Notes under the pieces: generated by a model
Seen by the model: only the letters and a program-made list of their open reading frames with translations
The model's database searches: none
What the model was told of the DNA's origin: nothing
Shown here: one piece after another, positions 1-64,000 of the stretch
Position numbering within the stretch: position 1 is the first letter of the stretch
Layout: every line of letters begins with the position of its first letter
Assembly: GCA_016195815.1 (NCBI GenBank)
Contig: JACPYX010000007.1
Coordinates: 124,001 to 188,000, forward strand
Direction: 5' to 3'
From: Chloroflexota bacterium
GTDB taxonomy: Bacteria > Chloroflexota > Anaerolineae > Anaerolineales > Villigracilaceae
DNA length: 64,000 nucleotides
Translations under genes and position numbers: made by a program

Positions 1-958
1 ATTCATCCCACATCGCGTTGCTAAAACCGTCGTTGCCAAGGCAGGCTTTGATGCCGTTGCGCATCATCGCTTCGACCGGCGCGGCGCCGACCGCATTGTT
101 CATGTTCGAGCGCGGCTGGTGCGTGACCCATGTGCCGGTGTCTTTGAGAATTTCAATTTCGCGCGCGTCAATATGAATGCAATGCGCCGTGATTGTCTTT
201 GGGCCGAGAATGGCATGATTTTGCAAACGATCAATGACTCGCATGTTGGATTTTTTCAAACTGTCGTACTCGTCCGCTTCATGTTCAGCGACGTGGATGT
301 GGAATCCTGTTTCGTCGGGCGCGGCGGCGCGGCAGGCTTGCAGGGTGGCGCCTGAAAGCGTCAGGCTGGCGTGCAGGCCAAAGGTCCCGGCCAGGCGCGG
401 ATGCGGGTTGGCCGCCAGCCGTTTCAAGAATCGGACGTTCTCTTTAATTCCTGCGTCGGCCTTGTCAGGCCCATCGCGATCGGTGACTTCATAACACAAC
501 ACAGCGCGCAGGCCGGATTTGTCAACCGCGTCGGCGATAATGTCTAGCGAGCCGTCAATCGCGTTGGGCGAGGCGTGATGGTCAATGAGAGTGGTCGTGC
601 CGTGCTTGATGGCGTCTATCAAGCAAACCAGGGCTGAATATCGCACATCTTCATCGAGCAGGGATTTATCGAGCGGCCACCATAGTTTTTCAAGAATTTC
701 AGGGAAGTCTTTTGGCGCAGCGCCGGGAATTGCCATGCCGCGCGCGAACGCGCCGTAAAAATGGGTGTGGGCGCAGATTCCGCCAGGCATCACGAGTTGG
801 CCGTGTGCGTCGAATTTCTTGACCTTGGGATACAGTTTCTCCAGTTTGGATGTCGGCCCAATTTCGTGAATATGATCGCCGGCAATATAGATGGCGTGAT
901 TTTCAAGAACGCGATTGGGCGTTTCCCATGTAATGATGGCGGCGTTTGTGATCAACAT
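1..958 (-). CDS. ssnA: SsnA-like aminohydrolase (amidohydrolase superfamily), 3' end beyond the window
   Basis: I translated the minus strand directly from the ATG at 956-958; the frame stays open to position 1, so about 319 residues are visible and the C-terminus is missing. The protein begins MLITNAAIITW, the small beta-sandwich start of amidohydrolases, and carries the metal-binding segment HTHFYGAFARGM near residue 65 and a TTLIDHHASPN segment near residue 125. Both fit the putative aminohydrolase SsnA group, relatives of chlorohydrolases and cytosine/guanine deaminases that hydrolyse amino groups from a ring substrate in the cytoplasm. The substrate is not known for the family. The start codon directly follows the stop codon of the NACHT gene upstream (TAA at 959-961), so the two are almost certainly cotranscribed. 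Guanine deaminase or another ATZ/TRZ-type hydrolase is the main alternative. Confidence 0.8.
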   Translation of the reverse strand, partial: MLITNAAIITWETPNRVLENHAIYIAGDHIHEIGPTSKLEKLYPKVKKFDAHGQLVMPGGICAHTHFYGAFARGMAIPGAAPKDFPEILEKLWWPLDKSLLDEDVRYSALVCLIDAIKHGTTTLIDHHASPNAIDGSLDIIADAVDKSGLRAVLCYEVTDRDGPDKADAGIKENVRFLKRLAANPHPRLAGTFGLHASLTLSGATLQACRAAAPDETGFHIHVAEHEADEYDSLKKSNMRVIDRLQNHAILGPKTITAHCIHIDAREIEILKDTGTWVTHQPRSNMNNAVGAAPVEAMMRNGIKACLGNDGFSNAMWDE

Positions 959-3526
959 TTAACTATATCCATATTGTGTGGGGTGGGGGAGTTTGTAGCC
1001 TGATGCGCCGATTTCCCAAAGCGCAATGTATGCGGCTTCGCGTACTTCGGTATCGTCGCCGTACATTGCGCCGTAAATTTGCTTGATGACGCCATCGCTT
1101 GGGCTTTTCTTGAGATAAGCCAGCGCAGCCAATCGTTCTTCATCTTTTGGACTTTTGAGCGCGGCCACCAGGACATCGGTGGCGGGCGAGCCGGGCGAGA
1201 TGCCGGTGCCTTGTGTCCCGGCGAATTCGATCAGCCACGGCGTTTCAGATGGAACTTTGAGCGGGCGCGGCACACGAGGGTCTTCGCTGGATTGCCGGGC
1301 TTCAAGCACTTCGCTGGCAGAATTGCGCACAACCCATTGATCGTCTTCGACTTGCATCTTTTGGAGAGTCTCGGTGGCCCAGGGCGCATCCACGCGCGCC
1401 AGCCCATAGACCACCGCGCGCCGCAGGAGAATATCGGCCAGCGTTGCGCCGTCTTTCAGCATGGCATGTCCTTCGTTAGGGTCGTTTGCCAGTGCTTCGG
1501 CGGCAGCGCGGCGCAAGTCTTCGTCTGCATTGAGAAGGGCGTGCGCGACTGTTTCAAGCGTATCATTCGTTCCGAGGGCAACCAATGCGAGACATGCCGC
1601 TCGCCGCGCGGATATGCTCGGCGCGGATAGAACGTTCTCGAGTGTCTGTGCGGATTTTATATCGCGTAAAGCGCCGCTCCCCAATGCAGAGAGTCTGATC
1701 AATTCGAACGAAAGCGTCGTCATAAATTGGCGGAAGAGCGCCGTCACAGCCGGGTCGTTGCTGTACACAAAAGCGGCCAACGCCTGACCGCGCAGACCGA
1801 GAGGCAAGCCTTCGGTTCGGATGAGTTCTGCCAGGGCCGCCATGATTTTTCCGCGCCAGGGCGCATCACGCGGAGCGTCGCGCAGCCAGCGGGCGGCGGA
1901 CAGCAAGGGCCTGTGCATTGGAAGTCTTGAGAATTCCAAGATGCTCTTTATAAGATTGCTCACGTCTCCGTGCGCGGCCAGATAACGCATTGCCAATAAC
2001 TTGCCGGTCCAATCGGGTTGGTTGAGCAGGGCCTCATCAGCTTTGACGCCGCTTAACGCGCGTCCTGCCAGAAATCCGCCAAAGATCGGATGAAGAAATC
2101 GCATCTTGTTGTTGGAGTGCGCCACGATCAATCCGCCAGATGCCAGTTTGCCGATCAGGCCGGGAGTGGGAGCCGGCCCGCTTTTTGCCTTTTTGTTTTT
2201 TTCTTTTTTCTTTGGTTCTTTTTCGTCTAAAGTTTGTTCCTCTGCTGCTTCGTTGGCTTCAATATCTGCCTGCGCTTCCAATTCTGCTTCGTCTGACAGT
2301 TCAAAAGATTTAACCCATTCGCGCGCTTTGCGCGGATCGAAAACCGGCTGCGTTGCAAGTGTCACTTGCATGGCCAGGGTTTCGAGCGCGGCGGGCGGTG
2401 TGTTGGTTGGCGCCAATCTGCGGATGTGCGAGGCGATCGCATCGAGTGTGTGCGGGCCCAGGCTGTCGCCGGCGTATGCGCCCCAGATTTTCAAGGTCAG
2501 TTCAAACGGATTGAGTCCTTGATTTTCTGCGCCGAGCCAGATATTCAGCAGAATGGGATCTACCTGTTCAGGCCCGCTCTGCGCCCAGGCTTCAACTGCC
2601 ACAAACTGTGTCCACAACTCGCCCCATTTTTGGACGAAGTGATTGGTCTGCGACTTGTTCCAGGCGGCGAGCGTTAGCGGCGCGAAACCGAGGCCAAGCA
2701 GGCCGTCGAGATATTCGGGCGCGCCGGTTGTGACCACGCGGGTCTTTGGATATTCCTGTAAGAGCAGTTTTAGGTAATCGGAAACAGCCTGCTGGCCGTC
2801 AGGGGTGAGTTCGTCGAAGCCGTCGAGCAGGAGCAGGGCGCGGCCGGAGCGGAAGGAATTTTGAACGAAGCCGGGTACCCGTCCCAGGTCCAGGACTGAT
2901 GCGTGTTCGGAAACTGATTCGTTGATGGGGTGGAGAATATCCCGCGTCTCGTTAATTGGAAGTTTTATATCCGCGACATGGATGAGGAACGGAATCAGAT
3001 CATTTAAATGTCCGAGTCGGTCGTCGCGATTTGCGGCGAGGGTTGCAAGGTGCGCCAATGCAACTGTTTTTCCGATACCGGGCTGGCCGATAATTGCCAG
3101 GTTTACGCCTCCGGATAATGCCTGCTTGAAGCTGAGTGTAGGGGCGTTGTAGGCTGCGCCAAGTTCGGGCCATGCCGGAAGGTAAGGGAGAGTTTGGGTG
3201 ACGATGTCTTCTGTGGCAATTGGCCCGCCAGGTTCGACGTGTGCCGGAGGGGCCAGCAAACGAGGTTCTTGCAAAATTTCATCGAGCGCAAATAGCGGCG
3301 CGGCCAGGTGCATTCCCTGTGCGCGGCGCAGTGTAAGGCGGCGGTGATTCTCTTCCACGCTGGTGGTGCGGCGCGCTTGTGCCTCTTCACTTTGTGTTTT
3401 TAGATTCTCTCGAAGTTCATTCCATAGCGGGCGCGCGCGTCCGACCAACCACCAGAACAGGCTGGCAACGATGAATGCGAATATAAAAGAAAAGGGGTCA
3501 ATGGGTGGAAGGAACGGAATTTTCAT
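959..3526 (-). CDS. Membrane-anchored NACHT-type NTPase with C-terminal HEAT repeats
   Basis: 855 residues. A hydrophobic helix at about 12-30 suggests anchoring to the membrane with the rest in the cytoplasm. An NTPase domain follows: Walker A GQPGIGKT at 147-154 and Walker B ALLLLDGFDEL at 230-240, where the acidic pattern after the strand is typical of NACHT/STAND NTPases. A Lys/Glu-rich low-complexity linker lies at about 410-450. The C-terminal half (about 540-840) is alanine- and leucine-rich helical repeat of HEAT or PBS-lyase type. STAND NTPases are known as switches that oligomerise after their repeats sense a ligand, in signalling, regulation or antiphage defence. No effector domain (nuclease, protease, TIR) was recognised, so the output is unknown. 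It follows the zinc-ribbon gene after 8 bases and abuts the SsnA gene, an operon-like arrangement. Confidence 0.8.
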   Translation of the reverse strand: MKIPFLPPIDPFSFIFAFIVASLFWWLVGRARPLWNELRENLKTQSEEAQARRTTSVEENHRRLTLRRAQGMHLAAPLFALDEILQEPRLLAPPAHVEPGGPIATEDIVTQTLPYLPAWPELGAAYNAPTLSFKQALSGGVNLAIIGQPGIGKTVALAHLATLAANRDDRLGHLNDLIPFLIHVADIKLPINETRDILHPINESVSEHASVLDLGRVPGFVQNSFRSGRALLLLDGFDELTPDGQQAVSDYLKLLLQEYPKTRVVTTGAPEYLDGLLGLGFAPLTLAAWNKSQTNHFVQKWGELWTQFVAVEAWAQSGPEQVDPILLNIWLGAENQGLNPFELTLKIWGAYAGDSLGPHTLDAIASHIRRLAPTNTPPAALETLAMQVTLATQPVFDPRKAREWVKSFELSDEAELEAQADIEANEAAEEQTLDEKEPKKKEKNKKAKSGPAPTPGLIGKLASGGLIVAHSNNKMRFLHPIFGGFLAGRALSGVKADEALLNQPDWTGKLLAMRYLAAHGDVSNLIKSILEFSRLPMHRPLLSAARWLRDAPRDAPWRGKIMAALAELIRTEGLPLGLRGQALAAFVYSNDPAVTALFRQFMTTLSFELIRLSALGSGALRDIKSAQTLENVLSAPSISARRAACLALVALGTNDTLETVAHALLNADEDLRRAAAEALANDPNEGHAMLKDGATLADILLRRAVVYGLARVDAPWATETLQKMQVEDDQWVVRNSASEVLEARQSSEDPRVPRPLKVPSETPWLIEFAGTQGTGISPGSPATDVLVAALKSPKDEERLAALAYLKKSPSDGVIKQIYGAMYGDDTEVREAAYIALWEIGASGYKLPHPTQYGYS

Positions 3527-3534
3527 AATTCAGG

Positions 3535-4236
3535 TCAACTGGCGTACAGGATCCGTCCGCAGGAAGGACAATAAACAAGCTGCGCTGCGCGGCGCGCGCT
3601 TTGTTGTATGGCCGGGGATAATGATGAACCACATGCGCCGCAGGAGTTTTCAGAAACCTCGGCAACTGCAATGCCTCGTCTTTCTTTTCGCAAGTCTTCA
3701 TATGCGGCCAGCAATTCCGTGACGACCTCGTTCGTAGTTGCTCTGCGTTCCGATTGCAGGCTTTCCAGATCGCGCATGAGCGATGATTGTTCGTCCAGCA
3801 ATTGGCGGTGTTCGCCGCCCAGGCGCGTCCGGGTTTTTTCAATATTTGCCCGCGCGGTTTTTAAAGCAGATTGCGCGGTTTCAGTCTTGAGCATTGCTTC
3901 CAATTCGCGTTCCTCTAGGTTTGCCAGGTGCTTTTTTAAAGAAACAATGTCTGCTTGTAAATCCTGCAATTCTTTCGGATTATGAACACTGCCGCCGTAC
4001 AGGCTCGACTCGGCCTGCTGGATTTTGATTTGCTGGTTGTGCGCATCTTCTTCGGATTTCTGCTGGGCCCGTTCCAAATCGTGTTGTTCCACCTCTGCGG
4101 CTTTTACCTGCTCCAGCGCGTCTCGAAGTTCGGCGTCGTTATCCAGTATTTCCTGAATTTTCGCCAGCCGAATTTCGATGTGGTTAATGCGGCTATCCAC
4201 TTGCTGAAGGCGAAAGAGTCCAAAAGACGCGCTCAT
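3535..4236 (-). CDS. CdsZ-like coiled-coil C4 zinc-ribbon protein
   Basis: 233 residues. Residues 10-185 are almost entirely charged heptad-like sequence, predicted as a long antiparallel coiled coil, interrupted by the GGSVHNPKELQDLQADI segment near 81-97 that is conserved in this family. The C-terminus holds a four-cysteine zinc ribbon, C199xxC202 and C223xxC226. This architecture is that of the widespread C4-type zinc ribbon domain (zf-RING_7) proteins, some of which are called CdsZ and are thought to bind nucleic acid or ribosomal partners. The biochemical role is not settled. It is the first gene of a three-gene minus-strand group with the NACHT and SsnA genes, and lies just downstream of a hairpin terminator that ends the preceding gene. 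Confidence 0.8.
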   Translation of the reverse strand: MSASFGLFRLQQVDSRINHIEIRLAKIQEILDNDAELRDALEQVKAAEVEQHDLERAQQKSEEDAHNQQIKIQQAESSLYGGSVHNPKELQDLQADIVSLKKHLANLEERELEAMLKTETAQSALKTARANIEKTRTRLGGEHRQLLDEQSSLMRDLESLQSERRATTNEVVTELLAAYEDLRKERRGIAVAEVSENSCGACGSSLSPAIQQSARRAAQLVYCPSCGRILYAS

Positions 4237-4257
4237 AGCTTGATTATATACGAGATT

Positions 4258-4301
4258 ACAAAATATGCCCCTCTCTCGTTGGAAAGAGGGGCATATTTTG
4301 T
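4258..4301 (-). terminator. Strong hairpin terminator of the serine hydrolase gene
   Basis: A perfect 17-base-pair inverted repeat (4258-4274 paired with 4285-4301, 10-base loop) begins on the stop codon of the minus-strand serine hydrolase gene. The GC-rich centre is flanked by A/T ends, so on the minus strand the outgoing stem arm itself supplies the T-run. It separates this gene from the zinc-ribbon/NACHT/SsnA group. Confidence 0.75.
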
Positions 4302-5806
4302 TATTGACTTGAAAGATTAAAGTAATTGTATACTGCCCGCGTTAGGTTTGCAATTAACAGGTTGGTAGTATCGAACAGGTTTTCAGCTTTGTAGGTGTAA
4401 ACTGAAAGTACAAAATTTCCCCCCGGCGTATAAACAATTCCTGCCGCGCTAATGTCTGCGGGAACGCATCCGGCACAGCGGGGTATCCAGCCGTGTTTCA
4501 TGGCTACTGTTGTGCCCTCTGGTACGCCGGCTTCGAGCAATTGACCAATCTTATTTTGCTCAAGATAGTTGATGATTTGCTTGCACGAATTCTGGTTGAT
4601 CGTATCGGGAAATGCCGCCACCAACGCTCCGCCGCCTGTTTGCGAACATTGATAAATGTCCTCCAATAGCATGCCCATGTCAGAGACAGTAGTCTGATTG
4701 TAGACGTCGGGCTCCGTGATGTATGCGTCTGCGCGCTGGTTGGCCGGGGTACTGAACTTCTGCAAGAGAGGGCATGGATTGGCGGCGTTGCAAAAATATC
4801 CGCCTATGAATGTGTTTTGCAGCCCCAGCTTCTGCATGTATTCTGTGACAATAAGCGGCCCGCGATTTGGATCAAGCCGCGCCATCATTTGGTCGCTTGC
4901 AGGGTTCTCGGACTGGCGGATCATGTTCAGAATCAAATCATTGGTGGCATCGTCCACGGGCGACTTTCCGTTTTGAATGAAGTATGAAACAAGGATAGGT
5001 ATTTTGATCGTGCTCGAAGCGGTGAAAGCGACGTCAGGCGTGACCGAAATATCCTGTCCCTGGTTCATGGCAAAATTGATTTCCTGCCCATTTTGGAGAT
5101 CAAGCATGTAAACCCCGATAACGCCATCGAAACCTGATGTTGTAACCAGTTGTTTCATCAAGATTTCCAGGTTTTGTAGCGTTGGCCTGGCGGCTGAAAC
5201 ATTCTGGGTGGATGCCAATGCCACGCTGCGGCTGGTCGGAGACCGCAGGGCATCTTCGATCAGAGGCACGGCTCTGTCTATATCCAGCATTTGGCCCGGT
5301 TGTCCCGGTGTAAAGCTTGTACTGCCCGGCACCGGTTGAGCCGATGTGGGGGGCTGGTCGTAACGTGGAGCAACTTCGGTCTGCAGATAGGCGCGTAAAC
5401 GCTCTTCGGTAATAGTGGCTCTTAATGGCACGGGGACCGGTTTCGGGTCGCGGTTCCAGAGATAGTCCCAAAATCCGCTCCAGAATGAACTGCCGGTTCG
5501 GCTCAAATCTGCGGCGGCCAGCATGGATTCGGTGTCAAGTTGAAAGCCCAGGATGGTCGGGTTGACTTGGATGTTTCCGCCGCCGTATTGGATCTCGATT
5601 GGGGTGTTGTACACTTCCAATATGCGTTGGGATGCGGCTTGTGGATCCAGGCCGCCGACCGGAACCCCGGCAATTGTCATGCCGGATGGATAGTTGTTGC
5701 GTTCACGGCTGTAACCAACCAGTGAAGATGTTGTCAAAACAATGGCGATGCTCAATAGGAGAATCGCTGTCCCCCGCAGGATAATATTCGAGTTTCTATT
5801 TCTCAC
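4301..5806 (-). CDS. Class A beta-lactamase-fold serine hydrolase with N-terminal anchor
   Basis: I prefer the GTG at 5804-5806 because GGAGGT lies just upstream; this gives 501 residues. A longer reading from a GTG at 5857 has no ribosome binding site. A membrane helix at about 11-30 anchors the protein outside the cell. A region at about 40-140 with GMTIAGVPVGGLD resembles the VanW-associated/peptidoglycan-binding module. The C-terminal part has all three penicillin-binding-type motifs: SxxK at S265/K268, SEN at 299-301 and KHG (in place of KTG) at 437-439. Such proteins are either beta-lactamases or D,D-peptidases acting on the cell wall. The fused module and long length favour a cell-wall role, so resistance should not be assumed. 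A convincing terminator follows the stop codon. Confidence 0.82.
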   Translation of the reverse strand: MRNRNSNIILRGTAILLLSIAIVLTTSSLVGYSRERNNYPSGMTIAGVPVGGLDPQAASQRILEVYNTPIEIQYGGGNIQVNPTILGFQLDTESMLAAADLSRTGSSFWSGFWDYLWNRDPKPVPVPLRATITEERLRAYLQTEVAPRYDQPPTSAQPVPGSTSFTPGQPGQMLDIDRAVPLIEDALRSPTSRSVALASTQNVSAARPTLQNLEILMKQLVTTSGFDGVIGVYMLDLQNGQEINFAMNQGQDISVTPDVAFTASSTIKIPILVSYFIQNGKSPVDDATNDLILNMIRQSENPASDQMMARLDPNRGPLIVTEYMQKLGLQNTFIGGYFCNAANPCPLLQKFSTPANQRADAYITEPDVYNQTTVSDMGMLLEDIYQCSQTGGGALVAAFPDTINQNSCKQIINYLEQNKIGQLLEAGVPEGTTVAMKHGWIPRCAGCVPADISAAGIVYTPGGNFVLSVYTYKAENLFDTTNLLIANLTRAVYNYFNLSSQ

Positions 5807-5999
5807 TCTACCTCCAAAAAAAGTGACTTTATTCAGAACAATCCACAAGTTTCGCACGCGTGTTTAAGCTGTGGATGAAATTGGCGATTCCCGCTGTTTC
5901 GGAAAAATTTCAGTGACTTTCGTCGTTAAAAAGTATAACACAACCACTTTTATCACTTGTGCTAGAATAGCCTTAGCTTTTTTGTGAGAAAGGGTACCT

Positions 6000-6959
6000 A
6001 TGCTTCGCTCATTTCTGATCCATCTTTCCAAAGCCGCCTGGGCGCAGAACATGGTCACAAGTTGGAAGTTTGCATGGAACACGGCTTCTCGTTTTGTGGC
6101 GGGAACCAAAGTTGATGATGCGATCAAGGCCATCCGCGAATTAAACGCCAAAGGCATCAATGTTACGCTTGATCACTTGGGCGAACATACCAGCAAGCCG
6201 GAAGAAGCTTCCGAAGCCGCCTCAGATATTTTGAATACTCTGGATGCGATCAGAACATCGGGTGTGCGCGCCAATGTCTCCATCAAGCTGACGCAGATCG
6301 GTCTGGCCCTGGACGAGAATTTGTGCGCGCAAAACCTCGAGCGCATTCTGGCCCGCGCCAAAGCGCATGGCAATTTTATCCGCATTGATATGGAAGATAC
6401 GCCTTATACAGATAAGACGCTCAATCTCTTCAATCAAATGCGCAGAAAGGGTTACAAGAACGTCGGCATAGTGTTGCAGTCCTATTTGTTTCGGACTGAA
6501 GCGGATGTGCGCAAATTATTGGAAGATAAGACACCCATCCGCCTGGTCAAGGGCGCGTACCAGGAGCCGGCAGATAAAGCCTTCGCGAAGAAAGCAGATG
6601 TAGATGCGAACTACGACCTGTTAACCAAGATTATCCTGGACGCGGCTCTGGCGTCCGACTCTCCGAGAATCAGCAGCGACGGCCTCTTTCCTCCCATCCC
6701 GGCCATCGGCACTCATGATGAAAACCGTATTGACTTTACTCGGCAGTACGCTCAAAAGATCGGCCTCCCGAAGGACGCCATGGAATTTCAGATGCTCTAT
6801 GGAATTCGCCGCGACTTGCAGGAAAAATTGGTGAAGGATGGTTACCCGGTGCGCGTTTATGTTCCCTTTGGCGCGCATTGGTACCCGTACTTCATGCGCC
6901 GCCTGGCCGAACGCCCGGCCAACGTGTGGTTCTTCATCTCGAATTTTTTCAAAGGTTAA
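6000..6959 (+). CDS. Proline dehydrogenase (monofunctional, FAD-dependent)
   Basis: 319 residues, the usual length of a single-domain bacterial proline dehydrogenase. The family signatures appear in order: VSIKLTQIGL (about 95-104), RIDMEDTPYTD (about 128-138), VLQSYLFRTEAD, RLVKGAYQEP, GTHDENRI, EFQMLYGIRRDLQ, and near the end VPFGAHWYPYFMRRLAERPAN, which holds the Tyr-Arg-Arg substrate-binding residues. It oxidises L-proline to pyrroline-5-carboxylate and passes electrons through FAD to the quinone pool. The ATG at 6000 has GAAAGGG upstream. No pyrroline-5-carboxylate dehydrogenase lies next to it. A weak imperfect hairpin (6964-6973 with 6989-6998) follows the stop. Confidence 0.92.
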   Translation: MLRSFLIHLSKAAWAQNMVTSWKFAWNTASRFVAGTKVDDAIKAIRELNAKGINVTLDHLGEHTSKPEEASEAASDILNTLDAIRTSGVRANVSIKLTQIGLALDENLCAQNLERILARAKAHGNFIRIDMEDTPYTDKTLNLFNQMRRKGYKNVGIVLQSYLFRTEADVRKLLEDKTPIRLVKGAYQEPADKAFAKKADVDANYDLLTKIILDAALASDSPRISSDGLFPPIPAIGTHDENRIDFTRQYAQKIGLPKDAMEFQMLYGIRRDLQEKLVKDGYPVRVYVPFGAHWYPYFMRRLAERPANVWFFISNFFKG

Positions 6960-7019
6960 TTTGCAAGGACCAGGTTTCAACAAGGAATCTGGCCCTTGAT
7001 TCTGTGGTAAAACAAAGCC

Positions 7020-7745
7020 ATGTCCGAACAACCTTTGGCTCTCGTTACGGGCGCGGCACACCGCCTCGGCAAAGCATTCGTCTTTGCATTGGCGCGCAAG
7101 GGATATGCAATCTTATTGCATTACCGTCACTCCGATGTGCAGGCAGACAGGACTGCCACAGAGATACGCACGCTGGGTGTTCCGGTCTTTGTTTCCCAGG
7201 CCGATTTGACCGATCCAAAACAGATATCATCTTTGTTTGCGGCTGTTGATAAGATCAAGCACCCGCTTAAGGTGCTGGTCAATTCGGCGGCGATCATGCC
7301 TGCTGGTGAGGCGCGCACGCTTTCCGTCAAGGATTGGGATGCGGCCCTCGACCTGAACCTGCGCGCGCCTTTTTTATGCGCGCAGGCAGCAGCCAAACGC
7401 ATGACCGATGGCGGCTTAATCGTCAACGTCACGGATGTCGGCGCGCAAAAAGCCTGGAGCCGCTATCCGTCTTATACGGTCAGCAAAGCGGGGCTTGAAG
7501 CGTTGACCAAAATATTAGCGCGTGCTTTTGCTCCAACCATACGAGTCAATGCCATTGCGCCCGGGTTGGTATTGCAATCGGATGTGATTTCTCCGGAAGA
7601 ATGGGCTCGATTGATTAATCGCCTGCCCCTTAAACGGACTGCAAAGATCGAAGAGATCGCATCGGCCCTGGATTTCCTGCTCGATAATCAATACATCACC
7701 GGCCAAACTGTCGTTGTGGATGGGGGCTATTCCCTGCTTGGGTGA
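7020..7745 (+). CDS. SDR-family oxidoreductase, pteridine-reductase-like (PTR1/FolM type)
   Basis: 241 residues with a Rossmann fold. The nucleotide-binding motif TGAAHRLG (10-17) followed by HYRHS near 34-38 suits NADPH. The active-site residues are Asp139, Tyr152 and Lys156: the usual SDR serine is replaced by aspartate, with the 13- and 4-residue spacing known from pteridine reductase PTR1. This points to reduction of dihydrobiopterin/dihydrofolate or a related pterin. FolM (dihydromonapterin reductase) is the closest known role, but a generic SDR cannot be excluded. The C-terminal GQTVVVDGGYSLLG ending is typical of SDRs. The membrane-protein gene downstream begins within a few bases of the stop, so they are probably cotranscribed. 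Confidence 0.82.
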   Translation: MSEQPLALVTGAAHRLGKAFVFALARKGYAILLHYRHSDVQADRTATEIRTLGVPVFVSQADLTDPKQISSLFAAVDKIKHPLKVLVNSAAIMPAGEARTLSVKDWDAALDLNLRAPFLCAQAAAKRMTDGGLIVNVTDVGAQKAWSRYPSYTVSKAGLEALTKILARAFAPTIRVNAIAPGLVLQSDVISPEEWARLINRLPLKRTAKIEEIASALDFLLDNQYITGQTVVVDGGYSLLG

Positions 7746-7747
7746 CC

Positions 7748-9388
7748 ATGACTTTCCTTAAACGACATCCCGATATCATTGCCTCCGTGCTTCTGATTGG
7801 CGCCGTTCTTTTCTATGCGCTGCGTTTTATTAATTTTAATCTCCCGCCCTTTGAAGACGCGGCCATGCTCATGCGTTACGCCAACAATCTCGCGCGCGGA
7901 TATGGCATCGTTTGGAACATCGGCCAACATCCTGTGGATGGCGCGACCGATTTTCTCTTCATGGCGTCCGTTGCGGCGCTGATCAAGGTCGGCATTCCGG
8001 TTGGACGCGCAGTCCGGGCGCTTGGTTTCGGCGCGCACTTATTGACTGTCCTGCTTGTCTACTTTGTCAACCGCCGCATCTGGAAGGCGGGCGTCGCCGT
8101 TTCGTTCATCACCGGACTTTACCTCGCGGTTGGAACCGGACTCTCTTATGTCGCCGCGTTTTTTGGGACGCCATTCTTTGCCTTCTTTGCGGCTCTTACC
8201 TGGACCTTTGGCCTGCTTCTGATTCAAAAACAGAATCCGCCTTTTTGGCTTTCCCTGGCCTTCGCGTTCTCCGGCCTGATTACCGGATTGATCCGTCCTG
8301 AAGGAGTCATCCTGGGCGGGTTGATGTTGTTTGCGGTCGTTGTGATGAAAGGCTGGCGCGCTTCCCGTAAAATCATCGTCACGTTTGTGACGGTATTCCT
8401 TGTTCTAGGCGGGGCGTATTTCTTGTGGCGCTGGAATTATTTCGGCTATCCACTGCCGAATCCGTTTTACAAGAAGGGCGGGGGTGCGCTGTATTGGGAC
8501 TCGTTTTGGGAATCGCTCGGCAATCTTTTCCGCTTTGGCGGACCGTTCATGCTGGCGTTTCTGCTCGGCTTCCGTTCAAGTAAAACAACAAGGCAGACGA
8601 TTGCATTTTTGATTCCGCTCATTTTGTTCGCGGCGATGTTCATTCTCATCTCGAACGAGACAAACTTCGGCGGACGCTTTCAATACGCGCTTTGGCCGCT
8701 GGTGCTGATCTCGTGGTATCCGCTTGTGGAAGGCATCGGACGCGAAATTGGTTTTTCGTGGCCGCGCCCGGCTGAAGTCCGCGCGCGAAGCGTTTGGCTT
8801 GCAGTCGCGCTGGCGGCATCCTTCATGCTCGTCCTTTATTCTGTATCCCAGAAATGTTATCTCATCGCCGGCCAGCAATCCTGCGACCAGCCGATCGAGG
8901 GCGATGGACGCTACGAAATTGCTAAAATACTTGCAGACTATCAAGGCAAAGGATATGTGATCGCGACGACCGAGGCGGGACTTCTGCCGTTTTATTCGAA
9001 CTGGACGGCAATTGACGCCTGGGGCTTGAACGACGAATGGATCGCGCATAATGGCGAAATCACCGAGCCATATCTTGATCGCTACAAACCGAACCTGATC
9101 GTTTTTCACGCCTATTACTCGCCGCTTGTGCCGCCGAAACTGAATGAGAAGAATTTGTCACAGAATTGGTTTCGCATGACGATCACATTGAAGAATTACG
9201 CCGAGTCACGCGGTTATATTCTTGCGGCGGCCTTCGGCGATTCGCCGTACGACGCGCATTATTATTATGTGCGCCCTGATTTTGCAGATAGCGAAAAGAT
9301 AGTAAAGCAGATTTCATCTTTTTCCCGTTACACCTGGAGTCTGACCGGCAAGAAAGCCATTAACTACGCGGGTTATTCCGTCCCGTGA
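7748..9388 (+). CDS. Multi-pass GT-C-type membrane glycosyltransferase-like protein
   Basis: About 546 residues from the ATG at 7748; a GTG at 7742 overlapping the previous stop is also possible. About ten hydrophobic helices fill residues 10-380, followed by a soluble C-terminal domain of about 150 residues with several Trp/Tyr. In the first extracytoplasmic loop an acidic pair (FEDAAMLMRYANNLARG) is followed by WNIGQHPVDGATDFLF. This is the layout of polyprenyl-phosphate-sugar-dependent GT-C enzymes, where the loop-1 acidic residue is catalytic. The gene at 30196 has a similar N-terminal pattern. Acceptor and sugar cannot be told from sequence. No dolichol/undecaprenyl sugar synthase is adjacent. 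Confidence 0.7.
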   Translation: MTFLKRHPDIIASVLLIGAVLFYALRFINFNLPPFEDAAMLMRYANNLARGYGIVWNIGQHPVDGATDFLFMASVAALIKVGIPVGRAVRALGFGAHLLTVLLVYFVNRRIWKAGVAVSFITGLYLAVGTGLSYVAAFFGTPFFAFFAALTWTFGLLLIQKQNPPFWLSLAFAFSGLITGLIRPEGVILGGLMLFAVVVMKGWRASRKIIVTFVTVFLVLGGAYFLWRWNYFGYPLPNPFYKKGGGALYWDSFWESLGNLFRFGGPFMLAFLLGFRSSKTTRQTIAFLIPLILFAAMFILISNETNFGGRFQYALWPLVLISWYPLVEGIGREIGFSWPRPAEVRARSVWLAVALAASFMLVLYSVSQKCYLIAGQQSCDQPIEGDGRYEIAKILADYQGKGYVIATTEAGLLPFYSNWTAIDAWGLNDEWIAHNGEITEPYLDRYKPNLIVFHAYYSPLVPPKLNEKNLSQNWFRMTITLKNYAESRGYILAAAFGDSPYDAHYYYVRPDFADSEKIVKQISSFSRYTWSLTGKKAINYAGYSVP

Positions 9389-9409
9389 CAAATATTTATA
9401 GGAGTACTT

Positions 9410-9883
9410 ATGCCTGAAACCCCCACCATGCTTGTTGATAAATTGAAATCTGAAGGCGAAAAATATTCATCCTTTTATGGGGGCCTGACCGACGAACAGT
9501 GGAGGCTCGAAGTCTACACCGAAGGCGCGGTATGGACCGTTCGCAGCATTCTGGCGCACCTGGTGACCGCCGAACGCGCCTTCGTGAAGTTGTTCGAGAA
9601 TATCCGTCAGGGCGGGCCGGGCGCGGCGGAAGATTTTTCGATTGACCGTTATAATGCCAGCCAGCAGGAAAAAACGAAGGAATTGAACCCGCATGAATTA
9701 CTGGAGCAGTACAAATCCGTGCGGGCGCGGATGATCGAATGGGTTTCGGCGTTGACTGAAGCCGATCTTCAGAAAACCGGCCGTCATCCGTTTCTCGGCG
9801 TGACCACTTTGCGCGAGATGATTAAGATGGTGTATCTTCATAATCAAATCCATTATCGAGATTTGAAGAAAGTTATGGATTAA
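9410..9883 (+). CDS. DinB-family putative metal-dependent protein
   Basis: 157 residues, a four-helix bundle of DinB/YfiT type. Candidate metal ligands are the histidine in ILAHLVTAERAF (about residue 47) and those in YLHNQIHYRDLKKV near the C-terminus, matching the three-histidine site of the family. These proteins include thiol transferases (bacillithiol- or mycothiol-dependent), maleylpyruvate isomerase-like enzymes and damage-inducible proteins of unknown function. Nothing here decides between them. It has a good ribosome binding site (AGGAG, 9400-9404) and lies 21 bases after the membrane protein gene. Confidence 0.8.
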   Translation: MPETPTMLVDKLKSEGEKYSSFYGGLTDEQWRLEVYTEGAVWTVRSILAHLVTAERAFVKLFENIRQGGPGAAEDFSIDRYNASQQEKTKELNPHELLEQYKSVRARMIEWVSALTEADLQKTGRHPFLGVTTLREMIKMVYLHNQIHYRDLKKVMD

Positions 9884-9904
9884 GGCCCGCTTGAACTGCA
9901 AATA

Positions 9905-9934
9905 AAACTTTGCGGCCTTTGCGTGCTGCGCGGT
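9905..9934 (+). repeat. Short repeat related to the segment at 11089-11100
   Basis: The spacer before the aminotransferase gene contains AAACTTTGCGGCCTTTGCG. The 12 bases AAACTTTGCGGC recur at 11089-11100 in the spacer after that gene. Both look like remnants of a dispersed TTTGCGG-type repeat. Function is unknown. Confidence 0.4.
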
Positions 9935-9952
9935 TTAATCCCGAGGTGATTC

Positions 9953-11062
9953 GTGCAACTCCCTGATTTCAAACTCGAACGCTACTTTGCCAAATACGAA
10001 TTCACAACCGAATACTTGTTGTGCAGTTCGGACTGTGAATCCATGACCATCGCCGACTTGCTGGCGCTGGAGCCGGGCGCGGCCGAAAAATTTCAGCAGG
10101 TCTGGCTGGGCTACACAGAATCGCAGGGCAGCCCGACTCTGCGTAAAGAAATTTGCAAACTGTATGAAACGATTCAACCGGAGAATGTGCTGGTGCATTC
10201 CGGCGCAGGCGAGGCGATCTTTCTTTTTATGCACGCCATGCTCGACGCCGGCGACCATGTCATCGTCCATGCACCCGGCTATCAATCTCTGGCGGAAGTG
10301 GCGCGCGGTATCGGCTGTGACGTCAGCGCGTGGACGGCGCGCGAAGAAAATAATTGGGCGCTCGATCTCGACGAGTTGCCGAAACTTTTGCGCCCGAATA
10401 CGAAAGCCGTTATCCTCAACACGCCGCACAACCCAACCGGATATTTGATGTCCCGCGCCGACTTCGACTCGGTCAACCGCTTCGCGCGTGAAAACGGCCT
10501 GCTCCTGTTTTCAGACGAGGTCTACCGCGAATCGGAATATGACCCGGCGGCTCGTCTGCCTGCCGCGTGCGATTTAGGCGAATACGCCGTCTCGCTCGGT
10601 GTAGCGTCGAAAACCTACGGCCTGGCCGGCCTGCGAATTGGCTGGATCGCCACGCGCAACAAAAATATTTATCAACGCATGGCCGCGCTCAAAGACTACA
10701 CCACCATTTGCAATTCCGCGCCGAGCGAATTCCTGGCAGAAGTTGCCATGCGTCATCGCCTGAAACTCGCCGGACGAAACCTCGACATCATCAAGAAAAA
10801 TCTCACAATAATTGACAACCTCATCCAGCGTCACGCCGATTTGTTTTCATGGGTGCGCCCGCGCGCCGGCTCGATGGCCTTCCCGCGTTATCTTGGCGGA
10901 GATGTAGAATCATTCTGCGATGAACTGGTCCGCAAGGCGGGTGTTCTGCTTTTGCCCGGCTCGGTCTACGATGACGCCTCCAATCATTTCCGCCTCGGCC
11001 TCGGGCGCAGGAATCTGCCCGAAGCGGTTGCGCGGCTTGAAGAATTTTTGAAAGACAAATAA
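9953..11062 (+). CDS. PLP-dependent class I/II aminotransferase
   Basis: 369 residues from a GTG preceded by GAGGTG. Fold type I signatures are clear: NTPHNPTG at 156-163, SDEVYR at 187-192 (the Asp contacts the pyridine nitrogen), and the Schiff-base lysine Lys220 in SKTYGLAGLRIGW. The amino acid substrate is not evident. The short N-terminal arm and overall pattern resemble the group containing capreomycidine synthase (VioD-like) and uncharacterised aspartate-type aminotransferases. It could make or degrade an amino acid, and neighbours give no pathway. A 10-base-pair hairpin sits in the spacer to the next gene. Confidence 0.85.
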   Translation: MQLPDFKLERYFAKYEFTTEYLLCSSDCESMTIADLLALEPGAAEKFQQVWLGYTESQGSPTLRKEICKLYETIQPENVLVHSGAGEAIFLFMHAMLDAGDHVIVHAPGYQSLAEVARGIGCDVSAWTAREENNWALDLDELPKLLRPNTKAVILNTPHNPTGYLMSRADFDSVNRFARENGLLLFSDEVYRESEYDPAARLPAACDLGEYAVSLGVASKTYGLAGLRIGWIATRNKNIYQRMAALKDYTTICNSAPSEFLAEVAMRHRLKLAGRNLDIIKKNLTIIDNLIQRHADLFSWVRPRAGSMAFPRYLGGDVESFCDELVRKAGVLLLPGSVYDDASNHFRLGLGRRNLPEAVARLEEFLKDK

Positions 11063-11071
11063 CAGTGAAGC

Positions 11072-11102
11072 GCGCCGCAAAAAAACAAAAACTTTGCGGC
11101 GC
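11072..11102. repeat. Intergenic 10-bp inverted repeat
   Basis: GCGCCGCAAA at 11072-11081 pairs perfectly with TTTGCGGCGC at 11093-11102 around an A-rich loop. No T-run follows on either strand, so it is not a standard terminator. It shares AAACTTTGCGGC with the spacer at 9905 and is probably a repeat remnant or an mRNA-processing hairpin. Confidence 0.5.
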
Positions 11103-11122
11103 AAAAGATCCTCAGGAAAAAC

Positions 11123-12004
11123 ATGCAGCGTCTTCTAACCATTCTCCGCCTCTCACGCCCTCTCTATCTGCTCCTCGCGGCATTGACCTATGTCCTCGGC
11201 GCGGGGATCGCGCGCTATCTCGGCAATCCACAGGATCAACCTGTTTTTTGGCTTGGATTGTTTGCCGTTCTCATGGCGCAATTGACCATGAGTCTGCTGG
11301 TCGAAGTCTTTCGTCCGTTCAACGAGCCGATCATCGCAGAAGAAACCCGCGCCGAACGCAAAGCCATTCAGGACGCGGCGCTCTACGTATCTCTCTCTGC
11401 GCTAACCGGCGCGGGCGTGATCGCTTTTTTCTTTTTCCGCGACCACAGTCTTGGCGGCCCGTCTATTCTCTTCCTTGCGATTTTTCTTTTCATAGTAATC
11501 ATCTATTCCGTCCCGCCGCTTCGACTGGCGGCCAAAGGTTTCGGCGAATTCCTGCTTGCCATTCAGATTGCCTATCTCGCGCCGTCCATTGCGTTTCTTC
11601 TACAGGCCGGCAGTTATCATCGCTTGCTGAACGTCACGGCCATCCCGCTGTCCATGCTGGCTTTTGCGGCTTTCATCGCGCTTGATTTTCCCGGTTATTC
11701 CGAAGATATCAAATACGAACGCGGCACATTTCTTTCGCGCCTCGGCTGGGAACGCGCTGTCCCTCTGCATCACGCTTTGATCGTTGCCGCATATTTTCTT
11801 TTTGCCGCCGCGCCGCTTTTCGGCTTTTCCCTCAGCCTGCTTTGGCCGGCCTTCCTCACTCTTCCTTTCGCTTTCCTGCAAATTTATTTGCTGTACAACA
11901 TCGCACTCGGCGCGAAACCCATTTGGACTCTTTTGACCGCCAATGCGATTGCCCTCTTTGGCCTCACCGCTTATTTCCTGACGTTGACGTTTTGGCTGAG
12001 GTGA
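11123..12004 (+). CDS. UbiA-like prenyltransferase family membrane protein
   Basis: 293 residues, with about eight to nine hydrophobic helices as in UbiA/MenA prenyltransferases. The second aspartate-rich motif survives as DFPGYSEDIKYE (about 189-200), but the first, normally NDxxDxxxD, reads FNEPIIAEETRAERKA (about 71-86) and has no aspartates. The fold therefore looks like UbiA, but Mg-prenyl-diphosphate binding may be altered. Known family members attach prenyl chains to quinone precursors, heme or lipids. There is no quinone or heme A gene beside it. It starts at an ATG with weak AGGA upstream and ends four bases before the first MoeA gene. Confidence 0.65.
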   Translation: MQRLLTILRLSRPLYLLLAALTYVLGAGIARYLGNPQDQPVFWLGLFAVLMAQLTMSLLVEVFRPFNEPIIAEETRAERKAIQDAALYVSLSALTGAGVIAFFFFRDHSLGGPSILFLAIFLFIVIIYSVPPLRLAAKGFGEFLLAIQIAYLAPSIAFLLQAGSYHRLLNVTAIPLSMLAFAAFIALDFPGYSEDIKYERGTFLSRLGWERAVPLHHALIVAAYFLFAAAPLFGFSLSLLWPAFLTLPFAFLQIYLLYNIALGAKPIWTLLTANAIALFGLTAYFLTLTFWLR

Positions 12005-12008
12005 CCTC

Positions 12009-13283
12009 ATGCCCGAATTTCTGACTCTTCTCCCGCCAGACGAGGCGCGCGCGCTTTTGCTCTCGCATCTTTCCGCCCCCAAAGCGGACTCCGAGTTAAT
12101 AGACACGATCCACGCCCTCGGCCGCGTCACCGCTCAAGACATCCTCGCGCCGCATCCGTTGCCTGAGTTCCCGCGTTCGACGGTGGACGGCTACGCTGTG
12201 CGCGCCCGCGACACGTTCGGCGCGGCAGATTCATTGCCTGCCTATTTGAATCTGATCGGCGAAGTTCCGATGGGCGGTGAGCCTTCGTTTGAATTGAACG
12301 CCGGTCAATGTGCGTTGATCCACACCGGCGGCATGTTGCCCGACGGCGCGGAAGCGGTCGTGATGTTGGAACAGACACAATCGGCGCGTCCGAACGAAAT
12401 TGAAATTATGCGCGCGGTCGCCGAAGGCGAGAACGTGATCCGCGTCGGGGAAGATGTGGCCCAGGGACAAACGGTCATCCGGCGCGGGGTCCGATTAAGA
12501 CCCGCCGAAATTGGCGGGCTGATGGCTTTGGGAATCGTCCAACTGCAGGTCGTCAAAAAGATACGCGTCGGATTGATTTCGTCCGGCGATGAAGTGGTGG
12601 AACCGAGTCAACAGCCGCACCGCGGCCAGGTGCGCGATGTCAACGCGTACACATTGGCCGCGCTCGTGACGAAATTCGGCGGGGAGGCGGTGATGTACGG
12701 CATTGTGCCTGACGACATACGCGCGTTGAAAGAGACCGCCGCGCGCGCATTGAGCGAATGTGACGTTGTGATTATCACCGCCGGTTCGTCGGCCAGCACG
12801 CGCGACATGACCGCCGAGGCGATTGCATCGCTGGGCAAACCCGGCGTGCTCGTACACGGAATCAACACGCGGCCCGGCAAGCCGACAATTTTGGGCGCGT
12901 GCGCTGGCAAGGCTGTGATCGGGCTGCCTGGCAATCCCGTCAGCGCGCTGGTGAACGGATATTTATTCGTCGCGCCGGTGATCGAAAAATTATTGGGCCT
13001 GCCGCTCGATGCTTCGACAGGCTCAGCACCGCGCCCATCCGTGATGGCGCGCTTGACAGTGAACATCCCCTCGCAAGCAGGAAGAGAAGATTGGATTCCG
13101 GTGAAATTACTACCCTCTCCCACGGGGAGAGAGGCCGGGGGTGAGGGAGAGTGGCTTGCCGAACCCATCTTCGGCAAATCGAATCTCATCTTCACCCTCG
13201 CCGCCGCGCACGGATTGCTGCGCATCCCGCCGGACGCCACTGGAGTCAGCGCGGGTGAAGCAGCAGAAATAATGTTGTTATAA
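12009..13283 (+). CDS. moeA: Molybdopterin molybdenumtransferase MoeA
   Basis: 424 residues with the MoeA domain order: N-terminal domains with RSTVDGYAVRARD (about 54-66), the central MoCF_BD domain with ITAGSSAS and GKPTILG, the motif IGLPGNPVSA (about 306-315), and the C-terminal beta-barrel. MoeA inserts molybdate (or tungstate) into adenylylated molybdopterin to form active cofactor in the cytoplasm. Two short repeat-like segments lie in frame in the C-terminal part: DASTGSAPRP and SPTGREAGGEGEW, encoded by sequence of intergenic-repeat type (see 13013 and 13112). A second MoeA follows, so one copy may be specialised for another metal or enzyme. Confidence 0.92.
   Translation: MPEFLTLLPPDEARALLLSHLSAPKADSELIDTIHALGRVTAQDILAPHPLPEFPRSTVDGYAVRARDTFGAADSLPAYLNLIGEVPMGGEPSFELNAGQCALIHTGGMLPDGAEAVVMLEQTQSARPNEIEIMRAVAEGENVIRVGEDVAQGQTVIRRGVRLRPAEIGGLMALGIVQLQVVKKIRVGLISSGDEVVEPSQQPHRGQVRDVNAYTLAALVTKFGGEAVMYGIVPDDIRALKETAARALSECDVVIITAGSSASTRDMTAEAIASLGKPGVLVHGINTRPGKPTILGACAGKAVIGLPGNPVSALVNGYLFVAPVIEKLLGLPLDASTGSAPRPSVMARLTVNIPSQAGREDWIPVKLLPSPTGREAGGEGEWLAEPIFGKSNLIFTLAAAHGLLRIPPDATGVSAGEAAEIMLL
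13013..13031 (+). repeat. Dispersed TTCGACAGGCTCAG-type element inside moeA
   Basis: The sequence GCTTCGACAGGCTCAGCAC matches a short element that I know as common in intergenic DNA of many bacteria. Here it encodes part of a variable loop in frame. A weaker relative (TTTGACAGGCTCAGTAC) occurs at 51910-51926. Confidence 0.5.
13112..13151 (+). repeat. Palindromic repeat element in frame inside moeA
   Basis: CTCTCCC (13115-13121) and GGGAGAG (13125-13131) form a hairpin with a 3-base loop, followed by GGCCGGGGGTGAGGGAGAG. The whole resembles REP-like intergenic elements, yet it is read through in frame as about 13 extra residues. Confidence 0.6.
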
Positions 13284-13359
13284 ATAAAAATGATTTTTTG
13301 AATCACCCGAAATTAAGCAAATCATTGCTAAGTATTCTAGGCCAATGTAGACAAACGAC

Positions 13360-15396
13360 ATGTCTCTCTACCTCCACGACATCCCTCTCCCCGAAGCAAA
13401 GTCTCGTTTTGAGGCCGCGCTGAGAGACGCGAATCTCTGGCGCGTACTCGGGACTGAATCAATTCCGCTCGATGAAAACGCGCTGGGCCGCGTCTTGGCC
13501 GGGCCGGTTTGGGCGAAGATTTCATCGCCGCATTATCACGCCTCGGCCATGGACGGCTTCGCGGTCCGCGCAGAAGACACGAGCGGCGCGCAGCCGACGA
13601 CGCCACTGCAACTTGCTGTGATTGGTTCTTTATCGTCCACTGTCAATCGTCCATCGTCTGCTCGATACGTTGACACCGGCGATCCTCTGCCCGAATGGGC
13701 GGATGCGGTCATCCCGATCGAGAATGTCGAATCGCTCGACGCTGATGGAAATATATCGTCCGCCATTCGCGCTCCTTCGTCCATTCGCATTCGCGCCGCG
13801 GTCGCGCCGTGGAGTCATGTCCGCCCGATGGGCGAAGACATTGTTGCCACGCAGCTTGTTTTGCCTGCGGGCCATGTCCTGCGCCCTGTTGATTTGGGGG
13901 CGATTGCCGCGGCGGGACATCAGCAAATCGGTGTTGCCCGCAAGCCGCGCGTCGCGATTCTCCCAACCGGGAGTGAACTCGTGCCGATCGGATCGAAACT
14001 TCAAGCGGGCGACATCCTCGAATACAACTCGCTCGTCCTCGCCGCGCAGATCAAAGCGATGGGCGGCGAAGCGACGCGTTATCCGATCGTCAAAGACGAT
14101 TTCGATTTGATTTGTCAGCGCGTAATGGAAGCCGCGCAAGACCACGATTTGATTCTTCTCAACGCCGGCTCGTCCGCCGGCGCGGAGGATTTTTCTGCGA
14201 AGGTTGTCGAAAAGCTTGGAACGCTTCTCGTTCACGGAGTGGCGGTCAGGCCGGGACACCCGGTGATTTTAGGAATGGTGAAAAGGGAATCGGGAGTCGA
14301 GAGTCGAGAGTCGGATAACTTGGAACTTGGAACTTGGAACTTGACACCGATTATTGGCGTTCCCGGTTACCCCGTCTCTGCCGCGCTGACGATTGATATC
14401 TTCGTCGAACCGATTCTCGCAAAGTGGCTGGGTAGAAGGCCGAAGGAACTTCCGGTTGAAACCGCGCAACTCACGCGCAAGATCAATTCGCCCGCCGGCG
14501 ATGAAGATTATGTCCGCGTGGTGGCCGGCAAAGTCGGCGATAAACTTCTCGCCGCGCCGCTTTCGCGCGGAGCGGGAGTTATCACGTCACTTGTGCAGGC
14601 CGACGGACTCGTGGTTATCCCGCCCGGCGTGCAGGGACTCGAAGCGGGCGAGAAGGTCAATGTGCGTTTATATCGAAACAAAGCTGAACTCGAGCGCACG
14701 ATCTTTTGCATCGGTTCGCACGATCTCACGCTCGATCTCATGGCGCAATTTCTCGCCGAGCATGATCGCCGCCTCGTCTCTGCCAATGTCGGCTCGCAGG
14801 GCGGATTAATCGCGTTGCGTCGCGGCGAAGCGCATCTGGCTGGCTCACATCTGCTCGATCCCGTCACGGGCGAATACAACGTTTCATATATCCGCCAGTA
14901 TTTGCCGGATGTCCCGGTCAGAGTACTTGCGCTGGTTAAACGCGATCAGGGCTTGCTGGTGAGACGCGGAAACCCGCAGCGTGTAAAAACTCTGGAGGAC
15001 CTCACCCGGCCTCAGGTCCGCTTTGTGAACCGGCAGCGCGGCGCGGGCACGCGCGTCCTGCTCGATTATCATCTGTCCTTAAAAAAAATTTCTCCCGATT
15101 CGATTCGAGGCTATAATCAGGAAGAATATACACATCTCGGCGTTGCGGCGGCCATTGCTTCGGGCCGCGCCGATTGCGGACTTGGTGTCGCGGCCGCGGC
15201 CCAGGCGCTCGACCTGGACTTCATTCCGCTTTTTCAAGAAAGATACGATCTTGTGATCCCAAAGGAACATGCAGAGAGCAACTTGCTTGCGCCTCTCTTC
15301 GGACTTCTGGGCGGGCGCGGCTTCCGAGAGGCTGTTTCCAAACTGATGGGATACGATGTGTCCGTGATGGGCGCGCTGATTTTGGAGGACCAATGA
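13360..15396 (+). CDS. moeA: MoeA fused to a C-terminal periplasmic-binding-like (LysR substrate-binding/PBP) domain
   Basis: 678 residues. Residues 1-445 are MoeA (ASAMDGFAVRAED near 62-74, LLNAGSSAGAEDF, GVPGYPVSAAL near 332-342). Residues 450-678 are a PBP-like domain with SHDLTLDLMAQFLAE, NVGSQGGLIALRRGEAHLAGSHLLD and NRQRGAGTRVLLDYHL. Fusions of this kind are known in archaea and some bacteria. The second domain is thought to bind molybdate, tungstate or a cofactor precursor, but this is not proven. Three in-frame repeat stretches occur (13631-13658, 13754-13793, 14294-14343), the last adding roughly 20 residues just before the conserved GVPGYPVS motif. No good ribosome binding site precedes the ATG. 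The stop overlaps the next start (ATGA). Confidence 0.9.
   Translation: MSLYLHDIPLPEAKSRFEAALRDANLWRVLGTESIPLDENALGRVLAGPVWAKISSPHYHASAMDGFAVRAEDTSGAQPTTPLQLAVIGSLSSTVNRPSSARYVDTGDPLPEWADAVIPIENVESLDADGNISSAIRAPSSIRIRAAVAPWSHVRPMGEDIVATQLVLPAGHVLRPVDLGAIAAAGHQQIGVARKPRVAILPTGSELVPIGSKLQAGDILEYNSLVLAAQIKAMGGEATRYPIVKDDFDLICQRVMEAAQDHDLILLNAGSSAGAEDFSAKVVEKLGTLLVHGVAVRPGHPVILGMVKRESGVESRESDNLELGTWNLTPIIGVPGYPVSAALTIDIFVEPILAKWLGRRPKELPVETAQLTRKINSPAGDEDYVRVVAGKVGDKLLAAPLSRGAGVITSLVQADGLVVIPPGVQGLEAGEKVNVRLYRNKAELERTIFCIGSHDLTLDLMAQFLAEHDRRLVSANVGSQGGLIALRRGEAHLAGSHLLDPVTGEYNVSYIRQYLPDVPVRVLALVKRDQGLLVRRGNPQRVKTLEDLTRPQVRFVNRQRGAGTRVLLDYHLSLKKISPDSIRGYNQEEYTHLGVAAAIASGRADCGLGVAAAAQALDLDFIPLFQERYDLVIPKEHAESNLLAPLFGLLGGRGFREAVSKLMGYDVSVMGALILEDQ
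13631..13793 (+). repeat. TATCGTCC-type short repeats inside the second moeA
   Basis: TATCGTCC occurs at 13631-13638 and 13754-13761, each followed by degenerate copies of CGTCCAT/CATTCG. They translate in frame to Ser/Arg/Pro-rich stretches in a region where MoeA proteins normally vary in length. Confidence 0.5.
14294..14343 (+). repeat. Two tandem heptamer arrays inside the second moeA
   Basis: Three copies of GAGTCGA/G occupy 14294-14314. They are followed by three full copies and one partial copy of AACTTGG at 14317-14343. The arrays are read in frame as a GVESRESDNLELGTWNL-like insert. Similar GAGTCGAGAGTCG and AACTTGGAACTTGG strings are typical of intergenic repeats. Confidence 0.75.
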
Positions 15397-15761
15397 ACGA
15401 TGCAATTATCATTGACGACAATCGCTCAACGGCGGATGCCCTGCATCAGATGTTGACGGTTCTGGACATTTCGGCGCGTGTTGCGTATGGGGCCAGCCCG
15501 GCGATGTCTTTGTTGGGCGGTTTTACGCCCGGCCTGATCCTGCTCGATATCAACATGCCCGGTGTGGACGGACTCGAAATCCTGGCTTATCTTCGCCGCG
15601 AGCCGCGCCTGATTCCCATTCCGGTGATTGTGATCACGTCCGACGACCAGCCTGAAACTCGCGCGCGCGTAATGAAAGGCGGGGCGAATGCAATGATTAT
15701 CAAGCCTGCCACCCTGGAGTCGCTCGAAGAGAATTTGAAACAACTCGGCGTCATGAAGTAA
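15393..15761 (+). CDS. Stand-alone response regulator receiver protein
   Basis: 122 residues from the ATG at 15393, which overlaps the MoeA stop and has GGAGG upstream; a longer upstream reading would lie inside moeA and is rejected. It has one receiver domain and no output domain. Acidic pocket residues are Asp8 and Asp9, the phospho-acceptor is Asp52 in LLDINMPG, the switch residue is Ser83, and the conserved Lys104 is followed by Pro. Single-domain receivers act as phosphate relays or bind partner proteins. No kinase is adjacent, so its partner is unknown. Translational coupling to MoeA is curious but need not mean a shared function. Confidence 0.88.
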   Translation: MNDAIIIDDNRSTADALHQMLTVLDISARVAYGASPAMSLLGGFTPGLILLDINMPGVDGLEILAYLRREPRLIPIPVIVITSDDQPETRARVMKGGANAMIIKPATLESLEENLKQLGVMK

Positions 15762-15770
15762 AGCCTGTCT

Positions 15771-16235
15771 ATGCCAATCCCTGCCGGAATCCCAGCCCCC
15801 GATTTTGAATTGCTTGATGATCAGCGTCTAACGCACCGCCTCTCCGACTTTCGCGGGCGGCCCGTTATTCTATATTTTTATCCGGCTGACGATACGCCCG
15901 GTTGCACCAAAGAAGCCTGCAATTTCCGCGACGACTATTCTGCTTATGAAAAGGCTGGCGTCGTGATTCTAGGCGTCAGCCCTGATTCGGTCGAATCGCA
16001 TATTAAGTTTAAAAAGAAATTTCAATTGCCTTTTCCTCTGCTTGCCGACGAAGGGCATAAAGTTTGTGATCTCTATGGCTCGTGGGGGCCGAAGAAATTT
16101 ATGGGAAGGGAATACGAAGGCGTTCTCCGCACCACCTTCCTGATAGACGCGCAGGGAAAGATCGCGCGTGTCTTTGAGAACGTTCGTCCAGCTCAACATA
16201 GCGTCGAACTTCTTGAAGCGATAAAAGCCTATTAA
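15771..16235 (+). CDS. bcp: Peroxiredoxin, BCP/PrxQ type
   Basis: 154 residues, full length. The peroxidatic cysteine is Cys45 in ADDTPGCTKEACNF and the resolving cysteine is Cys50, the five-residue spacing of atypical 2-Cys BCP/PrxQ enzymes. It reduces hydrogen peroxide and organic hydroperoxides in the cytoplasm, using thioredoxin as reductant. It lies nine bases after the receiver gene and is followed by a terminator. Its position just before the oxidase operon may be coincidental. Confidence 0.93.
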   Translation: MPIPAGIPAPDFELLDDQRLTHRLSDFRGRPVILYFYPADDTPGCTKEACNFRDDYSAYEKAGVVILGVSPDSVESHIKFKKKFQLPFPLLADEGHKVCDLYGSWGPKKFMGREYEGVLRTTFLIDAQGKIARVFENVRPAQHSVELLEAIKAY

Positions 16236-16272
16236 TTCAATTGCCGAAGCCTTTCAATCGTCGAATCCTTGC

Positions 16273-16297
16273 CGCCGCCTTTTGGCGGTGTTTTTTT
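16273..16297 (+). terminator. Rho-independent terminator after the peroxiredoxin gene
   Basis: A short GC hairpin (CCGCC 16275-16279 with GGCGG 16284-16288, TTTT loop, extendable by a further two pairs) is followed directly by seven T at 16291-16297. Confidence 0.85.
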
Positions 16298-16322
16298 GTA
16301 CTAACCAATGTGCCGATAAAGC

Positions 16323-16351
16323 GTGACAAATTCGAGGAAATTTGGTAAATT
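16323..16351 (+). promoter_or_regulatory. Candidate sigma70-type promoter of the oxidase operon
   Basis: GTGACA at 16323-16328 and TAAATT at 16346-16351 are separated by 17 bases, between the peroxiredoxin terminator and the ctaC start. The -35 matches five of six consensus bases and the -10 four of six. The resulting leader would be about 150 bases. Confidence 0.4.
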
Positions 16352-16511
16352 ATGCACCTCGTCCAATTATGATGGGTGTTTTAGTGAACCGCCTTTATAG
16401 GATGTTTTGAAAACCAGCCCCTTGTTTTACGATCGCCTGATGAACGCGCCGTGGAACAAGGGGAAAGCGTGCTTGTAGAAATAGCTCAAGATACTATAAG
16501 GAGAGAGAAGT

Positions 16512-17516
16512 ATGCGACATTTTGTAATTGTCGGCGTGCTGGTCGTTCTAGTGGCCGTCCTGACCTATGTCGGGTTGAATAGCATCGGTTTGATGCCGGT
16601 TGAGGCGAGCGCCCAATCCGTGCCCATTGATTGGTTGTGGAATCTTGATGTTAGAGTTATATCATTTTTGTTTGCGCTCATTGTTGTTCCAATTGCGTAC
16701 AGTTTGATTGCTTTTCGCCGCAAGAAAGGGGATACGACGGATGCAGAACATATTGAAGGCAACACTCCGCTTGAGATCACCTGGACGGTCGTTCCTCTTA
16801 TTGTAGTACTGATTTTTGCCTATCTCGGCGCTTATACATTGGCTGAAATCCGCGTGGTAGATCCAAGCGCGGCAGAGATCAAGGTCAGGGCTATACAATG
16901 GGCATGGTCGTTTCAATACCCTGAGGGGTTTACTTCCAAAGAACTCCATTTGCCGGTCAATAAACAAGTTGTTTTGAAAATGGAATCCAGCGATGTCATT
17001 CATTCGTTCTGGGTTCCAGAGTTCCGTATCAAGCAGGATGTTGTGCCTGGCCGCATCACCGAATATCGCGTCACACCGATTCTTGTTGGAAGTTACATGG
17101 TTCGTTGTGCGGAATTATGCGGCGCATCGCATGCCTATATGCAAGCTCCGGTTATCGTTTCATCGCAGGCAGATTATGACGCCTGGATTGCATCGCAAAA
17201 GGCTCTCGCGGCCGCGGCCGCGCAGACGCCGGCGGGACGCGGCGAACAACTTGCCAATACGATTGGCTGCCGGGGCTGCCATACCATTGACGGGAGTAAA
17301 TTGGTTGGGCCGAGTTGGCAGGGTCTTTACGGTTCGCAGGTCACTCTTTCAGACGGCACAACCGTTACAGCCAATGACGCTTATTTGATCGAGTCTATCG
17401 CCAACCCGAGCATCAAGATCGTCAAAGGTTTCGAGACGACAACGGCAATGCCTAAATTTGACTTGACCGATGCCCAGATCCAGGATCTTGTCGCATATCT
17501 TGCGACACTGAAATAA
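16512..17516 (+). CDS. ctaC: Cytochrome c oxidase subunit II with fused cytochrome c domain (caa3 type)
   Basis: 334 residues: an N-terminal membrane helix or signal (4-26), a second helix (46-68), a cupredoxin domain and a C-terminal cytochrome c. CuA ligands are all present: His164 (VIHSFWVPEF), Cys199, Glu201, Cys203, His207 and Met210. The heme motif is C253-x-x-C256-H257, with Met313 (TAMPKF) as likely distal ligand. An Ala-rich linker (about 229-240) joins the domains. The subunit takes electrons, through its own heme, to CuA and on to subunit I on the outer face of the membrane. AAGGAGAGAG precedes the ATG. This is the first gene of a three-gene oxidase operon. Confidence 0.96.
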   Translation: MRHFVIVGVLVVLVAVLTYVGLNSIGLMPVEASAQSVPIDWLWNLDVRVISFLFALIVVPIAYSLIAFRRKKGDTTDAEHIEGNTPLEITWTVVPLIVVLIFAYLGAYTLAEIRVVDPSAAEIKVRAIQWAWSFQYPEGFTSKELHLPVNKQVVLKMESSDVIHSFWVPEFRIKQDVVPGRITEYRVTPILVGSYMVRCAELCGASHAYMQAPVIVSSQADYDAWIASQKALAAAAAQTPAGRGEQLANTIGCRGCHTIDGSKLVGPSWQGLYGSQVTLSDGTTVTANDAYLIESIANPSIKIVKGFETTTAMPKFDLTDAQIQDLVAYLATLK

Positions 17517-17522
17517 ATAAAT

Positions 17523-17551
17523 TTAGGCCTGACAAGAATTGTCAGGCCTAA
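17523..17551 (+). other. Intercistronic hairpin between oxidase subunits II and I
   Basis: A perfect 13-base-pair inverted repeat (17523-17535 with 17539-17551) has a 3-base loop and no T-run, and ends immediately before the ribosome binding site of ctaD. It could mark RNA processing or stabilise one part of the transcript, or act as a partial attenuator. Confidence 0.7.
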
Positions 17552-17564
17552 TCATGGAGGAAAC

Positions 17565-19415
17565 ATGAAAAAATTCTTCTCGTCTGCCCTGGCGCGTGGC
17601 CTTATCTGGCAGGTTGTCGGCTGGGCGTTAGGCGCCGCCTTTGTCACGCTGATACGTATTTTGATGGGATTGAAACCTTTGGGCATATTCTTTTTCACTG
17701 AACCCGCCTGGGTATTCGGTGGATTGGTTGGCGCCATTTCCTTCCTCGCCGCCAGCGGCGTCATCAGCGACTGGTTCAAATGGGCCAAAGGCGAAGAAAC
17801 CCCTGAACACCACCATGACCCGGATGGCTGGGAAAAGTTCATCAATGTTTCACTTGATCACAAGGTTATTGGCATTCAGTACACACTAACGGCTTTGCTG
17901 CTTCTGGTTATCGGTGGGATTTTCTCGCTGATCTTCCGCACGGAGCTGGCCTCTTCCGGACTTCAATTCCTGACTTTGCAATGGTACAACACGTTGATGT
18001 CCCTGCATGGCATGGTCATGATTATCGGTATCCTGCTCGGTATCGCCGGGGTGATCAACTATATTGTGCCGCTTTTGATCGGCGCGCAGGATATGGCCTT
18101 CCCGCGCTTGAATGCGTTTTCTTATTGGCTTGCGCCCCCGGCTGCAGTTCTTTTGCTCTCCAGCCTGGCGTTGGGTGGTTTCGATACCGGCTGGACAGGT
18201 TATCCGCCGCTCTCTGCCCGCGCTCCTGTTGGGATGCAGATGTTCTTCCTCGGCGTTTTTGTCGCAGGTTGGTCATCCATTCTCGGCGCATTGAACACCA
18301 TCGCAACTGTTGCTCGTATGCGCGCGAAAGGTATGACCGCCTTCCGAATGCCGATCTTCGTATGGGCCGCGATTGCCACCTCGATCATCGCCTTGACCGC
18401 CACACAATTGATCGGCCTCTCATTTCAAATGGTTATGTTCCAACGCCTGTTTGGAATGGGTTTCTTCGACCCGGCCAAGGGCGGCAATCCTATTTTATTC
18501 CAGCACCTGTTCTGGTTCTATTCCCACCCGGCTGTTTACGTATTTATCCTGCCGGGGCTCGGCGTAATCTCTGAGTTGTTGCCGGTTTTTGTTCGCAAGC
18601 CGTTGTTCGGCTATCGCTGGATCGCGCTCTCCTCGCTTGGCATCGCATTGGTGGGTTTTCTTGTCTGGGCGCATCATATGTACACGTCCGGTATGAACGA
18701 GTACTTGAGCACCCCTTTTATGTATAGTACTTTGCTGGTGGCTGTTCCAACTGGTGTCAAGTTCTTCTCGTGGGTGGCAACCATTTGGAAAGGAAAAATT
18801 TCTTCGCCGATACCCACTGCTTTCCTTTTTGTACTGGGAGGCATTGTTGTTTTCTTGATGGGCGGCCTGTCCGGGCCTCCCAACGCAACCGTCGCCACCG
18901 ATCTTCAACTTCAGGATACCTACTGGATTGTCGGCCATTTCCACGATACATTATTTGGCGGTTATGTCCTCCCGTTCTTTGCCGCAATCTATTTCTGGTT
19001 TCCCAAAGCTACCGGACGCCGTATGAATGAAACGCTCGGCCGTATCCATTTCTGGTTGATGACACCATCCTTTATCGTTTTGACTCTTCTCATGATGCGT
19101 ATCGGCTTGCTTGGTATGCGCCGCCGCATTGCGGACTACGATGCGGCGCTGGGTTTTGATACATATAATCTTGTCATGACGATTTCCGCTTTCCTTATTG
19201 CGCTGTCGGTTCTTGTGTTCTTCATCAACTTTTTCCGCAGCATGAAGAAAGGGGAGCCTGCCACTGGCAACGTTTGGAATTCGCGTTCGCCGGAATGGCA
19301 GGTACCTTCGCCTATGCCCGCACATAATTACGACCAGCCGTTTGAAGTGGTGGGCGAACCGTATGATTACGGCTTGGCCGATTCGGTATATGTAAGATTT
19401 GCCAAGGAAAAGTAG
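17565..19415 (+). CDS. ctaD: Cytochrome c oxidase subunit I, A2-type heme-copper oxidase
   Basis: 616 residues with at least 12 core helices plus two extra N-terminal hydrophobic segments. All metal ligands are visible: heme a His148 and His460, CuB His321, His370 and His371, heme a3 His458, and the cross-linked Tyr325. Helix VI reads YSHPAVY (319-325), not GHPEVY: the D-channel glutamate is absent and the Tyr-Ser pair that marks A2-type enzymes is present. The protein reduces O2 to water and pumps protons. The C-terminal tail (about 560-616) is soluble. GGAGG lies before the ATG. Gene order II-I-(IV-III) is operon-like. Confidence 0.96.
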   Translation: MKKFFSSALARGLIWQVVGWALGAAFVTLIRILMGLKPLGIFFFTEPAWVFGGLVGAISFLAASGVISDWFKWAKGEETPEHHHDPDGWEKFINVSLDHKVIGIQYTLTALLLLVIGGIFSLIFRTELASSGLQFLTLQWYNTLMSLHGMVMIIGILLGIAGVINYIVPLLIGAQDMAFPRLNAFSYWLAPPAAVLLLSSLALGGFDTGWTGYPPLSARAPVGMQMFFLGVFVAGWSSILGALNTIATVARMRAKGMTAFRMPIFVWAAIATSIIALTATQLIGLSFQMVMFQRLFGMGFFDPAKGGNPILFQHLFWFYSHPAVYVFILPGLGVISELLPVFVRKPLFGYRWIALSSLGIALVGFLVWAHHMYTSGMNEYLSTPFMYSTLLVAVPTGVKFFSWVATIWKGKISSPIPTAFLFVLGGIVVFLMGGLSGPPNATVATDLQLQDTYWIVGHFHDTLFGGYVLPFFAAIYFWFPKATGRRMNETLGRIHFWLMTPSFIVLTLLMMRIGLLGMRRRIADYDAALGFDTYNLVMTISAFLIALSVLVFFINFFRSMKKGEPATGNVWNSRSPEWQVPSPMPAHNYDQPFEVVGEPYDYGLADSVYVRFAKEK

Positions 19416-19432
19416 GCGAAAGGAATCAACAC

Positions 19433-20203
19433 ATGGCACATATGAATAAATCTGAAGCTCTCCGTCAGGGCGTACTTATCTTTGTCTTCCTGGCTGTTTT
19501 GACCGCTCTTGAATTCTTCGTGGCGAGCGCAATTGGTTCTGTGACTTTACTGGCCGCGATTGCGTTGGTTAAATTCGGGCTGGTCGCGTATTACTACATG
19601 CACATCTACAAACTCAACCTGAATGATCAGGATGCCGATCGCCGCAGTGACGCCTATAAGTTGGCCACGAACCGGCTTGGACTTTGGTTGTTTCTGCTTT
19701 CGGACACGTTTGTCTTTGGCGGACTGGCAGTCTCCCGCTTCAACCTGCTTGGATTGACCCGCCCGCCTCTCAACCCGACTCTTGGCCTGATCGTAACTTC
19801 GGTGCTGCTGCTCTCTTCCTTCTTCATGAACCGGGCTGAAGTCTCCATGGAACATGGCGATCGCAAGAATTTTATCCTGTTCACATCTTTGACTCTGGCG
19901 CTCGGCCTGGCCTTTGTCGTGGGTGTGCTTGGAGTGGAGTGGCCGTCTGCCATAGCGGAAGGCGTTACCCCGTCCGTGAGCGCAGCGGGCGCCATCTTCT
20001 TCATGATGACGGGCATGCATGCGTTCCATGTTGTAACCGGGCTGGTCTTCCTCCTCATTATCCTTCGTAATGGCGCGCGGGGACTCTACTCTTCCGAGAA
20101 ACACTGGGCGGTTGAGGCGGCTACAGTTTACTGGCACTTTATAGATGTGGTTTGGATATTTTTCTATCCCGCCCTGTATCTGATTGGAAAGCTCATTAAA
20201 TAG
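19433..20203 (+). CDS. Fused cytochrome c oxidase subunits IV and III
   Basis: 256 residues. Residues 1-65 hold two helices and the YYYMHIYKLN ending of the small prokaryotic subunit IV. Residues 75-256 match subunit III: NRLGLWLFLLSDTFVFGG at the start, MTGMHAFHVVTGL near 185-197, and the final EAATVYWHFIDVVWIFFYPALYLI that contains the conserved subunit III histidine and acidic residues. The two are normally separate genes, with III before IV. Here the order in the fused chain is IV then III. The role is structural support of subunit I and of its proton uptake path. AAAGGA precedes the ATG. No assembly genes (heme A synthase, Sco) follow in the operon. Confidence 0.85.
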   Translation: MAHMNKSEALRQGVLIFVFLAVLTALEFFVASAIGSVTLLAAIALVKFGLVAYYYMHIYKLNLNDQDADRRSDAYKLATNRLGLWLFLLSDTFVFGGLAVSRFNLLGLTRPPLNPTLGLIVTSVLLLSSFFMNRAEVSMEHGDRKNFILFTSLTLALGLAFVVGVLGVEWPSAIAEGVTPSVSAAGAIFFMMTGMHAFHVVTGLVFLLIILRNGARGLYSSEKHWAVEAATVYWHFIDVVWIFFYPALYLIGKLIK

Positions 20204-20318
20204 CCCGCCTTACAATCCCTGTGCGCTGTTTCGTTAGCCTCGAGCAGGGCGCGCAGTCGTAATATAATCGGCCCACAGCGATTGCTGTTCAAATCAATTT
20301 ATCAAGAGGAGATGCTGC

Positions 20319-20735
20319 ATGAGTACTCGTAAATTTTCTGTCATATTGGCCCTGACCGTCGTTATTTTGGCAACACTTGCCTGTAGCGCGCTGTCTACCA
20401 CGCCCACGGTTTCCAACATCCGCATGGCCACGGATGATACCGGCAAGACCACCACCGCTACATATTCCCCTAGCGAGGTGTTCTTTGTATTCGCCGATTT
20501 GAGCAATATTAAAGTCGGATCGGTCATCGAAGCGAAATGGTATGCGGTGAATGTAACTGGCGTGGATGCCAACACCGAGATCAATACATCTGATTACACT
20601 TACGAGTCAGGTATTGATTATGTCTATTTTAAGTTGAGCACTAATGACGGCAGCGATTGGCCTGCTGGTACCTTCCGGGTTGAGCTATATCTGGATGGCT
20701 TGAAAGTCGGCGAACAATTGTTTGCGGTTCAATAG
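20319..20735 (+). CDS. Small secreted lipoprotein of unknown function
   Basis: 138 residues. A lipoprotein signal peptide ends in the lipobox LATLAC with Cys at about residue 22, so the mature protein would be anchored on the outer side of the membrane. The mature part is Thr/Ser/Asp-rich and beta-strand-like, ending in a region (GTFRVELYLDGLKVGEQLF) that reads like an immunoglobulin-like or carbohydrate-binding-type beta-sandwich edge. I do not recognise a named family. It has a strong ribosome binding site (GAGGAG) and its own terminator, and the preceding oxidase genes end 115 bases upstream, so it is probably a single-gene unit. Confidence 0.75.
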   Translation: MSTRKFSVILALTVVILATLACSALSTTPTVSNIRMATDDTGKTTTATYSPSEVFFVFADLSNIKVGSVIEAKWYAVNVTGVDANTEINTSDYTYESGIDYVYFKLSTNDGSDWPAGTFRVELYLDGLKVGEQLFAVQ

Positions 20736-20746
20736 GAATTGGGACG

Positions 20747-20786
20747 ACGAAAAGGCCTGCGAGCATTTAGCCGCAGGCCTTTTCGT
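20747..20786. terminator. Bidirectional terminator between convergent lipoprotein and chromate transporter genes
   Basis: A perfect 15-base-pair stem (20747-20761 with 20772-20786) with a 10-base loop includes AAAAGG/CCTTTT arms, giving a T-run on both strands. It follows the lipoprotein stop at 20735 and faces the minus-strand chromate transporter gene ending at 20887. Confidence 0.85.
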
Positions 20787-20886
20787 TGTGCCGGGCCGTG
20801 TTGTTGCCATGGCTATTTCGTCAATGGTGGAGTTGGGAACGATGATGATTTTTGGGCGGGTAAAGGATGACATGGTATTCATGGTT

Positions 20887-22008
20887 TTATCGAATGAATG
20901 AAACCAAATATCCAGCCAGTGCGCCGCCCGCGATCAGCCATGTCGAGTTGACCTTGTAACGGATGAGCAGGATCAAAGCCAGGATGACAAGCAGGATGGC
21001 GAAGATATCCGTCAGTGAGGCAAGGCCCAGTTGAAACGTCACGCCCGCCATCAGTCCAAGAGAAGAGGTGTTCACTCCGTCCAATAAACTGCTCATCCAA
21101 ACCGAGTTGCGGATGCGTGGAATCAAAGGATTCGAGATGGCGACGAAGATAAAGGATGGGAGAAAAATTCCGAGCGTGGCGAGCAACGCGCCGGGAATGC
21201 CTCGGAGCAAGTAGCCGATAAATGTCGCGGACGTGAAGAGCGGCCCGGGAGTGATCTGGCCGACCGCGATGGCGTCTATCAATTGCTGGTCGGTCAACCA
21301 GCCGAGGCGCGAGACAAAGTCCGCGCGCAGAAAGGCGAACAGAACGTAGCCGCTTCCATATAAAACTGCGCCGATTTTGAGAAAGGTGAGAAATAAAAGT
21401 GAAAGACTGAATGGTGCGGCAACTTGCGCGAGGCCAATGCCGCTGAGTGGAATTAAAACTGATGGGGAGATTTTTCTAAGCCGTTGCCAGTTCGCGATCA
21501 GCATGACAATCAGCCCGCCTGCGAAAAGCAAAATGATCTCATTGACTTTAAAAAAGTATAAGGCCAAGACCGCGATGCCCGCGAAAAATGCCAAACGATT
21601 TTTTAGCGCTTTAGCACCGAGAATCCATAAGGCTTGCGCGATGATGGCGATGACAATGGGCTTGATGCCATACAACAGCCATGCGGCTTGGGGCAATGTC
21701 CCAAATTGAACATAAAGCCAGGCTAGTGCCAGCACAATCAGCATGGCTGGTGCGATGAAGCACACACCGCCGACGATCAGCCCGGGCCAGCCCGCCTGCA
21801 TGAAGCCGATGTGGATTGCCATCTCGGTTGAGTTGGGGCCGGGGATGAGATTGGTGGCGCCAAGCAGGTCGAGGAATTCTTCGTCGGTCAGCCACTTGCG
21901 GCGCGCCACAACTTCCTCATGGAACATGGCGACGTGTGCGGCAGGCCCGCCGAAGGCTGTGAATCCGAGTTTGAGAAAGAGTTTGGCGACTTCGGCAAGG
22001 GGCGACAT
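20887..22008 (-). CDS. chrA: Chromate transporter ChrA, two-domain form
   Basis: 373 residues with about ten to twelve helices in two homologous halves. The family signature occurs in each: GFTAFGGPAAHVAMFHEE (about 14-31) with NLIPGPNSTEMAIHIGF (about 53-69), and IGAVLYGSGYVLFAFL with VGQITPGPLFTSATFIGYLLRG in the second half. Members export chromate, probably by proton coupling. Some may carry sulfate or other anions, so resistance is likely but not certain. No ribosome binding site is obvious. The start lies 25 bases downstream of the VWA gene end, so it could be the last gene of that minus-strand group. Confidence 0.9.
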   Translation of the reverse strand: MSPLAEVAKLFLKLGFTAFGGPAAHVAMFHEEVVARRKWLTDEEFLDLLGATNLIPGPNSTEMAIHIGFMQAGWPGLIVGGVCFIAPAMLIVLALAWLYVQFGTLPQAAWLLYGIKPIVIAIIAQALWILGAKALKNRLAFFAGIAVLALYFFKVNEIILLFAGGLIVMLIANWQRLRKISPSVLIPLSGIGLAQVAAPFSLSLLFLTFLKIGAVLYGSGYVLFAFLRADFVSRLGWLTDQQLIDAIAVGQITPGPLFTSATFIGYLLRGIPGALLATLGIFLPSFIFVAISNPLIPRIRNSVWMSSLLDGVNTSSLGLMAGVTFQLGLASLTDIFAILLVILALILLIRYKVNSTWLIAGGALAGYLVSFIR

Positions 22009-22032
22009 TCGGCAAGTTTACCGCAAATAAAT

Positions 22033-23409
22033 TTATGTTGTCATCAACTGATCCACTGCCTCGGCAAGCTCCCTCAAATTACCAACTTTCAACACATTAG
22101 CGCACAGCGGCGCGTACTTGGGCATGTCGCTGTCGCCGTTCCAGAGCGCCGGCGGTTCGGGATTCAGCCACACGGTGCGCGCGGAACGGCGTGACATGAC
22201 CGTGAACAGGTCAACGCGCGGGTCGTTGAAATTGTTGCGCCCGTCGCCGACGACGATCAGCGTGGTCTGGCTGTTGAGCGTGTCCATGTATTCGTTATTG
22301 AAATCGTTGAGCGACCAGCCGAGGTCGGTGTTGTAATATCCGCTTGGCATCCGCCACAAAACGGAAGCAATTGCCTGGTCCGCGTTGGAGCCGGTGAATT
22401 CATCCGATATATATTCGAGATGGTCAATGAACGCGAAGGCGTGCGTCTTGCGGACTTGTCCCTGCAAAGCAAAAAGAAAACTCAGCATCAATTCGGAACA
22501 AAAGCGCATCGAAGTGCTGATGTCGCAGATCACAACCAACTTTGGTTTCTTGACGCGGTCACGATGGCGGATCTCCATCGGCACGCCGTGATATTTCAGG
22601 CTGGCGCGGATGGTGGCCTTCGCGTCGAGCTGTCCGCTCTTGGCGTGTTTTTGTCTCAGCGCTATGCGCGTCTTCAAGGCCGCGGCCAATCGCTTGACTT
22701 CGTGTTGAAGCAATCGTTTGTCTTCATCCGAGAGCGCATGAAACGGGCGGTTCATCAAACTGTCAATGTTATCGGACGGCGGGCGTTGGCTGAGATTCTC
22801 GGCGATGCGTTGCCCGGCAAACTGTTTGATCTGTTCTGCCATACCCTGCAAATTTTGCCGGATGAGTTCGCGAATCTGTTCGACGCGCTCGCGGTTCATG
22901 CCCATCTGCGCCAGTTGTTCCATCAATTCCTGCATTGCCTTCTGAACTTCGGGAAATGCCATGGCGCGCATCATGCGCTGCGCCATCCAGTTTTGATAAT
23001 TAAGATTGTCTGCCTGATTCAATCCGACTAACTGCGCCAGCGCTTCCAACTCGGACCGGGTGAGCGGCTCGCCGTTCATCAGCCTTTCCATCCGCTGACG
23101 GAGATTCTCGGCCATCTGCCGAATTGCATCTGCCAGCATCTGCGCTTCTTCCGGCGTCATGTCGTCGGATGGATTTCCGCCCATCATCGGCGGCTGCCCC
23201 GACCCGAAGAACAGTGGGAATAATTTTTCAAAAACAGGAATGTCTTTCAAATCTTTAATCAACGTGGCGCGCAGAGATAATCGAAATGACTCGCGGTCTT
23301 GAATCCCCATGATATCCACCGCCGAGAAAGCCTCCGCGCTTTCAGCGAGCGATACGCGCACGCCGCTGGCGCGCAGGGCTGAGATTAATTGTAAGATGCG
23401 GGATTCCAT
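22033..23409 (-). CDS. VWA-domain protein, CoxE-like partner of MoxR ATPases
   Basis: 458 residues. Residues 80-260 are helical and rich in Met, Gln and charged residues. Residues 288-455 form a von Willebrand A domain with the metal-site motif DISTS at 296-300 and a second conserved segment VVGDGRNNFNDPR near 388. This is the CoxE/DUF58-like arrangement found next to MoxR-type AAA+ ATPases, where the pair acts as a chaperone or metal-insertion machine. In the CO dehydrogenase case it helps mature the Mo-Cu centre. No carbon monoxide dehydrogenase genes are in the window. GAGGAA precedes the ATG. It is the last gene of a five-gene minus-strand cluster starting with MoxR at 26339. Confidence 0.85.
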   Translation of the reverse strand: MESRILQLISALRASGVRVSLAESAEAFSAVDIMGIQDRESFRLSLRATLIKDLKDIPVFEKLFPLFFGSGQPPMMGGNPSDDMTPEEAQMLADAIRQMAENLRQRMERLMNGEPLTRSELEALAQLVGLNQADNLNYQNWMAQRMMRAMAFPEVQKAMQELMEQLAQMGMNRERVEQIRELIRQNLQGMAEQIKQFAGQRIAENLSQRPPSDNIDSLMNRPFHALSDEDKRLLQHEVKRLAAALKTRIALRQKHAKSGQLDAKATIRASLKYHGVPMEIRHRDRVKKPKLVVICDISTSMRFCSELMLSFLFALQGQVRKTHAFAFIDHLEYISDEFTGSNADQAIASVLWRMPSGYYNTDLGWSLNDFNNEYMDTLNSQTTLIVVGDGRNNFNDPRVDLFTVMSRRSARTVWLNPEPPALWNGDSDMPKYAPLCANVLKVGNLRELAEAVDQLMTT

Positions 23410-23447
23410 ATTTCAATTTCCTCGCAAGAGAGACGCATACGCCGCCC

Positions 23448-24158
23448 CTACGTTTGCGCTTGATCTATTTTCGGCATTTGCGATTGTTCGATCAATTCCT
23501 TCGGCGTGGGCGCGCCGCAATTAGGGCAAATATAATTATGTTCTGCGGGGATGTAAGAAGTCCCGCAAAACGGACAGGTGATCGGCATCGGCTCTTTCGG
23601 AACTTCCTTCACCACTTCCCTGGTCACTTCGCGCGTTTCGACTCGCGTTCCGCCTCCGCCAAGAAAGATGGCGCTTCCCCCGTATCCAAAGCCCGGTGAA
23701 TGACTGGTCGAGGAGGTCTGAGATGCAGAAGCTGAGGATGATCTGGCTCTTGATTTCGATGAAGAGGATTTCGATCCGCTCGATAGGCCTCCCGCCAAAG
23801 CAAACAAGACTGCAACGATGACCACTGCCGCAAGCGTGATGAAGACAATGATAGCCGTCAACCGTAACGCGCGCGGGATGTTGTATAACTCGTAGCCGTA
23901 ACTGAACAGGAATACGCCGCCAATGTAGAACGGCGCCAACAGCAGCATTAGATTAATGGCGCTATCCGGTGCGAAGTCCTCAAGCCACCACGTTCGATAT
24001 GCAATGGAAATGATCAGCGCCAGACTCGCGAGCGCAATCAGCCCGCCGGGAATCAGGAGATACAGCGGCTTGCCCGGCTTTGTGTCATCCTTGTGATAAT
24101 CAACGACTTCGTTTGTTTTGGCTCTTACTTGCCGCGCTTGAAATTGTGATTGTTCCAT
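23448..24158 (-). CDS. Membrane protein with C-terminal zinc ribbon
   Basis: 236 residues with three hydrophobic helices at about 32-52, 68-88 and 98-122. A long Ser-rich low-complexity linker (about 124-155) and a Gly-rich stretch follow, then a short REVTREVVKEV repeat and a C-terminal zinc ribbon (CPFCGTSY and CPNCGAPTP, about 194-219). I do not recognise a named family. Zinc ribbon plus membrane helices is common in proteins of uncharacterised membrane complexes. It sits between the TIR-like gene and the VWA gene, on the same strand with gaps of 87 and 38 bases, so it is likely a component of the same system. Confidence 0.7.
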   Translation of the reverse strand: MEQSQFQARQVRAKTNEVVDYHKDDTKPGKPLYLLIPGGLIALASLALIISIAYRTWWLEDFAPDSAINLMLLLAPFYIGGVFLFSYGYELYNIPRALRLTAIIVFITLAAVVIVAVLFALAGGLSSGSKSSSSKSRARSSSASASQTSSTSHSPGFGYGGSAIFLGGGGTRVETREVTREVVKEVPKEPMPITCPFCGTSYIPAEHNYICPNCGAPTPKELIEQSQMPKIDQAQT

Positions 24159-24245
24159 AGATTCTCGCCTTCTAAAGTTTTTTCAGTCAATTACCGGAAA
24201 ATCTTCCAAACTGATCAGGCTTCCATTTCGGCGGTTGAGGATTGC

Positions 24246-24746
24246 TTATTTATCTCTGCTATATCTCTCAATGTTCTTAACCCATTTTTGAAAGGTCACG
24301 ATAAATTCCGCTGAATGCAGGCTGGCGGGTGTCAAATCCACCCATTTGATGAACCAATCGTAACCATCCTCCAAAAGACCTTCGTTATGCAGACGCGACT
24401 CGGCAATGGCAAGTATGGGATGACCCAGTGCATAGGCCATCCCTGCCTCAACCTGATTCCATACGGTCGGCAAACTCACATTTGACAAACCGGTTTCCTC
24501 GGGACTGCCGCGCAATTCGGTTCCCAACTCGTAATTGAAGCGCTCAAACGCAATGACAATTGTGCCGGAGCAGCTTTTCATTACGTTCAGGATTTTCTTG
24601 AGCGGCTTTTCGGTCGTGAAATCTGTTCGCCCGACCGTGCGGGGTCGCAGGTGATATTCCTTAAGCAGTTCTTCAACTGCGAGGACAAAATTGCTCTGTT
24701 CAGTCGTTGCGGTTTTGCCAACACTTAAGAATATATTTATCGTCAT
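24246..24746 (-). CDS. TIR/NDT-like nucleotide-binding domain protein
   Basis: 166 residues, a single compact alpha/beta domain. A first strand NIFLSVG, a helix, GTIVIAFERF as a central strand (61-70), and then LPTVWNQVEAGMAYALGHPILAIAE (92-116) with Glu100. The pattern of a conserved glutamate followed by a helix and ALGxP before a strand is that of TIR and nucleoside deoxyribosyltransferase-like folds that bind or cleave NAD or nucleotides. I infer this from the pattern; catalysis is not demonstrated. It lies 17 bases after the SLATT membrane gene, suggesting a sensor-effector pair. A SLOG-type fold is the alternative. Confidence 0.6.
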   Translation of the reverse strand: MTINIFLSVGKTATTEQSNFVLAVEELLKEYHLRPRTVGRTDFTTEKPLKKILNVMKSCSGTIVIAFERFNYELGTELRGSPEETGLSNVSLPTVWNQVEAGMAYALGHPILAIAESRLHNEGLLEDGYDWFIKWVDLTPASLHSAEFIVTFQKWVKNIERYSRDK

Positions 24747-24763
24747 TCAGTCTCACTGATGGA

Positions 24764-25330
24764 CTATTTTTTCGCGAACAATTTGGTTTTCGCATCAGGT
24801 TTGGATTCCGTCAAGGATGACATGATCTTTAGCGTGGATGCATTTTCTGAGCTGATCAATTCCTCGGTCCGTTCAACGAAATGCTGGTAGGCCGTAGCTT
24901 TATCCCAGCTGGCGTAAACTCCGCCTTTTGAAGTGAAAAGGAAGTACTCATGCCGAAGGCTTTGTTCTGTGCCGCGGTAGTTTGTCCATTGTTCACGGAA
25001 GTGGTACACGCTTTCGAGCGAAACAAGCAGTACAACCATCAGGCTGATGATAGTGGTGGCGATATCCACATATTGGAGTTTTATGTTGACGAGAACAGGC
25101 ACCAGAGCGCTTCCGATGACTGTAGCGGCGCGCGTCCTGAGATAAAATTTCTTGTTTTTGTCCGCGCTCTTGTCGTACCAGGCTATTGCATCGTTGACTC
25201 TTTCAGAGATGAATTCTTCGGATGGAATGGACGCATATTCGCGCGGTTGTAATTTCGGGTACTTGACCTGTTGCGCGGATGGCGCAGGCGTCTTGTCGGA
25301 TTGCGCGGATGGTTGCGGTTTGTCGGTCAT
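24764..25330 (-). CDS. SLATT/DUF4231 two-helix membrane protein
   Basis: I use the ATG at 25328-25330, which has AAAAGGAG just upstream; a longer reading to 25402 would overlap the MoxR gene and lacks a site. 188 residues. A Pro/Gln-rich N-terminus (1-35) leads to a helix with WYDKSADKNKKFYLRTRAA, two membrane helices (about 67-84 and 88-107), and a C-terminal helix region with HFREQWTNYRGTEQSLRHEY. These are the DUF4231/SLATT features. SLATT proteins have been proposed as membrane effectors that form pores when switched on by nucleotide-sensing partners in bacterial conflict systems. Here the partner candidate is the TIR-like gene 17 bases downstream. Confidence 0.78.
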   Translation of the reverse strand: MTDKPQPSAQSDKTPAPSAQQVKYPKLQPREYASIPSEEFISERVNDAIAWYDKSADKNKKFYLRTRAATVIGSALVPVLVNIKLQYVDIATTIISLMVVLLVSLESVYHFREQWTNYRGTEQSLRHEYFLFTSKGGVYASWDKATAYQHFVERTEELISSENASTLKIMSSLTESKPDAKTKLFAKK

Positions 25331-25379
25331 GCTGGCTCCTTTTGGAATAAATATATCGAAACACGCTTCAAGCGAACAA

Positions 25380-26339
25380 TCAGTTTCCTGAAAACTTCCC
25401 AAAGTCGTCTGGCTTCTGGCGCGGTTGCGGGGGCGATGCGTTCAACTGTCGTTTCGCCTTCTGCAAATCTGCTTCGTGTTTGAGCAAAACCGAAAGTGTA
25501 TCTTCCAAAACGTCCTTGTCCAAATTGGACGCGTTCAACGCCACCAGCGCATTCGCCCAATCCAATGTCTCGCTGATGGACGGCGATTTGCGCATATCTG
25601 CTTTGCGTAATTTCTGCACAAATTCCACGGCTTGTTGCGCCAGTTTGGGATTCAAATCCGGCACTTTCAAACGCACAACCGCCAATTCTTCCTGCAAGGT
25701 CGGATAGTCAATGAACAGATACAAGCAACGCCGCTTCAACGCCTCCGAGAGTTCGCGCGTGTTGTTGGATGTCAGAATAACAAAGGGTCGTTGCTTGGCG
25801 GTCAATGTCCCCAATTCAGGCACGGATACTTGAAAGTCGCTCAGAATTTCCAGAAGGAAGGCTTCGAACTCTGCGTCGGCGCGGTCAATTTCATCAATCA
25901 ATAAAACGGTCGGCTGTTCGCTCAAAATGGCTTTCAATAACGGGCGTTGAAGCAGGAAGCGTGTCGAGAAGAAAACATCTTCCTCGCCAGCGAGTTTGTC
26001 CGCGGCTTCGGCCAGCGACTCCGCTTTGCCGAGTGTGTCATTCAACTTGTCGCGCAGGAGTTGCGTGTACAGTAATTGCTTGGAATATTCCCACTCGTAC
26101 AGCGACTTCGATTCGTCCAGCCCTTCATAGCATTGAAGGCGGATCAGTTCGCGTCCGGCCGCGCCTGAAACGGCTTTTGCCAATTCGGTCTTTCCCACGC
26201 CCGCGGGACCCTCGACCAGAAGCGGCTTTCCCAACTTTTGTGAGAGATACACGATGGTCGCGATCTCGTCTGAAGCGATGTATTTTTGCTTGGATAATGC
26301 GGATTTTATGCTGGTTGTCGAATCAAACGGATTGGACAT
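25380..26339 (-). CDS. MoxR-family AAA+ ATPase (CoxD-like)
   Basis: 319 residues, a complete AAA+ module. Walker A is GPAGVGKT at 44-51, Walker B LLIDE at 146-150, sensor 1 SNNTRELSEALKRRC near 211-225, and a helical lid follows. The segment LQCYEGLDESKSLYEWEY is the MoxR-specific signature. A Pro/Gln-rich tail ends the protein. MoxR ATPases remodel or activate target proteins together with a VWA partner, here the gene at 22033-23409. AGGAG lies upstream of the ATG. It is the first gene of the minus-strand cluster, and the divergently transcribed EamA gene begins 84 bases away, so a divergent promoter region lies between. Confidence 0.92.
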   Translation of the reverse strand: MSNPFDSTTSIKSALSKQKYIASDEIATIVYLSQKLGKPLLVEGPAGVGKTELAKAVSGAAGRELIRLQCYEGLDESKSLYEWEYSKQLLYTQLLRDKLNDTLGKAESLAEAADKLAGEEDVFFSTRFLLQRPLLKAILSEQPTVLLIDEIDRADAEFEAFLLEILSDFQVSVPELGTLTAKQRPFVILTSNNTRELSEALKRRCLYLFIDYPTLQEELAVVRLKVPDLNPKLAQQAVEFVQKLRKADMRKSPSISETLDWANALVALNASNLDKDVLEDTLSVLLKHEADLQKAKRQLNASPPQPRQKPDDFGKFSGN

Positions 26340-26422
26340 ATGGCTCCTGTAAATCCACTAAAACTTTGTGCTATTATTGAACGATCTCTATGCCAATGTT
26401 TGGGTGAATTGTATCGCGAATT

Positions 26423-27301
26423 ATGCGCTTCAAAGCTGATTTACTTCTTTTTATGGTTGCTATTATTTGGGGCACGGCCTTTGTCTCGCAGGGAATTGCG
26501 GGACAATATCGCGTTGCGTATTTATTCAACGGCGTCAGCTTCATGCTGGCCGCGCTGATTCTGATCCCATTCATTCCGCGCGGCATCCAGATTCCGCCTG
26601 AGCAATGGAAGTGGATGCTTGTCGCAGGTATCATCTTGTTCGTTGCGACGGCCATGCAGCAGGTTGGAATCTTTTATACCAAAGTTGCCAACGCCGGTTT
26701 TTTGACCAGCCTGTATGCGGTCTTTACTCCCTTCCTTTTGTGGGTTGGCTTCCGCGAGAAGCCTCATTGGGTGGATATGATCGCAGTGACAATGGCCGCA
26801 GTGGGGGCTTTCCTGCTTTCAACGGCAGGCCGTTTCCAGATCCAAAACGGCGACGTGTTGGAAGTAATCGGCTCGATTTTCTGGGCTTTGCATTTTGTTG
26901 TACTGGGCAAATTCGCGGCCAGGTTCGAATCCGTTTCCTTTGCCGCCGGACATTTTTTCATCAGCGGCCTGCTCAATTTTTTGATCGGGCTGAAGGTCGA
27001 GACTTTATCCATGCTCGCGCCGCTTCCAGTGCTTGGCGCCATTCTTTATCGCGCCACGCTTTCGATTGGCATTGGTTACACTTTGCAAGTCTGGGGACAG
27101 AAGCACACGCCTCCCACCGACGCGGCACTCATTCTTGGGCTCGAAGCGGTCTTTGCCGTGATCGCAGGCTGGATTGTGCTTGGACAATCGCTTCTGCCGA
27201 TCCAGATCGCGGGTTGTGTCATCATCTTTATGGCGGTGCTGATCTCACAGGCCAAAGGCTGGAGTAAAATTGAACACAACCACTTGGCGGAGGACCAATG
27301 A
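26423..27301 (+). CDS. DMT-superfamily EamA transporter
   Basis: 292 residues with ten predicted helices in two EamA halves. The motif FVSQGIAGQYRVAYLFNGVSF near the start and the second-half PPTDAALILGLEAVFAVIAGWIVLGQSL are typical. Members export metabolites such as amino acids or act as permeases. The substrate cannot be predicted. No ribosome binding site is evident before the ATG. The stop codon overlaps the start of a 34-residue ORF (ATGA at 27298-27301). Confidence 0.88.
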   Translation: MRFKADLLLFMVAIIWGTAFVSQGIAGQYRVAYLFNGVSFMLAALILIPFIPRGIQIPPEQWKWMLVAGIILFVATAMQQVGIFYTKVANAGFLTSLYAVFTPFLLWVGFREKPHWVDMIAVTMAAVGAFLLSTAGRFQIQNGDVLEVIGSIFWALHFVVLGKFAARFESVSFAAGHFFISGLLNFLIGLKVETLSMLAPLPVLGAILYRATLSIGIGYTLQVWGQKHTPPTDAALILGLEAVFAVIAGWIVLGQSLLPIQIAGCVIIFMAVLISQAKGWSKIEHNHLAEDQ

Positions 27302-27402
27302 CGACAAAAGTTTTTCTCAACCATCAGCAGGTGCTGATCAAATGCCTCCAGGCGGCGCAGCAAGGCCGACATAATGTCATTTTGTTATTGGCGGGGGAAT
27401 GA
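27298..27402 (+). CDS. 34-residue ORF coupled to both neighbours
   Basis: The frame ATG ACG ACA ... GAA TGA encodes MTTKVFLNHQQ followed by VLIKCLQAAQQGRHNVILLLAGE. Its ATG overlaps the EamA stop (ATGA) and its own TGA overlaps the start of the next gene (ATGA). GGAGG is six bases upstream of its ATG. The overlaps on both sides and the ribosome binding site favour a translated leader or a small protein. The C-terminus is hydrophobic. No family recognised. Confidence 0.5.
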   Translation: MTTKVFLNHQQVLIKCLQAAQQGRHNVILLLAGE

Positions 27403-28670
27403 AGTTCAATAGGAAACGCGCACTAACCCCGCGTGAAATCAGGATTCTGAGTCTGTTTGGCCTGGCGGCGTTGATCGTTCTCAGCGTGTGGGTTGGCGCC
27501 AATATTTGGCTCAGCCGCACCGTCCCCGGAGGAGGCGGATTCTTTTCCGGCTGGGCCGGCGCGCGCAGTTTTCTGTTCGATCGCATCCAGCCATATAGCG
27601 GGACGGTTGCCAGTCAGGTTCAGCAATTGGTCTATGGGCGCAGCGCGCGGCCTGGCGAGAATCCTTATATTCTGACCACGCCTTTTTTTCTTTTGCCGGT
27701 TTACTTTCCGTTTGCCTTGATTGCAGACCCGGCGATCGCGCGCGGACTTTGGATGTTCTTTGCCGAGGCGGCTTTATTGGCAACCGCTCTTTTGATTCTG
27801 CGGCTGATCGAATGGCAGCCCCGCCGCTTCTTTTTGATTGCCTTTTTTCTGCTCTCTATTTTTTCCTTTTACCCGGCTGTGTCTTTTATCGAGGGCAGCC
27901 CCGCCGCCTTTTTGGGACTGCTTTATTTTTGCATTCTCTGGGCTTATTATTTTGAACAGGACGAACTGGCCGGCGCGCTCCTTGTTTTTTCGTTATTCTT
28001 ATGGGGCGCCGGATTTTTATTCCTGATCCTTTTATTTTCGAGAATTATTTTAGAACGGCGCGCGCGCGTCCTGGCCGGGTTTGGAATGACTCTCAGTATT
28101 CTGCTTGTCATTTCGTTCCTGATATTTCCAGGCGGCAACTGGATTTATCCATTTCTTACCGCCAATCTTGCCGCCATCCGTTCCGGTTTCGGCGTGACGA
28201 CCTCTTCGATCTTCGTTCGTTTGTGGCCGATTTATGGACCTCGCATAACCCAGTCTGTCACAGTTTTCGCGCTCATTATGCTTTTGTATGAGTGGTATCG
28301 CGCCCGCCATACCGATTTCCGCCGCTTCATCTGGGTGGCCTGCCTCACCCTGGCGGTCACGCCTTTGATTGGTTTTCCCACCGAAATGAGCAGCCTGGTT
28401 GTTTTGTTTCCAGGCCTGGCCTTGATCTTCGCGGCAACCGCCGAACGCTGGCGCGCAGGCTATTGGCTGGCTGTTATGTTGTTCCTAATCGTTCTTGCTT
28501 TTCCGTGGAGTCTTTTCGTTCGCGGCCTGCTCTTTCGCGAGCAAATTGCCCAGGACCTGCTCTTTCTGTTTTACCCGGTTTTTACCATCGCTGGTTTATA
28601 CTGGACGCGCTGGTGGTTCATTCGTCCGCCGCGCACCTGGCTCGACCATGTCCGCTCCATTCACAATTGA
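27399..28670 (+). CDS. Membrane glycosyltransferase-like protein, GT87/DUF2029 type
   Basis: 423 residues with about ten membrane helices. The first extracytoplasmic loop contains PYSGTVASQVQQLVYGRSARPGENPYILTTPFF in the position where GT87 (DUF2029) proteins carry an acidic or polar loop before helix two. These enzymes use polyprenyl-phosphate-linked sugars outside the membrane, for example mannosyl- or arabinosyl-transfer. The catalytic acid is not obvious here. The next two genes are also GT-C-like and follow within tens of bases, so the three form one unit. GGGGG lies before the ATG. Confidence 0.65.
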   Translation: MKFNRKRALTPREIRILSLFGLAALIVLSVWVGANIWLSRTVPGGGGFFSGWAGARSFLFDRIQPYSGTVASQVQQLVYGRSARPGENPYILTTPFFLLPVYFPFALIADPAIARGLWMFFAEAALLATALLILRLIEWQPRRFFLIAFFLLSIFSFYPAVSFIEGSPAAFLGLLYFCILWAYYFEQDELAGALLVFSLFLWGAGFLFLILLFSRIILERRARVLAGFGMTLSILLVISFLIFPGGNWIYPFLTANLAAIRSGFGVTTSSIFVRLWPIYGPRITQSVTVFALIMLLYEWYRARHTDFRRFIWVACLTLAVTPLIGFPTEMSSLVVLFPGLALIFAATAERWRAGYWLAVMLFLIVLAFPWSLFVRGLLFREQIAQDLLFLFYPVFTIAGLYWTRWWFIRPPRTWLDHVRSIHN

Positions 28671-28691
28671 ACACAATGATTGGCAACTGAT

Positions 28692-30227
28692 ATGACCTGG
28701 CGCACTTCCCTCCTCCTCGCTTTTCTCGGCCTCGCTCTGTCTTTTTTCATCGCGCAGTTTCAACCCTTCCCCGGCTATTTGGATTCTGATTATTATTTTT
28801 CCGGCGGCATTCAACTCGCGCAAGGCAAAGGCTTTACTGAACCATATTTGTGGAATTATCTCGACGATCCAAAAAGCCTTCCGCATCCATCGCACACCTA
28901 TTGGATGCCGCTTTCGTCCATCATTGCCGCGGCCGGCATGTGGCTGGCCCGCCAAACAACCTACCAGGCCGGGCGTTTAGGTTTTTTTCTGCTTGCCGCA
29001 CTCATCCCGGTTGTCACTGCCGCGCTTGCATATAACTTTACAAAGCGCCGCGAACTGGCTGTCGTCTCTGGCCTGCTGGCGGTCTTCTCGATTTATTATG
29101 CGCCCTTCATCGGAGTCCCCGATAACTACGGACCTTATCTTTTTCTCGGCGGGCTGTATTTTCTAACACTCAATTCCCGCAAAACCTATTCCTATTTTGT
29201 TCTTGGCTTGCTGGCCGGATTTTTGACTCTGGCCCGCAGTGACGGACTCTTGTGGCTCGGCCTCACTTTCCTGCTCATCTTCTTCCGCTTCCTTTCGGAT
29301 AAGAAACCGGGCGCGGCCTCGATCAACCTGCTGCTCGTCCTGGGCGGATTCGTCCTCATCTCCGGCCCCTGGTTCTGGCGCACGTATTCCATCTACGGCA
29401 CATTCCTGGCCCCCGGCGGACGTTATCTGTTGTGGCTCAAGAACTACGATGAGACCTTCTCTTATCCCGCATCCCAACTGACGATGCAAGCCTGGCTCGC
29501 GCAGGGCTGGGCCAAAATCATCGGCACTCGTCTTGCCGCCCTGAATTTGAATCTGCTCAACACTTTTGCCGCGCAGGGCGGAATTTTCCTCTTCCCGTTC
29601 ATCCTCATCGGCCTCTGGCAAAATCGCAAAGATGAACGAGTCCGGCTTGCGTCCATTGCCTGGTTCGGGCTGCTCTTCGTGATGACCGTCGTCTTTCCAT
29701 TCGCGGGCGCGCGCGGAGGCTTCTTCCACGCCGGCGCGGCTTTTCAGCCCATTTGGTGGACTCTCGCGCCGCTTGGGCTTGACTCTGTTGTCGCCGCGGC
29801 GCGCAGGCGCAATATGTTCACACCCGATGCTTTCAAGATCTTTCGCACCGCGCTGGTTGCAGTTGCAATTTTGATGACGGGCGTAATTTTCTACCTGAGA
29901 GTCCTTCCCGGCTGGGGAGAAGGGGAGCAGAACTATCCCAAAGTGGAGGCCTTTCTCCAACAAAACGGAATCCAGCCCGGCGAGGCGGTGATCGTCCGTA
30001 ATCCTCCTGGATACTACCTTATGACCGGCCGTCCGGCAGTTGTTGTTCCTTATGGAGATGAAACGTCCATGCTTGCGGTGGCCGAACGTTATCAAGCCAA
30101 ATATCTGATCATCGAATCCGCCGGCGCTGCCGGGCCTATCAAATTGGTTTACGATAATCAACAAAGTCAACAGCTCCGCTTTTTAGGCGAACTTAATGGC
30201 ACGCGCATCTTCAAAATCCAACCCTGA
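28692..30227 (+). CDS. Membrane GT-C glycosyltransferase-like protein
   Basis: About 511 residues from the ATG at 28692; the TTG at 28680 is less likely. Ten or so helices. The first loop has an acidic patch, PGYLDSDYYFSGGIQLAQG, placing Asp residues where GT-C enzymes of GT39/83 type hold the catalytic acid. A later segment has ARSDGLLWLGL. The C-terminal soluble part (from about 410) contains an EVIV/NPPGYYLMTG-like segment. Sugar and acceptor are unknown. It overlaps the next gene by 32 bases, so the two are translationally linked. Confidence 0.65.
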   Translation: MTWRTSLLLAFLGLALSFFIAQFQPFPGYLDSDYYFSGGIQLAQGKGFTEPYLWNYLDDPKSLPHPSHTYWMPLSSIIAAAGMWLARQTTYQAGRLGFFLLAALIPVVTAALAYNFTKRRELAVVSGLLAVFSIYYAPFIGVPDNYGPYLFLGGLYFLTLNSRKTYSYFVLGLLAGFLTLARSDGLLWLGLTFLLIFFRFLSDKKPGAASINLLLVLGGFVLISGPWFWRTYSIYGTFLAPGGRYLLWLKNYDETFSYPASQLTMQAWLAQGWAKIIGTRLAALNLNLLNTFAAQGGIFLFPFILIGLWQNRKDERVRLASIAWFGLLFVMTVVFPFAGARGGFFHAGAAFQPIWWTLAPLGLDSVVAAARRRNMFTPDAFKIFRTALVAVAILMTGVIFYLRVLPGWGEGEQNYPKVEAFLQQNGIQPGEAVIVRNPPGYYLMTGRPAVVVPYGDETSMLAVAERYQAKYLIIESAGAAGPIKLVYDNQQSQQLRFLGELNGTRIFKIQP

Positions 30228-31686
30228 TATTTCGGGCCGTGATCTTGCCATCCTTGCCGCGGCTGTATTGTTCGGCGCGGGTCTGTATCTGCTCACCAGC
30301 GCGGCCATTTATCGGGTTGGCTTTCCGCTCGACGATTCGTGGATTCACCTCACCTATGCCCGCAACCTGGCGTTATATGGGCAATGGGCATTTCAACTTG
30401 GCCGTCCATCGGCAGGTTCCACTGCGCCGTTGTGGACTTTTTTGCTCGCACTCGGTTTCCGGCTTGGCCTTGCTCCTTACTTCTGGACGTATTTGCTCGG
30501 CGGCCTGGCTCTTTTAAGCCTGGCAGTATTGGCTGAGAAAACCGCGCGGCGACTGATTCAAACCTACAATCCGCGCCTGCCATGGATTGGTTTGTTCTTC
30601 GCTTCCGAATGGCATTTTCTATGGGCGTCCATGTCGGGGATGGAGACCTTGCTTCAAGCGCTCTTGTTGACAACCGTACTGACTGCATTGATGACCGGTT
30701 CGCGTCGTTACCTGACCCTCGGCCTGCTGACCGGTTTAAGCGTCTGGGTGCGCCCCGATGGCTTAACCCTGCTCGCGCCGGTTGTGCTGGCGATTATCCT
30801 CGCCGAGAAATCCATTGCCCAAAAAGGACGCGCGCTCGTTCTATATTTCATTGGCTTTGGTTCACTCTTTGTCCCATATTTGCTTTTCAACCTTTGGCTT
30901 TCTGGCACGCCAATGCCAAACACGTTCTACGCCAAACAAGCGGAATACGCCGCATGGCAGGCCAAACCTTTGCTCGAGCGTTTAGGCGTTTTATTGGTCC
31001 AATTGTTGACCGGAGCGGGCCTGATTCTTTTTCCGGGCGTGATCGCGGCCGTTGTTTTATCTGTGCGCCGCCGGGCGTGGTCTACCCTGGCCGCCATGCT
31101 TTGGTGCGCCGGATATTTGCTGCTATATATTTTGCGTTTGCCCGCTTATCAACACGGGCGTTATCTCATGCCCGCCATGCCGATTTTCTTTTTGTTCGGC
31201 TTGTTGGCCTATCTTGAATTTCAGAAATCGTTTTTTTTCGGCCGCTTCCATTGGATGGCGAAGACAGCCTGGCAATTTAGTCTCATATTGGTTGTGCTGG
31301 CGTTTGTTGGTTTGGGCGCGCGCGCCTATGGAGAAGATGTGGGACTCATTGAGTCTGAGATGGTGGCTACGGCCAAATGGGTCGCTCAAAATATTCCACA
31401 AGACGCAGTGATCGCCGCACACGACATCGGCGCACTGGGGTATTTCGACAATCATACGCTGGTTGATTTGGCGGGCCTGATCTCGCCGGAGGTGGTTCCG
31501 TTTATACGGGATGAGACTCGCCTGGCGGGGTTTTTAAATCAGCGCGGAGTGGATTATTTAATCGCGTTCCCGGCCTTTTATCCGGAATTGACGCGCACGG
31601 CGCGGCCGATTTTCGTCAGCGGAGGCAAATTTGCCCCGGCAATTGGCGAGAAAAATATGACCGTCTACGATTGGCCGGCTCGTTGA
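30196..31686 (+). CDS. Membrane GT-C glycosyltransferase-like protein
   Basis: 496 residues, about ten helices, with a loop-1 acidic pair in PLDDSWIHLTYARNLA followed by QLGRPSAGSTAPLWTFLL. This closely parallels the pattern in the gene at 7748 (EDAAMLMRYANNLARG ... HPVDGATDFLF), so the two are probably distant paralogues. A short soluble C-terminal region (about 390-496) has AHDIGALGYF. Such proteins transfer sugars from polyprenyl-phosphate donors to lipid, protein or glycan acceptors on the outer side of the membrane; the substrate is unknown. The ATG overlaps the upstream gene by 32 bases. Confidence 0.7.
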   Translation: MARASSKSNPDISGRDLAILAAAVLFGAGLYLLTSAAIYRVGFPLDDSWIHLTYARNLALYGQWAFQLGRPSAGSTAPLWTFLLALGFRLGLAPYFWTYLLGGLALLSLAVLAEKTARRLIQTYNPRLPWIGLFFASEWHFLWASMSGMETLLQALLLTTVLTALMTGSRRYLTLGLLTGLSVWVRPDGLTLLAPVVLAIILAEKSIAQKGRALVLYFIGFGSLFVPYLLFNLWLSGTPMPNTFYAKQAEYAAWQAKPLLERLGVLLVQLLTGAGLILFPGVIAAVVLSVRRRAWSTLAAMLWCAGYLLLYILRLPAYQHGRYLMPAMPIFFLFGLLAYLEFQKSFFFGRFHWMAKTAWQFSLILVVLAFVGLGARAYGEDVGLIESEMVATAKWVAQNIPQDAVIAAHDIGALGYFDNHTLVDLAGLISPEVVPFIRDETRLAGFLNQRGVDYLIAFPAFYPELTRTARPIFVSGGKFAPAIGEKNMTVYDWPAR

Positions 31687-31698
31687 TCGGTGAAAATT

Positions 31699-31724
31699 TT
31701 GACATTGCGCTTTCGTGCTATACT
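31699..31724 (+). promoter_or_regulatory. Weak candidate promoter of the NarL/DegS-like pair
   Basis: A perfect TTGACA (31699-31704) and TATACT (31719-31724) lie upstream of the response regulator, but the spacer is only 14 bases, three shorter than ideal. Upstream activator binding could compensate. Confidence 0.3.
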
Positions 31725-31763
31725 TAAGTTGTACGCAAGACATATTCTGTAAACGGGCTGTGG

Positions 31764-32462
31764 ATGAAAAAAATAACTTTACTAATTGTTGACGATCATC
31801 CGCTTTTTCGCCAGGGCGTTGCCGATTCGCTTTCCTTGGAATCGGATATGAAGGTGCTGGGGCAGGCCTCCAACGGCGATGACGCGCTCGATTTGATCCG
31901 CTCGTTGAAGCCGGCTGTGGCCGTTTTGGATGTGAATCTGCCGGGTGTGAATGGCCAGCAGATCACGCGCCAGATCACGCAGGAAAAACTGCCCACCCGC
32001 GTTGTGCTCATGACCGGATATGACGATATCGAGCAGGCGATCCATGCCGCGCTTGCAGGAGCCGCCGCATATTGTTCCAAGGATATCCAGCCGAAAACAC
32101 TGATGGGAATTATTCGCGATGTGGCCGAAGAAAGATATATCTTTGGCGGACGAGTATTAACCGAGCGTGAATTGCAAGTTTGGGTATCGGAACAAATGGA
32201 AGGCGCGCGCCGCTCTTATAGCGAACCGGGCAGTCCATTCCACCCGCTTTCCGAGCGCGAGATGGAAGTGTTGGAGTGCGTGGTTAAAGGGATGAGCAAT
32301 AAGGAAATCGCCGGTTTGCTGGGTATCAGCCATCAGACCGTAAAGAATCACGTGACGGCGATCTTGAGAAAATTCGGCGTGGAAGACCGTACGCAGGCTG
32401 TCGTTTACGCGTTAAAGCATGGCTGGGTGCCGCTTAATACAGATATTAAACCTCAGGAGTAA
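31764..32462 (+). CDS. NarL/LuxR-family response regulator
   Basis: 232 residues. The N-terminal receiver has acidic residues Asp10 and Asp11 and phospho-acceptor Asp56 in VAVLDVNLPG. The C-terminal LuxR-type helix-turn-helix starts at LSEREMEVLECV (about 176) with MSNKEIAGLLGISHQTVKNHV as the recognition region. It binds DNA when phosphorylated by its partner kinase, the next gene, with six bases between them. The region between receiver and HTH (about 125-170) is longer than usual. Targets are not known; the upstream GT-C genes or distant genes are possible. Confidence 0.93.
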   Translation: MKKITLLIVDDHPLFRQGVADSLSLESDMKVLGQASNGDDALDLIRSLKPAVAVLDVNLPGVNGQQITRQITQEKLPTRVVLMTGYDDIEQAIHAALAGAAAYCSKDIQPKTLMGIIRDVAEERYIFGGRVLTERELQVWVSEQMEGARRSYSEPGSPFHPLSEREMEVLECVVKGMSNKEIAGLLGISHQTVKNHVTAILRKFGVEDRTQAVVYALKHGWVPLNTDIKPQE

Positions 32463-32468
32463 TTTGGA

Positions 32469-33500
32469 ATGACGATGGATGAAGAGAAAGTGGCGGACGA
32501 AGGATTAAATGTCCAATCTGAGTTGGAGGAAACTCAGCGCTCATTGCGCGAGATCAAATTGATGATCGAGCAGAGTCAGGTGGAGCTTACAAAATTGACT
32601 CAACGCAATGCTGCGATCACGGCTCATCTTCAACAGGTGCAAACCAAAATCGCGCAGACCCCTCCCGAAGAAATTCGCATGGCCTACGACTCAGCCCTGG
32701 ACGCGCAGCAGCGTCTGTTTGTGATGCGCGGCCAACTGGAAAAATTGCAGAGCGAAAAGACTCATTTGGAAAAATATAAAACTTCCTTGGAGCGTCCGGG
32801 CGTTTCGTCTGCCGCGCCCGCAAGCGGAGCCGCTTTGGGCGGCGGAAAACCGTCCTCTTCAGGGATAGAGATGATCGTCAATGCCCAGGAAGCAGAACGC
32901 CAGCGGCTTTCGCGTCAAATGCATGACGGCCCGGCGCAGGCGATGTCTAATTTTATATTGCAGACTGAAATTGCCATGCGTTTGCTTGATGTTGACCCGG
33001 CTCAGGCGAAGGAAGAATTGGGCAGTTTGAAAACATCGGCAATGGGCACGTTCCAGAAAGTCCGCAACTTTATTTTTGAATTGCGCCCGATGATGTTGGA
33101 TGATCTCGGCCTGGTTCCCACTGTTCGCAAGTATGTGGAAGCCTTCAAAGAGCAAACAAATCTCGATGTTACACTGACTGTTACCGGTAATGAGCGCAGG
33201 TTTGAAACTTATCTGGAGGTAATGATCTTCCGCGCCGTTCAGGAATTGATGGGGAACGCCGCCCGGCACAGTCAGGCTTCTACGCTGAAGATTTACCTGG
33301 ACCTGGGCAACGATCTGGTGCGCGTCAGCGTGGATGATAATGGCAAGGGTTTTGATTCGGATGTTGTTCAGGGCGGCAACAGCCTGGGCTTGAAGCTTAT
33401 CCGTGAACGCGCCGAGATGCTTGGCGGTCTTTTTGAAATAGATAGCGCCCCCGGTAAAGGTGCGCGCGTTGTTTTTTCGGTCCCGGCTCACGCAGCGTAA
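32469..33500 (+). CDS. Cytoplasmic DegS-like sensor histidine kinase
   Basis: 343 residues with no membrane helix. The N-terminal region (about 10-110) is a coiled coil, followed by a Ser/Ala/Gly-rich linker. The HisKA_3 dimerisation helix carries His152 in RQMHDGPAQAMSN, and the HATPase_c domain has an N-box in ELMGNAARHSQAS and a G-box with DDNGKGFD. It resembles the DegS/NarX kinase group, which autophosphorylates His and passes phosphate to the NarL-type regulator in the preceding gene. The signal must come from inside the cell or through a partner. GGAG lies nine bases before the ATG, and a bidirectional terminator follows. Confidence 0.9.
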   Translation: MTMDEEKVADEGLNVQSELEETQRSLREIKLMIEQSQVELTKLTQRNAAITAHLQQVQTKIAQTPPEEIRMAYDSALDAQQRLFVMRGQLEKLQSEKTHLEKYKTSLERPGVSSAAPASGAALGGGKPSSSGIEMIVNAQEAERQRLSRQMHDGPAQAMSNFILQTEIAMRLLDVDPAQAKEELGSLKTSAMGTFQKVRNFIFELRPMMLDDLGLVPTVRKYVEAFKEQTNLDVTLTVTGNERRFETYLEVMIFRAVQELMGNAARHSQASTLKIYLDLGNDLVRVSVDDNGKGFDSDVVQGGNSLGLKLIRERAEMLGGLFEIDSAPGKGARVVFSVPAHAA

Positions 33501-33509
33501 ATTGGACCC

Positions 33510-33549
33510 AAAAAGAATGGGCAGACTATTTGGTCTGCCCATTCTTTTT
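33510..33549. terminator. Bidirectional terminator between kinase and PilZ genes
   Basis: A perfect 17-base-pair stem (33510-33526 with 33533-33549) with a 6-base loop has A- and T-runs at its ends, so it works on both strands. It directly follows the kinase stop and overlaps the first base of the convergent PilZ stop codon. Confidence 0.88.
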
Positions 33550-33896
33550 TAATTATCGCGGAACCCATACGCGGCTATTATTTCCCGGATGATTTGAATA
33601 TCTTCCTGTTCGATCTTGACGATCTCAAACCCGATATTGTAGCGGCTGGGATCCAGGTCTGGCTCACACCACAGGCTTTTGGCCGTGAAGTTTATATAAG
33701 GGCCTTTGGCAATATCGGTTGTGACTTCCAGTTTTAATTCTCGTATCCTGCCAACAGGCATCGGCTCCTCGCTTAAGAGCATGAAACCGCGCTCTGTGAT
33801 ATCTACAAGGTAACCGAGCAGCTTTTGCGCCGTCTGATCGTAGACGCGGCCATAATAAAGCAAATAGCGGCGTTTGGTTTTTCGTCTCTCGGCCAT
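33549..33896 (-). CDS. PilZ-domain cyclic-di-GMP receptor
   Basis: 115 residues, only a PilZ domain. Both c-di-GMP-binding elements are seen: the arginine-rich RRKTKRR at 4-10 and the DITERGF motif near 33-39 in place of DxSxxG (Thr for Ser). It would change conformation on binding c-di-GMP and control a partner, perhaps motility or surface polysaccharide export. Its position 46 bases downstream of the corrinoid cluster suggests only read-through. The EPS locus at 43-64 kb is a plausible c-di-GMP-controlled target in the same genome. Confidence 0.82.
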   Translation of the reverse strand: MAERRKTKRRYLLYYGRVYDQTAQKLLGYLVDITERGFMLLSEEPMPVGRIRELKLEVTTDIAKGPYINFTAKSLWCEPDLDPSRYNIGFEIVKIEQEDIQIIREIIAAYGFRDN

Positions 33897-33942
33897 GAAT
33901 TTATCTTACTCAAATTCGAAGCCCATTCCCGTTGTGACTTCG

Positions 33943-34821
33943 TTACTTTTTTATGGCTTTTACAATGGCGGCAACATGTTCGGGGGTCGAGCCGCAGCAT
34001 CCGCCAACTACGCGTGCGCCGAGCGCCGCGTATTTCATCGCATACTCTGCCATTTGTCCTGGTGTGACATCGTAGATCGTTTCAGCGCCTTCGAGCCGCG
34101 GCAGCCCTGCGTTGGGTTTTATCCATAGCGGGAAGCCGGCTTCAGTGTCGGCATATTCTTTGACGACAGCCTCCATGTTATCGAGCGTTGTGCCGCAATT
34201 TGCGCCGGCCAGCGCCGCGCCCATGGCCTTGTATTTCCTGACCACATCTGCGGGTTTGGCGCCCATCATGGTGCGCGTGCCCCTGTCGTATCCAAACGAA
34301 ACCACAATTGGAAGATCGGCCACAGCGCGCGCGCCTTCGAAAGCGGCGGTCGCTTCTTCGAAGGCAAAATGCGTTTCGATGACAATCAAATCCACTCCGC
34401 CTTCGACCAGCGCCCGGGCTTGTTCTGTAAACGCGGCCTTTGCATCATCAATGTCAATGGGGCCGTACGGTTTTAGCAGTTGGCCGATTGGCCCGATCGA
34501 ACCGGCGACCAGCACATCGTCCCGCGCGGATGCGGCCTCACGCGCCAGCTCGACCGCGCGCTTGTTGATCTCCATCACTTTGTCTGAATGTTTTGCCCCT
34601 TTCATGCGCGGCCGGGTTCCGCCGAAGGTGCAGGTCAGGATAATATCCGAGCCTGCAGCGACGAATGCCTTTTCAAGATCGAGTATTTTTTCGGGATGAT
34701 CGAAGACCCAATCTTCGGTGTGCATCCCGCCGATAAGGCCGGCCTTTTGTAAATTTGTTCCGGTCGCGCCATCGGCGACCAAAACTTCACCGCTGTTCAA
34801 TCGTTCGAGAAATTTGTTCAT
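33943..34821 (-). CDS. Homocysteine S-methyltransferase-like zinc methyltransferase
   Basis: 292 residues, a TIM barrel of the MetH N-terminal/BHMT family. Zinc ligands are Cys209 in GANCGT and Cys275/Cys276 in GGCCGS. DGATGTNLQ (about 17-25) is a conserved substrate segment. Family members transfer a methyl group to homocysteine from methyl-corrinoid, S-methylmethionine or betaine. In this cluster the methyl donor is probably the methylated corrinoid protein, so the product would be methionine (inference). Its ATG overlaps the stop of the RACo-like gene (ATGA), with GGGAGG upstream. Confidence 0.88.
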   Translation of the reverse strand: MNKFLERLNSGEVLVADGATGTNLQKAGLIGGMHTEDWVFDHPEKILDLEKAFVAAGSDIILTCTFGGTRPRMKGAKHSDKVMEINKRAVELAREAASARDDVLVAGSIGPIGQLLKPYGPIDIDDAKAAFTEQARALVEGGVDLIVIETHFAFEEATAAFEGARAVADLPIVVSFGYDRGTRTMMGAKPADVVRKYKAMGAALAGANCGTTLDNMEAVVKEYADTEAGFPLWIKPNAGLPRLEGAETIYDVTPGQMAEYAMKYAALGARVVGGCCGSTPEHVAAIVKAIKK

Positions 34822-36842
34822 TTCTTCCCTCCCGAAAATTTTTCGGCCATCGGATCGGCCTTGTGATTTGGAATCAAATGCGAAATGTGCGGGAACGGCT
34901 CGTTCATATGCGGAAAGTTCATTGCCAGCATGAACTGATTTTGAAACGCCGGGTCGGTTGGTAGTTCATAACGGGTGAGGCGCGCTGCCACCGTCATTGC
35001 TTCGGCGCGCTTATCAACATTCAACAACGCAATGCGTGCGCCGTCGCCTGCAGAATTGCCGACCGCATAAACATTTTCAAGCGGGCAATCGGGGATCATT
35101 CCGATCAGCATAGCTTTGGTCTTGTCAATATATGTTCCGAATCCGCCGGCCAGCAAAATTTTATCCGGCGCCCGCAATCCAAATTGATCGAGCAGGGCGC
35201 GCGCCGCCACAAACAGCGCGCCTTTTGCCAATTGAATTTGCCGCACATCCTGTTGCGTGATGGGGATGTCGCGCCCGATGGATGTTTCCTCGGCAAAGGC
35301 GATGACGTATTCCGGGCCGCTCTCTCCCTGACGAATACGCCGCATACCGCCCTCGTGCCGGAATTTGCCCCGAGTGTCCACGATCCCCACCCGGAATAAT
35401 TCTGCCGCCGCGTCGATGATGGCCGAACCGCAAATCCCTTTGGCTTTTCCGGTATTCCAATTTTCTTCGCCGATGATCTTACAGCGCGCTTCGAAAGTCT
35501 TTTCATCTATCTCGACGCGTTCGATGGCGCCGGGTGCGGCGCGCATTCCGTGTTCGATATGCGCGCCTTCGAGTGCCGGCCCGGTCGGCGTGGACGCGCA
35601 GATCAATCTCGTTTTGTTTCCAAGTACCAGTTCAGCGTTGGTGCCGATGTCAATGATGAGCCAGTTTTCATCCTGCTTGTGAGGTTCTTCTGCGATCAGC
35701 ACGCCGCTTGTGTCTGCTCCGATGAACGAGGCAATAACCGGAAGAACGTGAACGTTGGCCGAGCGGTTGATCTGCAATCCAAATTCGCGCGCTTTGATGT
35801 CAACCGAACGATAAATGGCTGGCGCAAATGGGGCGATGCCCAAATGACGCGGCGACAAATTTAAAAATAGGTGGTGCATGGTGCTGTTTCCAACCACCGT
35901 TGCTTCGAGAATATCGTCGGTGCTGATCCCTGCTGAATTGGCGGCGCGCGCCAGTAATTGATTGAGCGTCTTGATGACGGCCTTATGTAATTTCTCTAGA
36001 CCGTCTTCGTTGGCAATCGTGTATTGGATGCGCGACATCACATCTTCACCGTAAACGATCTGCGGATTCATCTCTGACTCTGCGGCAACCACCTCGCCAT
36101 TCTCGAGATTGCAAAGATAGAGCGCCAGGGTGGTTGTGCCGATATCAATTGCCGCGCCGAAGAGATGTTCAGAATAACCCGCTTCGACCCGCACTACTTC
36201 CTTGTCCTGCCAGACGGAAACGGTCACGCGCCATTTCGCCTCGCGCAAAACTGTGCCAAGCGTTTGCAGGCAGGCATAATCAATGGTCAGGTCTTTGGCG
36301 CGCGGCAGATTTGCCTGGCCTTGCCGTACCAGCCCAATTGACGTTGCAATTCCGCTGGCCAGCCTCTCCCAATCTGCTTTGGGGTTGGAAAGAGTCGGCG
36401 GCGTCAATTCCACCAAATATTTTCGGATGGACGGCTTGATTTCAATTATCCGCTCGGTGGCGGATTTGCGTACGATCTGCTTGTTGCCCCTGCTTTCTTC
36501 TGGAACATTGATCAAGACATCGCCATAAACTTTGGCCTGGCACGCAAGGCGAACCTGGCCGGCCTGCCAGCCCTGCGTTGCCAGCAATTTTGGACGCCGG
36601 GCAAAGTAGGCTGCTTCTTCGGGAGACAGGCGCGATAAATTTTCACGCTTCGATGTAATCCCATAGCGTTCAAACGTGCCTTCTTCAACCAGTACTTTGC
36701 ATTTGCCGCAGGTGGAGTTTTCAGCGCAAATGGACTCAATATCCACGCCGAGTTCGCGCGCCGCCGCACGCAGGCTTGTCCCCTCGGCGACTTCGCCGCG
36801 CCGCCCGGACGGCTGCAGGATGACAGTATATTTATTTGGCAT
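34818..36842 (-). CDS. RACo-like corrinoid activation protein (2Fe-2S ferredoxin plus ASKHA ATPase domain, DUF4445)
   Basis: 674 residues. An N-terminal ferredoxin domain has the cluster ligands Cys39, Cys45, Cys48 and Cys101. A linker follows, and then the ASKHA domain with the phosphate-binding DIGTTTLAL from 233 and a second segment LIIDIGTNAEL near 404. In corrinoid methyltransferase systems RACo reduces inactive Co(II) to Co(I) using ATP and low-potential electrons. It overlaps the M20 gene by 11 bases on the upstream side and the methyltransferase downstream by four, showing tight coupling. Confidence 0.9.
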   Translation of the reverse strand: MPNKYTVILQPSGRRGEVAEGTSLRAAARELGVDIESICAENSTCGKCKVLVEEGTFERYGITSKRENLSRLSPEEAAYFARRPKLLATQGWQAGQVRLACQAKVYGDVLINVPEESRGNKQIVRKSATERIIEIKPSIRKYLVELTPPTLSNPKADWERLASGIATSIGLVRQGQANLPRAKDLTIDYACLQTLGTVLREAKWRVTVSVWQDKEVVRVEAGYSEHLFGAAIDIGTTTLALYLCNLENGEVVAAESEMNPQIVYGEDVMSRIQYTIANEDGLEKLHKAVIKTLNQLLARAANSAGISTDDILEATVVGNSTMHHLFLNLSPRHLGIAPFAPAIYRSVDIKAREFGLQINRSANVHVLPVIASFIGADTSGVLIAEEPHKQDENWLIIDIGTNAELVLGNKTRLICASTPTGPALEGAHIEHGMRAAPGAIERVEIDEKTFEARCKIIGEENWNTGKAKGICGSAIIDAAAELFRVGIVDTRGKFRHEGGMRRIRQGESGPEYVIAFAEETSIGRDIPITQQDVRQIQLAKGALFVAARALLDQFGLRAPDKILLAGGFGTYIDKTKAMLIGMIPDCPLENVYAVGNSAGDGARIALLNVDKRAEAMTVAARLTRYELPTDPAFQNQFMLAMNFPHMNEPFPHISHLIPNHKADPMAEKFSGGKK

Positions 36843-37995
36843 TGCGCAGAAATCTTAAAGCGCTTTCGGCCAGTATCGCTGTCCCGATCGGCAGGGCGCG
36901 TTCATCGAGATCGAGACGCGGGTGATGAAGGTAGCGCTCATCGCCTTCGATGCGCGTCCCCAATCCAAACATTGCGCCGGGAACGATCTGCGAGAAGGCC
37001 CCGAAGTCTTCTGCGCCCAATCCTTTGAGCGGTGGTAATACGTGATCTTTGCCAAGCAGATCAATGCCCACAGCTTCAATCAAATTGGCCGCATCAGTAT
37101 GATTGATCATCGGCGGCGCCCCGATTTCAAATTTCAATTCATAACTGCCGCCGAGAACTTTTGATAGTTCAAAAGCGCGCCTGATCTCTTCGTGGATTTG
37201 CTTCTGAACTTTCATTTCGGTGAATCGAAGCGTGCCCGAAATATCCACATGTGCCGGGATGACGTTTTGTGTGAAGCCGCCGTTCAAAGTCCCAACGCTG
37301 ACGACCGCCGGGCTGAATGGATCAAGCCGCCGTGAGATGATCGCGTTCAAGGCCATCATTACGTGCGATGTGATGTGGAACGGATCAATCGCTTCGTGCG
37401 GCATCGCGCCGTGCCCGCCCTTGCCAAAGATGCGCCCATACCATGAGTCAACGCCGCCGGACGAAGGCCCGTCGCTGATGCGAATCGTCCCGACGGGCGT
37501 GGCGGGATCAACGTGCAAGGCGAGAACCATATCTACACCCTGTATTGCGCCGTCTTCGATCATGCGAGGCGCGCCGCTGATGCCTTCCTCGTCGCCGGCT
37601 TCCTCGGACGGCTGAAATAACAACCGTACCTTGCCGGGAAATTTTTCCTTGACAAGCAAAGTCGCCACGCCCAGCAACATCGCGGTGTGACTGTCATGTC
37701 CGCAGGCGTGCATCGTGCCCTCGTTTTTGGATTTATAGGCCGTGTCATTTGCTTCGAGGATCGGTAAAGCATCCATGTCGGCGCGGATGGCAATGCACGG
37801 GCCGTTATCGTCGCCGAGGTCCGCCACCACGCCGGTCTTGCCGACATTGCGGCGGACACGGTAGCCGAGCTTTTCCAACTCTTCAGCTACGCGTCCCGAC
37901 GTGCGTATTTCTTTGAATCCCAATTCGGGGTGCATGTGAAAATCGCGCCGCCACTCGATGATATCTTCCTGAATATGATATGACTGTTTCAACAT
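36832..37995 (-). CDS. M20-family metallopeptidase/amidohydrolase
   Basis: 387 residues, M20D type. Metal ligands include Cys98 and His100 in HACGHDSHT, Glu131-Glu132 in QPSEEAGDEEG, and His in LALHVDP near 160, with LHHPRLD near the end. RADMDALP at 71-78 is diagnostic. Such enzymes hydrolyse N-acyl or N-carbamoyl amino acids, or small peptides. Its position between the MttB-family and RACo-like genes, with an 11-base overlap to the latter, suggests the substrate is cleaved to give a methylated amine or amino acid that enters the methyl-transfer chain (inference). GAGGTG lies before the ATG. Confidence 0.88.
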   Translation of the reverse strand: MLKQSYHIQEDIIEWRRDFHMHPELGFKEIRTSGRVAEELEKLGYRVRRNVGKTGVVADLGDDNGPCIAIRADMDALPILEANDTAYKSKNEGTMHACGHDSHTAMLLGVATLLVKEKFPGKVRLLFQPSEEAGDEEGISGAPRMIEDGAIQGVDMVLALHVDPATPVGTIRISDGPSSGGVDSWYGRIFGKGGHGAMPHEAIDPFHITSHVMMALNAIISRRLDPFSPAVVSVGTLNGGFTQNVIPAHVDISGTLRFTEMKVQKQIHEEIRRAFELSKVLGGSYELKFEIGAPPMINHTDAANLIEAVGIDLLGKDHVLPPLKGLGAEDFGAFSQIVPGAMFGLGTRIEGDERYLHHPRLDLDERALPIGTAILAESALRFLRNAK

Positions 37996-38044
37996 CGTTC
38001 ACCTCTAATTTGATTTATGGTTCTTTGTTTGAAAACGGGAATTG

Positions 38045-39505
38045 TTACGCGGCGGTTTTATTTTCCAGAGACTCGATGATTTTATCAAACTCCCTGCTCA
38101 ATTTTGGATCGAGCGGTTCGGGTTTATGCTCTGCTAAAATTTTGCGCGCCTTTGCCAGCGCCCAATCTCGCCCATCATCTTTTTTGTTTTCCCACTCTCC
38201 GTACGGACGGCGGTCCATAAATTCGCACAGAAATATATCGCGCATGTGTTGGCGGGTATGCTTCTGGGCCAGGAAATGGCCGGTTGGTCCCACCGCCGCT
38301 ATGGCGTCGAGAGCGAGCGTTTCATCGTCCACGATGATGCCTTGCATTACTTTGTGAATGATCGAGAAGATTTCGCAATCCATCATCATCTCGGCAAAAG
38401 ACCAGATGCGGCTTCCGTGTAAAAATCCTACGCCTAGCAGCATATCAGACATCGCGATGCTTGCCATGAAAGTTGAGAGACTATTTTCGACGCCCGCCTG
38501 CCAGTTCGGTTCTTTGGCTCCCGTGGCGAATGAACCCATGGAAAGCGGGATGTTGTAAAAATCAGCAAGCACATTCGTGGCCGCGCCGAAGAGAAAATCT
38601 TCCGGGCCGCCGCCTGTATATGCGCCGCTCCGCGGGTCGGACGCGGTTTGGGCCGCGGCATAAAAAACGGGCGCGCCGGGATGAGCAAGCTGCAGCAGCG
38701 CGGTGGCCGCGATGACTTCCGCGTTTCCAACCGCGAGATTGCCTGCCAGTGTCGCCGGGCCGGTTGTCAAACAGGCGGCCATGGTCATGAATCCGGTAGG
38801 AATTCCGGCCTCAGCCGCGAGCAGGGCCGCGTCGAGCGAGCCGCCGTCGTGTCCGAGTGGGGAGGCGGTGCATTGCATCAGCGAAAGCACAGGCCGTTTG
38901 CGTAAGGCTTCTTTACTGCCCGCGATCATGGCCGCCATTTCAAGGGCGGCTTTGGCCTCGTGTTCGCTGTAAATGCTTTCTGTTTGCGCGTGCTTGGTCG
39001 AATTTTCCCAGATTGTTTTTACTTCATGCAGGCCGCGGGTTTCGGGTGGCTTATCCTGTGCGGAGACGGGCACCCAATGGAACGCGATTTCTTCGGTTGC
39101 GTCTGCAATGCGGGCGATATCTGCAACGTCTTGTAATTTCGACAGGCGCCGCTGGCCGGTTTGAATGTCTATGACTTCAACCCCGCATCCGTCCGTGCCG
39201 ACGAAAACGTGGTTGCCGTCCAGCGATAGATCTTGACTTGGATCGCGCGCGGCCAGCGGATACATCGGCGGGCACTTCTTCAGCGCCGACTCAATGACAT
39301 CGCCTCGTACACGGACGATTTTGCGGTCGCGGTCTACCTCAGCTCCATTCTCCGCCCAAATATCCAGCGCGCGCTTCGACGGAAATTTCACCCCGACTTT
39401 TTCGATAATCCACAAGGTTGCTTCGTGAATTTTTTTGACATCGGCCGGAGTCAGGATTTCCAATTTTAACTTCGGATTAGTAATGGACTTGATCTTATTT
39501 GACAT
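38045..39505 (-). CDS. MttB-superfamily (trimethylamine methyltransferase family) protein without pyrrolysine
   Basis: 486 residues in one uninterrupted frame with no in-frame UAG, so it is a non-pyrrolysine member of the family. It has the MttB-like barrel; GGGPEDFLFGAATNVLADFYNIP is near the region that holds pyrrolysine in true MttB. Known non-Pyl members (MtgB, MtpB, MtcB and others) demethylate glycine betaine, proline betaine or carnitine, passing the methyl group to a corrinoid protein. The substrate here is unknown. The corrinoid partner is encoded 52 bases upstream. GGGAGGG precedes the ATG. Confidence 0.9.
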   Translation of the reverse strand: MSNKIKSITNPKLKLEILTPADVKKIHEATLWIIEKVGVKFPSKRALDIWAENGAEVDRDRKIVRVRGDVIESALKKCPPMYPLAARDPSQDLSLDGNHVFVGTDGCGVEVIDIQTGQRRLSKLQDVADIARIADATEEIAFHWVPVSAQDKPPETRGLHEVKTIWENSTKHAQTESIYSEHEAKAALEMAAMIAGSKEALRKRPVLSLMQCTASPLGHDGGSLDAALLAAEAGIPTGFMTMAACLTTGPATLAGNLAVGNAEVIAATALLQLAHPGAPVFYAAAQTASDPRSGAYTGGGPEDFLFGAATNVLADFYNIPLSMGSFATGAKEPNWQAGVENSLSTFMASIAMSDMLLGVGFLHGSRIWSFAEMMMDCEIFSIIHKVMQGIIVDDETLALDAIAAVGPTGHFLAQKHTRQHMRDIFLCEFMDRRPYGEWENKKDDGRDWALAKARKILAEHKPEPLDPKLSREFDKIIESLENKTAA

Positions 39506-39557
39506 ACATCCCTCCCGCAGGATTTTTTAGCGAAAAGCGAAGCTCTGTACTTCTTAT

Positions 39558-40211
39558 TTACTTTGTTTCCAACAGCTGTTTTGCAACAGTCACTGCACCC
39601 ATCGCGTCTTCAGAATAACCATCCGCCCCGATGGTTTTGACCCAATCGCGCGTTACCGGCGCTCCGCCCACCATGACTTTGAATTTTCCGCGCAGGCCTT
39701 CTTTTTCAAGGTCTTCAATGACTTCCTTTTGCTTGACCATCGTGGTTGTCAGCAAGGCGCTCATGGCAATGATGTCGGCATTGACTTCAAGGGCTTTGCC
39801 GATGATCTTCTCGGGCGCGGCGTCCACGCCCAGGTCGTGTACGTCGAATCCCGATGCGCCCAGCATGGTGGCAACCAGCGATTTTCCGATCTCGTGAATA
39901 TCGCCTTCCACTGTGGCAATCACTACTTTGCCGAGCATTTTGCGCTCTGAGCCAAGCCTTTTCAGTTCCGGGTCAAGCGTTGCGACCGCCGCCTTCATGG
40001 CTTCGCCCGCCATGACCAGTTCTGGCAGGAACGCTTCGCCGCGCCCGAATGCGTCGCCGACCGTGTTCACGCCGATCACAAAGCCTTTTGTGATCGCGTC
40101 CAGCGGATGAATAATTCCCGCTGCGATGGCTTCCCTGGCCAATGCTGCCGATGCGTCCGGGTCGCCGTCAATAATGCTTTGGGCCATTTTCTTGTAGAGT
40201 TCTTCGCTCAT
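39558..40211 (-). CDS. Corrinoid (B12-binding) methyl-carrier protein, MttC/MtbC-like
   Basis: 217 residues: a helical cap (about 1-90) then a Rossmann-type B12 domain with the base-off motif EGDIHEIGKS (102-111), where His106 would ligate cobalt. MSALLTTT and MVGGAPVT segments complete the pocket. It carries the methyl group from the MttB-family enzyme to the acceptor methyltransferase. It is the first gene of the minus-strand cluster and has AAGGAG upstream. The divergent gene at 40397 is separated by 185 bases, which probably include its promoter; a TATATATAAT stretch at about 40272-40281 (minus strand) could hold its -10. Confidence 0.92.
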   Translation of the reverse strand: MSEELYKKMAQSIIDGDPDASAALAREAIAAGIIHPLDAITKGFVIGVNTVGDAFGRGEAFLPELVMAGEAMKAAVATLDPELKRLGSERKMLGKVVIATVEGDIHEIGKSLVATMLGASGFDVHDLGVDAAPEKIIGKALEVNADIIAMSALLTTTMVKQKEVIEDLEKEGLRGKFKVMVGGAPVTRDWVKTIGADGYSEDAMGAVTVAKQLLETK

Positions 40212-40396
40212 TTAATCTCCTTTAATGAAATGGAATGGCAGTGCGTCTTGTGGAGTATTTTGAACAGAGTCTATTATATATAATTATTGACAAAGATATT
40301 GCCGGATTTTCTTTTCGCAAAAGTGCGTAACTTTTTATTGTTTTATGCGACTTGATAACTGTATAAGTTAGCTATTGCGATTCAAAGGAGACTCTC

Positions 40397-40843
40397 ATGC
40401 GAAAAGGAACGATGTTTATCTCTGCCGCTCTCACGGCATTCATTCTGGCTATGTTGGCCGGAGTTGTCTCGGCCTACAAAGGTATGAATGACCTCAAGCC
40501 GCTGTCTCAACCCGTCCCGGCCAAAGTTCAGCCTGTTTTATTGCCGGCCAGCGCGCCGACTCAGCCTGCTGTCGTTTCGCCTCAGGATGCGGCTGTGGTC
40601 GCGTCGAACTATTTGAACCGAACCGACTTGTTTTCAGCCGAATTGGCCGATTTCAACGGCGCGCAAACTTACAAAATAACCTTTAGTTCGGGCGATATAG
40701 TTTATGTTGCCTTGAGCGGTCAAGTGCTTTCTGCCGAGCCCCCTCCTGCGCCCGTTGTGATTACTTCCAGTTCCAATCCACGCGGCGGAGGTGGAGGCGG
40801 CAATTCGTTTGGTGAGGATGGCGAAGGCGACGACGACGATTAG
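40397..40843 (+). CDS. Small membrane-anchored PepSY-like protein with acidic tail
   Basis: 148 residues. An N-terminal helix (about 6-26) is a signal or anchor. A Pro/Ala/Gln-rich linker follows, then DAAVVASNYLNR ... YKITFSSGDIVYVALSGQVLS, which looks like a PepSY-type propeptide fold with a helix and hairpin. The C-terminus has Gly-rich then Asp/Glu-rich tracts. PepSY domains are known in flavin and ferric reductase-associated proteins. It has AAGGAG upstream and starts a four-gene plus-strand unit with ApbE and a ferric-reductase-like gene. Function is otherwise unknown. Confidence 0.65.
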   Translation: MRKGTMFISAALTAFILAMLAGVVSAYKGMNDLKPLSQPVPAKVQPVLLPASAPTQPAVVSPQDAAVVASNYLNRTDLFSAELADFNGAQTYKITFSSGDIVYVALSGQVLSAEPPPAPVVITSSSNPRGGGGGGNSFGEDGEGDDDD

Positions 40844-40859
40844 TCGCCGTGGAGGAAAT

Positions 40860-41162
40860 ATGCAAAATAAAACTTCGTCCAAAAATTGGACCGATATCCA
40901 ATTGATCATTTCTTCGATTGCCATTGCGCTCACGTTGGGTTTGTGGAGCCTATTCGCGTCGCCCGCTAAAAAAAATTCAGGTGTGTCGGGGCAGGTAGTT
41001 GTTCCTCCTCAGCCTGATACCACCACCGTTGCTCAACCTCAATTGGCGCCCGGACAAAAAATACTTTTCGGAGGAACCGCGCCGCAACCGCAGGTCATTG
41101 TGAAGACGACGAGGAAGGGCGGGGGCGGGGCAGTTACAACCACCAGTTCATCCAGGCCATAA
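40860..41162 (+). CDS. Small single-helix membrane protein
   Basis: 100 residues from the ATG at 40860 with GGAGGAAAT just upstream; a longer frame from 40791 overlaps the previous gene and is unlikely. One hydrophobic helix at about 14-32 with a short cytoplasmic N-terminus. The external part is Pro/Gln/Thr-rich and ends in a Gly- and Ser/Thr-rich tail. It has no recognised fold. The ApbE gene begins one base after its stop, so cotranscription and a link to that system are likely. I see no ApbE flavinylation motif in it. Confidence 0.65.
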   Translation: MQNKTSSKNWTDIQLIISSIAIALTLGLWSLFASPAKKNSGVSGQVVVPPQPDTTTVAQPQLAPGQKILFGGTAPQPQVIVKTTRKGGGGAVTTTSSSRP

Positions 41163-41163
41163 C

Positions 41164-42078
41164 ATGTTGCACCGCATTGAATTTCACTCAATGGGATGCC
41201 GGATGCTGGCCGTCGTTGACAGCGGTTCCCGTCCGCGTATTTTGCAGGATGTTCCAGCGTGGTTCGAAGAATGGGAGCAATCGCTTAGCCGTTTCCGTTC
41301 TGATAGTGAATTGTGCCAGCTAAACATTAGGGACGGACAATCTGTTCCTGTCAGTCGAACGCTGTGGGATGTGTATCAAGCTTCTGTGGAAGCCTGCCTG
41401 ATCACAGATGGATTGGTCAGTCCGCTCGTGCTGGATGCGCTTCTGCATGCCGGATATGATCAAAGTTTTGAACGTATGTCTGCCGGCGCGCCTCGTTTCT
41501 CTTTGGATGATGAAGCGGCTCCCGTTTCATTGGCCGATATCACGACGGATGCCGTTGCCTGCTCGATCTGCCTGCCAAAGGGCGCGCGGCTTGATTTTGG
41601 AGGGGTGGCCAAAGGTTGGGCGGCGCATCAGGCGATGGAAAGACTGAAGGCGGCCGGCCCGGCGCTGGTCGACGCGGGAGGCGATATTGCCGTCAGTGGG
41701 CCGCGTTCAAACGGAGAGCCGTGGCCGATCGGTGTCGCTGACCCATTTCATCCTGATCAACATTTGGAAATCATCTATCTCGAGCGTGGCGGCGTTGCTA
41801 CTTCAGGTAAAGACTATCGCCATTGGACGCGCGGCGGAATCCAGCAGCATCATATCATTGACCCGCGCACAGGCCTGCCTGCGGAGACTGATGTTCTAGC
41901 AGCTACAGTCATTGCCCCGACGGTGATGGAAGCGGAGGCAATTGCCAAAGCGGTAATGATTTCTGGAAGTCGGGCTGGCCTCATGCGACTGGAAGGCGAT
42001 GCTTCGCTGGCAGGTTTGTTGGTTCTTGAAAACGGTGAGCGCCTTGATAGTTGGAATTTCCGTAGATTTCTTTCTTAA
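41164..42078 (+). CDS. apbE: FAD:protein FMN transferase ApbE
   Basis: 304 residues. Family features: the N-terminal SMGCRM near 10-15, LDFGGVAKGWAAHQAME near 140-156, VDAGGDIAVSG near 170-180, and GGIQQHHIIDPRTGLPA for the metal-binding end. ApbE covalently attaches FMN from FAD to a threonine or serine in a partner with (D/S)xxGA(T/S) motif, outside the cytoplasm in many bacteria. Here no clear signal peptide is visible. No target motif was found in the three neighbours, so the acceptor may be elsewhere. It lies between two small membrane proteins and the ferric-reductase-like gene. Confidence 0.93.
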   Translation: MLHRIEFHSMGCRMLAVVDSGSRPRILQDVPAWFEEWEQSLSRFRSDSELCQLNIRDGQSVPVSRTLWDVYQASVEACLITDGLVSPLVLDALLHAGYDQSFERMSAGAPRFSLDDEAAPVSLADITTDAVACSICLPKGARLDFGGVAKGWAAHQAMERLKAAGPALVDAGGDIAVSGPRSNGEPWPIGVADPFHPDQHLEIIYLERGGVATSGKDYRHWTRGGIQQHHIIDPRTGLPAETDVLAATVIAPTVMEAEAIAKAVMISGSRAGLMRLEGDASLAGLLVLENGERLDSWNFRRFLS

Positions 42079-42102
42079 GGTATAGTTCAAAAAGGAGTTA
42101 TT

Positions 42103-42846
42103 ATGCCTGCAAATCAAACCAATGAATTGGATCACAGAGAATCGTCGTTAAGTGTGATTTCTTTGATAAGTTTTTTTGCGGCTGTCGCGCTCGGTGCATT
42201 GACGGCGGCAGTTTTATTACCCAATTGGGCTCCAAGTTTGGCGCAGTCTTTGGCCGGGGATAGTCCAAAAGCGTACTGGTATCTTTCGCGTGGTACGGCT
42301 TTTGTCTCACTTGGTTTGCTTTGGCTTTCGATGGCGCTCGGCTTGTTGATCACTAACAAGACGGCCCGCACATGGCCCGGCACCGCAGCAGCTTTTGCCA
42401 TTCACGAGTATGTCAGCTTGCTAGGTTTGGCATTCGGGATTTTTCATGCCTTGATTTTATTGGGAGAGCGGTATATCGGTATAAAGCTCGTAGAAATCCT
42501 GGTTCCGTTTGCCGCTGTGAATTATCGCCCCCTTTGGGTGGGGCTGGGGCAGGTTAGTTTGTATGTTTGGGCCATTGTGTCGGCGAGTTTTTATGTGCGT
42601 CAGCGCATTGGATCCAAAACGTGGCGATTGATTCATTTTGCCAGCTTCTTCACGTTTCTGACCGCACTGTTCCATGGCTTGGCTAGTGGCAGCGATACGT
42701 CACAGCCCTGGGCTCAGGCGGTGTACTGGTCATTGGGAGGAAGCCTTTTATTCCTGACATTGTATAGAATTGTAACGAGTCTGTTTCCCGCTCCTTCGCC
42801 TTCTGCCGCGCCTCGGCCGGTTTCACAGACTACCGCCCAAAGATGA
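42103..42846 (+). CDS. Ferric-reductase-like heme membrane protein
   Basis: 247 residues with six predicted helices. Pairs of histidines suited to two b-hemes lie in HEYVSLLGLAFGIFHALIL and HFASFFTFLTALFHGLASG, spaced as in the ferric reductase-like transmembrane domain (MsrQ, YedZ, NOX-type). There is no C-terminal FAD/NAD domain, so electrons probably come from or go to a flavinylated protein made by ApbE. The first and last helices lack histidine. AAAAAGGAG precedes the ATG, and a clear terminator follows the gene. Confidence 0.75.
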   Translation: MPANQTNELDHRESSLSVISLISFFAAVALGALTAAVLLPNWAPSLAQSLAGDSPKAYWYLSRGTAFVSLGLLWLSMALGLLITNKTARTWPGTAAAFAIHEYVSLLGLAFGIFHALILLGERYIGIKLVEILVPFAAVNYRPLWVGLGQVSLYVWAIVSASFYVRQRIGSKTWRLIHFASFFTFLTALFHGLASGSDTSQPWAQAVYWSLGGSLLFLTLYRIVTSLFPAPSPSAAPRPVSQTTAQR

Positions 42847-42874
42847 AATATTGAATCGCTAATTTATGTTATTG

Positions 42875-42899
42875 AACCTCCCTTCGGGGAGGTTTTTTT
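42875..42899 (+). terminator. Rho-independent terminator after the ferric-reductase-like gene
   Basis: AACCTCCC (42875-42882), a TTCG tetraloop, GGGAGGTT (42887-42894) and seven T (42893-42899). It ends the ApbE unit. Confidence 0.93.
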
Positions 42900-43203
42900 A
42901 TTGTTTGTTAGTGCATCCCACGACACTTAATAGATTTTGTTCGCATCTATTTATAAGAGGCAAGGAAACGCTGACGAGGCTCGTATGAAGACCCAACGGA
43001 CGAAGCTTGTTGCACGTGTGAATTTTTGCGAGAAGATTTCTCTTTGATTTTCTCACTGCTTGTTATTGATTTTTATGAGAAAATCGGGTAGTATTGACTT
43101 AACAAAAATGCAAAGTCTCGAACGGTACTGTGTTGTTGCATGGCTTGATGGCGATTCTTGTTTAATTTGTTCGGTCACAAAGTTTCGAGAGGAGTGTTGA
43201 GTT
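42900..43203 (+). other. 304-base leader of the exopolysaccharide locus; no gene
   Basis: No convincing ORF. Three structured elements are visible: an ACGAG-G-CTCGT hairpin at about 42976-42986, a perfect 10-base inverted repeat GATTTTCTCA/TGAGAAAATC (43046-43055 with 43076-43085), and TCTCGAA (43116-43122) complementary to TTCGAGA (43184-43190), just before the ribosome binding site. TTGACT at 43094 has no good -10 partner. It may hold a promoter, an operator or an RNA switch; no known riboswitch class was recognised. Confidence 0.5.
43046..43085. promoter_or_regulatory. 10-bp inverted repeat upstream of the EPS locus
   Basis: The arms GATTTTCTCA and TGAGAAAATC match perfectly over ten bases with a 20-base spacer. 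They could be a two-half-site operator or a hairpin. No T-run follows, so it is not a terminator. Confidence 0.45.
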
Positions 43204-44343
43204 ATGGAAATACGTTTATACCTTCAAATGCTGAGGCGCGGCTGGTGGTTGATTTTATTAACCACATTGGTTGCAGTGTCGGTATCCTTAGGAATCTCTT
43301 ATCTGGTAACTCCACAATATCGGGCGACGGCGCGCTTCATCATTAGTCCAAGTGCTGTTGTGGCGAATGGGCCTGATACAGTGTTGCAGGGGTTGCAAAC
43401 TATTGACAGGCAATCTGTAATGACTACTTATTCTGAGATTATGAACAGCAATCGTATCTATACAGATGCTCTTGCTTTTCTTCAACTTAAGTCCGACGAT
43501 TTGCAGGATTACACATATAAAGCGGTAGTATTGCCCAGCTCCAGCGTTCTGGAATTAAGCGTTGTTGGTCCCGATCCTCAGCTGGCGGCGAAAATTGCAA
43601 ATGCAATAGGCTTTCAAACTATTAATTTCACCCGTCGGCTGAACCAGGTCATAGGCATTGATTTTCTTGATACTGCTGTTCCGCCAACTGAGCCTTATAG
43701 CCCTCAACCGTTGCGGGATGCCGGCCTGGCGTTTGCACTCGGTGTGATCGGGGGCGCATTCCTGGCCATCCTTCGCGAACAACTTCGACTTTCGTTGGAA
43801 GTGTTTCGGCAGCGTCTTCATCTGGATAGTGAAACGGGCGTTTATAACAATAAATATTTTACGCGCCTTGTCAGCGAAGAATTAGCCCAAAATCCGGAAG
43901 ACGTTCTTTCGGTGGGTATAGTGGAATTGAACGGCCTTCAAGACATTATTGGGACCTATCCGGTTGCCGCTTTGCAAAGAATTCTTCAGAAGGTAACCGA
44001 TTCTCTGCGAAAGGAATTGCGTGGTAATGATGTAATTGGCCGTTGGAACGATATCAGCTTTATTGTTATGCTGCCCAACACTTCTGGAATGGCGGCTAAT
44101 GGAACTTTTGAACGTATTTTCCAGGCGCTTTCAGGTTCGGTGGATGTAGGTCAATTCGGTTTGAGTGTCAATCTCGATGCTCATATCGGCGGCGCCGAAT
44201 ACGGCAATCGAATTTCAGCGCAAGAATTGTTTGAAAAAGCCAACAGCGCCCTGCAGGAAGCTCGAAGAGAAAAAAATATTCCTGTATATGTTTGGGAGAT
44301 GAAGAACCCATTTTGGTCGCAGAAGTCAACAGACGCAGAGTAG
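43204..44343 (+). CDS. Wzz-like chain-length protein fused to a degenerate GGDEF domain
   Basis: 379 residues. Two membrane helices (about 14-36 and 173-190) flank an extracytoplasmic Wzz/YveK-type domain with the PPTEPYSPQ stretch before the second helix. Residues 205-365 are GGDEF-like (DSETGVYNNKYFTRLV start; RNDVIGRWNDIS at the active loop), but the GGDEF signature is replaced by WNDIS (281-285), so diguanylate cyclase activity is unlikely. A bound-ligand or regulatory role is more likely. The fusion would link c-di-GMP-type signalling with polysaccharide length control at the membrane. GAGAGGAG lies before the ATG. Confidence 0.85.
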   Translation: MEIRLYLQMLRRGWWLILLTTLVAVSVSLGISYLVTPQYRATARFIISPSAVVANGPDTVLQGLQTIDRQSVMTTYSEIMNSNRIYTDALAFLQLKSDDLQDYTYKAVVLPSSSVLELSVVGPDPQLAAKIANAIGFQTINFTRRLNQVIGIDFLDTAVPPTEPYSPQPLRDAGLAFALGVIGGAFLAILREQLRLSLEVFRQRLHLDSETGVYNNKYFTRLVSEELAQNPEDVLSVGIVELNGLQDIIGTYPVAALQRILQKVTDSLRKELRGNDVIGRWNDISFIVMLPNTSGMAANGTFERIFQALSGSVDVGQFGLSVNLDAHIGGAEYGNRISAQELFEKANSALQEARREKNIPVYVWEMKNPFWSQKSTDAE

Positions 44344-44376
44344 ATACGGGTTCTTAGCATTGCATAAGGAGAAAAT

Positions 44377-46671
44377 ATGCGTAAAAAATTCGCCAGCCTA
44401 TTGCTAGTTTCTATTGTGTTTATTAGTTTTCTGATGAGCCAGGTAATCTCTGTCCAAGCCCAGGGCGCTATAACGCCCTCGGTTTCTTTTCCCTTGACGG
44501 CGCGTCAGTTCAAACCTCTTGCGGCCGACCCAAACATCGTTACATGGGATATTCTCGGACAAAGCGAAACTCGACTTGTTGGCCCCTATGATTCAAATTA
44601 TTTTGCATTTGGACTGCCTGCTGACTGGAAATTGACTGGCGGAACTCAGCTTAATCTCTCTCTAGCTGTAACTATCAGCACCGGTGTTCAAGGGCAGGCT
44701 ACTGCCACATCAAACCAGAACCCTTATGGTGGAACCGTCGGTGGGGGAACGCTGACAGTTATATTGAATAGTACAGCCTTGGCAGTGCTGCCGCTAGACC
44801 AAACTGGTGAAATTCAAAGAAGTATTCCGATTCCTGTCGAGGCATTTAAATCGGATCGTGGCGATGGACGCATGGTTGTTGGCTTCATTCTCAACAGCGG
44901 TTTCTCCTGCTACTTATATGATCAAATGAACGTCATAATTCGAACCTCGTCGTTTTTTACATTGCCTCATGATTTGGTCTCGCCATCAACGAGTTTGGTC
45001 AATTTTCCCCGGCCACTATATCAGAACTCATTTATTCCAGATTCAGCCTTGATTGTTATCCCTGATAAACCATCATCCGGCGAATTACAGGCCGCAATGA
45101 CAATTGCCAGTGGCTTGGGCAATTTAACAAGCGGAGCTTTAAGTTTAGATTTGACCACTCTGAGCAAACTTACTGCCGACCAGCAGGCAAAAAGCAATCT
45201 AATCCTTGTCGGTAATGCTGCTTCTATGCCTGTGCTGGGACAGTTGCAGCTTCCATTGCCTGTTAGCGGCGGACAATTCCAGCTTGCGTCTGATAGTCCT
45301 GATGACGGTTTGGTCCAAATGATAAATTCACCCTGGAGCAGCGCGAATGTAGTGCTGGCAGTTTCTGGCAATACAGATCAGGGAACAATTAAAGCGGCCC
45401 AAGCAGTCAGCACTGGTGTTATACGCGCCAACAAAGCCCCCAATTTGGCTGTTGTTCAGGCGGTTCAGACGACCCCACTTCTGCTACCACAGCAAACCGA
45501 CCGGACGTTGACCGACCTTGGTTATCAAGGCTTTGTATTCGAAAACCGCGGCGTCGAAAGCGTCTCTTATAATTTCAACGTCCCGCCTGGCTGGGCTGTT
45601 GATCCGGAAGCGAGCTTTAATCTAAATTTTGGTCATTCGGCTCTGCTGGATTACAACCGTTCAGGGATTGTTGTCTTGTTGAACGGGAGTCCGATTGGCA
45701 GCGTTCGTTTAAGCGATGACACCGCCAGCCGATCTGTCAATAAAATCATAATCTCAATTCCTGCAACTGCCGTGATACCTGGTAACAATCGGTTAGATAT
45801 AAAAGCTAACCTCATCCCACGCGATAGTTGTACGCCTCCCAATATGCGCGGGCTTTGGGTAAATATTTGGTCCGATTCAACACTCCACTTGCCGATGAAT
45901 CCTTCTCCAATTAATTTGGCTACCAATCAGAGCCTTGCATCATATCCTGCGCCTTTTACTTACTATCCCGTGCTGGATAACACTGCCTTTGTCCTGCCGC
46001 ATGAGGATGTTGAAGCCTGGCGCGCTGCTTTACAGATCGCAGCCTATTTGGGTCTCAACGCGAATGGCCCGCTTTCCGCCCCATCTGTCTTCTATGGCGA
46101 TGCTATCCCTGTTCCGGAACGTTCAAAATACAACCTGTTGGTTATCGGTCAGCCCAGCCAACTGCCTATTGTAGGCGAAATGAACAGCTTTTTGCCGGCA
46201 CCTTTCTCGGATGGCAGTCCCGTCCCAACTGAGAAGAATTTCCAAGTCAATTACCTTATTCCGGCGGATTCCCCGATGGGTTACGTTGAGATGTTGGCAT
46301 CACCATGGAATTCCGATAATGTTGTTTTGGCCGTTCTAGGTAACGTGCCGCAGGGAGTCAAATGGGCCTCTTCATCATTAATAGACTCTACCCTGCGATC
46401 GAAATTGGCTGGTAACTTTGCAGTGATCAATGATCGCCAGATAATCAGCACCGATACACGTTTGTCTCCCACTATCAATGTTGGCGCTACGCAAAATCAA
46501 GATGTTTCTGTCATACCGCCCAGTAGTGCAGTTCAAACTACGCCCAAAGCGGAACGCCCTGTTTGGATATTGCCCGCGCTCATAATCTTAATTCTTTTGA
46601 TGGTTGTAATATTGGCCGTAGTCGCGGTTGGAAGTTGGTCTCGTAATCGCACCAGGCGAAAAGACAGTTAA
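44377..46671 (+). CDS. BcsB-like cellulose synthase regulatory subunit
   Basis: 764 residues: signal peptide (1-29), two homologous beta-rich units with repeated FNVPPGW/FGLPADWKL-type and ALIVIPDKPSSGELQAAMTIA patterns, and a single C-terminal membrane helix (about 733-754) followed by a basic tail. This is the BcsB layout, the periplasmic subunit that supports the cellulose synthase and guides the chain. Only BcsB is present; no BcsA/GT2 synthase or PilZ-containing partner is in the window. It may serve another beta-glucan or a general export role. AAGGAG precedes the ATG, and the Wzz-GGDEF gene ends 33 bases upstream. Confidence 0.8.
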   Translation: MRKKFASLLLVSIVFISFLMSQVISVQAQGAITPSVSFPLTARQFKPLAADPNIVTWDILGQSETRLVGPYDSNYFAFGLPADWKLTGGTQLNLSLAVTISTGVQGQATATSNQNPYGGTVGGGTLTVILNSTALAVLPLDQTGEIQRSIPIPVEAFKSDRGDGRMVVGFILNSGFSCYLYDQMNVIIRTSSFFTLPHDLVSPSTSLVNFPRPLYQNSFIPDSALIVIPDKPSSGELQAAMTIASGLGNLTSGALSLDLTTLSKLTADQQAKSNLILVGNAASMPVLGQLQLPLPVSGGQFQLASDSPDDGLVQMINSPWSSANVVLAVSGNTDQGTIKAAQAVSTGVIRANKAPNLAVVQAVQTTPLLLPQQTDRTLTDLGYQGFVFENRGVESVSYNFNVPPGWAVDPEASFNLNFGHSALLDYNRSGIVVLLNGSPIGSVRLSDDTASRSVNKIIISIPATAVIPGNNRLDIKANLIPRDSCTPPNMRGLWVNIWSDSTLHLPMNPSPINLATNQSLASYPAPFTYYPVLDNTAFVLPHEDVEAWRAALQIAAYLGLNANGPLSAPSVFYGDAIPVPERSKYNLLVIGQPSQLPIVGEMNSFLPAPFSDGSPVPTEKNFQVNYLIPADSPMGYVEMLASPWNSDNVVLAVLGNVPQGVKWASSSLIDSTLRSKLAGNFAVINDRQIISTDTRLSPTINVGATQNQDVSVIPPSSAVQTTPKAERPVWILPALIILILLMVVILAVVAVGSWSRNRTRRKDS

Positions 46672-46867
46672 CCACAAAACACTTGCTGTGGTCGCAGGGC
46701 GCAAACATATAATTATTGGTATTTACAATCTCGATTTCCTGGTTGTAAGTCTTCTGTTGGTTGCTAAGTGACTGCGAATTAGCGTCGTTTAGAATACTTA
46801 TGATCCAATTGCACTGAAAATATCGCATAATGTCGAAAACATAACAGCCGATTAGGAGGCAATGTCT

Positions 46868-47617
46868 ATGCAAAACGAAGCGCCGCTCGATATAATTCGC
46901 AGGTATGATCCTAATGCTTTGCGCCTTGTAGCGCAGAATCGGAATGGTTACTACGTCGCCAAGCGTATCTTGGATTCTCTAATTGCCCTTGTATTATTGT
47001 TGCTTCTTTCACCCTTACTGCTCTTGATTTCCATCTTGATCGTTATTTACTCGCCGGGCCCTGTATTTTTTACGCAAGAGCGGGTTGGGGCTAAAAGAGA
47101 GACGCATGGCAGGCATACATACTGGAAAAAAGCAACCTTTCCTTGCTATAAATTTCGTACAATGCACGTAAATGCCGACTCTTCCATTCATCAGGCCTAT
47201 GTAGCGGCATTAATTAAGAATGACGAAGAACAGATGACTGCTTTGCAAGGTGCGCCTACTCAACCTCGCAAACTGGTAAATGACTTAAGGATCATTCGTC
47301 CGGGAAAACTTCTGCGTAAATTTAGTCTGGATGAATTGCCACAATTGTGGAATGTGTTGCGGGGTGAAATGAGCCTGGTTGGACCCAGACCGGCAATTCC
47401 ATACGAAGTGGAGATGTATAAGCCCTGGCATTTGCAACGCCTGGAAGCTCAACCGGGCATCACCGGGTTGCAGCAAGTTAAAACACGTTCTGCGGCTGAT
47501 TTTGATCAACAGGTGCGATTGGATATCCAATACATCCAAAACCAGTCTCTATGGTTGGACATTAAAATCATGTTTGAAACACCTTTTGTGATCATTTCTG
47601 CAAAGGGCGCATATTAA
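46868..47617 (+). CDS. Undecaprenyl-phosphate phosphoglycosyl transferase (sugar transferase, WcaJ/WbaP type)
   Basis: About 249 residues from the ATG at 46868, which is eight bases after AGGAGG; an in-frame ATG at 46862 is only two bases from it. A reentrant hydrophobic helix at about 33-65 includes the SPGPVFFTQERVG segment. The catalytic core ends with KFSLDELPQLWNVLRGEMSLVGPRP, the signature of monotopic phosphoglycosyl transferases. It moves a sugar-1-phosphate from a UDP-sugar onto undecaprenyl phosphate and so starts the repeat unit of the polysaccharide. The donor sugar could be galactose, glucose or a diacetamido sugar made by the next genes. Confidence 0.93.
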   Translation: MQNEAPLDIIRRYDPNALRLVAQNRNGYYVAKRILDSLIALVLLLLLSPLLLLISILIVIYSPGPVFFTQERVGAKRETHGRHTYWKKATFPCYKFRTMHVNADSSIHQAYVAALIKNDEEQMTALQGAPTQPRKLVNDLRIIRPGKLLRKFSLDELPQLWNVLRGEMSLVGPRPAIPYEVEMYKPWHLQRLEAQPGITGLQQVKTRSAADFDQQVRLDIQYIQNQSLWLDIKIMFETPFVIISAKGAY

Positions 47618-47642
47618 TTTAATAGGGAGTGGAGGAGTTACT

Positions 47643-48659
47643 ATGGATGCACTAAAAGTGGGCATTATTGGATACGGGTATTGGGGGCCTAACCTTGCCA
47701 GGAATTTTTATGAACTTCCAACATCCGACCTGGTTGCGGTTGCAGATCGCAAGGAAGATCAACTCAAGCGTGCTCAATCGAAGTATCCTCAGGTCAAATT
47801 GACCAACGATTACCAGGAATTATTTAAGATGGGGTTGGATGGCGTCGTTATATCTACTCCTCCCAAGACGCATTTTCAGATCGCCAAAGATTGTTTGTTA
47901 CACGATTTGCATGTGCTAATTGAAAAGCCCATGACGCTTAACAGCCGTGACGGAGAAGAGTTGATTGAATTGGCCGAGGCGAGAGGCTTGACGCTGATGG
48001 TAGGCCATACCTTCGAATATAACTCTGCTGTGCAGGCCTTGAAGAAATATATTGAGAGCAGGGAGTTGGGGGATCTGTATTACCTGGATACCGCTCGGCT
48101 GAATCTTGGCCTTTTTCAACGCGACTCAAACGTGCTCTGGGATCTTGCCCCACATGACATTTCTATTCTGCTGTATCTACTTGACAAAAAGCCGGTCTCG
48201 GTAAGCGCACAAGGTATGCCGTGTGTCATTCCGGGGATTTATGATGTTGCTTACCTAAACCTTATATTTCCCGACAACCTGACAGCGTATGTTCACGTAA
48301 GTTGGCTGGACCCGTGCAAGGTGCGTCGCGTTACTGTTGTTGGTAGTAAGAAGATGGCGGTTTATAATGACATGGAAAGTGAGGGGAAGATAAAATTATA
48401 CGATAAAGGCATTGATGCCCCGGATTATACCAACGGCTTTGGCGAGTTTCAGTATAACTATCGCTCTGGCGACATCACTATTCCGAATATCCACTTTGCT
48501 GAACCTTTGCGTGAAGAATGCATGCATTTTATTGACAGCATCGCGAATCACACTGAGCCTAAAAGTTCTGGTCATAGCGGATTGCGTGTGACTAAAATAC
48601 TGGAGGCCGCCCAGCGCTCCATAGCCAATGGTTCCATGCATGAGGTGATCCAATGGTAA
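47643..48659 (+). CDS. Gfo/Idh/MocA oxidoreductase, WbpB/WlbA-like
   Basis: 338 residues. An N-terminal Rossmann fold starts with VGIIGYGYWGPNLARNF; the EKPMT motif near 98 holds the conserved lysine. The gene is followed by an acetyltransferase and a DegT aminotransferase, as in WbpB-WbpD-WbpE, where a UDP-GlcNAcA 3-dehydrogenase makes a keto sugar. I infer the same step here. It ends in a seven-base overlap with the next gene. GGAGG and GGAG occur before the ATG. Other Gfo/Idh activities (myo-inositol, dTDP-sugar) are possible. Confidence 0.88.
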   Translation: MDALKVGIIGYGYWGPNLARNFYELPTSDLVAVADRKEDQLKRAQSKYPQVKLTNDYQELFKMGLDGVVISTPPKTHFQIAKDCLLHDLHVLIEKPMTLNSRDGEELIELAEARGLTLMVGHTFEYNSAVQALKKYIESRELGDLYYLDTARLNLGLFQRDSNVLWDLAPHDISILLYLLDKKPVSVSAQGMPCVIPGIYDVAYLNLIFPDNLTAYVHVSWLDPCKVRRVTVVGSKKMAVYNDMESEGKIKLYDKGIDAPDYTNGFGEFQYNYRSGDITIPNIHFAEPLREECMHFIDSIANHTEPKSSGHSGLRVTKILEAAQRSIANGSMHEVIQW

Positions 48660-49141
48660 ACCCTGAATTTGCCCGAATTGCTCCAGACGTAAGACTGGGC
48701 CGGGATGTGAAAATCTACGCTTTTGTCAACTTGTATGGCTGTGAAATCGGTGACGATAGTAAGATTGGTACTTTTGTTGAAATTCAAAAAGGCGCCTACA
48801 TTGGGAAGCGGGTAAAGGTATCAAGTCATACATTTATATGTGAAGGCGTTACCATTGAAGATGATGTTTTCATTGGGCATGGTGTAATGTTTATCAACGA
48901 TAAATATCCTCGCTCCACGACGAGTGCGGGCCAGCTTCAGACTGAGGCCGATTGGACTTGTACACCCACCTTGATTAAACGCGGGGCTTCGATTGGAAGT
49001 AATGCCACCATATTGTGCGGTGTAACTGTTGGGGAGCGCGCCATTATTGGAGCAGGTAGCGTGGTTACTCATGATGTTCCGTCCGGAGGGGTAGTTGCGG
49101 GCAATCCTGCGCGTATTCTCCGGAAACTAGAATCTGAATAG
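48653..49141 (+). CDS. Left-handed beta-helix N-acetyltransferase, WbpD/WlbB-like
   Basis: 162 residues of hexapeptide repeats (for example IGDDSKIGTFVEIQKGAYIG) with a catalytic-loop histidine in VFIGHGVMFIND, ending VTHDVPSGGVVAGNPARILRK. Homotrimeric enzymes of this type acetylate the 3-amino group of UDP-amino sugars. The trio with the oxidoreductase before and the aminotransferase after supports a UDP-2,3-diacetamido sugar pathway. GAGGTG precedes the ATG, which overlaps the upstream stop region. Confidence 0.88.
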   Translation: MVNPEFARIAPDVRLGRDVKIYAFVNLYGCEIGDDSKIGTFVEIQKGAYIGKRVKVSSHTFICEGVTIEDDVFIGHGVMFINDKYPRSTTSAGQLQTEADWTCTPTLIKRGASIGSNATILCGVTVGERAIIGAGSVVTHDVPSGGVVAGNPARILRKLESE

Positions 49142-49151
49142 GAGAATTGCA

Positions 49152-50252
49152 ATGGATATCCAGTTTGTAAACCTACACAAGCAATATAGGCCGTTAAAAG
49201 ATGAAATTCTTTCGGGAATTGAGCATGTATTGGATGGTATGCATTTGTTTCTGGGTGAAAATGTCCAGCAGCTCGAAACCGAATTTGCCCATTATTGCGG
49301 CGCGGCACATGGGATTGGTGTTAGTGATGGTACCGCCGCCCTGAACATTATTTTGCGGGCTATGGATATCGGCCCTGGCGATGAAGTAATTACCGTATCG
49401 CACACTTTCTTTGCAACTGCTGAGGCTATTATTCTAACCGGGGCGAAGCCGGTTTTTGTCGACATTGACCCGGCTACCTATTTAATGGATGTTTCTCAGG
49501 TGGAGGCGAAAATCACATCCCGCACCAAGGCCATCCTGCCGGTGCATTTGTATGGGCAGACTGTGGACATGGATCCATTGCTGGATATTGCCAAACGGCA
49601 CGGCCTGCAAGTTATCGAAGATGCATGCCAGGCGCACGGTGCTGAGTATAAGGGGCGTAAGGCGGGCACATTGGGCGATGCGGCTGGATTTAGTTTTTAC
49701 TACTCTAAAAATCTGGGCGCATACGGCGAAGGCGGATTTATTAGCACGAATAATGACGAATTGGCGGTTAAGATGCGGAAGATCCGTGACCACGGTTCAG
49801 GAGTCCGCTATCACCATGATTTGGTCGGTGTCAATGGGCGGTTGGATGAAATCCAGGCGGTGGTTTTGCGTGCAAAATTGCCGCATCTTGCCGCATGGAA
49901 TGAGAATCGCCGTGCTCATGCGCGTCAATATAACGAACTGCTGAAGGGGTCGCCGGTTGTAATACCAACCGAATGTTTCGAAAACACACCTGTCTACCAT
50001 CTCTATGTGATTAGCGCTCCGAAACGGGACGAGTTGCAGGCCTTTCTAAAAGAACGCGGTATTTCCACCGGTATCCACTATCCCATTCCCATACACCTGC
50101 AGAATGCAATGGAATTCCTTGGCTGCAAGCAAGGTGATTTGCCGGTGACAGAACATGTGGTATCTCAAATACTCTCGCTGCCAATGTATGCCGAGTTAAC
50201 GGATGATGAAATTAAATACGTTGTCGATTCAATCAAGATGTTTTACGAATAG
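49152..50252 (+). CDS. DegT/DnrJ/EryC1-type sugar aminotransferase, WbpE-like
   Basis: 366 residues, full length for the family. Pyridoxal-phosphate residues are visible: Lys186 in FYYSKNLGAYGEGG as Schiff-base lysine, Asp157 in EDACQAHGA. GVSDGTAALNIILRA at about 56-70 binds the cofactor phosphate. It would aminate the 3-keto sugar made by the Gfo/Idh enzyme. Together with the acetyltransferase this gives the WbpB/D/E order. AGGAG precedes the ATG. The substrate remains an inference. Confidence 0.92.
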   Translation: MDIQFVNLHKQYRPLKDEILSGIEHVLDGMHLFLGENVQQLETEFAHYCGAAHGIGVSDGTAALNIILRAMDIGPGDEVITVSHTFFATAEAIILTGAKPVFVDIDPATYLMDVSQVEAKITSRTKAILPVHLYGQTVDMDPLLDIAKRHGLQVIEDACQAHGAEYKGRKAGTLGDAAGFSFYYSKNLGAYGEGGFISTNNDELAVKMRKIRDHGSGVRYHHDLVGVNGRLDEIQAVVLRAKLPHLAAWNENRRAHARQYNELLKGSPVVIPTECFENTPVYHLYVISAPKRDELQAFLKERGISTGIHYPIPIHLQNAMEFLGCKQGDLPVTEHVVSQILSLPMYAELTDDEIKYVVDSIKMFYE

Positions 50253-50429
50253 AGCATCTTTGGTCTGAAAAGAATTTGGCCGATGCGGCAAGTTATATTG
50301 AAGATGTATGCTGTTATTCGTTCGGTCGTAAACAGGGTTACAGTGAACAAGTTTCTTGTTGGTGCTTGCTCGATTTAAAGTTGGCTAGTTGGATTTCGTC
50401 TGTTTATAGATATGTCGAACGGAGATTTT

Positions 50430-51944
50430 ATGTTGATCCAAAAGCTAAAACTGTATAGCAGGTCTTCTATCCATGTAACCGAATTTCTGGCGGCATGCGT
50501 GTTGGGGTTGTTGTTGGGGGCCGTGTCCATCTGGGCTTCGCCTATTGGGGTGATGTTGGTGTTTGCCGGAGGTGTCTTTGCCCTGGCGGCGACCCGAAGG
50601 CACGAGCTGCTCTTATTGGCATATTTGATATTTACATCTACCATTATTGATGATACTTACAACCCGTCCATCTCGATTGGATTTGGCACGATGTACTTAA
50701 CGGATGTTATTATATTTACCGCATTCGTTTTGGTCATCCTGCGTTCGCTTTCTGAGCCGGACTTTGAATTGATCCATACCCCTCTGGACTTTCCTTTAAT
50801 CATGTTCTGGGGCGTTACAATGTTTTCTACTTTCCTTGCCATCTTTCAGGGAAATATAACTTTGAACGCAAGCCTGGGAGCGATCCGATCCGTCAGTAGT
50901 TACCTGCTTTTTTTTGCGGTAACAAACCTGGTCAGGAAAGAGCGTCAGCTTGATCTTTTATGGAAGGGAATGTCCTTATTTGCAATATTTACTGCTTTTG
51001 GAATGATAGCGCAATACATTGCCGGAAGTTCTGTAAGAATATTACCCGGGCGCGTGGAGACTCTCAATACTGAAGGCGTGAGATTCAGCGATATCACCAG
51101 GATAATACCTCCCGGCGATGCCCTTATCTTTTTTGTGTTTATAGTCTTCACGGTCTCAATAATGTTGAAAGCTCGAAAAAGTTCGAGTATATCAACCCTG
51201 CTGTCGTTTGGACTGCTGGGACTCGGCACATTGCTAACTTATAAACGCCACTTGTTTATCGGTTTTGGCATAGCCGTCATTCTGCTCTTCGTCCTGCTCA
51301 ACTCTCGGGATAAGGTCAGGCTATTGTCCTGGGCATTTGCGTCCACCCTGATCATAGCCATTGCCGTATTATTGATTTCCATGTTCCCAGGCTCCAAGGC
51401 ATTGGAGTTTGTTACTGCATCATCGAATCGTTTCCTGTCGCTGGTAAGTTCAGAAACATATAGCAACCCAAACAGTTCGCTCCAGTGGAGATCCTTCGAA
51501 TATCAATATGCGCTCCCGCAGATTGCGTCTCATCCCCTGATTGGCATGGGCCTGGATACAAGGTATCGTCCATTCGTTCGCGGCAGAGACTATTTGCCCG
51601 GAGGTGATTTTCGCAGGTTTGTTCATAATGGCCATGTGGCAATTTTATTAAGATCTGGCCTGCTTGGTTATATGTTCTTTGCATGGCTGTCTGTGGCATT
51701 TATCTGGCGAGGATTCAAATATTGGCGGGACATCCCCGATTTAAGGGCTCAGGCGCTCGTGCTGGGATTGACGCTGACTTACATCGGCGTTTTGATCGGT
51801 ACTGTTGTCAGCCCCATCATTTTGACCGCAAATTGGACACCTGTCATAGGTATTATGTTCGGGACCAACGAAGTTATCTTCAAGAATTTTGATGTTAAGC
51901 GGTTGAGATTTGACAGGCTCAGTACAGAAACAATGGACGGGTAA
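50430..51944 (+). CDS. O-antigen polymerase/ligase-like membrane protein (Wzy/WaaL type)
   Basis: About 504 residues from the ATG at 50430, which has GGAG eight bases upstream; another ATG at 50412 lacks a site. Around eleven membrane helices and a large external loop (about 335-415) containing RWRSFEYQYALPQIASHPLIGMGLDTRYRPF, the O-antigen ligase domain layout. It polymerises or ligates undecaprenyl-linked repeat units outside the membrane. It has no clear similarity that names a polymer. A 177-base spacer with no recognised feature precedes it. The next gene begins 10 bases after its stop. Confidence 0.8.
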   Translation: MLIQKLKLYSRSSIHVTEFLAACVLGLLLGAVSIWASPIGVMLVFAGGVFALAATRRHELLLLAYLIFTSTIIDDTYNPSISIGFGTMYLTDVIIFTAFVLVILRSLSEPDFELIHTPLDFPLIMFWGVTMFSTFLAIFQGNITLNASLGAIRSVSSYLLFFAVTNLVRKERQLDLLWKGMSLFAIFTAFGMIAQYIAGSSVRILPGRVETLNTEGVRFSDITRIIPPGDALIFFVFIVFTVSIMLKARKSSSISTLLSFGLLGLGTLLTYKRHLFIGFGIAVILLFVLLNSRDKVRLLSWAFASTLIIAIAVLLISMFPGSKALEFVTASSNRFLSLVSSETYSNPNSSLQWRSFEYQYALPQIASHPLIGMGLDTRYRPFVRGRDYLPGGDFRRFVHNGHVAILLRSGLLGYMFFAWLSVAFIWRGFKYWRDIPDLRAQALVLGLTLTYIGVLIGTVVSPIILTANWTPVIGIMFGTNEVIFKNFDVKRLRFDRLSTETMDG

Positions 51945-51954
51945 AACATTTTTC

Positions 51955-53436
51955 ATGAATATTAAATTGCCAAACTCAAACGAATTAGGCCACATGGTTG
52001 CAAAAGGGATGGTATGGTCAGGCGCGCAAATTTTTGGTGGGAAACTGGTCTCTTTTATCGTTTTTGCACTGCTTTCTCGCCTGGTTAAGCCGGAAGCCTT
52101 TGGCGTTGTCGCGCTTGCCACTCTTTTTATTTCCTTTGCCCAGATTTTTCTGGATCAGGGGTTTGGCGACGCGATTGTCCAACGGGCCGATCTTGAGCAA
52201 GAACACCTGGATACTGCCTTTTGGGCAAACGTTCTTGCTGGCGGCTTGATTACGTTAATTACTTTTGTTTCCGCGCCCTTGATCGCAAATTTGTTCCGCG
52301 AACCAAGCCTGGTCTTGATTATTCCCTGGCTTTCATTGAGTTTTTTTCTCGCAGGCCTAAGCAGTACCCAGCAGGCAATTCTTCGCAGGCAACTTGCCTT
52401 TAAAGAATTGGCGGGCCGCTCATTGATTGCGGCATTCGTTGGCGGAGTTGCTGGTGTTGTATTGGCGCTGCTTGGTTTTGGCGTGTGGAGTTTGGTCGCA
52501 TTGGACCTGGTAACTGGCCTTGTTGGCGTCGTGGTTTTGTGGAATATAAGTATCTGGAGGCCGAAATTTCGGTTTTCGCCACAGCACTTCAAGCATCTTT
52601 TTTCATTTGGCTTGAATATTATCGGCATTAATTTCCTGAATTTTCTCAATCGTCATGCAGACGATCTTCTTATCGGTTATTACCTGGGCACAACCATGCT
52701 TGGGTATTACACGATTGCATACCGTATATTGACAACAATGACCGACCTGTTGACAACGGTTACCAACGCCGTGGCCCTACCGACCTTTTCGCGTCTTCAG
52801 CATGACTTCGATCGGATACGTTCCGCTTTTTATCTGGCTGTGCATTTCACAGGCCTGATCTCCATTCCGGCCTTCCTGGGAGTTGTTTTGGTTGCTCCCG
52901 AATTAATTTATACGATCTTCGGCCCACAATGGACGCTTAGTATTTCAGTTATCCAAATTCTTGCTTTTATTGGCATTTTGCATTCAATATTCTATTTCCA
53001 CAACTCCCTGGTGATCTCTGTCGGCAAACCCTCCTGGCGATTGGGTATTACTTTGCTCAATGCAGTGTCAAATGTGATTGCGTTTGCATTCGCAGTGCGA
53101 TGGGGAATCGCGGCCGTAGCGGCGGCTTATGTTATCCGTGGATACGCCCTTTCTCCCATCGAAATATGGATGGTTCGCAAATTGGCCCAGATTGATATCA
53201 AGACCTATTTTGCTCAATTTGTCAAACCTGTACTGGGCTCATTGGCAATGACAATTGTCATTTTGGGCCTGAGACTGTTGTTGGATAATACGCTTGATTT
53301 GCAGCTTCGGCTTGGGGTATACGTGTTTGCCGGTGGTGCCGCCTATTTGCTGGTAGTTTATTTCTTGGAGCCTTCCTTCTGGCCGCAGATTATTCGACTT
53401 GTTCAATCGGGGTTTGCAACGAAACCTGTTGAATAA
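51955..53436 (+). CDS. MOP-family polysaccharide flippase (Wzx-like)
   Basis: 493 residues from the ATG at 51955. Fourteen predicted helices without long loops. The start GMVWSGAQIFGGKLVSFIVFALLSRLVKPEAFGVVAL, and later FLNRHADDLLIGYYLGTTMLGYYTIAYRI, are typical of polysaccharide_synt_3 members. It flips undecaprenyl-linked repeat units to the outer face before polymerisation by the adjacent Wzy-like protein. A longer start at 51910 would overlap that gene, has TTG and no site, and is not preferred. Confidence 0.9.
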   Translation: MNIKLPNSNELGHMVAKGMVWSGAQIFGGKLVSFIVFALLSRLVKPEAFGVVALATLFISFAQIFLDQGFGDAIVQRADLEQEHLDTAFWANVLAGGLITLITFVSAPLIANLFREPSLVLIIPWLSLSFFLAGLSSTQQAILRRQLAFKELAGRSLIAAFVGGVAGVVLALLGFGVWSLVALDLVTGLVGVVVLWNISIWRPKFRFSPQHFKHLFSFGLNIIGINFLNFLNRHADDLLIGYYLGTTMLGYYTIAYRILTTMTDLLTTVTNAVALPTFSRLQHDFDRIRSAFYLAVHFTGLISIPAFLGVVLVAPELIYTIFGPQWTLSISVIQILAFIGILHSIFYFHNSLVISVGKPSWRLGITLLNAVSNVIAFAFAVRWGIAAVAAAYVIRGYALSPIEIWMVRKLAQIDIKTYFAQFVKPVLGSLAMTIVILGLRLLLDNTLDLQLRLGVYVFAGGAAYLLVVYFLEPSFWPQIIRLVQSGFATKPVE

Positions 53437-53481
53437 GCGGTGGGCTTGTTCCATGGACCGAAGCAGTTCCGCAGAAGACAG

Positions 53482-54387
53482 ATGGGAATAATGAAAACCG
53501 CTATTAATGTTGTAAATGATCATATTCGAGATGAAGACAAACACTCGTTGACCCGAGTCTTTATCGTTGGCTGTCCCCGTTCGGGCACGACGTTATTGCA
53601 AAGCCTTTTAGCCTCGAACTCGAAGATCGCGTCATTTCCCGAGACTCATTTGTTTGAGAAGCTATTTAGCCGCTGGTCGTTGCTTTCGGCGCTTGGCGTT
53701 GCATCGCGCACAGTCTGGCCGCGCTGGAAAATCATCATGGATGAGATCGGACACCCGGAATTAAGTGGGTACTTGCCGCCTCGCGCTATCTTTGTTCGTC
53801 AATATTCTGATGCTTTTGTGCGCGTTCTTGATGCAATTGCCCTGAGCCAGGGAAAGTATCTATGGATCGAAAAAACGCCAGGACATGTGCGGCATGTTGG
53901 CAGGATAGAGAAATTAGTGGATAACGCCAAATTCATACATATCATCCGCGCTGGCGTGGATAATATCGCGTCCTTATACGAGGTGGGCCAGCAGTATCCT
54001 GAAACCTGGGGAGAGTGGTACGGCACGCTTGATCAATGTATCGGACGATGGATTGAAGACGTTCGTAGAAGCCGGGAATGCTCAGGGATGAGAAATCATC
54101 GTGTCATCATGTATGAAGAATTGATTGATGACCCCAGAGAATCGTTAATTGAACTCTGTCAATTTATTGACGTGCCTTTTGAAGAAAAAATGCTGGTAGA
54201 TTATGCCAAGAGCGCATCGCAGCTTATCCTAAAACAGGAACAGTGGAAAGCCTCGGTATATGGATTGATAAAAAAGCAGGGCGAATCGAAGTTTTATAAA
54301 GTCTTCAACGAGCAACAAAGGCAGTATGTTTTAGAGTGTATACCAAAAGATCTATTGAGCATTGCATGGCCCGTGGGGAATCGGTGA
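53482..54387 (+). CDS. PAPS-dependent sulfotransferase
   Basis: About 301 residues from the ATG at 53482 (another ATG at 53491 is equally possible; the frame also extends to GTG 53440 without a site). The 5' phosphosulfate loop VGCPRSGTTLLQSLL is near the N-terminus, and a 3' phosphate-binding segment with arginine/serine follows (FIHIIRAGVDNIASLYE). It would transfer sulfate from PAPS to a hydroxyl or amino group of the polysaccharide, acting in the cytoplasm on the lipid-linked intermediate. Carbohydrate sulfation is unusual for this phylum, so it is worth noting. The next gene begins seven bases after the stop. Confidence 0.85.
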   Translation: MGIMKTAINVVNDHIRDEDKHSLTRVFIVGCPRSGTTLLQSLLASNSKIASFPETHLFEKLFSRWSLLSALGVASRTVWPRWKIIMDEIGHPELSGYLPPRAIFVRQYSDAFVRVLDAIALSQGKYLWIEKTPGHVRHVGRIEKLVDNAKFIHIIRAGVDNIASLYEVGQQYPETWGEWYGTLDQCIGRWIEDVRRSRECSGMRNHRVIMYEELIDDPRESLIELCQFIDVPFEEKMLVDYAKSASQLILKQEQWKASVYGLIKKQGESKFYKVFNEQQRQYVLECIPKDLLSIAWPVGNR

Positions 54388-54394
54388 GGCGGCA

Positions 54395-55594
54395 ATGCGG
54401 ATTTTAATGATAACCGATCATATTCCTTATCCTCCGTCATCGGGAACATCTATTCGGAATTACAACCTTTTGAGTCGGATTGCCGAAGAGCATGACGTCT
54501 GGATGGTTGCATTTGCTAAATCTGAAGAAGATCGAGACGGCGTAGCTTATATGCTGAAATTTTGCAAGGGCGTTGAGACTGTGGAAGCTCGTCGGTCCGG
54601 CGCTTTAGAGCGCCCATTAGAAGCGTTTCGATACCTGTTTCTCGGTCGTCCAATCGAGTTAAGGCATTATCAATCTCAAGAGCTGATTGAAAAGATCCAG
54701 TGCCTTACTTCGAAGATTGACTTTGATGTTATTGATATTATCGATTCGTACATGGGGCTTTACCTGGAGGCTCTGCGCCCCGAGCTGCGCCGAAGAACCG
54801 TGCTGACCTTTATTGATGTAGTATTCAGCACCTATGACCGAATTTCCCGCCTGGAGCCTGAATTGCCAAGAAAGTTGCGGACGTGGCTGTATAGTCGCAT
54901 GATGCGGCGCTGGGAACCTTATTATGTGGAACGCTTTGCTCGTTGCATTACAGTCTCTGAAGCAGACCGGCGGCTGCTCCTGTCGTCCAATCCCGGCCTG
55001 GAAATTGATGTGGTGCCAAATGGGATTGATACAAAACAATACAAACCCTTGCCCTTGTCCGGCGGCGGGCCAGCCTTGTTATTTGTAGGCAACATGGAAT
55101 ACCGGCCAAACATTGACGCTATGCTTTATTTTTGCAAAGATGTGTTTCCGCGCATCAGGGCGGTAAATCCTGGTGTCACACTATGGATAACAGGACTTAA
55201 CCCATCGCAGGAAATTCAAGATCTGGCCGACGATGGCATTTATGTAACGGGCTCCGTAGATGATGTGCGCTCTTTTTACGAACAGTGTACTGTTTGTGTC
55301 GTTCCGTTGAGGGCGGGCGGCGGGACGAGGTTGAAAATTTTGGAAGCTATGGCTTTGGGCAGGCCGGTTGTATCAACTTCCATTGGGTGTGAAGGCTTGG
55401 GCGTTGTGGATGGCGAACATCTCTTCATTGCGGACACACCGGAGCAATTTGCCGAAAAGACCTTGCGCTTGCTCGACGATCACGATTTAAGGCAGTATAT
55501 CATTGGGCAAGCCCGAAGCCTGGTAGTAAAGCACTATGACTGGGATGTCATTGCCCAACAACTTTTGAAAACCTACGTCAGGGTAGCCCAGTGA
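54395..55594 (+). CDS. Glycosyltransferase family 4-like (TIGR03087/stp1-type)
   Basis: About 399 residues from the ATG at 54395 with GAGG upstream; the frame opens further but with poor context. The N-terminus MRILMITDHIPYPPSSGTSIRNYNLLSRI fits the sugar transferase group found with exosortase loci. The C-terminal GT-B half has RAGGGTRLKILEAMALGRPVVST, the sugar-nucleotide binding glutamate motif. It adds a sugar to the growing lipid-linked chain. Overlap of the stop and the next GTG (55591) suggests translational coupling. Confidence 0.9.
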   Translation: MRILMITDHIPYPPSSGTSIRNYNLLSRIAEEHDVWMVAFAKSEEDRDGVAYMLKFCKGVETVEARRSGALERPLEAFRYLFLGRPIELRHYQSQELIEKIQCLTSKIDFDVIDIIDSYMGLYLEALRPELRRRTVLTFIDVVFSTYDRISRLEPELPRKLRTWLYSRMMRRWEPYYVERFARCITVSEADRRLLLSSNPGLEIDVVPNGIDTKQYKPLPLSGGGPALLFVGNMEYRPNIDAMLYFCKDVFPRIRAVNPGVTLWITGLNPSQEIQDLADDGIYVTGSVDDVRSFYEQCTVCVVPLRAGGGTRLKILEAMALGRPVVSTSIGCEGLGVVDGEHLFIADTPEQFAEKTLRLLDDHDLRQYIIGQARSLVVKHYDWDVIAQQLLKTYVRVAQ

Positions 55595-56766
55595 GTCAAC
55601 AATCTGATGCGCCTTTTCTTGTCTGGTTATATCCGGGATATCTGGATCGCGCCCTGGATGCCGCTACATGGCTTGACACCACTCATGAGCTTCGCAAGCT
55701 GGGGTGGAAGGTTGCCCTGATTGCAGCTGGCCCCCGCGGGTTGCGAACTATTGACGGCACCGAAGTCTATTGTATTCCCATGCCCGATATATATCTTCTT
55801 CGCCAATTAATATTTCACGTGCGATGCTACTGGTTTCTTGTAAGTAATTATTCAAGAATTGACGTCATTCTCTTTGACCAGATGTCTGCTCCATGGCTTA
55901 TGCCCATAAGTTTCGCGCGAAAATTGATGCGGAGAAAGCATCCTTTGTTGGCGATTGATATTCGTTCTCTGCACATGCCATCTCCGAAAAAGCAGGGAAT
56001 AAAAGGGTGGCTGCGGGGCGAATTTCAGGAGCTTGCTGGTAAAAAAGCCAATCACTGGGTGGATGGATATTTAACCATCACTTCCAGGATGGCAGATTTT
56101 TTCCATGTTCGGCAGGACCGTTTGTGGGGTGCATGGCCATCTGGTGTGGATTTGGAATTGTTTGAGGAGGCGCAGCATGCCCATTCCTGGCCATCCCAAA
56201 ATGCGCCAGTGCGTTTGGTGTATGTTGGTACTTTGAATGTCGAGCGTAACTTGTTGAACTTGTGCAGGGCAATTGAGCAAGCCAACGCTGAAGGAATGCC
56301 CTTTGAGTTGTGGTTGGTTGGTGAAGGCGATGAACTTCCTGAATTGGAAAAATATGCGGACAAGATGCAGGGACGGATCATGATTAAGAAGCCGGTTCCA
56401 CACCGCCAGGTTCCGAATATTTTAGCCCAGGCGCATATAGGCGTCCTTCCGTTCCCAGATGAAATAAAGTTTCAGGTGAGCAGTCCAATTAAACTTTTTG
56501 AGTATATGGCCGCAGGTATGCCAATCTTGGCTACCCGTATTGTCTGTCATACCGATGTGGTTGGCGGCGGACAATATGTTTTTTGGGCCGAAAATGCCGG
56601 CGTGTCGGGATTGTTAGGTGCGTTGCGGATGATCTGGCAGCATCGAGAGGCATTAATGGAAATGGGGACCCAGGCTGCTTTCGCGGCTCGTTCGTGGACC
56701 TGGCATGAATCTGCCTTGAAGTTAAAGGGTGCTTTGGAATATGGACTTGGAGGAAATTTATCATGA
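55591..56766 (+). CDS. Glycosyltransferase, GT-B fold (family 4-like)
   Basis: 391 residues from GTG 55591, overlapping the preceding stop. N-terminal VWLYPGYLDRALDAATWLDTTHELRKLGWKV and C-terminal SSPIKLFEYMAAGMPILATRI with the donor-binding glutamate show a GT-B retaining transferase. It is expected to act in the cytoplasm on the polyprenyl-linked chain. The sugar is not predictable. The stop overlaps the deacetylase start (ATGA). Confidence 0.88.
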   Translation: MSQQSDAPFLVWLYPGYLDRALDAATWLDTTHELRKLGWKVALIAAGPRGLRTIDGTEVYCIPMPDIYLLRQLIFHVRCYWFLVSNYSRIDVILFDQMSAPWLMPISFARKLMRRKHPLLAIDIRSLHMPSPKKQGIKGWLRGEFQELAGKKANHWVDGYLTITSRMADFFHVRQDRLWGAWPSGVDLELFEEAQHAHSWPSQNAPVRLVYVGTLNVERNLLNLCRAIEQANAEGMPFELWLVGEGDELPELEKYADKMQGRIMIKKPVPHRQVPNILAQAHIGVLPFPDEIKFQVSSPIKLFEYMAAGMPILATRIVCHTDVVGGGQYVFWAENAGVSGLLGALRMIWQHREALMEMGTQAAFAARSWTWHESALKLKGALEYGLGGNLS

Positions 56767-57746
56767 CCCCGGTTGCTGATGAAAATAAAGAACCAACGGG
56801 GTATTTCTTGTTCTCGCTTGACACTGAACTTGCCTGGGGACACTTTGACAACTTTCGCCCGGATGTGTTTTCCCCGGACGGACAGCGTGAACGTTATGCC
56901 ATACGCCGCTTGCTGGATATGCTCGATGAATTTGGCATCGTCGCGACCTGGGCTGTGGTCGGTCACTTGTTTTACGCGAAGTGTGAAAAGTGTGAGATCT
57001 GCCCGGTGTTGGAATGGAAGGGAAAATATAACAGCTATAATGATATTTATGATGCCAGCTCTCCTCTGTGGTATGGCGCTGATATTATTCGTACATTGAT
57101 TCAGAGAAGCGGCAGACATGAGATTGCTTTTCATGGATATACCCATCGAATTTTCGACGAAAATACTTTTAGCCGGGAGGACGCCAGAGTTGAAATTACG
57201 GAATGGCTGCGAGTAACCCAATCCATGCAAGTGGCGCACCCCAGGACGGTTGTTTTTCCTCGTAACAAGGTCGGGCATCTCGATGTATTCAAGGAGCATG
57301 GTTTTGTTTGCTACCGGGGGGACGAGTTATTGCCCCGGGATTATTATTCCCTGCCGCTGATCGGGAAACTCTTGAATCGTATTGACCTGATTACGCAATT
57401 CAGAACGCCGCAAATATACAATGTAGAGATCAATCGCGCGGGTTTAATTAACCTTCCGGCCTCACGAGGCCTTTTTACGATAAACCGGAAGTTTGACATG
57501 CTCCTTGATCGTTTGAATCTCCGCAATTTCCATATTCAAAGAATTATCAGAGGCGTTGAAAAGGCCGCCAAGGAAAAAAAAATAATCCATATTTACGCCC
57601 ATCCTTTCGAGTTCCGCGCTGAAAAGGATTTTGAGAAATTGCGCCGCCTGTTTGAATCTGTTGCGGACCAAATCAAAAATAACCGGCTACAGTCCGTCAG
57701 TATGGCAACGTTAGCCGAAACCGCGCTTCGTTCGTATGCATCATAA
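56763..57746 (+). CDS. Polysaccharide deacetylase-family protein
   Basis: 327 residues. NodB-like signatures: FSLDTELAW (first Asp, about 17-25), an extended RRLLDMLDEFGIVATWAVVGH, and HEIAFHGYTHRIF with the second and third metal histidines. Members remove N-acetyl groups from amino sugars in polysaccharides; cytoplasmic location fits since no signal is seen. In exosortase-linked EPS loci a similar protein is common. GGAGGAAA precedes the ATG. Confidence 0.9.
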   Translation: MTPVADENKEPTGYFLFSLDTELAWGHFDNFRPDVFSPDGQRERYAIRRLLDMLDEFGIVATWAVVGHLFYAKCEKCEICPVLEWKGKYNSYNDIYDASSPLWYGADIIRTLIQRSGRHEIAFHGYTHRIFDENTFSREDARVEITEWLRVTQSMQVAHPRTVVFPRNKVGHLDVFKEHGFVCYRGDELLPRDYYSLPLIGKLLNRIDLITQFRTPQIYNVEINRAGLINLPASRGLFTINRKFDMLLDRLNLRNFHIQRIIRGVEKAAKEKKIIHIYAHPFEFRAEKDFEKLRRLFESVADQIKNNRLQSVSMATLAETALRSYAS

Positions 57747-57788
57747 AAACCGCGTTTAACCGATTTCGATTCATTGGAGGATGCTGTT

Positions 57789-58922
57789 ATGCATGTTGCT
57801 GTGATTTTGAGTATGAAGCGCGGGATGGAACACTTTGTGTACCAGGAATTGAGCGTGATTTCAGATCAAGGAGCCAGGCTTAGTCTCTTTCCGACAAAGC
57901 GTCAGCCTGGCCTCTATAATGCCAGGCCGGACTGGAAAGTTCTAGGCTGGAATTCGAAAACAGTCCTCCTCTCCCAGTTTTTCTTTGCGCTCAGTTCTCC
58001 TGTAAAGTATTTTTCTCTGCTTTACAGGGCAATCCGTTTTAATGCAGTAGCGGATTTTTTAATTGCCTGGTATTTTGCAGGAAGGATGAAAGATGTAGAC
58101 GTGATTTACTCTATTTTTGGCGATCACAAACTATTCATCGGTTATTTTTGCAAAGCGATATTAAATCGTCCTCTGGTGGTGACACTGCATGCTTATGAGC
58201 TTTATCGGAATCCGAATCCGTTACTTTTCACCCGGGCTTTGGCAGACTGTGACCGGGTTATCACCGTAACCGAATATAATAGGGAGATTCTCCATGCTCG
58301 CTACAAGATTGATCCAGCCCAGGTTGACGTGGTTCGGGTTAATGTCAATATTGACGAATATACCCCGCTGAAAAAGTTTATTGTTCTTATCGTGGCAAAT
58401 TTCAGCGAGAGAAAAGGGCACGAAATCCTCTTTAGAGCTATAAAGGAACTTGCCAAAGACGATATCGAAGTCTGGATTGTGGGAGACGAGGGAGCTGAGG
58501 ATAACTTTATTGATGTAAGAGAGCTTGCCAAAGAGATAGGCGTTGAGAAGCAGGTGGCGTTTTTTGGCAAGTTGGGCGGGAATGCCCTCCGGGGAGTATA
58601 TCAAGCCTGTGATGTTTTCTGCCTGCCTTGTCACTTTGACCGGTGGGGCAACGCCGAGGGATTTCCAACTGTATTGGCCGAGGCAATGGCATTTGGAAAA
58701 CCGGTAATTACCACGCGTCATGTGGAAATTCCGCGAATTGTGGAAGAAGTGTTGGTGGACGAACAGGATGTTTCTGGCCTTGCAAAGGCCATCCATACCG
58801 TTTATTCTTCTGAAGAATTGCGGAAACGCCTGGGACAAAAGAATAGGAAAATAGCTGAAACGCTATTTTCGACAAAAAACGCTGAAAGAACCTTTCAAAT
58901 CATCAAAGAAACCATGCAGTAA
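57789..58922 (+). CDS. Glycosyltransferase family 4-like
   Basis: About 377 residues from the ATG at 57789, nine bases after GGAGG; the longer reading from TTG 57774 includes that site and is unlikely. The C-terminal half has SERKGHEILFRAIKEL and FPTVLAEAMAFGKPVITT, the donor-binding signature of GT4. N-terminal MHVAVILSMKRGMEHFVYQEL suits the acceptor side. It probably extends the same repeat unit. A 91-base spacer separates it from the asparagine synthase-like gene. Confidence 0.9.
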   Translation: MHVAVILSMKRGMEHFVYQELSVISDQGARLSLFPTKRQPGLYNARPDWKVLGWNSKTVLLSQFFFALSSPVKYFSLLYRAIRFNAVADFLIAWYFAGRMKDVDVIYSIFGDHKLFIGYFCKAILNRPLVVTLHAYELYRNPNPLLFTRALADCDRVITVTEYNREILHARYKIDPAQVDVVRVNVNIDEYTPLKKFIVLIVANFSERKGHEILFRAIKELAKDDIEVWIVGDEGAEDNFIDVRELAKEIGVEKQVAFFGKLGGNALRGVYQACDVFCLPCHFDRWGNAEGFPTVLAEAMAFGKPVITTRHVEIPRIVEEVLVDEQDVSGLAKAIHTVYSSEELRKRLGQKNRKIAETLFSTKNAERTFQIIKETMQ

Positions 58923-59013
58923 TAAGTTGTCCTCCAGAGAGAATGACTGTAAAATGATGAGCTGACAAGAAACTTGATCAATGTAGAATTTTACGAGAAC
59001 GGAGTTTTGGGAT

Positions 59014-60921
59014 ATGTGTGGAATTTGTGGAATTTTTTCTTATCAGAATATGGTCCCTGTGGATCAGGATCTTATATCTCGTATGCTGGTCGCTATTCAG
59101 CATCGGGGGCCGGATGATGATGGTGTTCATATTGATCGGGGTCTCGCAATAGGAATGCGGCGTCTTAGTATTATTGATTTGGAAGGCGGGCATCAGCCCA
59201 TGTCCAACGAGGATGGCAGTATTTGGATCGTATTCAATGGAGAAATTTATAACTTTCCTGAACTGCGTTCGGACTTGATGGCTAAAGGCCATGTCTTTCG
59301 TACCCGCTCAGATACAGAGACCATCATCCATGCTTATGAAGAATGGGGAATGGAGAGTTTCTCCCGTCTTAATGGCATGTTCGGTTTGGCATTGTGGGAT
59401 CGCCATAACCGGGAATTAATTCTTGCTCGCGATCCTTTCGGCATAAAACCCCTTTATTATGCTGATCGTGAGGGATGCCTGACCTTCGGCTCTGAGATTA
59501 AAGCGATTTTGGCTGGCCCCGAAATTCCTCGCCAAGTGGACCTAGAAGCGCTGGACCAGTTTTTAGCTTTCTCTTTTGTGCCTTCGCCGCATACTCTGTT
59601 TAAGGGAATAAAAAAAATCCCGCCCGGCTACGCAATGCGCGTTACGTCGAGCGGCGTAAAACTTCACAGGTTTTATCAGCCGGAAATTGTCGCAAAAGAT
59701 ATGGGCAGCGCCGAATGGCTTGATGCATTGCAATATCAAATTGAGGCGGCGGTGAAACGTCAAATGATATCAGACGTCCCTGTGGGCGTCATGTTAAGCG
59801 GTGGAATTGATTCGGCTACCGTAGCCATGCTCATGCGCAAGTTCTCAAGACAGGCTCTCCACTCGTTTACAGTCGGTTTCGCTGGCGATTTCGATCTTAA
59901 TGAACTGGCTGCGGCCAGGCGCAGCGCAGAATTGATCGGCAGCACGCATCATGAGGTCGTCATTTCTTCGGAAGAGTTTGTTGAATTCCTGCCAAAATCC
60001 ATCTGGCATCTGGAAGAACCGGTTGCCAACCCGTCTTCGCTTCCCTTTTACTGGGTTTGCAAACTTGCCCGGGAATATGTCAAGGTTGTTTTAACGGGCC
60101 AGGGCGCGGATGAGCCGTTTGCCGGATATGGCCGCCATTTAGGGGAATATTACGGAGAATGGTACCGAAGAATTCCATCGGCGGTGCGCAGGCGTTTGAT
60201 TACCCCCTTCGTGGACTCGTTGCCTCGAAACGAACAACTAAAGCGGGCCGTTCATTCATTGGATATTCACGACCCTCTTTCACGGTTGACACAAATTTAT
60301 TCGATCTTTGACGCCGATCTTCGACAGCATCTTTACAAGCCCGAGATGCGATTTGAATCTCAGGCAAGTTTGGCGCATTCTATAGAAAAATTGCATGGCG
60401 ATATCGCGCACCTTGATGGCCTAAACCAGATGACATATATTGACGCACGTTTTTCCCTTGCAGATAATTTGTTGATGTATGGCGATAAAATGTCCATGGC
60501 GGTCTCTTTGGAAGCTCGTGTCCCATTCCTGGACTTGAACCTGATGGCGTTCGTGGAAAGTATGCCGGCCCGTTATAAAATACGCGGCCAGACACAAAAA
60601 TATCTTCTCAAAAAGGCTGTCGCCAAGTGGCTTCCCCCGGAGATTATTAAACGAAAAAAGATTGGCTTTACCACGCCAATTGATCAGTGGTTTAGCAGTG
60701 AATTGCGAAATTATGTCTCCGACAAACTTTTAGGAAGCGGCTCTGCCTGTAATTTGTATTTCAACCCGGCAACAATAGAGAAGATGATTGCAGATCACGA
60801 AAATAAGCGCCACGATTATAAACGCCACCTATTTAATTTGCTAACGTTTGAGATGTGGCATGAGCAATTTGTTACTTCGACATCTTCGAGCTTGTTGCCT
60901 ACTCTTCAGGTAGCCCTGTAG
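59014..60921 (+). CDS. asnB: Asparagine synthase-like amidotransferase (glutamine-hydrolysing)
   Basis: 635 residues. The nucleophilic Cys2 follows Met1 (MCGICGIFSY), with the class II glutaminase residues through about 200. The synthetase domain has the PP-loop SGGIDSATV near 271-279. It would use glutamine ammonia to amidate an aspartate or, in EPS loci, a carboxyl sugar. Homologues near exosortase loci (amidotransferase 1) are known. A CGGAG site is weakly placed before the ATG. Asparagine synthesis remains possible. Confidence 0.92.
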   Translation: MCGICGIFSYQNMVPVDQDLISRMLVAIQHRGPDDDGVHIDRGLAIGMRRLSIIDLEGGHQPMSNEDGSIWIVFNGEIYNFPELRSDLMAKGHVFRTRSDTETIIHAYEEWGMESFSRLNGMFGLALWDRHNRELILARDPFGIKPLYYADREGCLTFGSEIKAILAGPEIPRQVDLEALDQFLAFSFVPSPHTLFKGIKKIPPGYAMRVTSSGVKLHRFYQPEIVAKDMGSAEWLDALQYQIEAAVKRQMISDVPVGVMLSGGIDSATVAMLMRKFSRQALHSFTVGFAGDFDLNELAAARRSAELIGSTHHEVVISSEEFVEFLPKSIWHLEEPVANPSSLPFYWVCKLAREYVKVVLTGQGADEPFAGYGRHLGEYYGEWYRRIPSAVRRRLITPFVDSLPRNEQLKRAVHSLDIHDPLSRLTQIYSIFDADLRQHLYKPEMRFESQASLAHSIEKLHGDIAHLDGLNQMTYIDARFSLADNLLMYGDKMSMAVSLEARVPFLDLNLMAFVESMPARYKIRGQTQKYLLKKAVAKWLPPEIIKRKKIGFTTPIDQWFSSELRNYVSDKLLGSGSACNLYFNPATIEKMIADHENKRHDYKRHLFNLLTFEMWHEQFVTSTSSSLLPTLQVAL

Positions 60922-61001
60922 GCTTCTTGGTTAATCTGTGATTCGCAAAATAAAAAATATCCAGCGACCTTGTCCCCTTATGTCGCTTTGTGAGGATGGT
61001 T

Positions 61002-62222
61002 ATGTCTATTTGGAACAATGAGCTTAATGGCAAGAGAATATTAATGCTATTGGAAAATTGCGCCTACCCAAAAGACGATAGGGTGCGGCATGAAGCAAAG
61101 ACGCTTGCCGCTGCGGGCTATCAAGTATCCGTGATTGCCCCCGCGTCGCAGGGCCAGCCGTGGCGCGAGGCGCTTGACGGAGTTGATATTTACCGTTATC
61201 CCAACCCGCCATCTGCTAATGGTCTCGCTGGCTATTTGTGGGAATATGGCTATTCGATGGCGGCAATATTCGTTGTTTCGTTGTTCGTGTTTCTTTCGAA
61301 AAACTTTGATTTTATTCACACCCACCAGCCTCCCGATACATTTGCTCTCATAGCCGGGTTCTATAAATTATTCGGGAAGCGTTATGTATTTGATCATCAC
61401 GATCTGGCCCCGGAGTTGTATTTTTTTGCCCGTTTTGGCGGCCAGGGTAACCGATTTCTCTATCGTATTTTGATCTGGTTTGAGGCGCTTTCGTTTCGGC
61501 TTGCAAACCATGTGATAACCACAAATGAGTCATATAAAGAAATCGCCATGAGCCGGGGCCGTGTGCTTGAAAAGCGCATCACGGTCGTGCGTAACGGCCC
61601 GGATGTCCGTGAGATGCAAAGTTCGCATGTTGAAAAGGCGCTGCGCGACAGCGGAAAAACAATTATCGGCTATGTTGGAGTTACCGGCGTCCAGGATGGC
61701 GTTGATAATTTGATGAGGGCGATTCGTTATTTGGTCTGCGATATGGGCAGATCCGATTTCTTGTGCGTAATCGTAGGAAGCGGGAGTGCGATGCCCGCTT
61801 TAAAAACCCTCGCAAATAAGTTGGAAATTTCGTCTTATGTTCTCTTCACTGGCTGGATCAATAGTCAGGAAGAAGTGGCGAAATATTTGAATACGATGGA
61901 TATCTGTGTGGCTCCTGAGCCATCTGATCCTTACAATCGCCGCTCTACTGCCGCAAAAGTGATGGAGTACATGGCTTTTGGAAAGCCGATTGTATCCTTT
62001 GATCTCCCGGAGCATCGTTTCACTGCTCAACAAGCGGCCGTTTATGCCAGACCGGATGATGAGATGGATTTTGCACAAAAAATAGCCATGTTGATGGATA
62101 ACCCTGAACAGTGTAAGATTTTGAGCAAGGCGGGTTATGACAGAATAGAGACGGAACTTGCCTGGCCTCATCAGGCAAGGAAACTTGTTGAAGCATACAA
62201 TGATATTACTTTACGATTTTGA
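61002..62222 (+). CDS. Glycosyltransferase family 4-like
   Basis: About 406 residues from the ATG at 61002 with GAGG upstream. N-terminal RILMLLENCAYPKDDRVRHEAKTLAAAGYQVSV and C-terminal RSTAAKVMEYMAFGKPIVSFD, with GT-B donor-binding glutamate, show a GT4 transferase. FDHHDLAPELYF lies in the middle of the N-terminal domain and is typical of this subgroup. Role: cytoplasmic sugar transfer in the same pathway. A GTG at 60990 is less likely. Confidence 0.9.
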   Translation: MSIWNNELNGKRILMLLENCAYPKDDRVRHEAKTLAAAGYQVSVIAPASQGQPWREALDGVDIYRYPNPPSANGLAGYLWEYGYSMAAIFVVSLFVFLSKNFDFIHTHQPPDTFALIAGFYKLFGKRYVFDHHDLAPELYFFARFGGQGNRFLYRILIWFEALSFRLANHVITTNESYKEIAMSRGRVLEKRITVVRNGPDVREMQSSHVEKALRDSGKTIIGYVGVTGVQDGVDNLMRAIRYLVCDMGRSDFLCVIVGSGSAMPALKTLANKLEISSYVLFTGWINSQEEVAKYLNTMDICVAPEPSDPYNRRSTAAKVMEYMAFGKPIVSFDLPEHRFTAQQAAVYARPDDEMDFAQKIAMLMDNPEQCKILSKAGYDRIETELAWPHQARKLVEAYNDITLRF

Positions 62223-62292
62223 GACAACGTGATTTATCGTTCAGTTTTGATGATTCTGATTAAGGCCTTGTTTGCGAAAGTAAGTGTTACTA

Positions 62293-63303
62293 ATGGATAT
62301 TAGAATAGTTCGAAGTCTATCGAAGGATGTTTGGCATCGTTTTGTCGAGCAACACCCCGCTGGCAATATCTTTCATACCCCTGAAATGTTTGAAGTGTTT
62401 TCTCGCGCCCTGGGCCATAAGCCGCAATTCTGGGCTGCCATTGACCACGAAAACATACTTGCACTTTTTCTTCCTGTTGAGATAAGCCTTGCTGGCGGGC
62501 TGTTGCGGCCGTTAACAACGAGAGCAGTTGTATACGGCAGTATTCTTTGTTCTTGTAATCAAAATATTGATATTGTGTTGAACGAATTGTTTCTGAACTA
62601 TAAGCACGTAATAAAGCGTCGGATATTGTTTACCGAGATGCGTAATTTGACTGATGGGGGTGATCTTCAACCCATTTTTCAATCAGCCGGGTTTAAATTT
62701 GAGGGGCATAATAATTATATTGTTGACTTGGCGTTACCAGAAGAAAAGGTATGGAATAATATTCACAAGTCAGCCCGTAAAAAGATATTGCAGGCGCAAA
62801 GGAGGAGTTTGCTATCCATTCGGGAAATTGACGATAAATTGATGTTGCCCGCATGGTATAGCCTGATGCAAAAATCTTTTTTGTGGAATCATACCCCGCT
62901 CCCGGATATTTCACTCTTTGAAGCTGCGTTTGATGTTTTGTATCCCAAGCATATGATTCAGTTCTTGATTGGCAGTTTAAATGATCGTCATGTTGCGGCT
63001 TCCGTTGCATTGTTATATAAAGACAAGATTTATGGCTGGTATCGCAGTTTTGATCGCGCTTATAGCGACTGCATGCCAAACGATCAAATGGTATGGCATG
63101 TTTTTAAGTGGGGCACAGAAAATGGTTTTAGCTCATTTGATTTCGGTGGGGCAGGGCGCCCGGATGAAAAATATGGTCCTCGCAACTTTAAAGCTAAATT
63201 TGGCGGCGCGCTGGTAAATTATGGCCGTAATACTTTTATTCATGCGCCTTTGCAATTAAAGCTGAGCACTTTGGGTTACAGACTTTTTAGGAGAATTCTT
63301 TAG
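62293..63303 (+). CDS. FemAB-like acyltransferase/GNAT-fold protein, copy 1
   Basis: About 336 residues from the ATG at 62293. Two GNAT-like halves with HPAGNIFHTPEMFEVFSRALG near 20-40, the MFEVF signature of FemAB/CelD-like proteins, and FDFGGAGRPDEKYGPRNFKAKFGG near 280-303. Known members add amino acids or acyl groups to peptidoglycan or to polysaccharide sugars, and a related group accompanies exosortase loci. The substrate here is unknown. The next gene, starting directly after its stop (63304), is a clear paralogue. Confidence 0.85.
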   Translation: MDIRIVRSLSKDVWHRFVEQHPAGNIFHTPEMFEVFSRALGHKPQFWAAIDHENILALFLPVEISLAGGLLRPLTTRAVVYGSILCSCNQNIDIVLNELFLNYKHVIKRRILFTEMRNLTDGGDLQPIFQSAGFKFEGHNNYIVDLALPEEKVWNNIHKSARKKILQAQRRSLLSIREIDDKLMLPAWYSLMQKSFLWNHTPLPDISLFEAAFDVLYPKHMIQFLIGSLNDRHVAASVALLYKDKIYGWYRSFDRAYSDCMPNDQMVWHVFKWGTENGFSSFDFGGAGRPDEKYGPRNFKAKFGGALVNYGRNTFIHAPLQLKLSTLGYRLFRRIL

Positions 63304-64000
63304 ATGTCTGAATCTACAGTCGTTCGCTCTCTTCCAGATTCCGAATGGAGTAGTTTTATAGAAAAACATCCAAATGGCAATATTTTTCATACGCCCGAGA
63401 TGTTCGAAGTTTTCTCTAAAACCCAGGGATACCGACCGAGTCTGTGGGCGGTAATTGACCATAACCGCTGTCCTTTGGCGCTCTTATTGCCTGTAGAAAT
63501 ATTCCTAAGCAATGGGTTCCTGCGATATTTCACTACACGGACTGTTGTTTACGGTAGTGTTCTCTGGTCGCCAAGCGAGGAGGGCGGCAAAGCATTAGGG
63601 CTATTGCTACAATCTTATATCCGGGATGGAGGCGGTGCATCACTTTTTACTGAATTGCGCAACATCTCCAATCTCGAGGCTGTCCAACCTGTCTTGCATG
63701 AGAACAGCTTTGTTTACGAAGACCACTTGAATTATTTAATTGATCTAGGCCGATCTCCAGAGGCTATATTCCAAAATATTGGGCCGCGAACTCGGAAAAA
63801 TATTCGACGCGCGCTTACTCGAGGCGATGTTGTTATAGAGGAAGTAACCAGGCGCGAACAAATTCGAGAGTGGTATGGTTTATTGCAATTGACTTATAAG
63901 ACGGCAAAGGTTCCATTGGCAGATTGCTCATTGTTTGAGACTGCATTTGACATCTTGCTTCCCAAGGGTATGATCCGGTATACGCTGGCCCGCGTGGGAA
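63304..64000 (+). CDS. FemAB-like acyltransferase/GNAT-fold protein, copy 2, 3' end beyond the window
   Basis: I translated it from the ATG at 63304; the frame is open to position 64000, giving 232 residues. HPNGNIFHTPEMFEVFSKTQG near 20-40 and DHLNYLIDLG near 147 match copy 1 closely, and the rest aligns without gaps of note, so the genes are tandem duplicates. The ATG follows copy 1's TAG directly, with AGGAG just before that stop. It should perform the same type of acyl transfer with a changed substrate, or be redundant. The C-terminus is not visible. Confidence 0.85.
   Translation, partial: MSESTVVRSLPDSEWSSFIEKHPNGNIFHTPEMFEVFSKTQGYRPSLWAVIDHNRCPLALLLPVEIFLSNGFLRYFTTRTVVYGSVLWSPSEEGGKALGLLLQSYIRDGGGASLFTELRNISNLEAVQPVLHENSFVYEDHLNYLIDLGRSPEAIFQNIGPRTRKNIRRALTRGDVVIEEVTRREQIREWYGLLQLTYKTAKVPLADCSLFETAFDILLPKGMIRYTLARVG

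Follow-up and report, generated by a model that had tools for sequence, protein, structure and literature searches.

What does a GGDEF domain that has lost its signature motif do on a polysaccharide co-polymerase? The question is raised by one gene in the window, the whole 64,000-nucleotide stretch of Chloroflexota DNA analysed here, in which a Wzz domain is joined to such a GGDEF domain ahead of a large polysaccharide cluster. We consider it probable that the product is a Wzx/Wzy co-polymerase with a degenerate-GGDEF receptor for c-di-GMP, by which polymer synthesis or length would be switched or tuned. This candidate receptor reading rests on an inhibitory site that was kept while the active site drifted, on a C-terminal fold like that of PleD, on an N-terminal half like that of Wzc, and on the gene context.

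A co-polymerase with a GGDEF fold at its C terminus

The fusion lies in a single open reading frame (Table 1) with both Pfam matches above their curated cut-offs, Wzz at residues 6-87 (42 bits, cut-off 25.5) and GGDEF (PF00990) at residues 206-357 (59.5 bits, cut-off 23.8). This agrees with an earlier sequence-only reading of the gene, which had proposed the joining of the two domains. The Pfam scan found no GAF domain and no kinase or AAA match in the protein, and among the 22 NCBIfam models listed for it the generic GGDEF domain model was the only one above its cut-off. Structure prediction, which the sequence-only reading had suggested as a check, gave an AlphaFold2 model with a mean pLDDT of 90.3 and both a co-polymerase-like half and a GGDEF fold. 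The model begins with one helix, followed by an extracytoplasmic alpha/beta domain; a long helix (residues 169-206) then leads without a break into the GGDEF fold. Two membrane helices are predicted on the basis of the model and of the Wzz relatives.

Table 1. Positions in the window of the fusion gene, its parts and the neighbouring features
Feature	Positions	Strand	Basis
Terminator-like hairpin closing the upstream gene	42874..42895	+	Consensus match only; 9 sites in the region against 5.9 in shuffles
Wzz/PCP-GGDEF fusion CDS, 379 aa	43204..44343	+	ORF list and Pfam
Co-polymerase half, aa 1-206	43204..43821	+	AlphaFold2 models; closest solved fold Wzc
First membrane helix, ~aa 14-34
Extracytoplasmic domain, aa 38-167
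Second helix, aa 169-206
GGDEF-fold domain, catalytically degenerate, aa 206-357	43819..44274	+	Pfam; fold comparison
R273-G-N-D276, primary I-site RxxD	44020..44031	+	Alignment; RxxD kept in 108/114 fusions
NDISF, aa 282-286, at the position of the lost GGDEF motif	44047..44061	+	HMMER alignments to solved GGDEF domains
R304, equivalent of the third I-site arginine (PleD R390, DgcR R237)	44113..44115	+	Spacing and alignment
BcsB-like protein, 764 aa	44377..46671	+	Pfam PF03170, 160 bits
Initiating sugar-phosphate transferase (Bac_transf)	46862..47617	+	Pfam
GFO/IDH oxidoreductase, hexapeptide transferase and DegT aminotransferase (three sugar-modification genes)	47643..50252	+	Pfam
Wzy-type polymerase / O-antigen ligase family (Wzy_C)	50412..51944	+	Pfam
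Wzx-type flippase (Polysacc_synt_3)	51910..53436	+	Pfam
Sulfotransferase, four GT4-type glycosyltransferases, weak deacetylase match, asparagine synthase, FemAB-like	53440..63303	+	Pfam
Second FemAB-like gene	from 63304, past the window end	+	Genome sequence

When the N-terminal half was modelled alone, its closest solved fold was Wzc (VIA Z 14.9 over 182 residues, rmsd 3.3), with further matches to KpsE (Z ~12.5) and to full-length WzzB and WzzE (Z ~10). The protein has the Wzz profile and the two helices flanking an extracytoplasmic alpha/beta domain that define the Wzz/PCP group (Pfam and model). The C-terminal tyrosine kinase with Walker motifs and tyrosine tail that defines PCP-2a is absent, and a GGDEF domain is found there instead; from the model, this domain is predicted to occupy the position of the Wzc kinase. 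In an alignment of 53 relatives (A1, restricted to the family-level search and made before the I-site exceptions described below turned up), domain matches at E <= 0.01 were GGDEF in 53 of 53, Wzz in 51 and GNVR in 33. The last of these domains occurs in Wzc-type proteins.

Pfam Wzz was matched twice more in the same genome, by a frame of 207 aa and, on another contig, by a 645-aa protein whose Wzz-GNVR-AAA architecture is kinase-like. Separately, the searches returned Wzz-only relatives of ~226-243 aa (L221-L225, L228, L136 and L137), which resemble the N-terminal half and end without the GGDEF part.

The layout is that of Wzc and other PCP-2a proteins, in which a first transmembrane helix, an extracytoplasmic domain and a second transmembrane helix are followed by a cytoplasmic regulatory domain. 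In Wzc, however, that domain is a tyrosine kinase with a Tyr-rich tail, whose phosphorylation has been proposed to cycle the assembly of the octamer. A further parallel is offered by EcpK/EpsV and HfsB/HfsA, described as PCP-2 systems thought to run without tyrosine phosphorylation, although their regulator is a pseudokinase and not a GGDEF fold. These systems suggest a structural stand-in, that is, a GGDEF fold acting as a ligand-free module for oligomerisation or docking in place of the kinase ring, as proposed for EcpK and HfsB. PCP-2 proteins with catalytically dead partners have been proposed as scaffolds (EcpK/EpsV), and the catalytic motif of the fusion is gone. The I-site, considered below, speaks against such a module.

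The active site was lost early in a broad family of fusions

The GGDEF domain of the model superimposed on PleD bound to c-di-GMP with a VIA Z of ~24 (164-170 residues, rmsd 2.2-2.7). In HMMER alignments, RWNDISFIVMLP of the fusion fell over R-x-GGDEF-xxxx-P of solved cyclases with no gap in the region. The sequence-only reading had placed WNDIS at the motif; the loss of the motif was confirmed, and the register moved by one, since in the gap-free alignments W281 is the residue preceding the motif and NDISF its true counterpart, with the final F retained. Further active-site positions are changed, including the metal-binding Asp, which is E241 in the fusion, and neither the GG(D/E)EF motif nor the metal and guanine residues of an active diguanylate cyclase are present. 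Judged from these alignments, loss of cyclase activity is well supported, as the sequence-only reading had it.

To place this protein among its relatives, 114 distinct full-length Wzz-GGDEF fusions were gathered, that of the window included, nearly all from Chloroflexota. No two of them share the same last 320 residues, and each covers the model from position <=20 to position >=320; truncated matches and those with Wzz alone had been removed before the count. In the window's own family, 67 of 150 sampled genomes matched at E <= 1e-20, in most cases along almost the entire protein, and the other 83 had no match at that threshold. The class search returned 101 of 396 genomes at E <= 1e-20, many of them with GGDEF-only or Wzz-only matches, and the phylum search 27 of 400 at E <= 1e-27, some of them Wzz-only; both are samples in which ~four candidates were scored per genome within one phylum. 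A genome_contigs search from one N-terminal peptide pattern contributed 71 loci. A separate plasmid search gave 20 records, one of which covered 80% of the query. Carriers include Herpetosiphon, Levilinea, Longilinea, Pelolinea and a Leptolinea plasmid. The fusion had been thought unusual, which these numbers contradict: it belongs to a broad Chloroflexota family.

No intact GGDEF motif was identified in any of the 114 fusions. Related fusions with an intact signature, by which the sequence-only reading would have judged this copy simply decayed, were not found in the family, class and phylum samples, in genome_contigs or in plasmids. Several candidates for such a fusion were rejected. Twelve candidate loci were fetched (L229-L240); those with an intact GGDEF matched the family profile only from ~residue 172 and carried no Wzz part. 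One of the twelve, L239, has a DETSF motif that is not intact and keeps REYD; it is response-regulator-like, without Wzz, and stayed outside the tree through the motif filter. A Salinivibrio plasmid match, annotated as a diguanylate cyclase, aligned from residue 161 and keeps GGEEF.

Conservation at the former active site is low throughout the family. Across the 114 sequences, columns 241, 243, 249, 250 and 282-285 ranked between 214 and 327 of 379, and Asp occupied position 241 in 2 sequences. This bears on the idea that the divergent site is still enzymatic or senses GTP. The GGDEF fold is intact, and some cyclases with altered motifs are reported to be active, for example one with AGDEF; with motif columns poorly conserved apart from the final F, and the metal Asp so rare, we regard continued activity or GTP sensing as very unlikely.

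A phylogenetic tree was built from 55 representatives of the family (<62% identity) and 22 intact-motif domains. The smaller set was used because near-identical rows may remain among the 114. A single branch separated the family from the intact domains (support 98/96, with the bootstrap not fully settled), and the same branch was recovered with an SH-aLRT of 94, by a quick method, when the active-site and I-site columns were removed. This separation, together with the absence of any intact motif in 114 fusions, indicates that the catalytic site was lost early and, as far as the sample shows, once. A functionless remnant of an active cyclase would be expected to show the loss of its catalytic motif first, as is the case here, yet the loss is old, the family stands apart by its own branch, the fusions of alignment A1, 22-70% identical to the window protein, have frames open from end to end, and strongly conserved residues remain. 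Decay is therefore hardly tenable as an explanation.

Several relatives deserve separate mention. A divergent subfamily (L069-L073; 22-29% identity) has REED, REVD or REDD at the I-site and lies in clusters with sulfotransferase genes; in the four of its loci long enough to judge, the next gene is neither wzy nor bcsB. The fusions on contigs titled Nitrosomonas (L143) and Planctomycetota (L175) share 57% and 43% identity with the window protein; these contigs are probably misbinned Chloroflexota DNA. A 212-kb Leptolinea plasmid (AP024711.1; L193 / L210) carries a copy of the fusion and its cluster, so the system can be plasmid-borne.

The I-site is retained

The RxxD motif is the inhibitory site (I-site) where cyclases bind c-di-GMP. 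In the window fusion an intact RxxD sits five residues upstream of the lost GGDEF motif, and the motif recurs in 52 of the 55 representatives. Within the 152-column GGDEF domain, D276 and R273 ranked first and second in conservation (weighted, 111 sequences), or first and third when the 114 sequences were left unweighted, and in alignment A1 they were the only invariant columns of the domain. Of the 22 distinct intact-motif cyclase domains compared, 21 have RxxD too, so the argument rests on its retention amid active-site drift and not on its presence. On the sequences compared, inheritance explains why RxxD is there, but not why it was kept as the active site changed. Early loss of catalysis with an I-site long held is the signature expected of a receptor.

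The third I-site residue is present as well. The PleD I-site is described as R359, D362 and R390; that of DgcR includes R206 and D209, and its R237, which corresponds to R390, lies too far from the ligand for contact in the reported complex. R304 of the fusion lies 28 residues after D276, the spacing of both D362-R390 and D209-R237, and aligns to DgcR R237 (HMMER). Of the 114 fusions, 91 have R and 7 have K in this column (98/114 R or K). At the secondary I-site, inspection of residues ~191-204 and 228-233 in the 114 fusions revealed no clear partner arginine at the DgcR or YdaK position: no Arg is conserved within 228-233, and R or K occupies the column of R204 in 86 of 114 and that of R202 in 61. 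In sequence, then, the domain combines a lost active site with RxxD and a third arginine, in the manner of the degenerate-GGDEF receptors PelD, YdaK and BcsE. The sequence-only reading had left the choice between a sensor and a protein contact; a sensor is favoured here by the conserved RxxD I-site, the decisive clue, which it had overlooked.

Six of the 114 fusions depart from RxxD, with PGRD in one clade of four, WGTD in one sequence and RKET in another; in these, binding may be lost or of a different kind. The PGRD clade (L123-L126) provides natural candidates for lost or altered c-di-GMP binding. The persistence of these few members is what a ligand-free module standing in for the kinase ring would allow. 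Such a module, however, leaves unexplained both the top conservation of the I-site Asp and Arg and the placing of R304 at I-site spacing, and we consider it unlikely.

The fusion belongs to a Wzx/Wzy cluster with a BcsB-like neighbour

The fusion gene is followed by genes for a Wzx/Wzy-type pathway (Table 1) in a same-strand cluster that ends ~320 bases beyond the window end, after which genes on the other strand follow. A gap of 357 bp precedes it. The stretch from 42800 to the start codon contains no sigma-70-like promoter match (the scanned region as a whole has 4, shuffled sequences 7.3), and there was no Rfam riboswitch match at gathering score within 40000-64000. The gene had been described as the head of the locus. 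This fits the hairpin and the gap seen here, but not many of the relatives, in which sugar- or glycosyltransferase genes lie upstream. Further upstream in the window, 33943-40211 encodes an MTTB-type methyltransferase, a B12-binding protein, a RACo-type activator, a homocysteine S-methyltransferase and an M20 peptidase; this is a corrinoid methyl-transfer set and looks unrelated to the fusion.

The downstream neighbourhood was compared in 107 loci with at least 1.4 kb of sequence after the fusion, of which 66 were at least 12 kb long. The next gene was taken as a frame starting between 600 bases before and 500 after the fusion stop, with wzy checked first; by this rule, 33 of the 66 loci had a wzy-like gene next, 29 a bcsB-like gene and 4 neither kind. 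The retrieved DNA of all 66 contained one or more of wzy, wzx, bcsB and the initiating transferase. Where 8 kb or more of downstream sequence was available, 40 of 47 loci had a BcsB-like gene; among all 107 the number was 58. Herpetosiphon aurantiacus and Longilinea arvoryzae share the order glycosyltransferase, fusion, wzy, wzx. At the window locus the BcsB-like gene is the sole Pfam BcsB match in the genome, and no BcsA-type synthase was found among the cluster genes scanned. With a BcsB-like gene in a Wzx/Wzy cluster, a possible role of BcsB outside cellulose systems looks worth study.

A candidate c-di-GMP receptor for Wzx/Wzy polymerisation

The source genome encodes seven GGDEF domains whose motif is intact or nearly so (GGEEF, GGDEF, GGEEI, GGDEL and SGDEF) and two PilZ domains, one of them inside the window; c-di-GMP is therefore very probably made and sensed in this organism. 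RxxD is no proof of the identity of a ligand, on which sequence alone bears here, and another nucleotide or a protein partner might in principle be bound at the I-site surface. With cyclase and PilZ domains in the genome, and with degenerate GGDEF receptors of polysaccharide systems described as binding c-di-GMP, this is extremely improbable.

Under the c-di-GMP receptor reading, c-di-GMP from the other cyclases of the cell would bind the retained I-site (R273, D276 and probably R304) and alter the packing of the cytoplasmic domains. By analogy, this change would pass along the continuous second helix and alter both the assembly of the co-polymerase ring and its action on Wzy, perhaps also on the BcsB-like neighbour, so that polymer synthesis and length are switched or tuned. 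The sign of the effect would be activation, if PelD and YdaK are a guide.

Each half of the fusion is already known separately, as are degenerate GGDEF receptors in polysaccharide systems. PelD, YdaK, BcsE and Alg44 were likened to the fusion by their published descriptions. PelD of Pseudomonas and Bacillus cereus is likewise described as membrane-bound and part of a polysaccharide system, and its degenerate GGDEF domain as binding c-di-GMP by RxxD and a third arginine; for B. cereus PelD, a Kd of ~0.1 uM is reported, with binding undetected in RxxD mutants. It differs in having four transmembrane helices and a GAF domain and in serving the Pel system, whereas the fusion has Wzz, two membrane-type helices (model) and no GAF domain, and belongs to a Wzx/Wzy system. 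YdaK of Bacillus subtilis is described as a transmembrane protein needed for exopolysaccharide, with a degenerate motif (SDERI) and an intact RxxD five residues upstream, as in the fusion; R202A or D205A is reported to abolish exopolysaccharide. In contrast to the fusion it has four predicted transmembrane helices, and the description consulted mentions no co-polymerase fusion. BcsE of cellulose systems also serves a polysaccharide machine with a degenerate GGDEF-like domain, which is reported to bind c-di-GMP by its I-site, but it is a soluble accessory protein without Wzz. The nearest precedent is Alg44, described as an alginate co-polymerase with its own c-di-GMP receptor domain; that domain is PilZ, in an Alg8/Alg44 synthase system, and not a GGDEF fold on Wzz.

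A literature search, with subscription papers outside its scope, found no description of a Wzz or PCP protein fused to a degenerate-GGDEF receptor. Direct c-di-GMP switches are described, in the accounts consulted, for synthase-dependent or Pel-type systems (cellulose, Pel, and alginate via the Alg44 PilZ domain), and Wzx/Wzy co-polymerases as run by tyrosine phosphorylation or pseudokinases. We put forward tentatively, as possible rather than probable, that the fusions form a separate PCP-2 class in which binding and release of c-di-GMP, and not tyrosine phosphorylation, would drive the ring cycle and thereby polymer output and chain length. Wzx/Wzy pathways would in this way gain a direct allosteric c-di-GMP switch and be coupled, in the absence of a cellulose synthase, to a periplasmic partner resembling BcsB. 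If the family does carry an I-site receptor where Wzc has its kinase, direct second-messenger control of chain length would become testable within a single protein, and these genes, which are widespread in Anaerolineae, would be given a function; the only annotated record examined labels the fusion 'hypothetical protein'.

Two further observations concern other c-di-GMP-related genes. The PilZ domain of the window lies in a small gene at ~33549-33890 on the - strand (Pfam PilZ, 36 bits), ~9 kb from the fusion, and is likely a second c-di-GMP receptor. On contigs C11 and C12, the source genome also encodes two response-regulator-type GGDEF proteins (L105 and L106) with the motifs GGDNF and GSADF, further degenerate GGDEF proteins that are not fused to Wzz.
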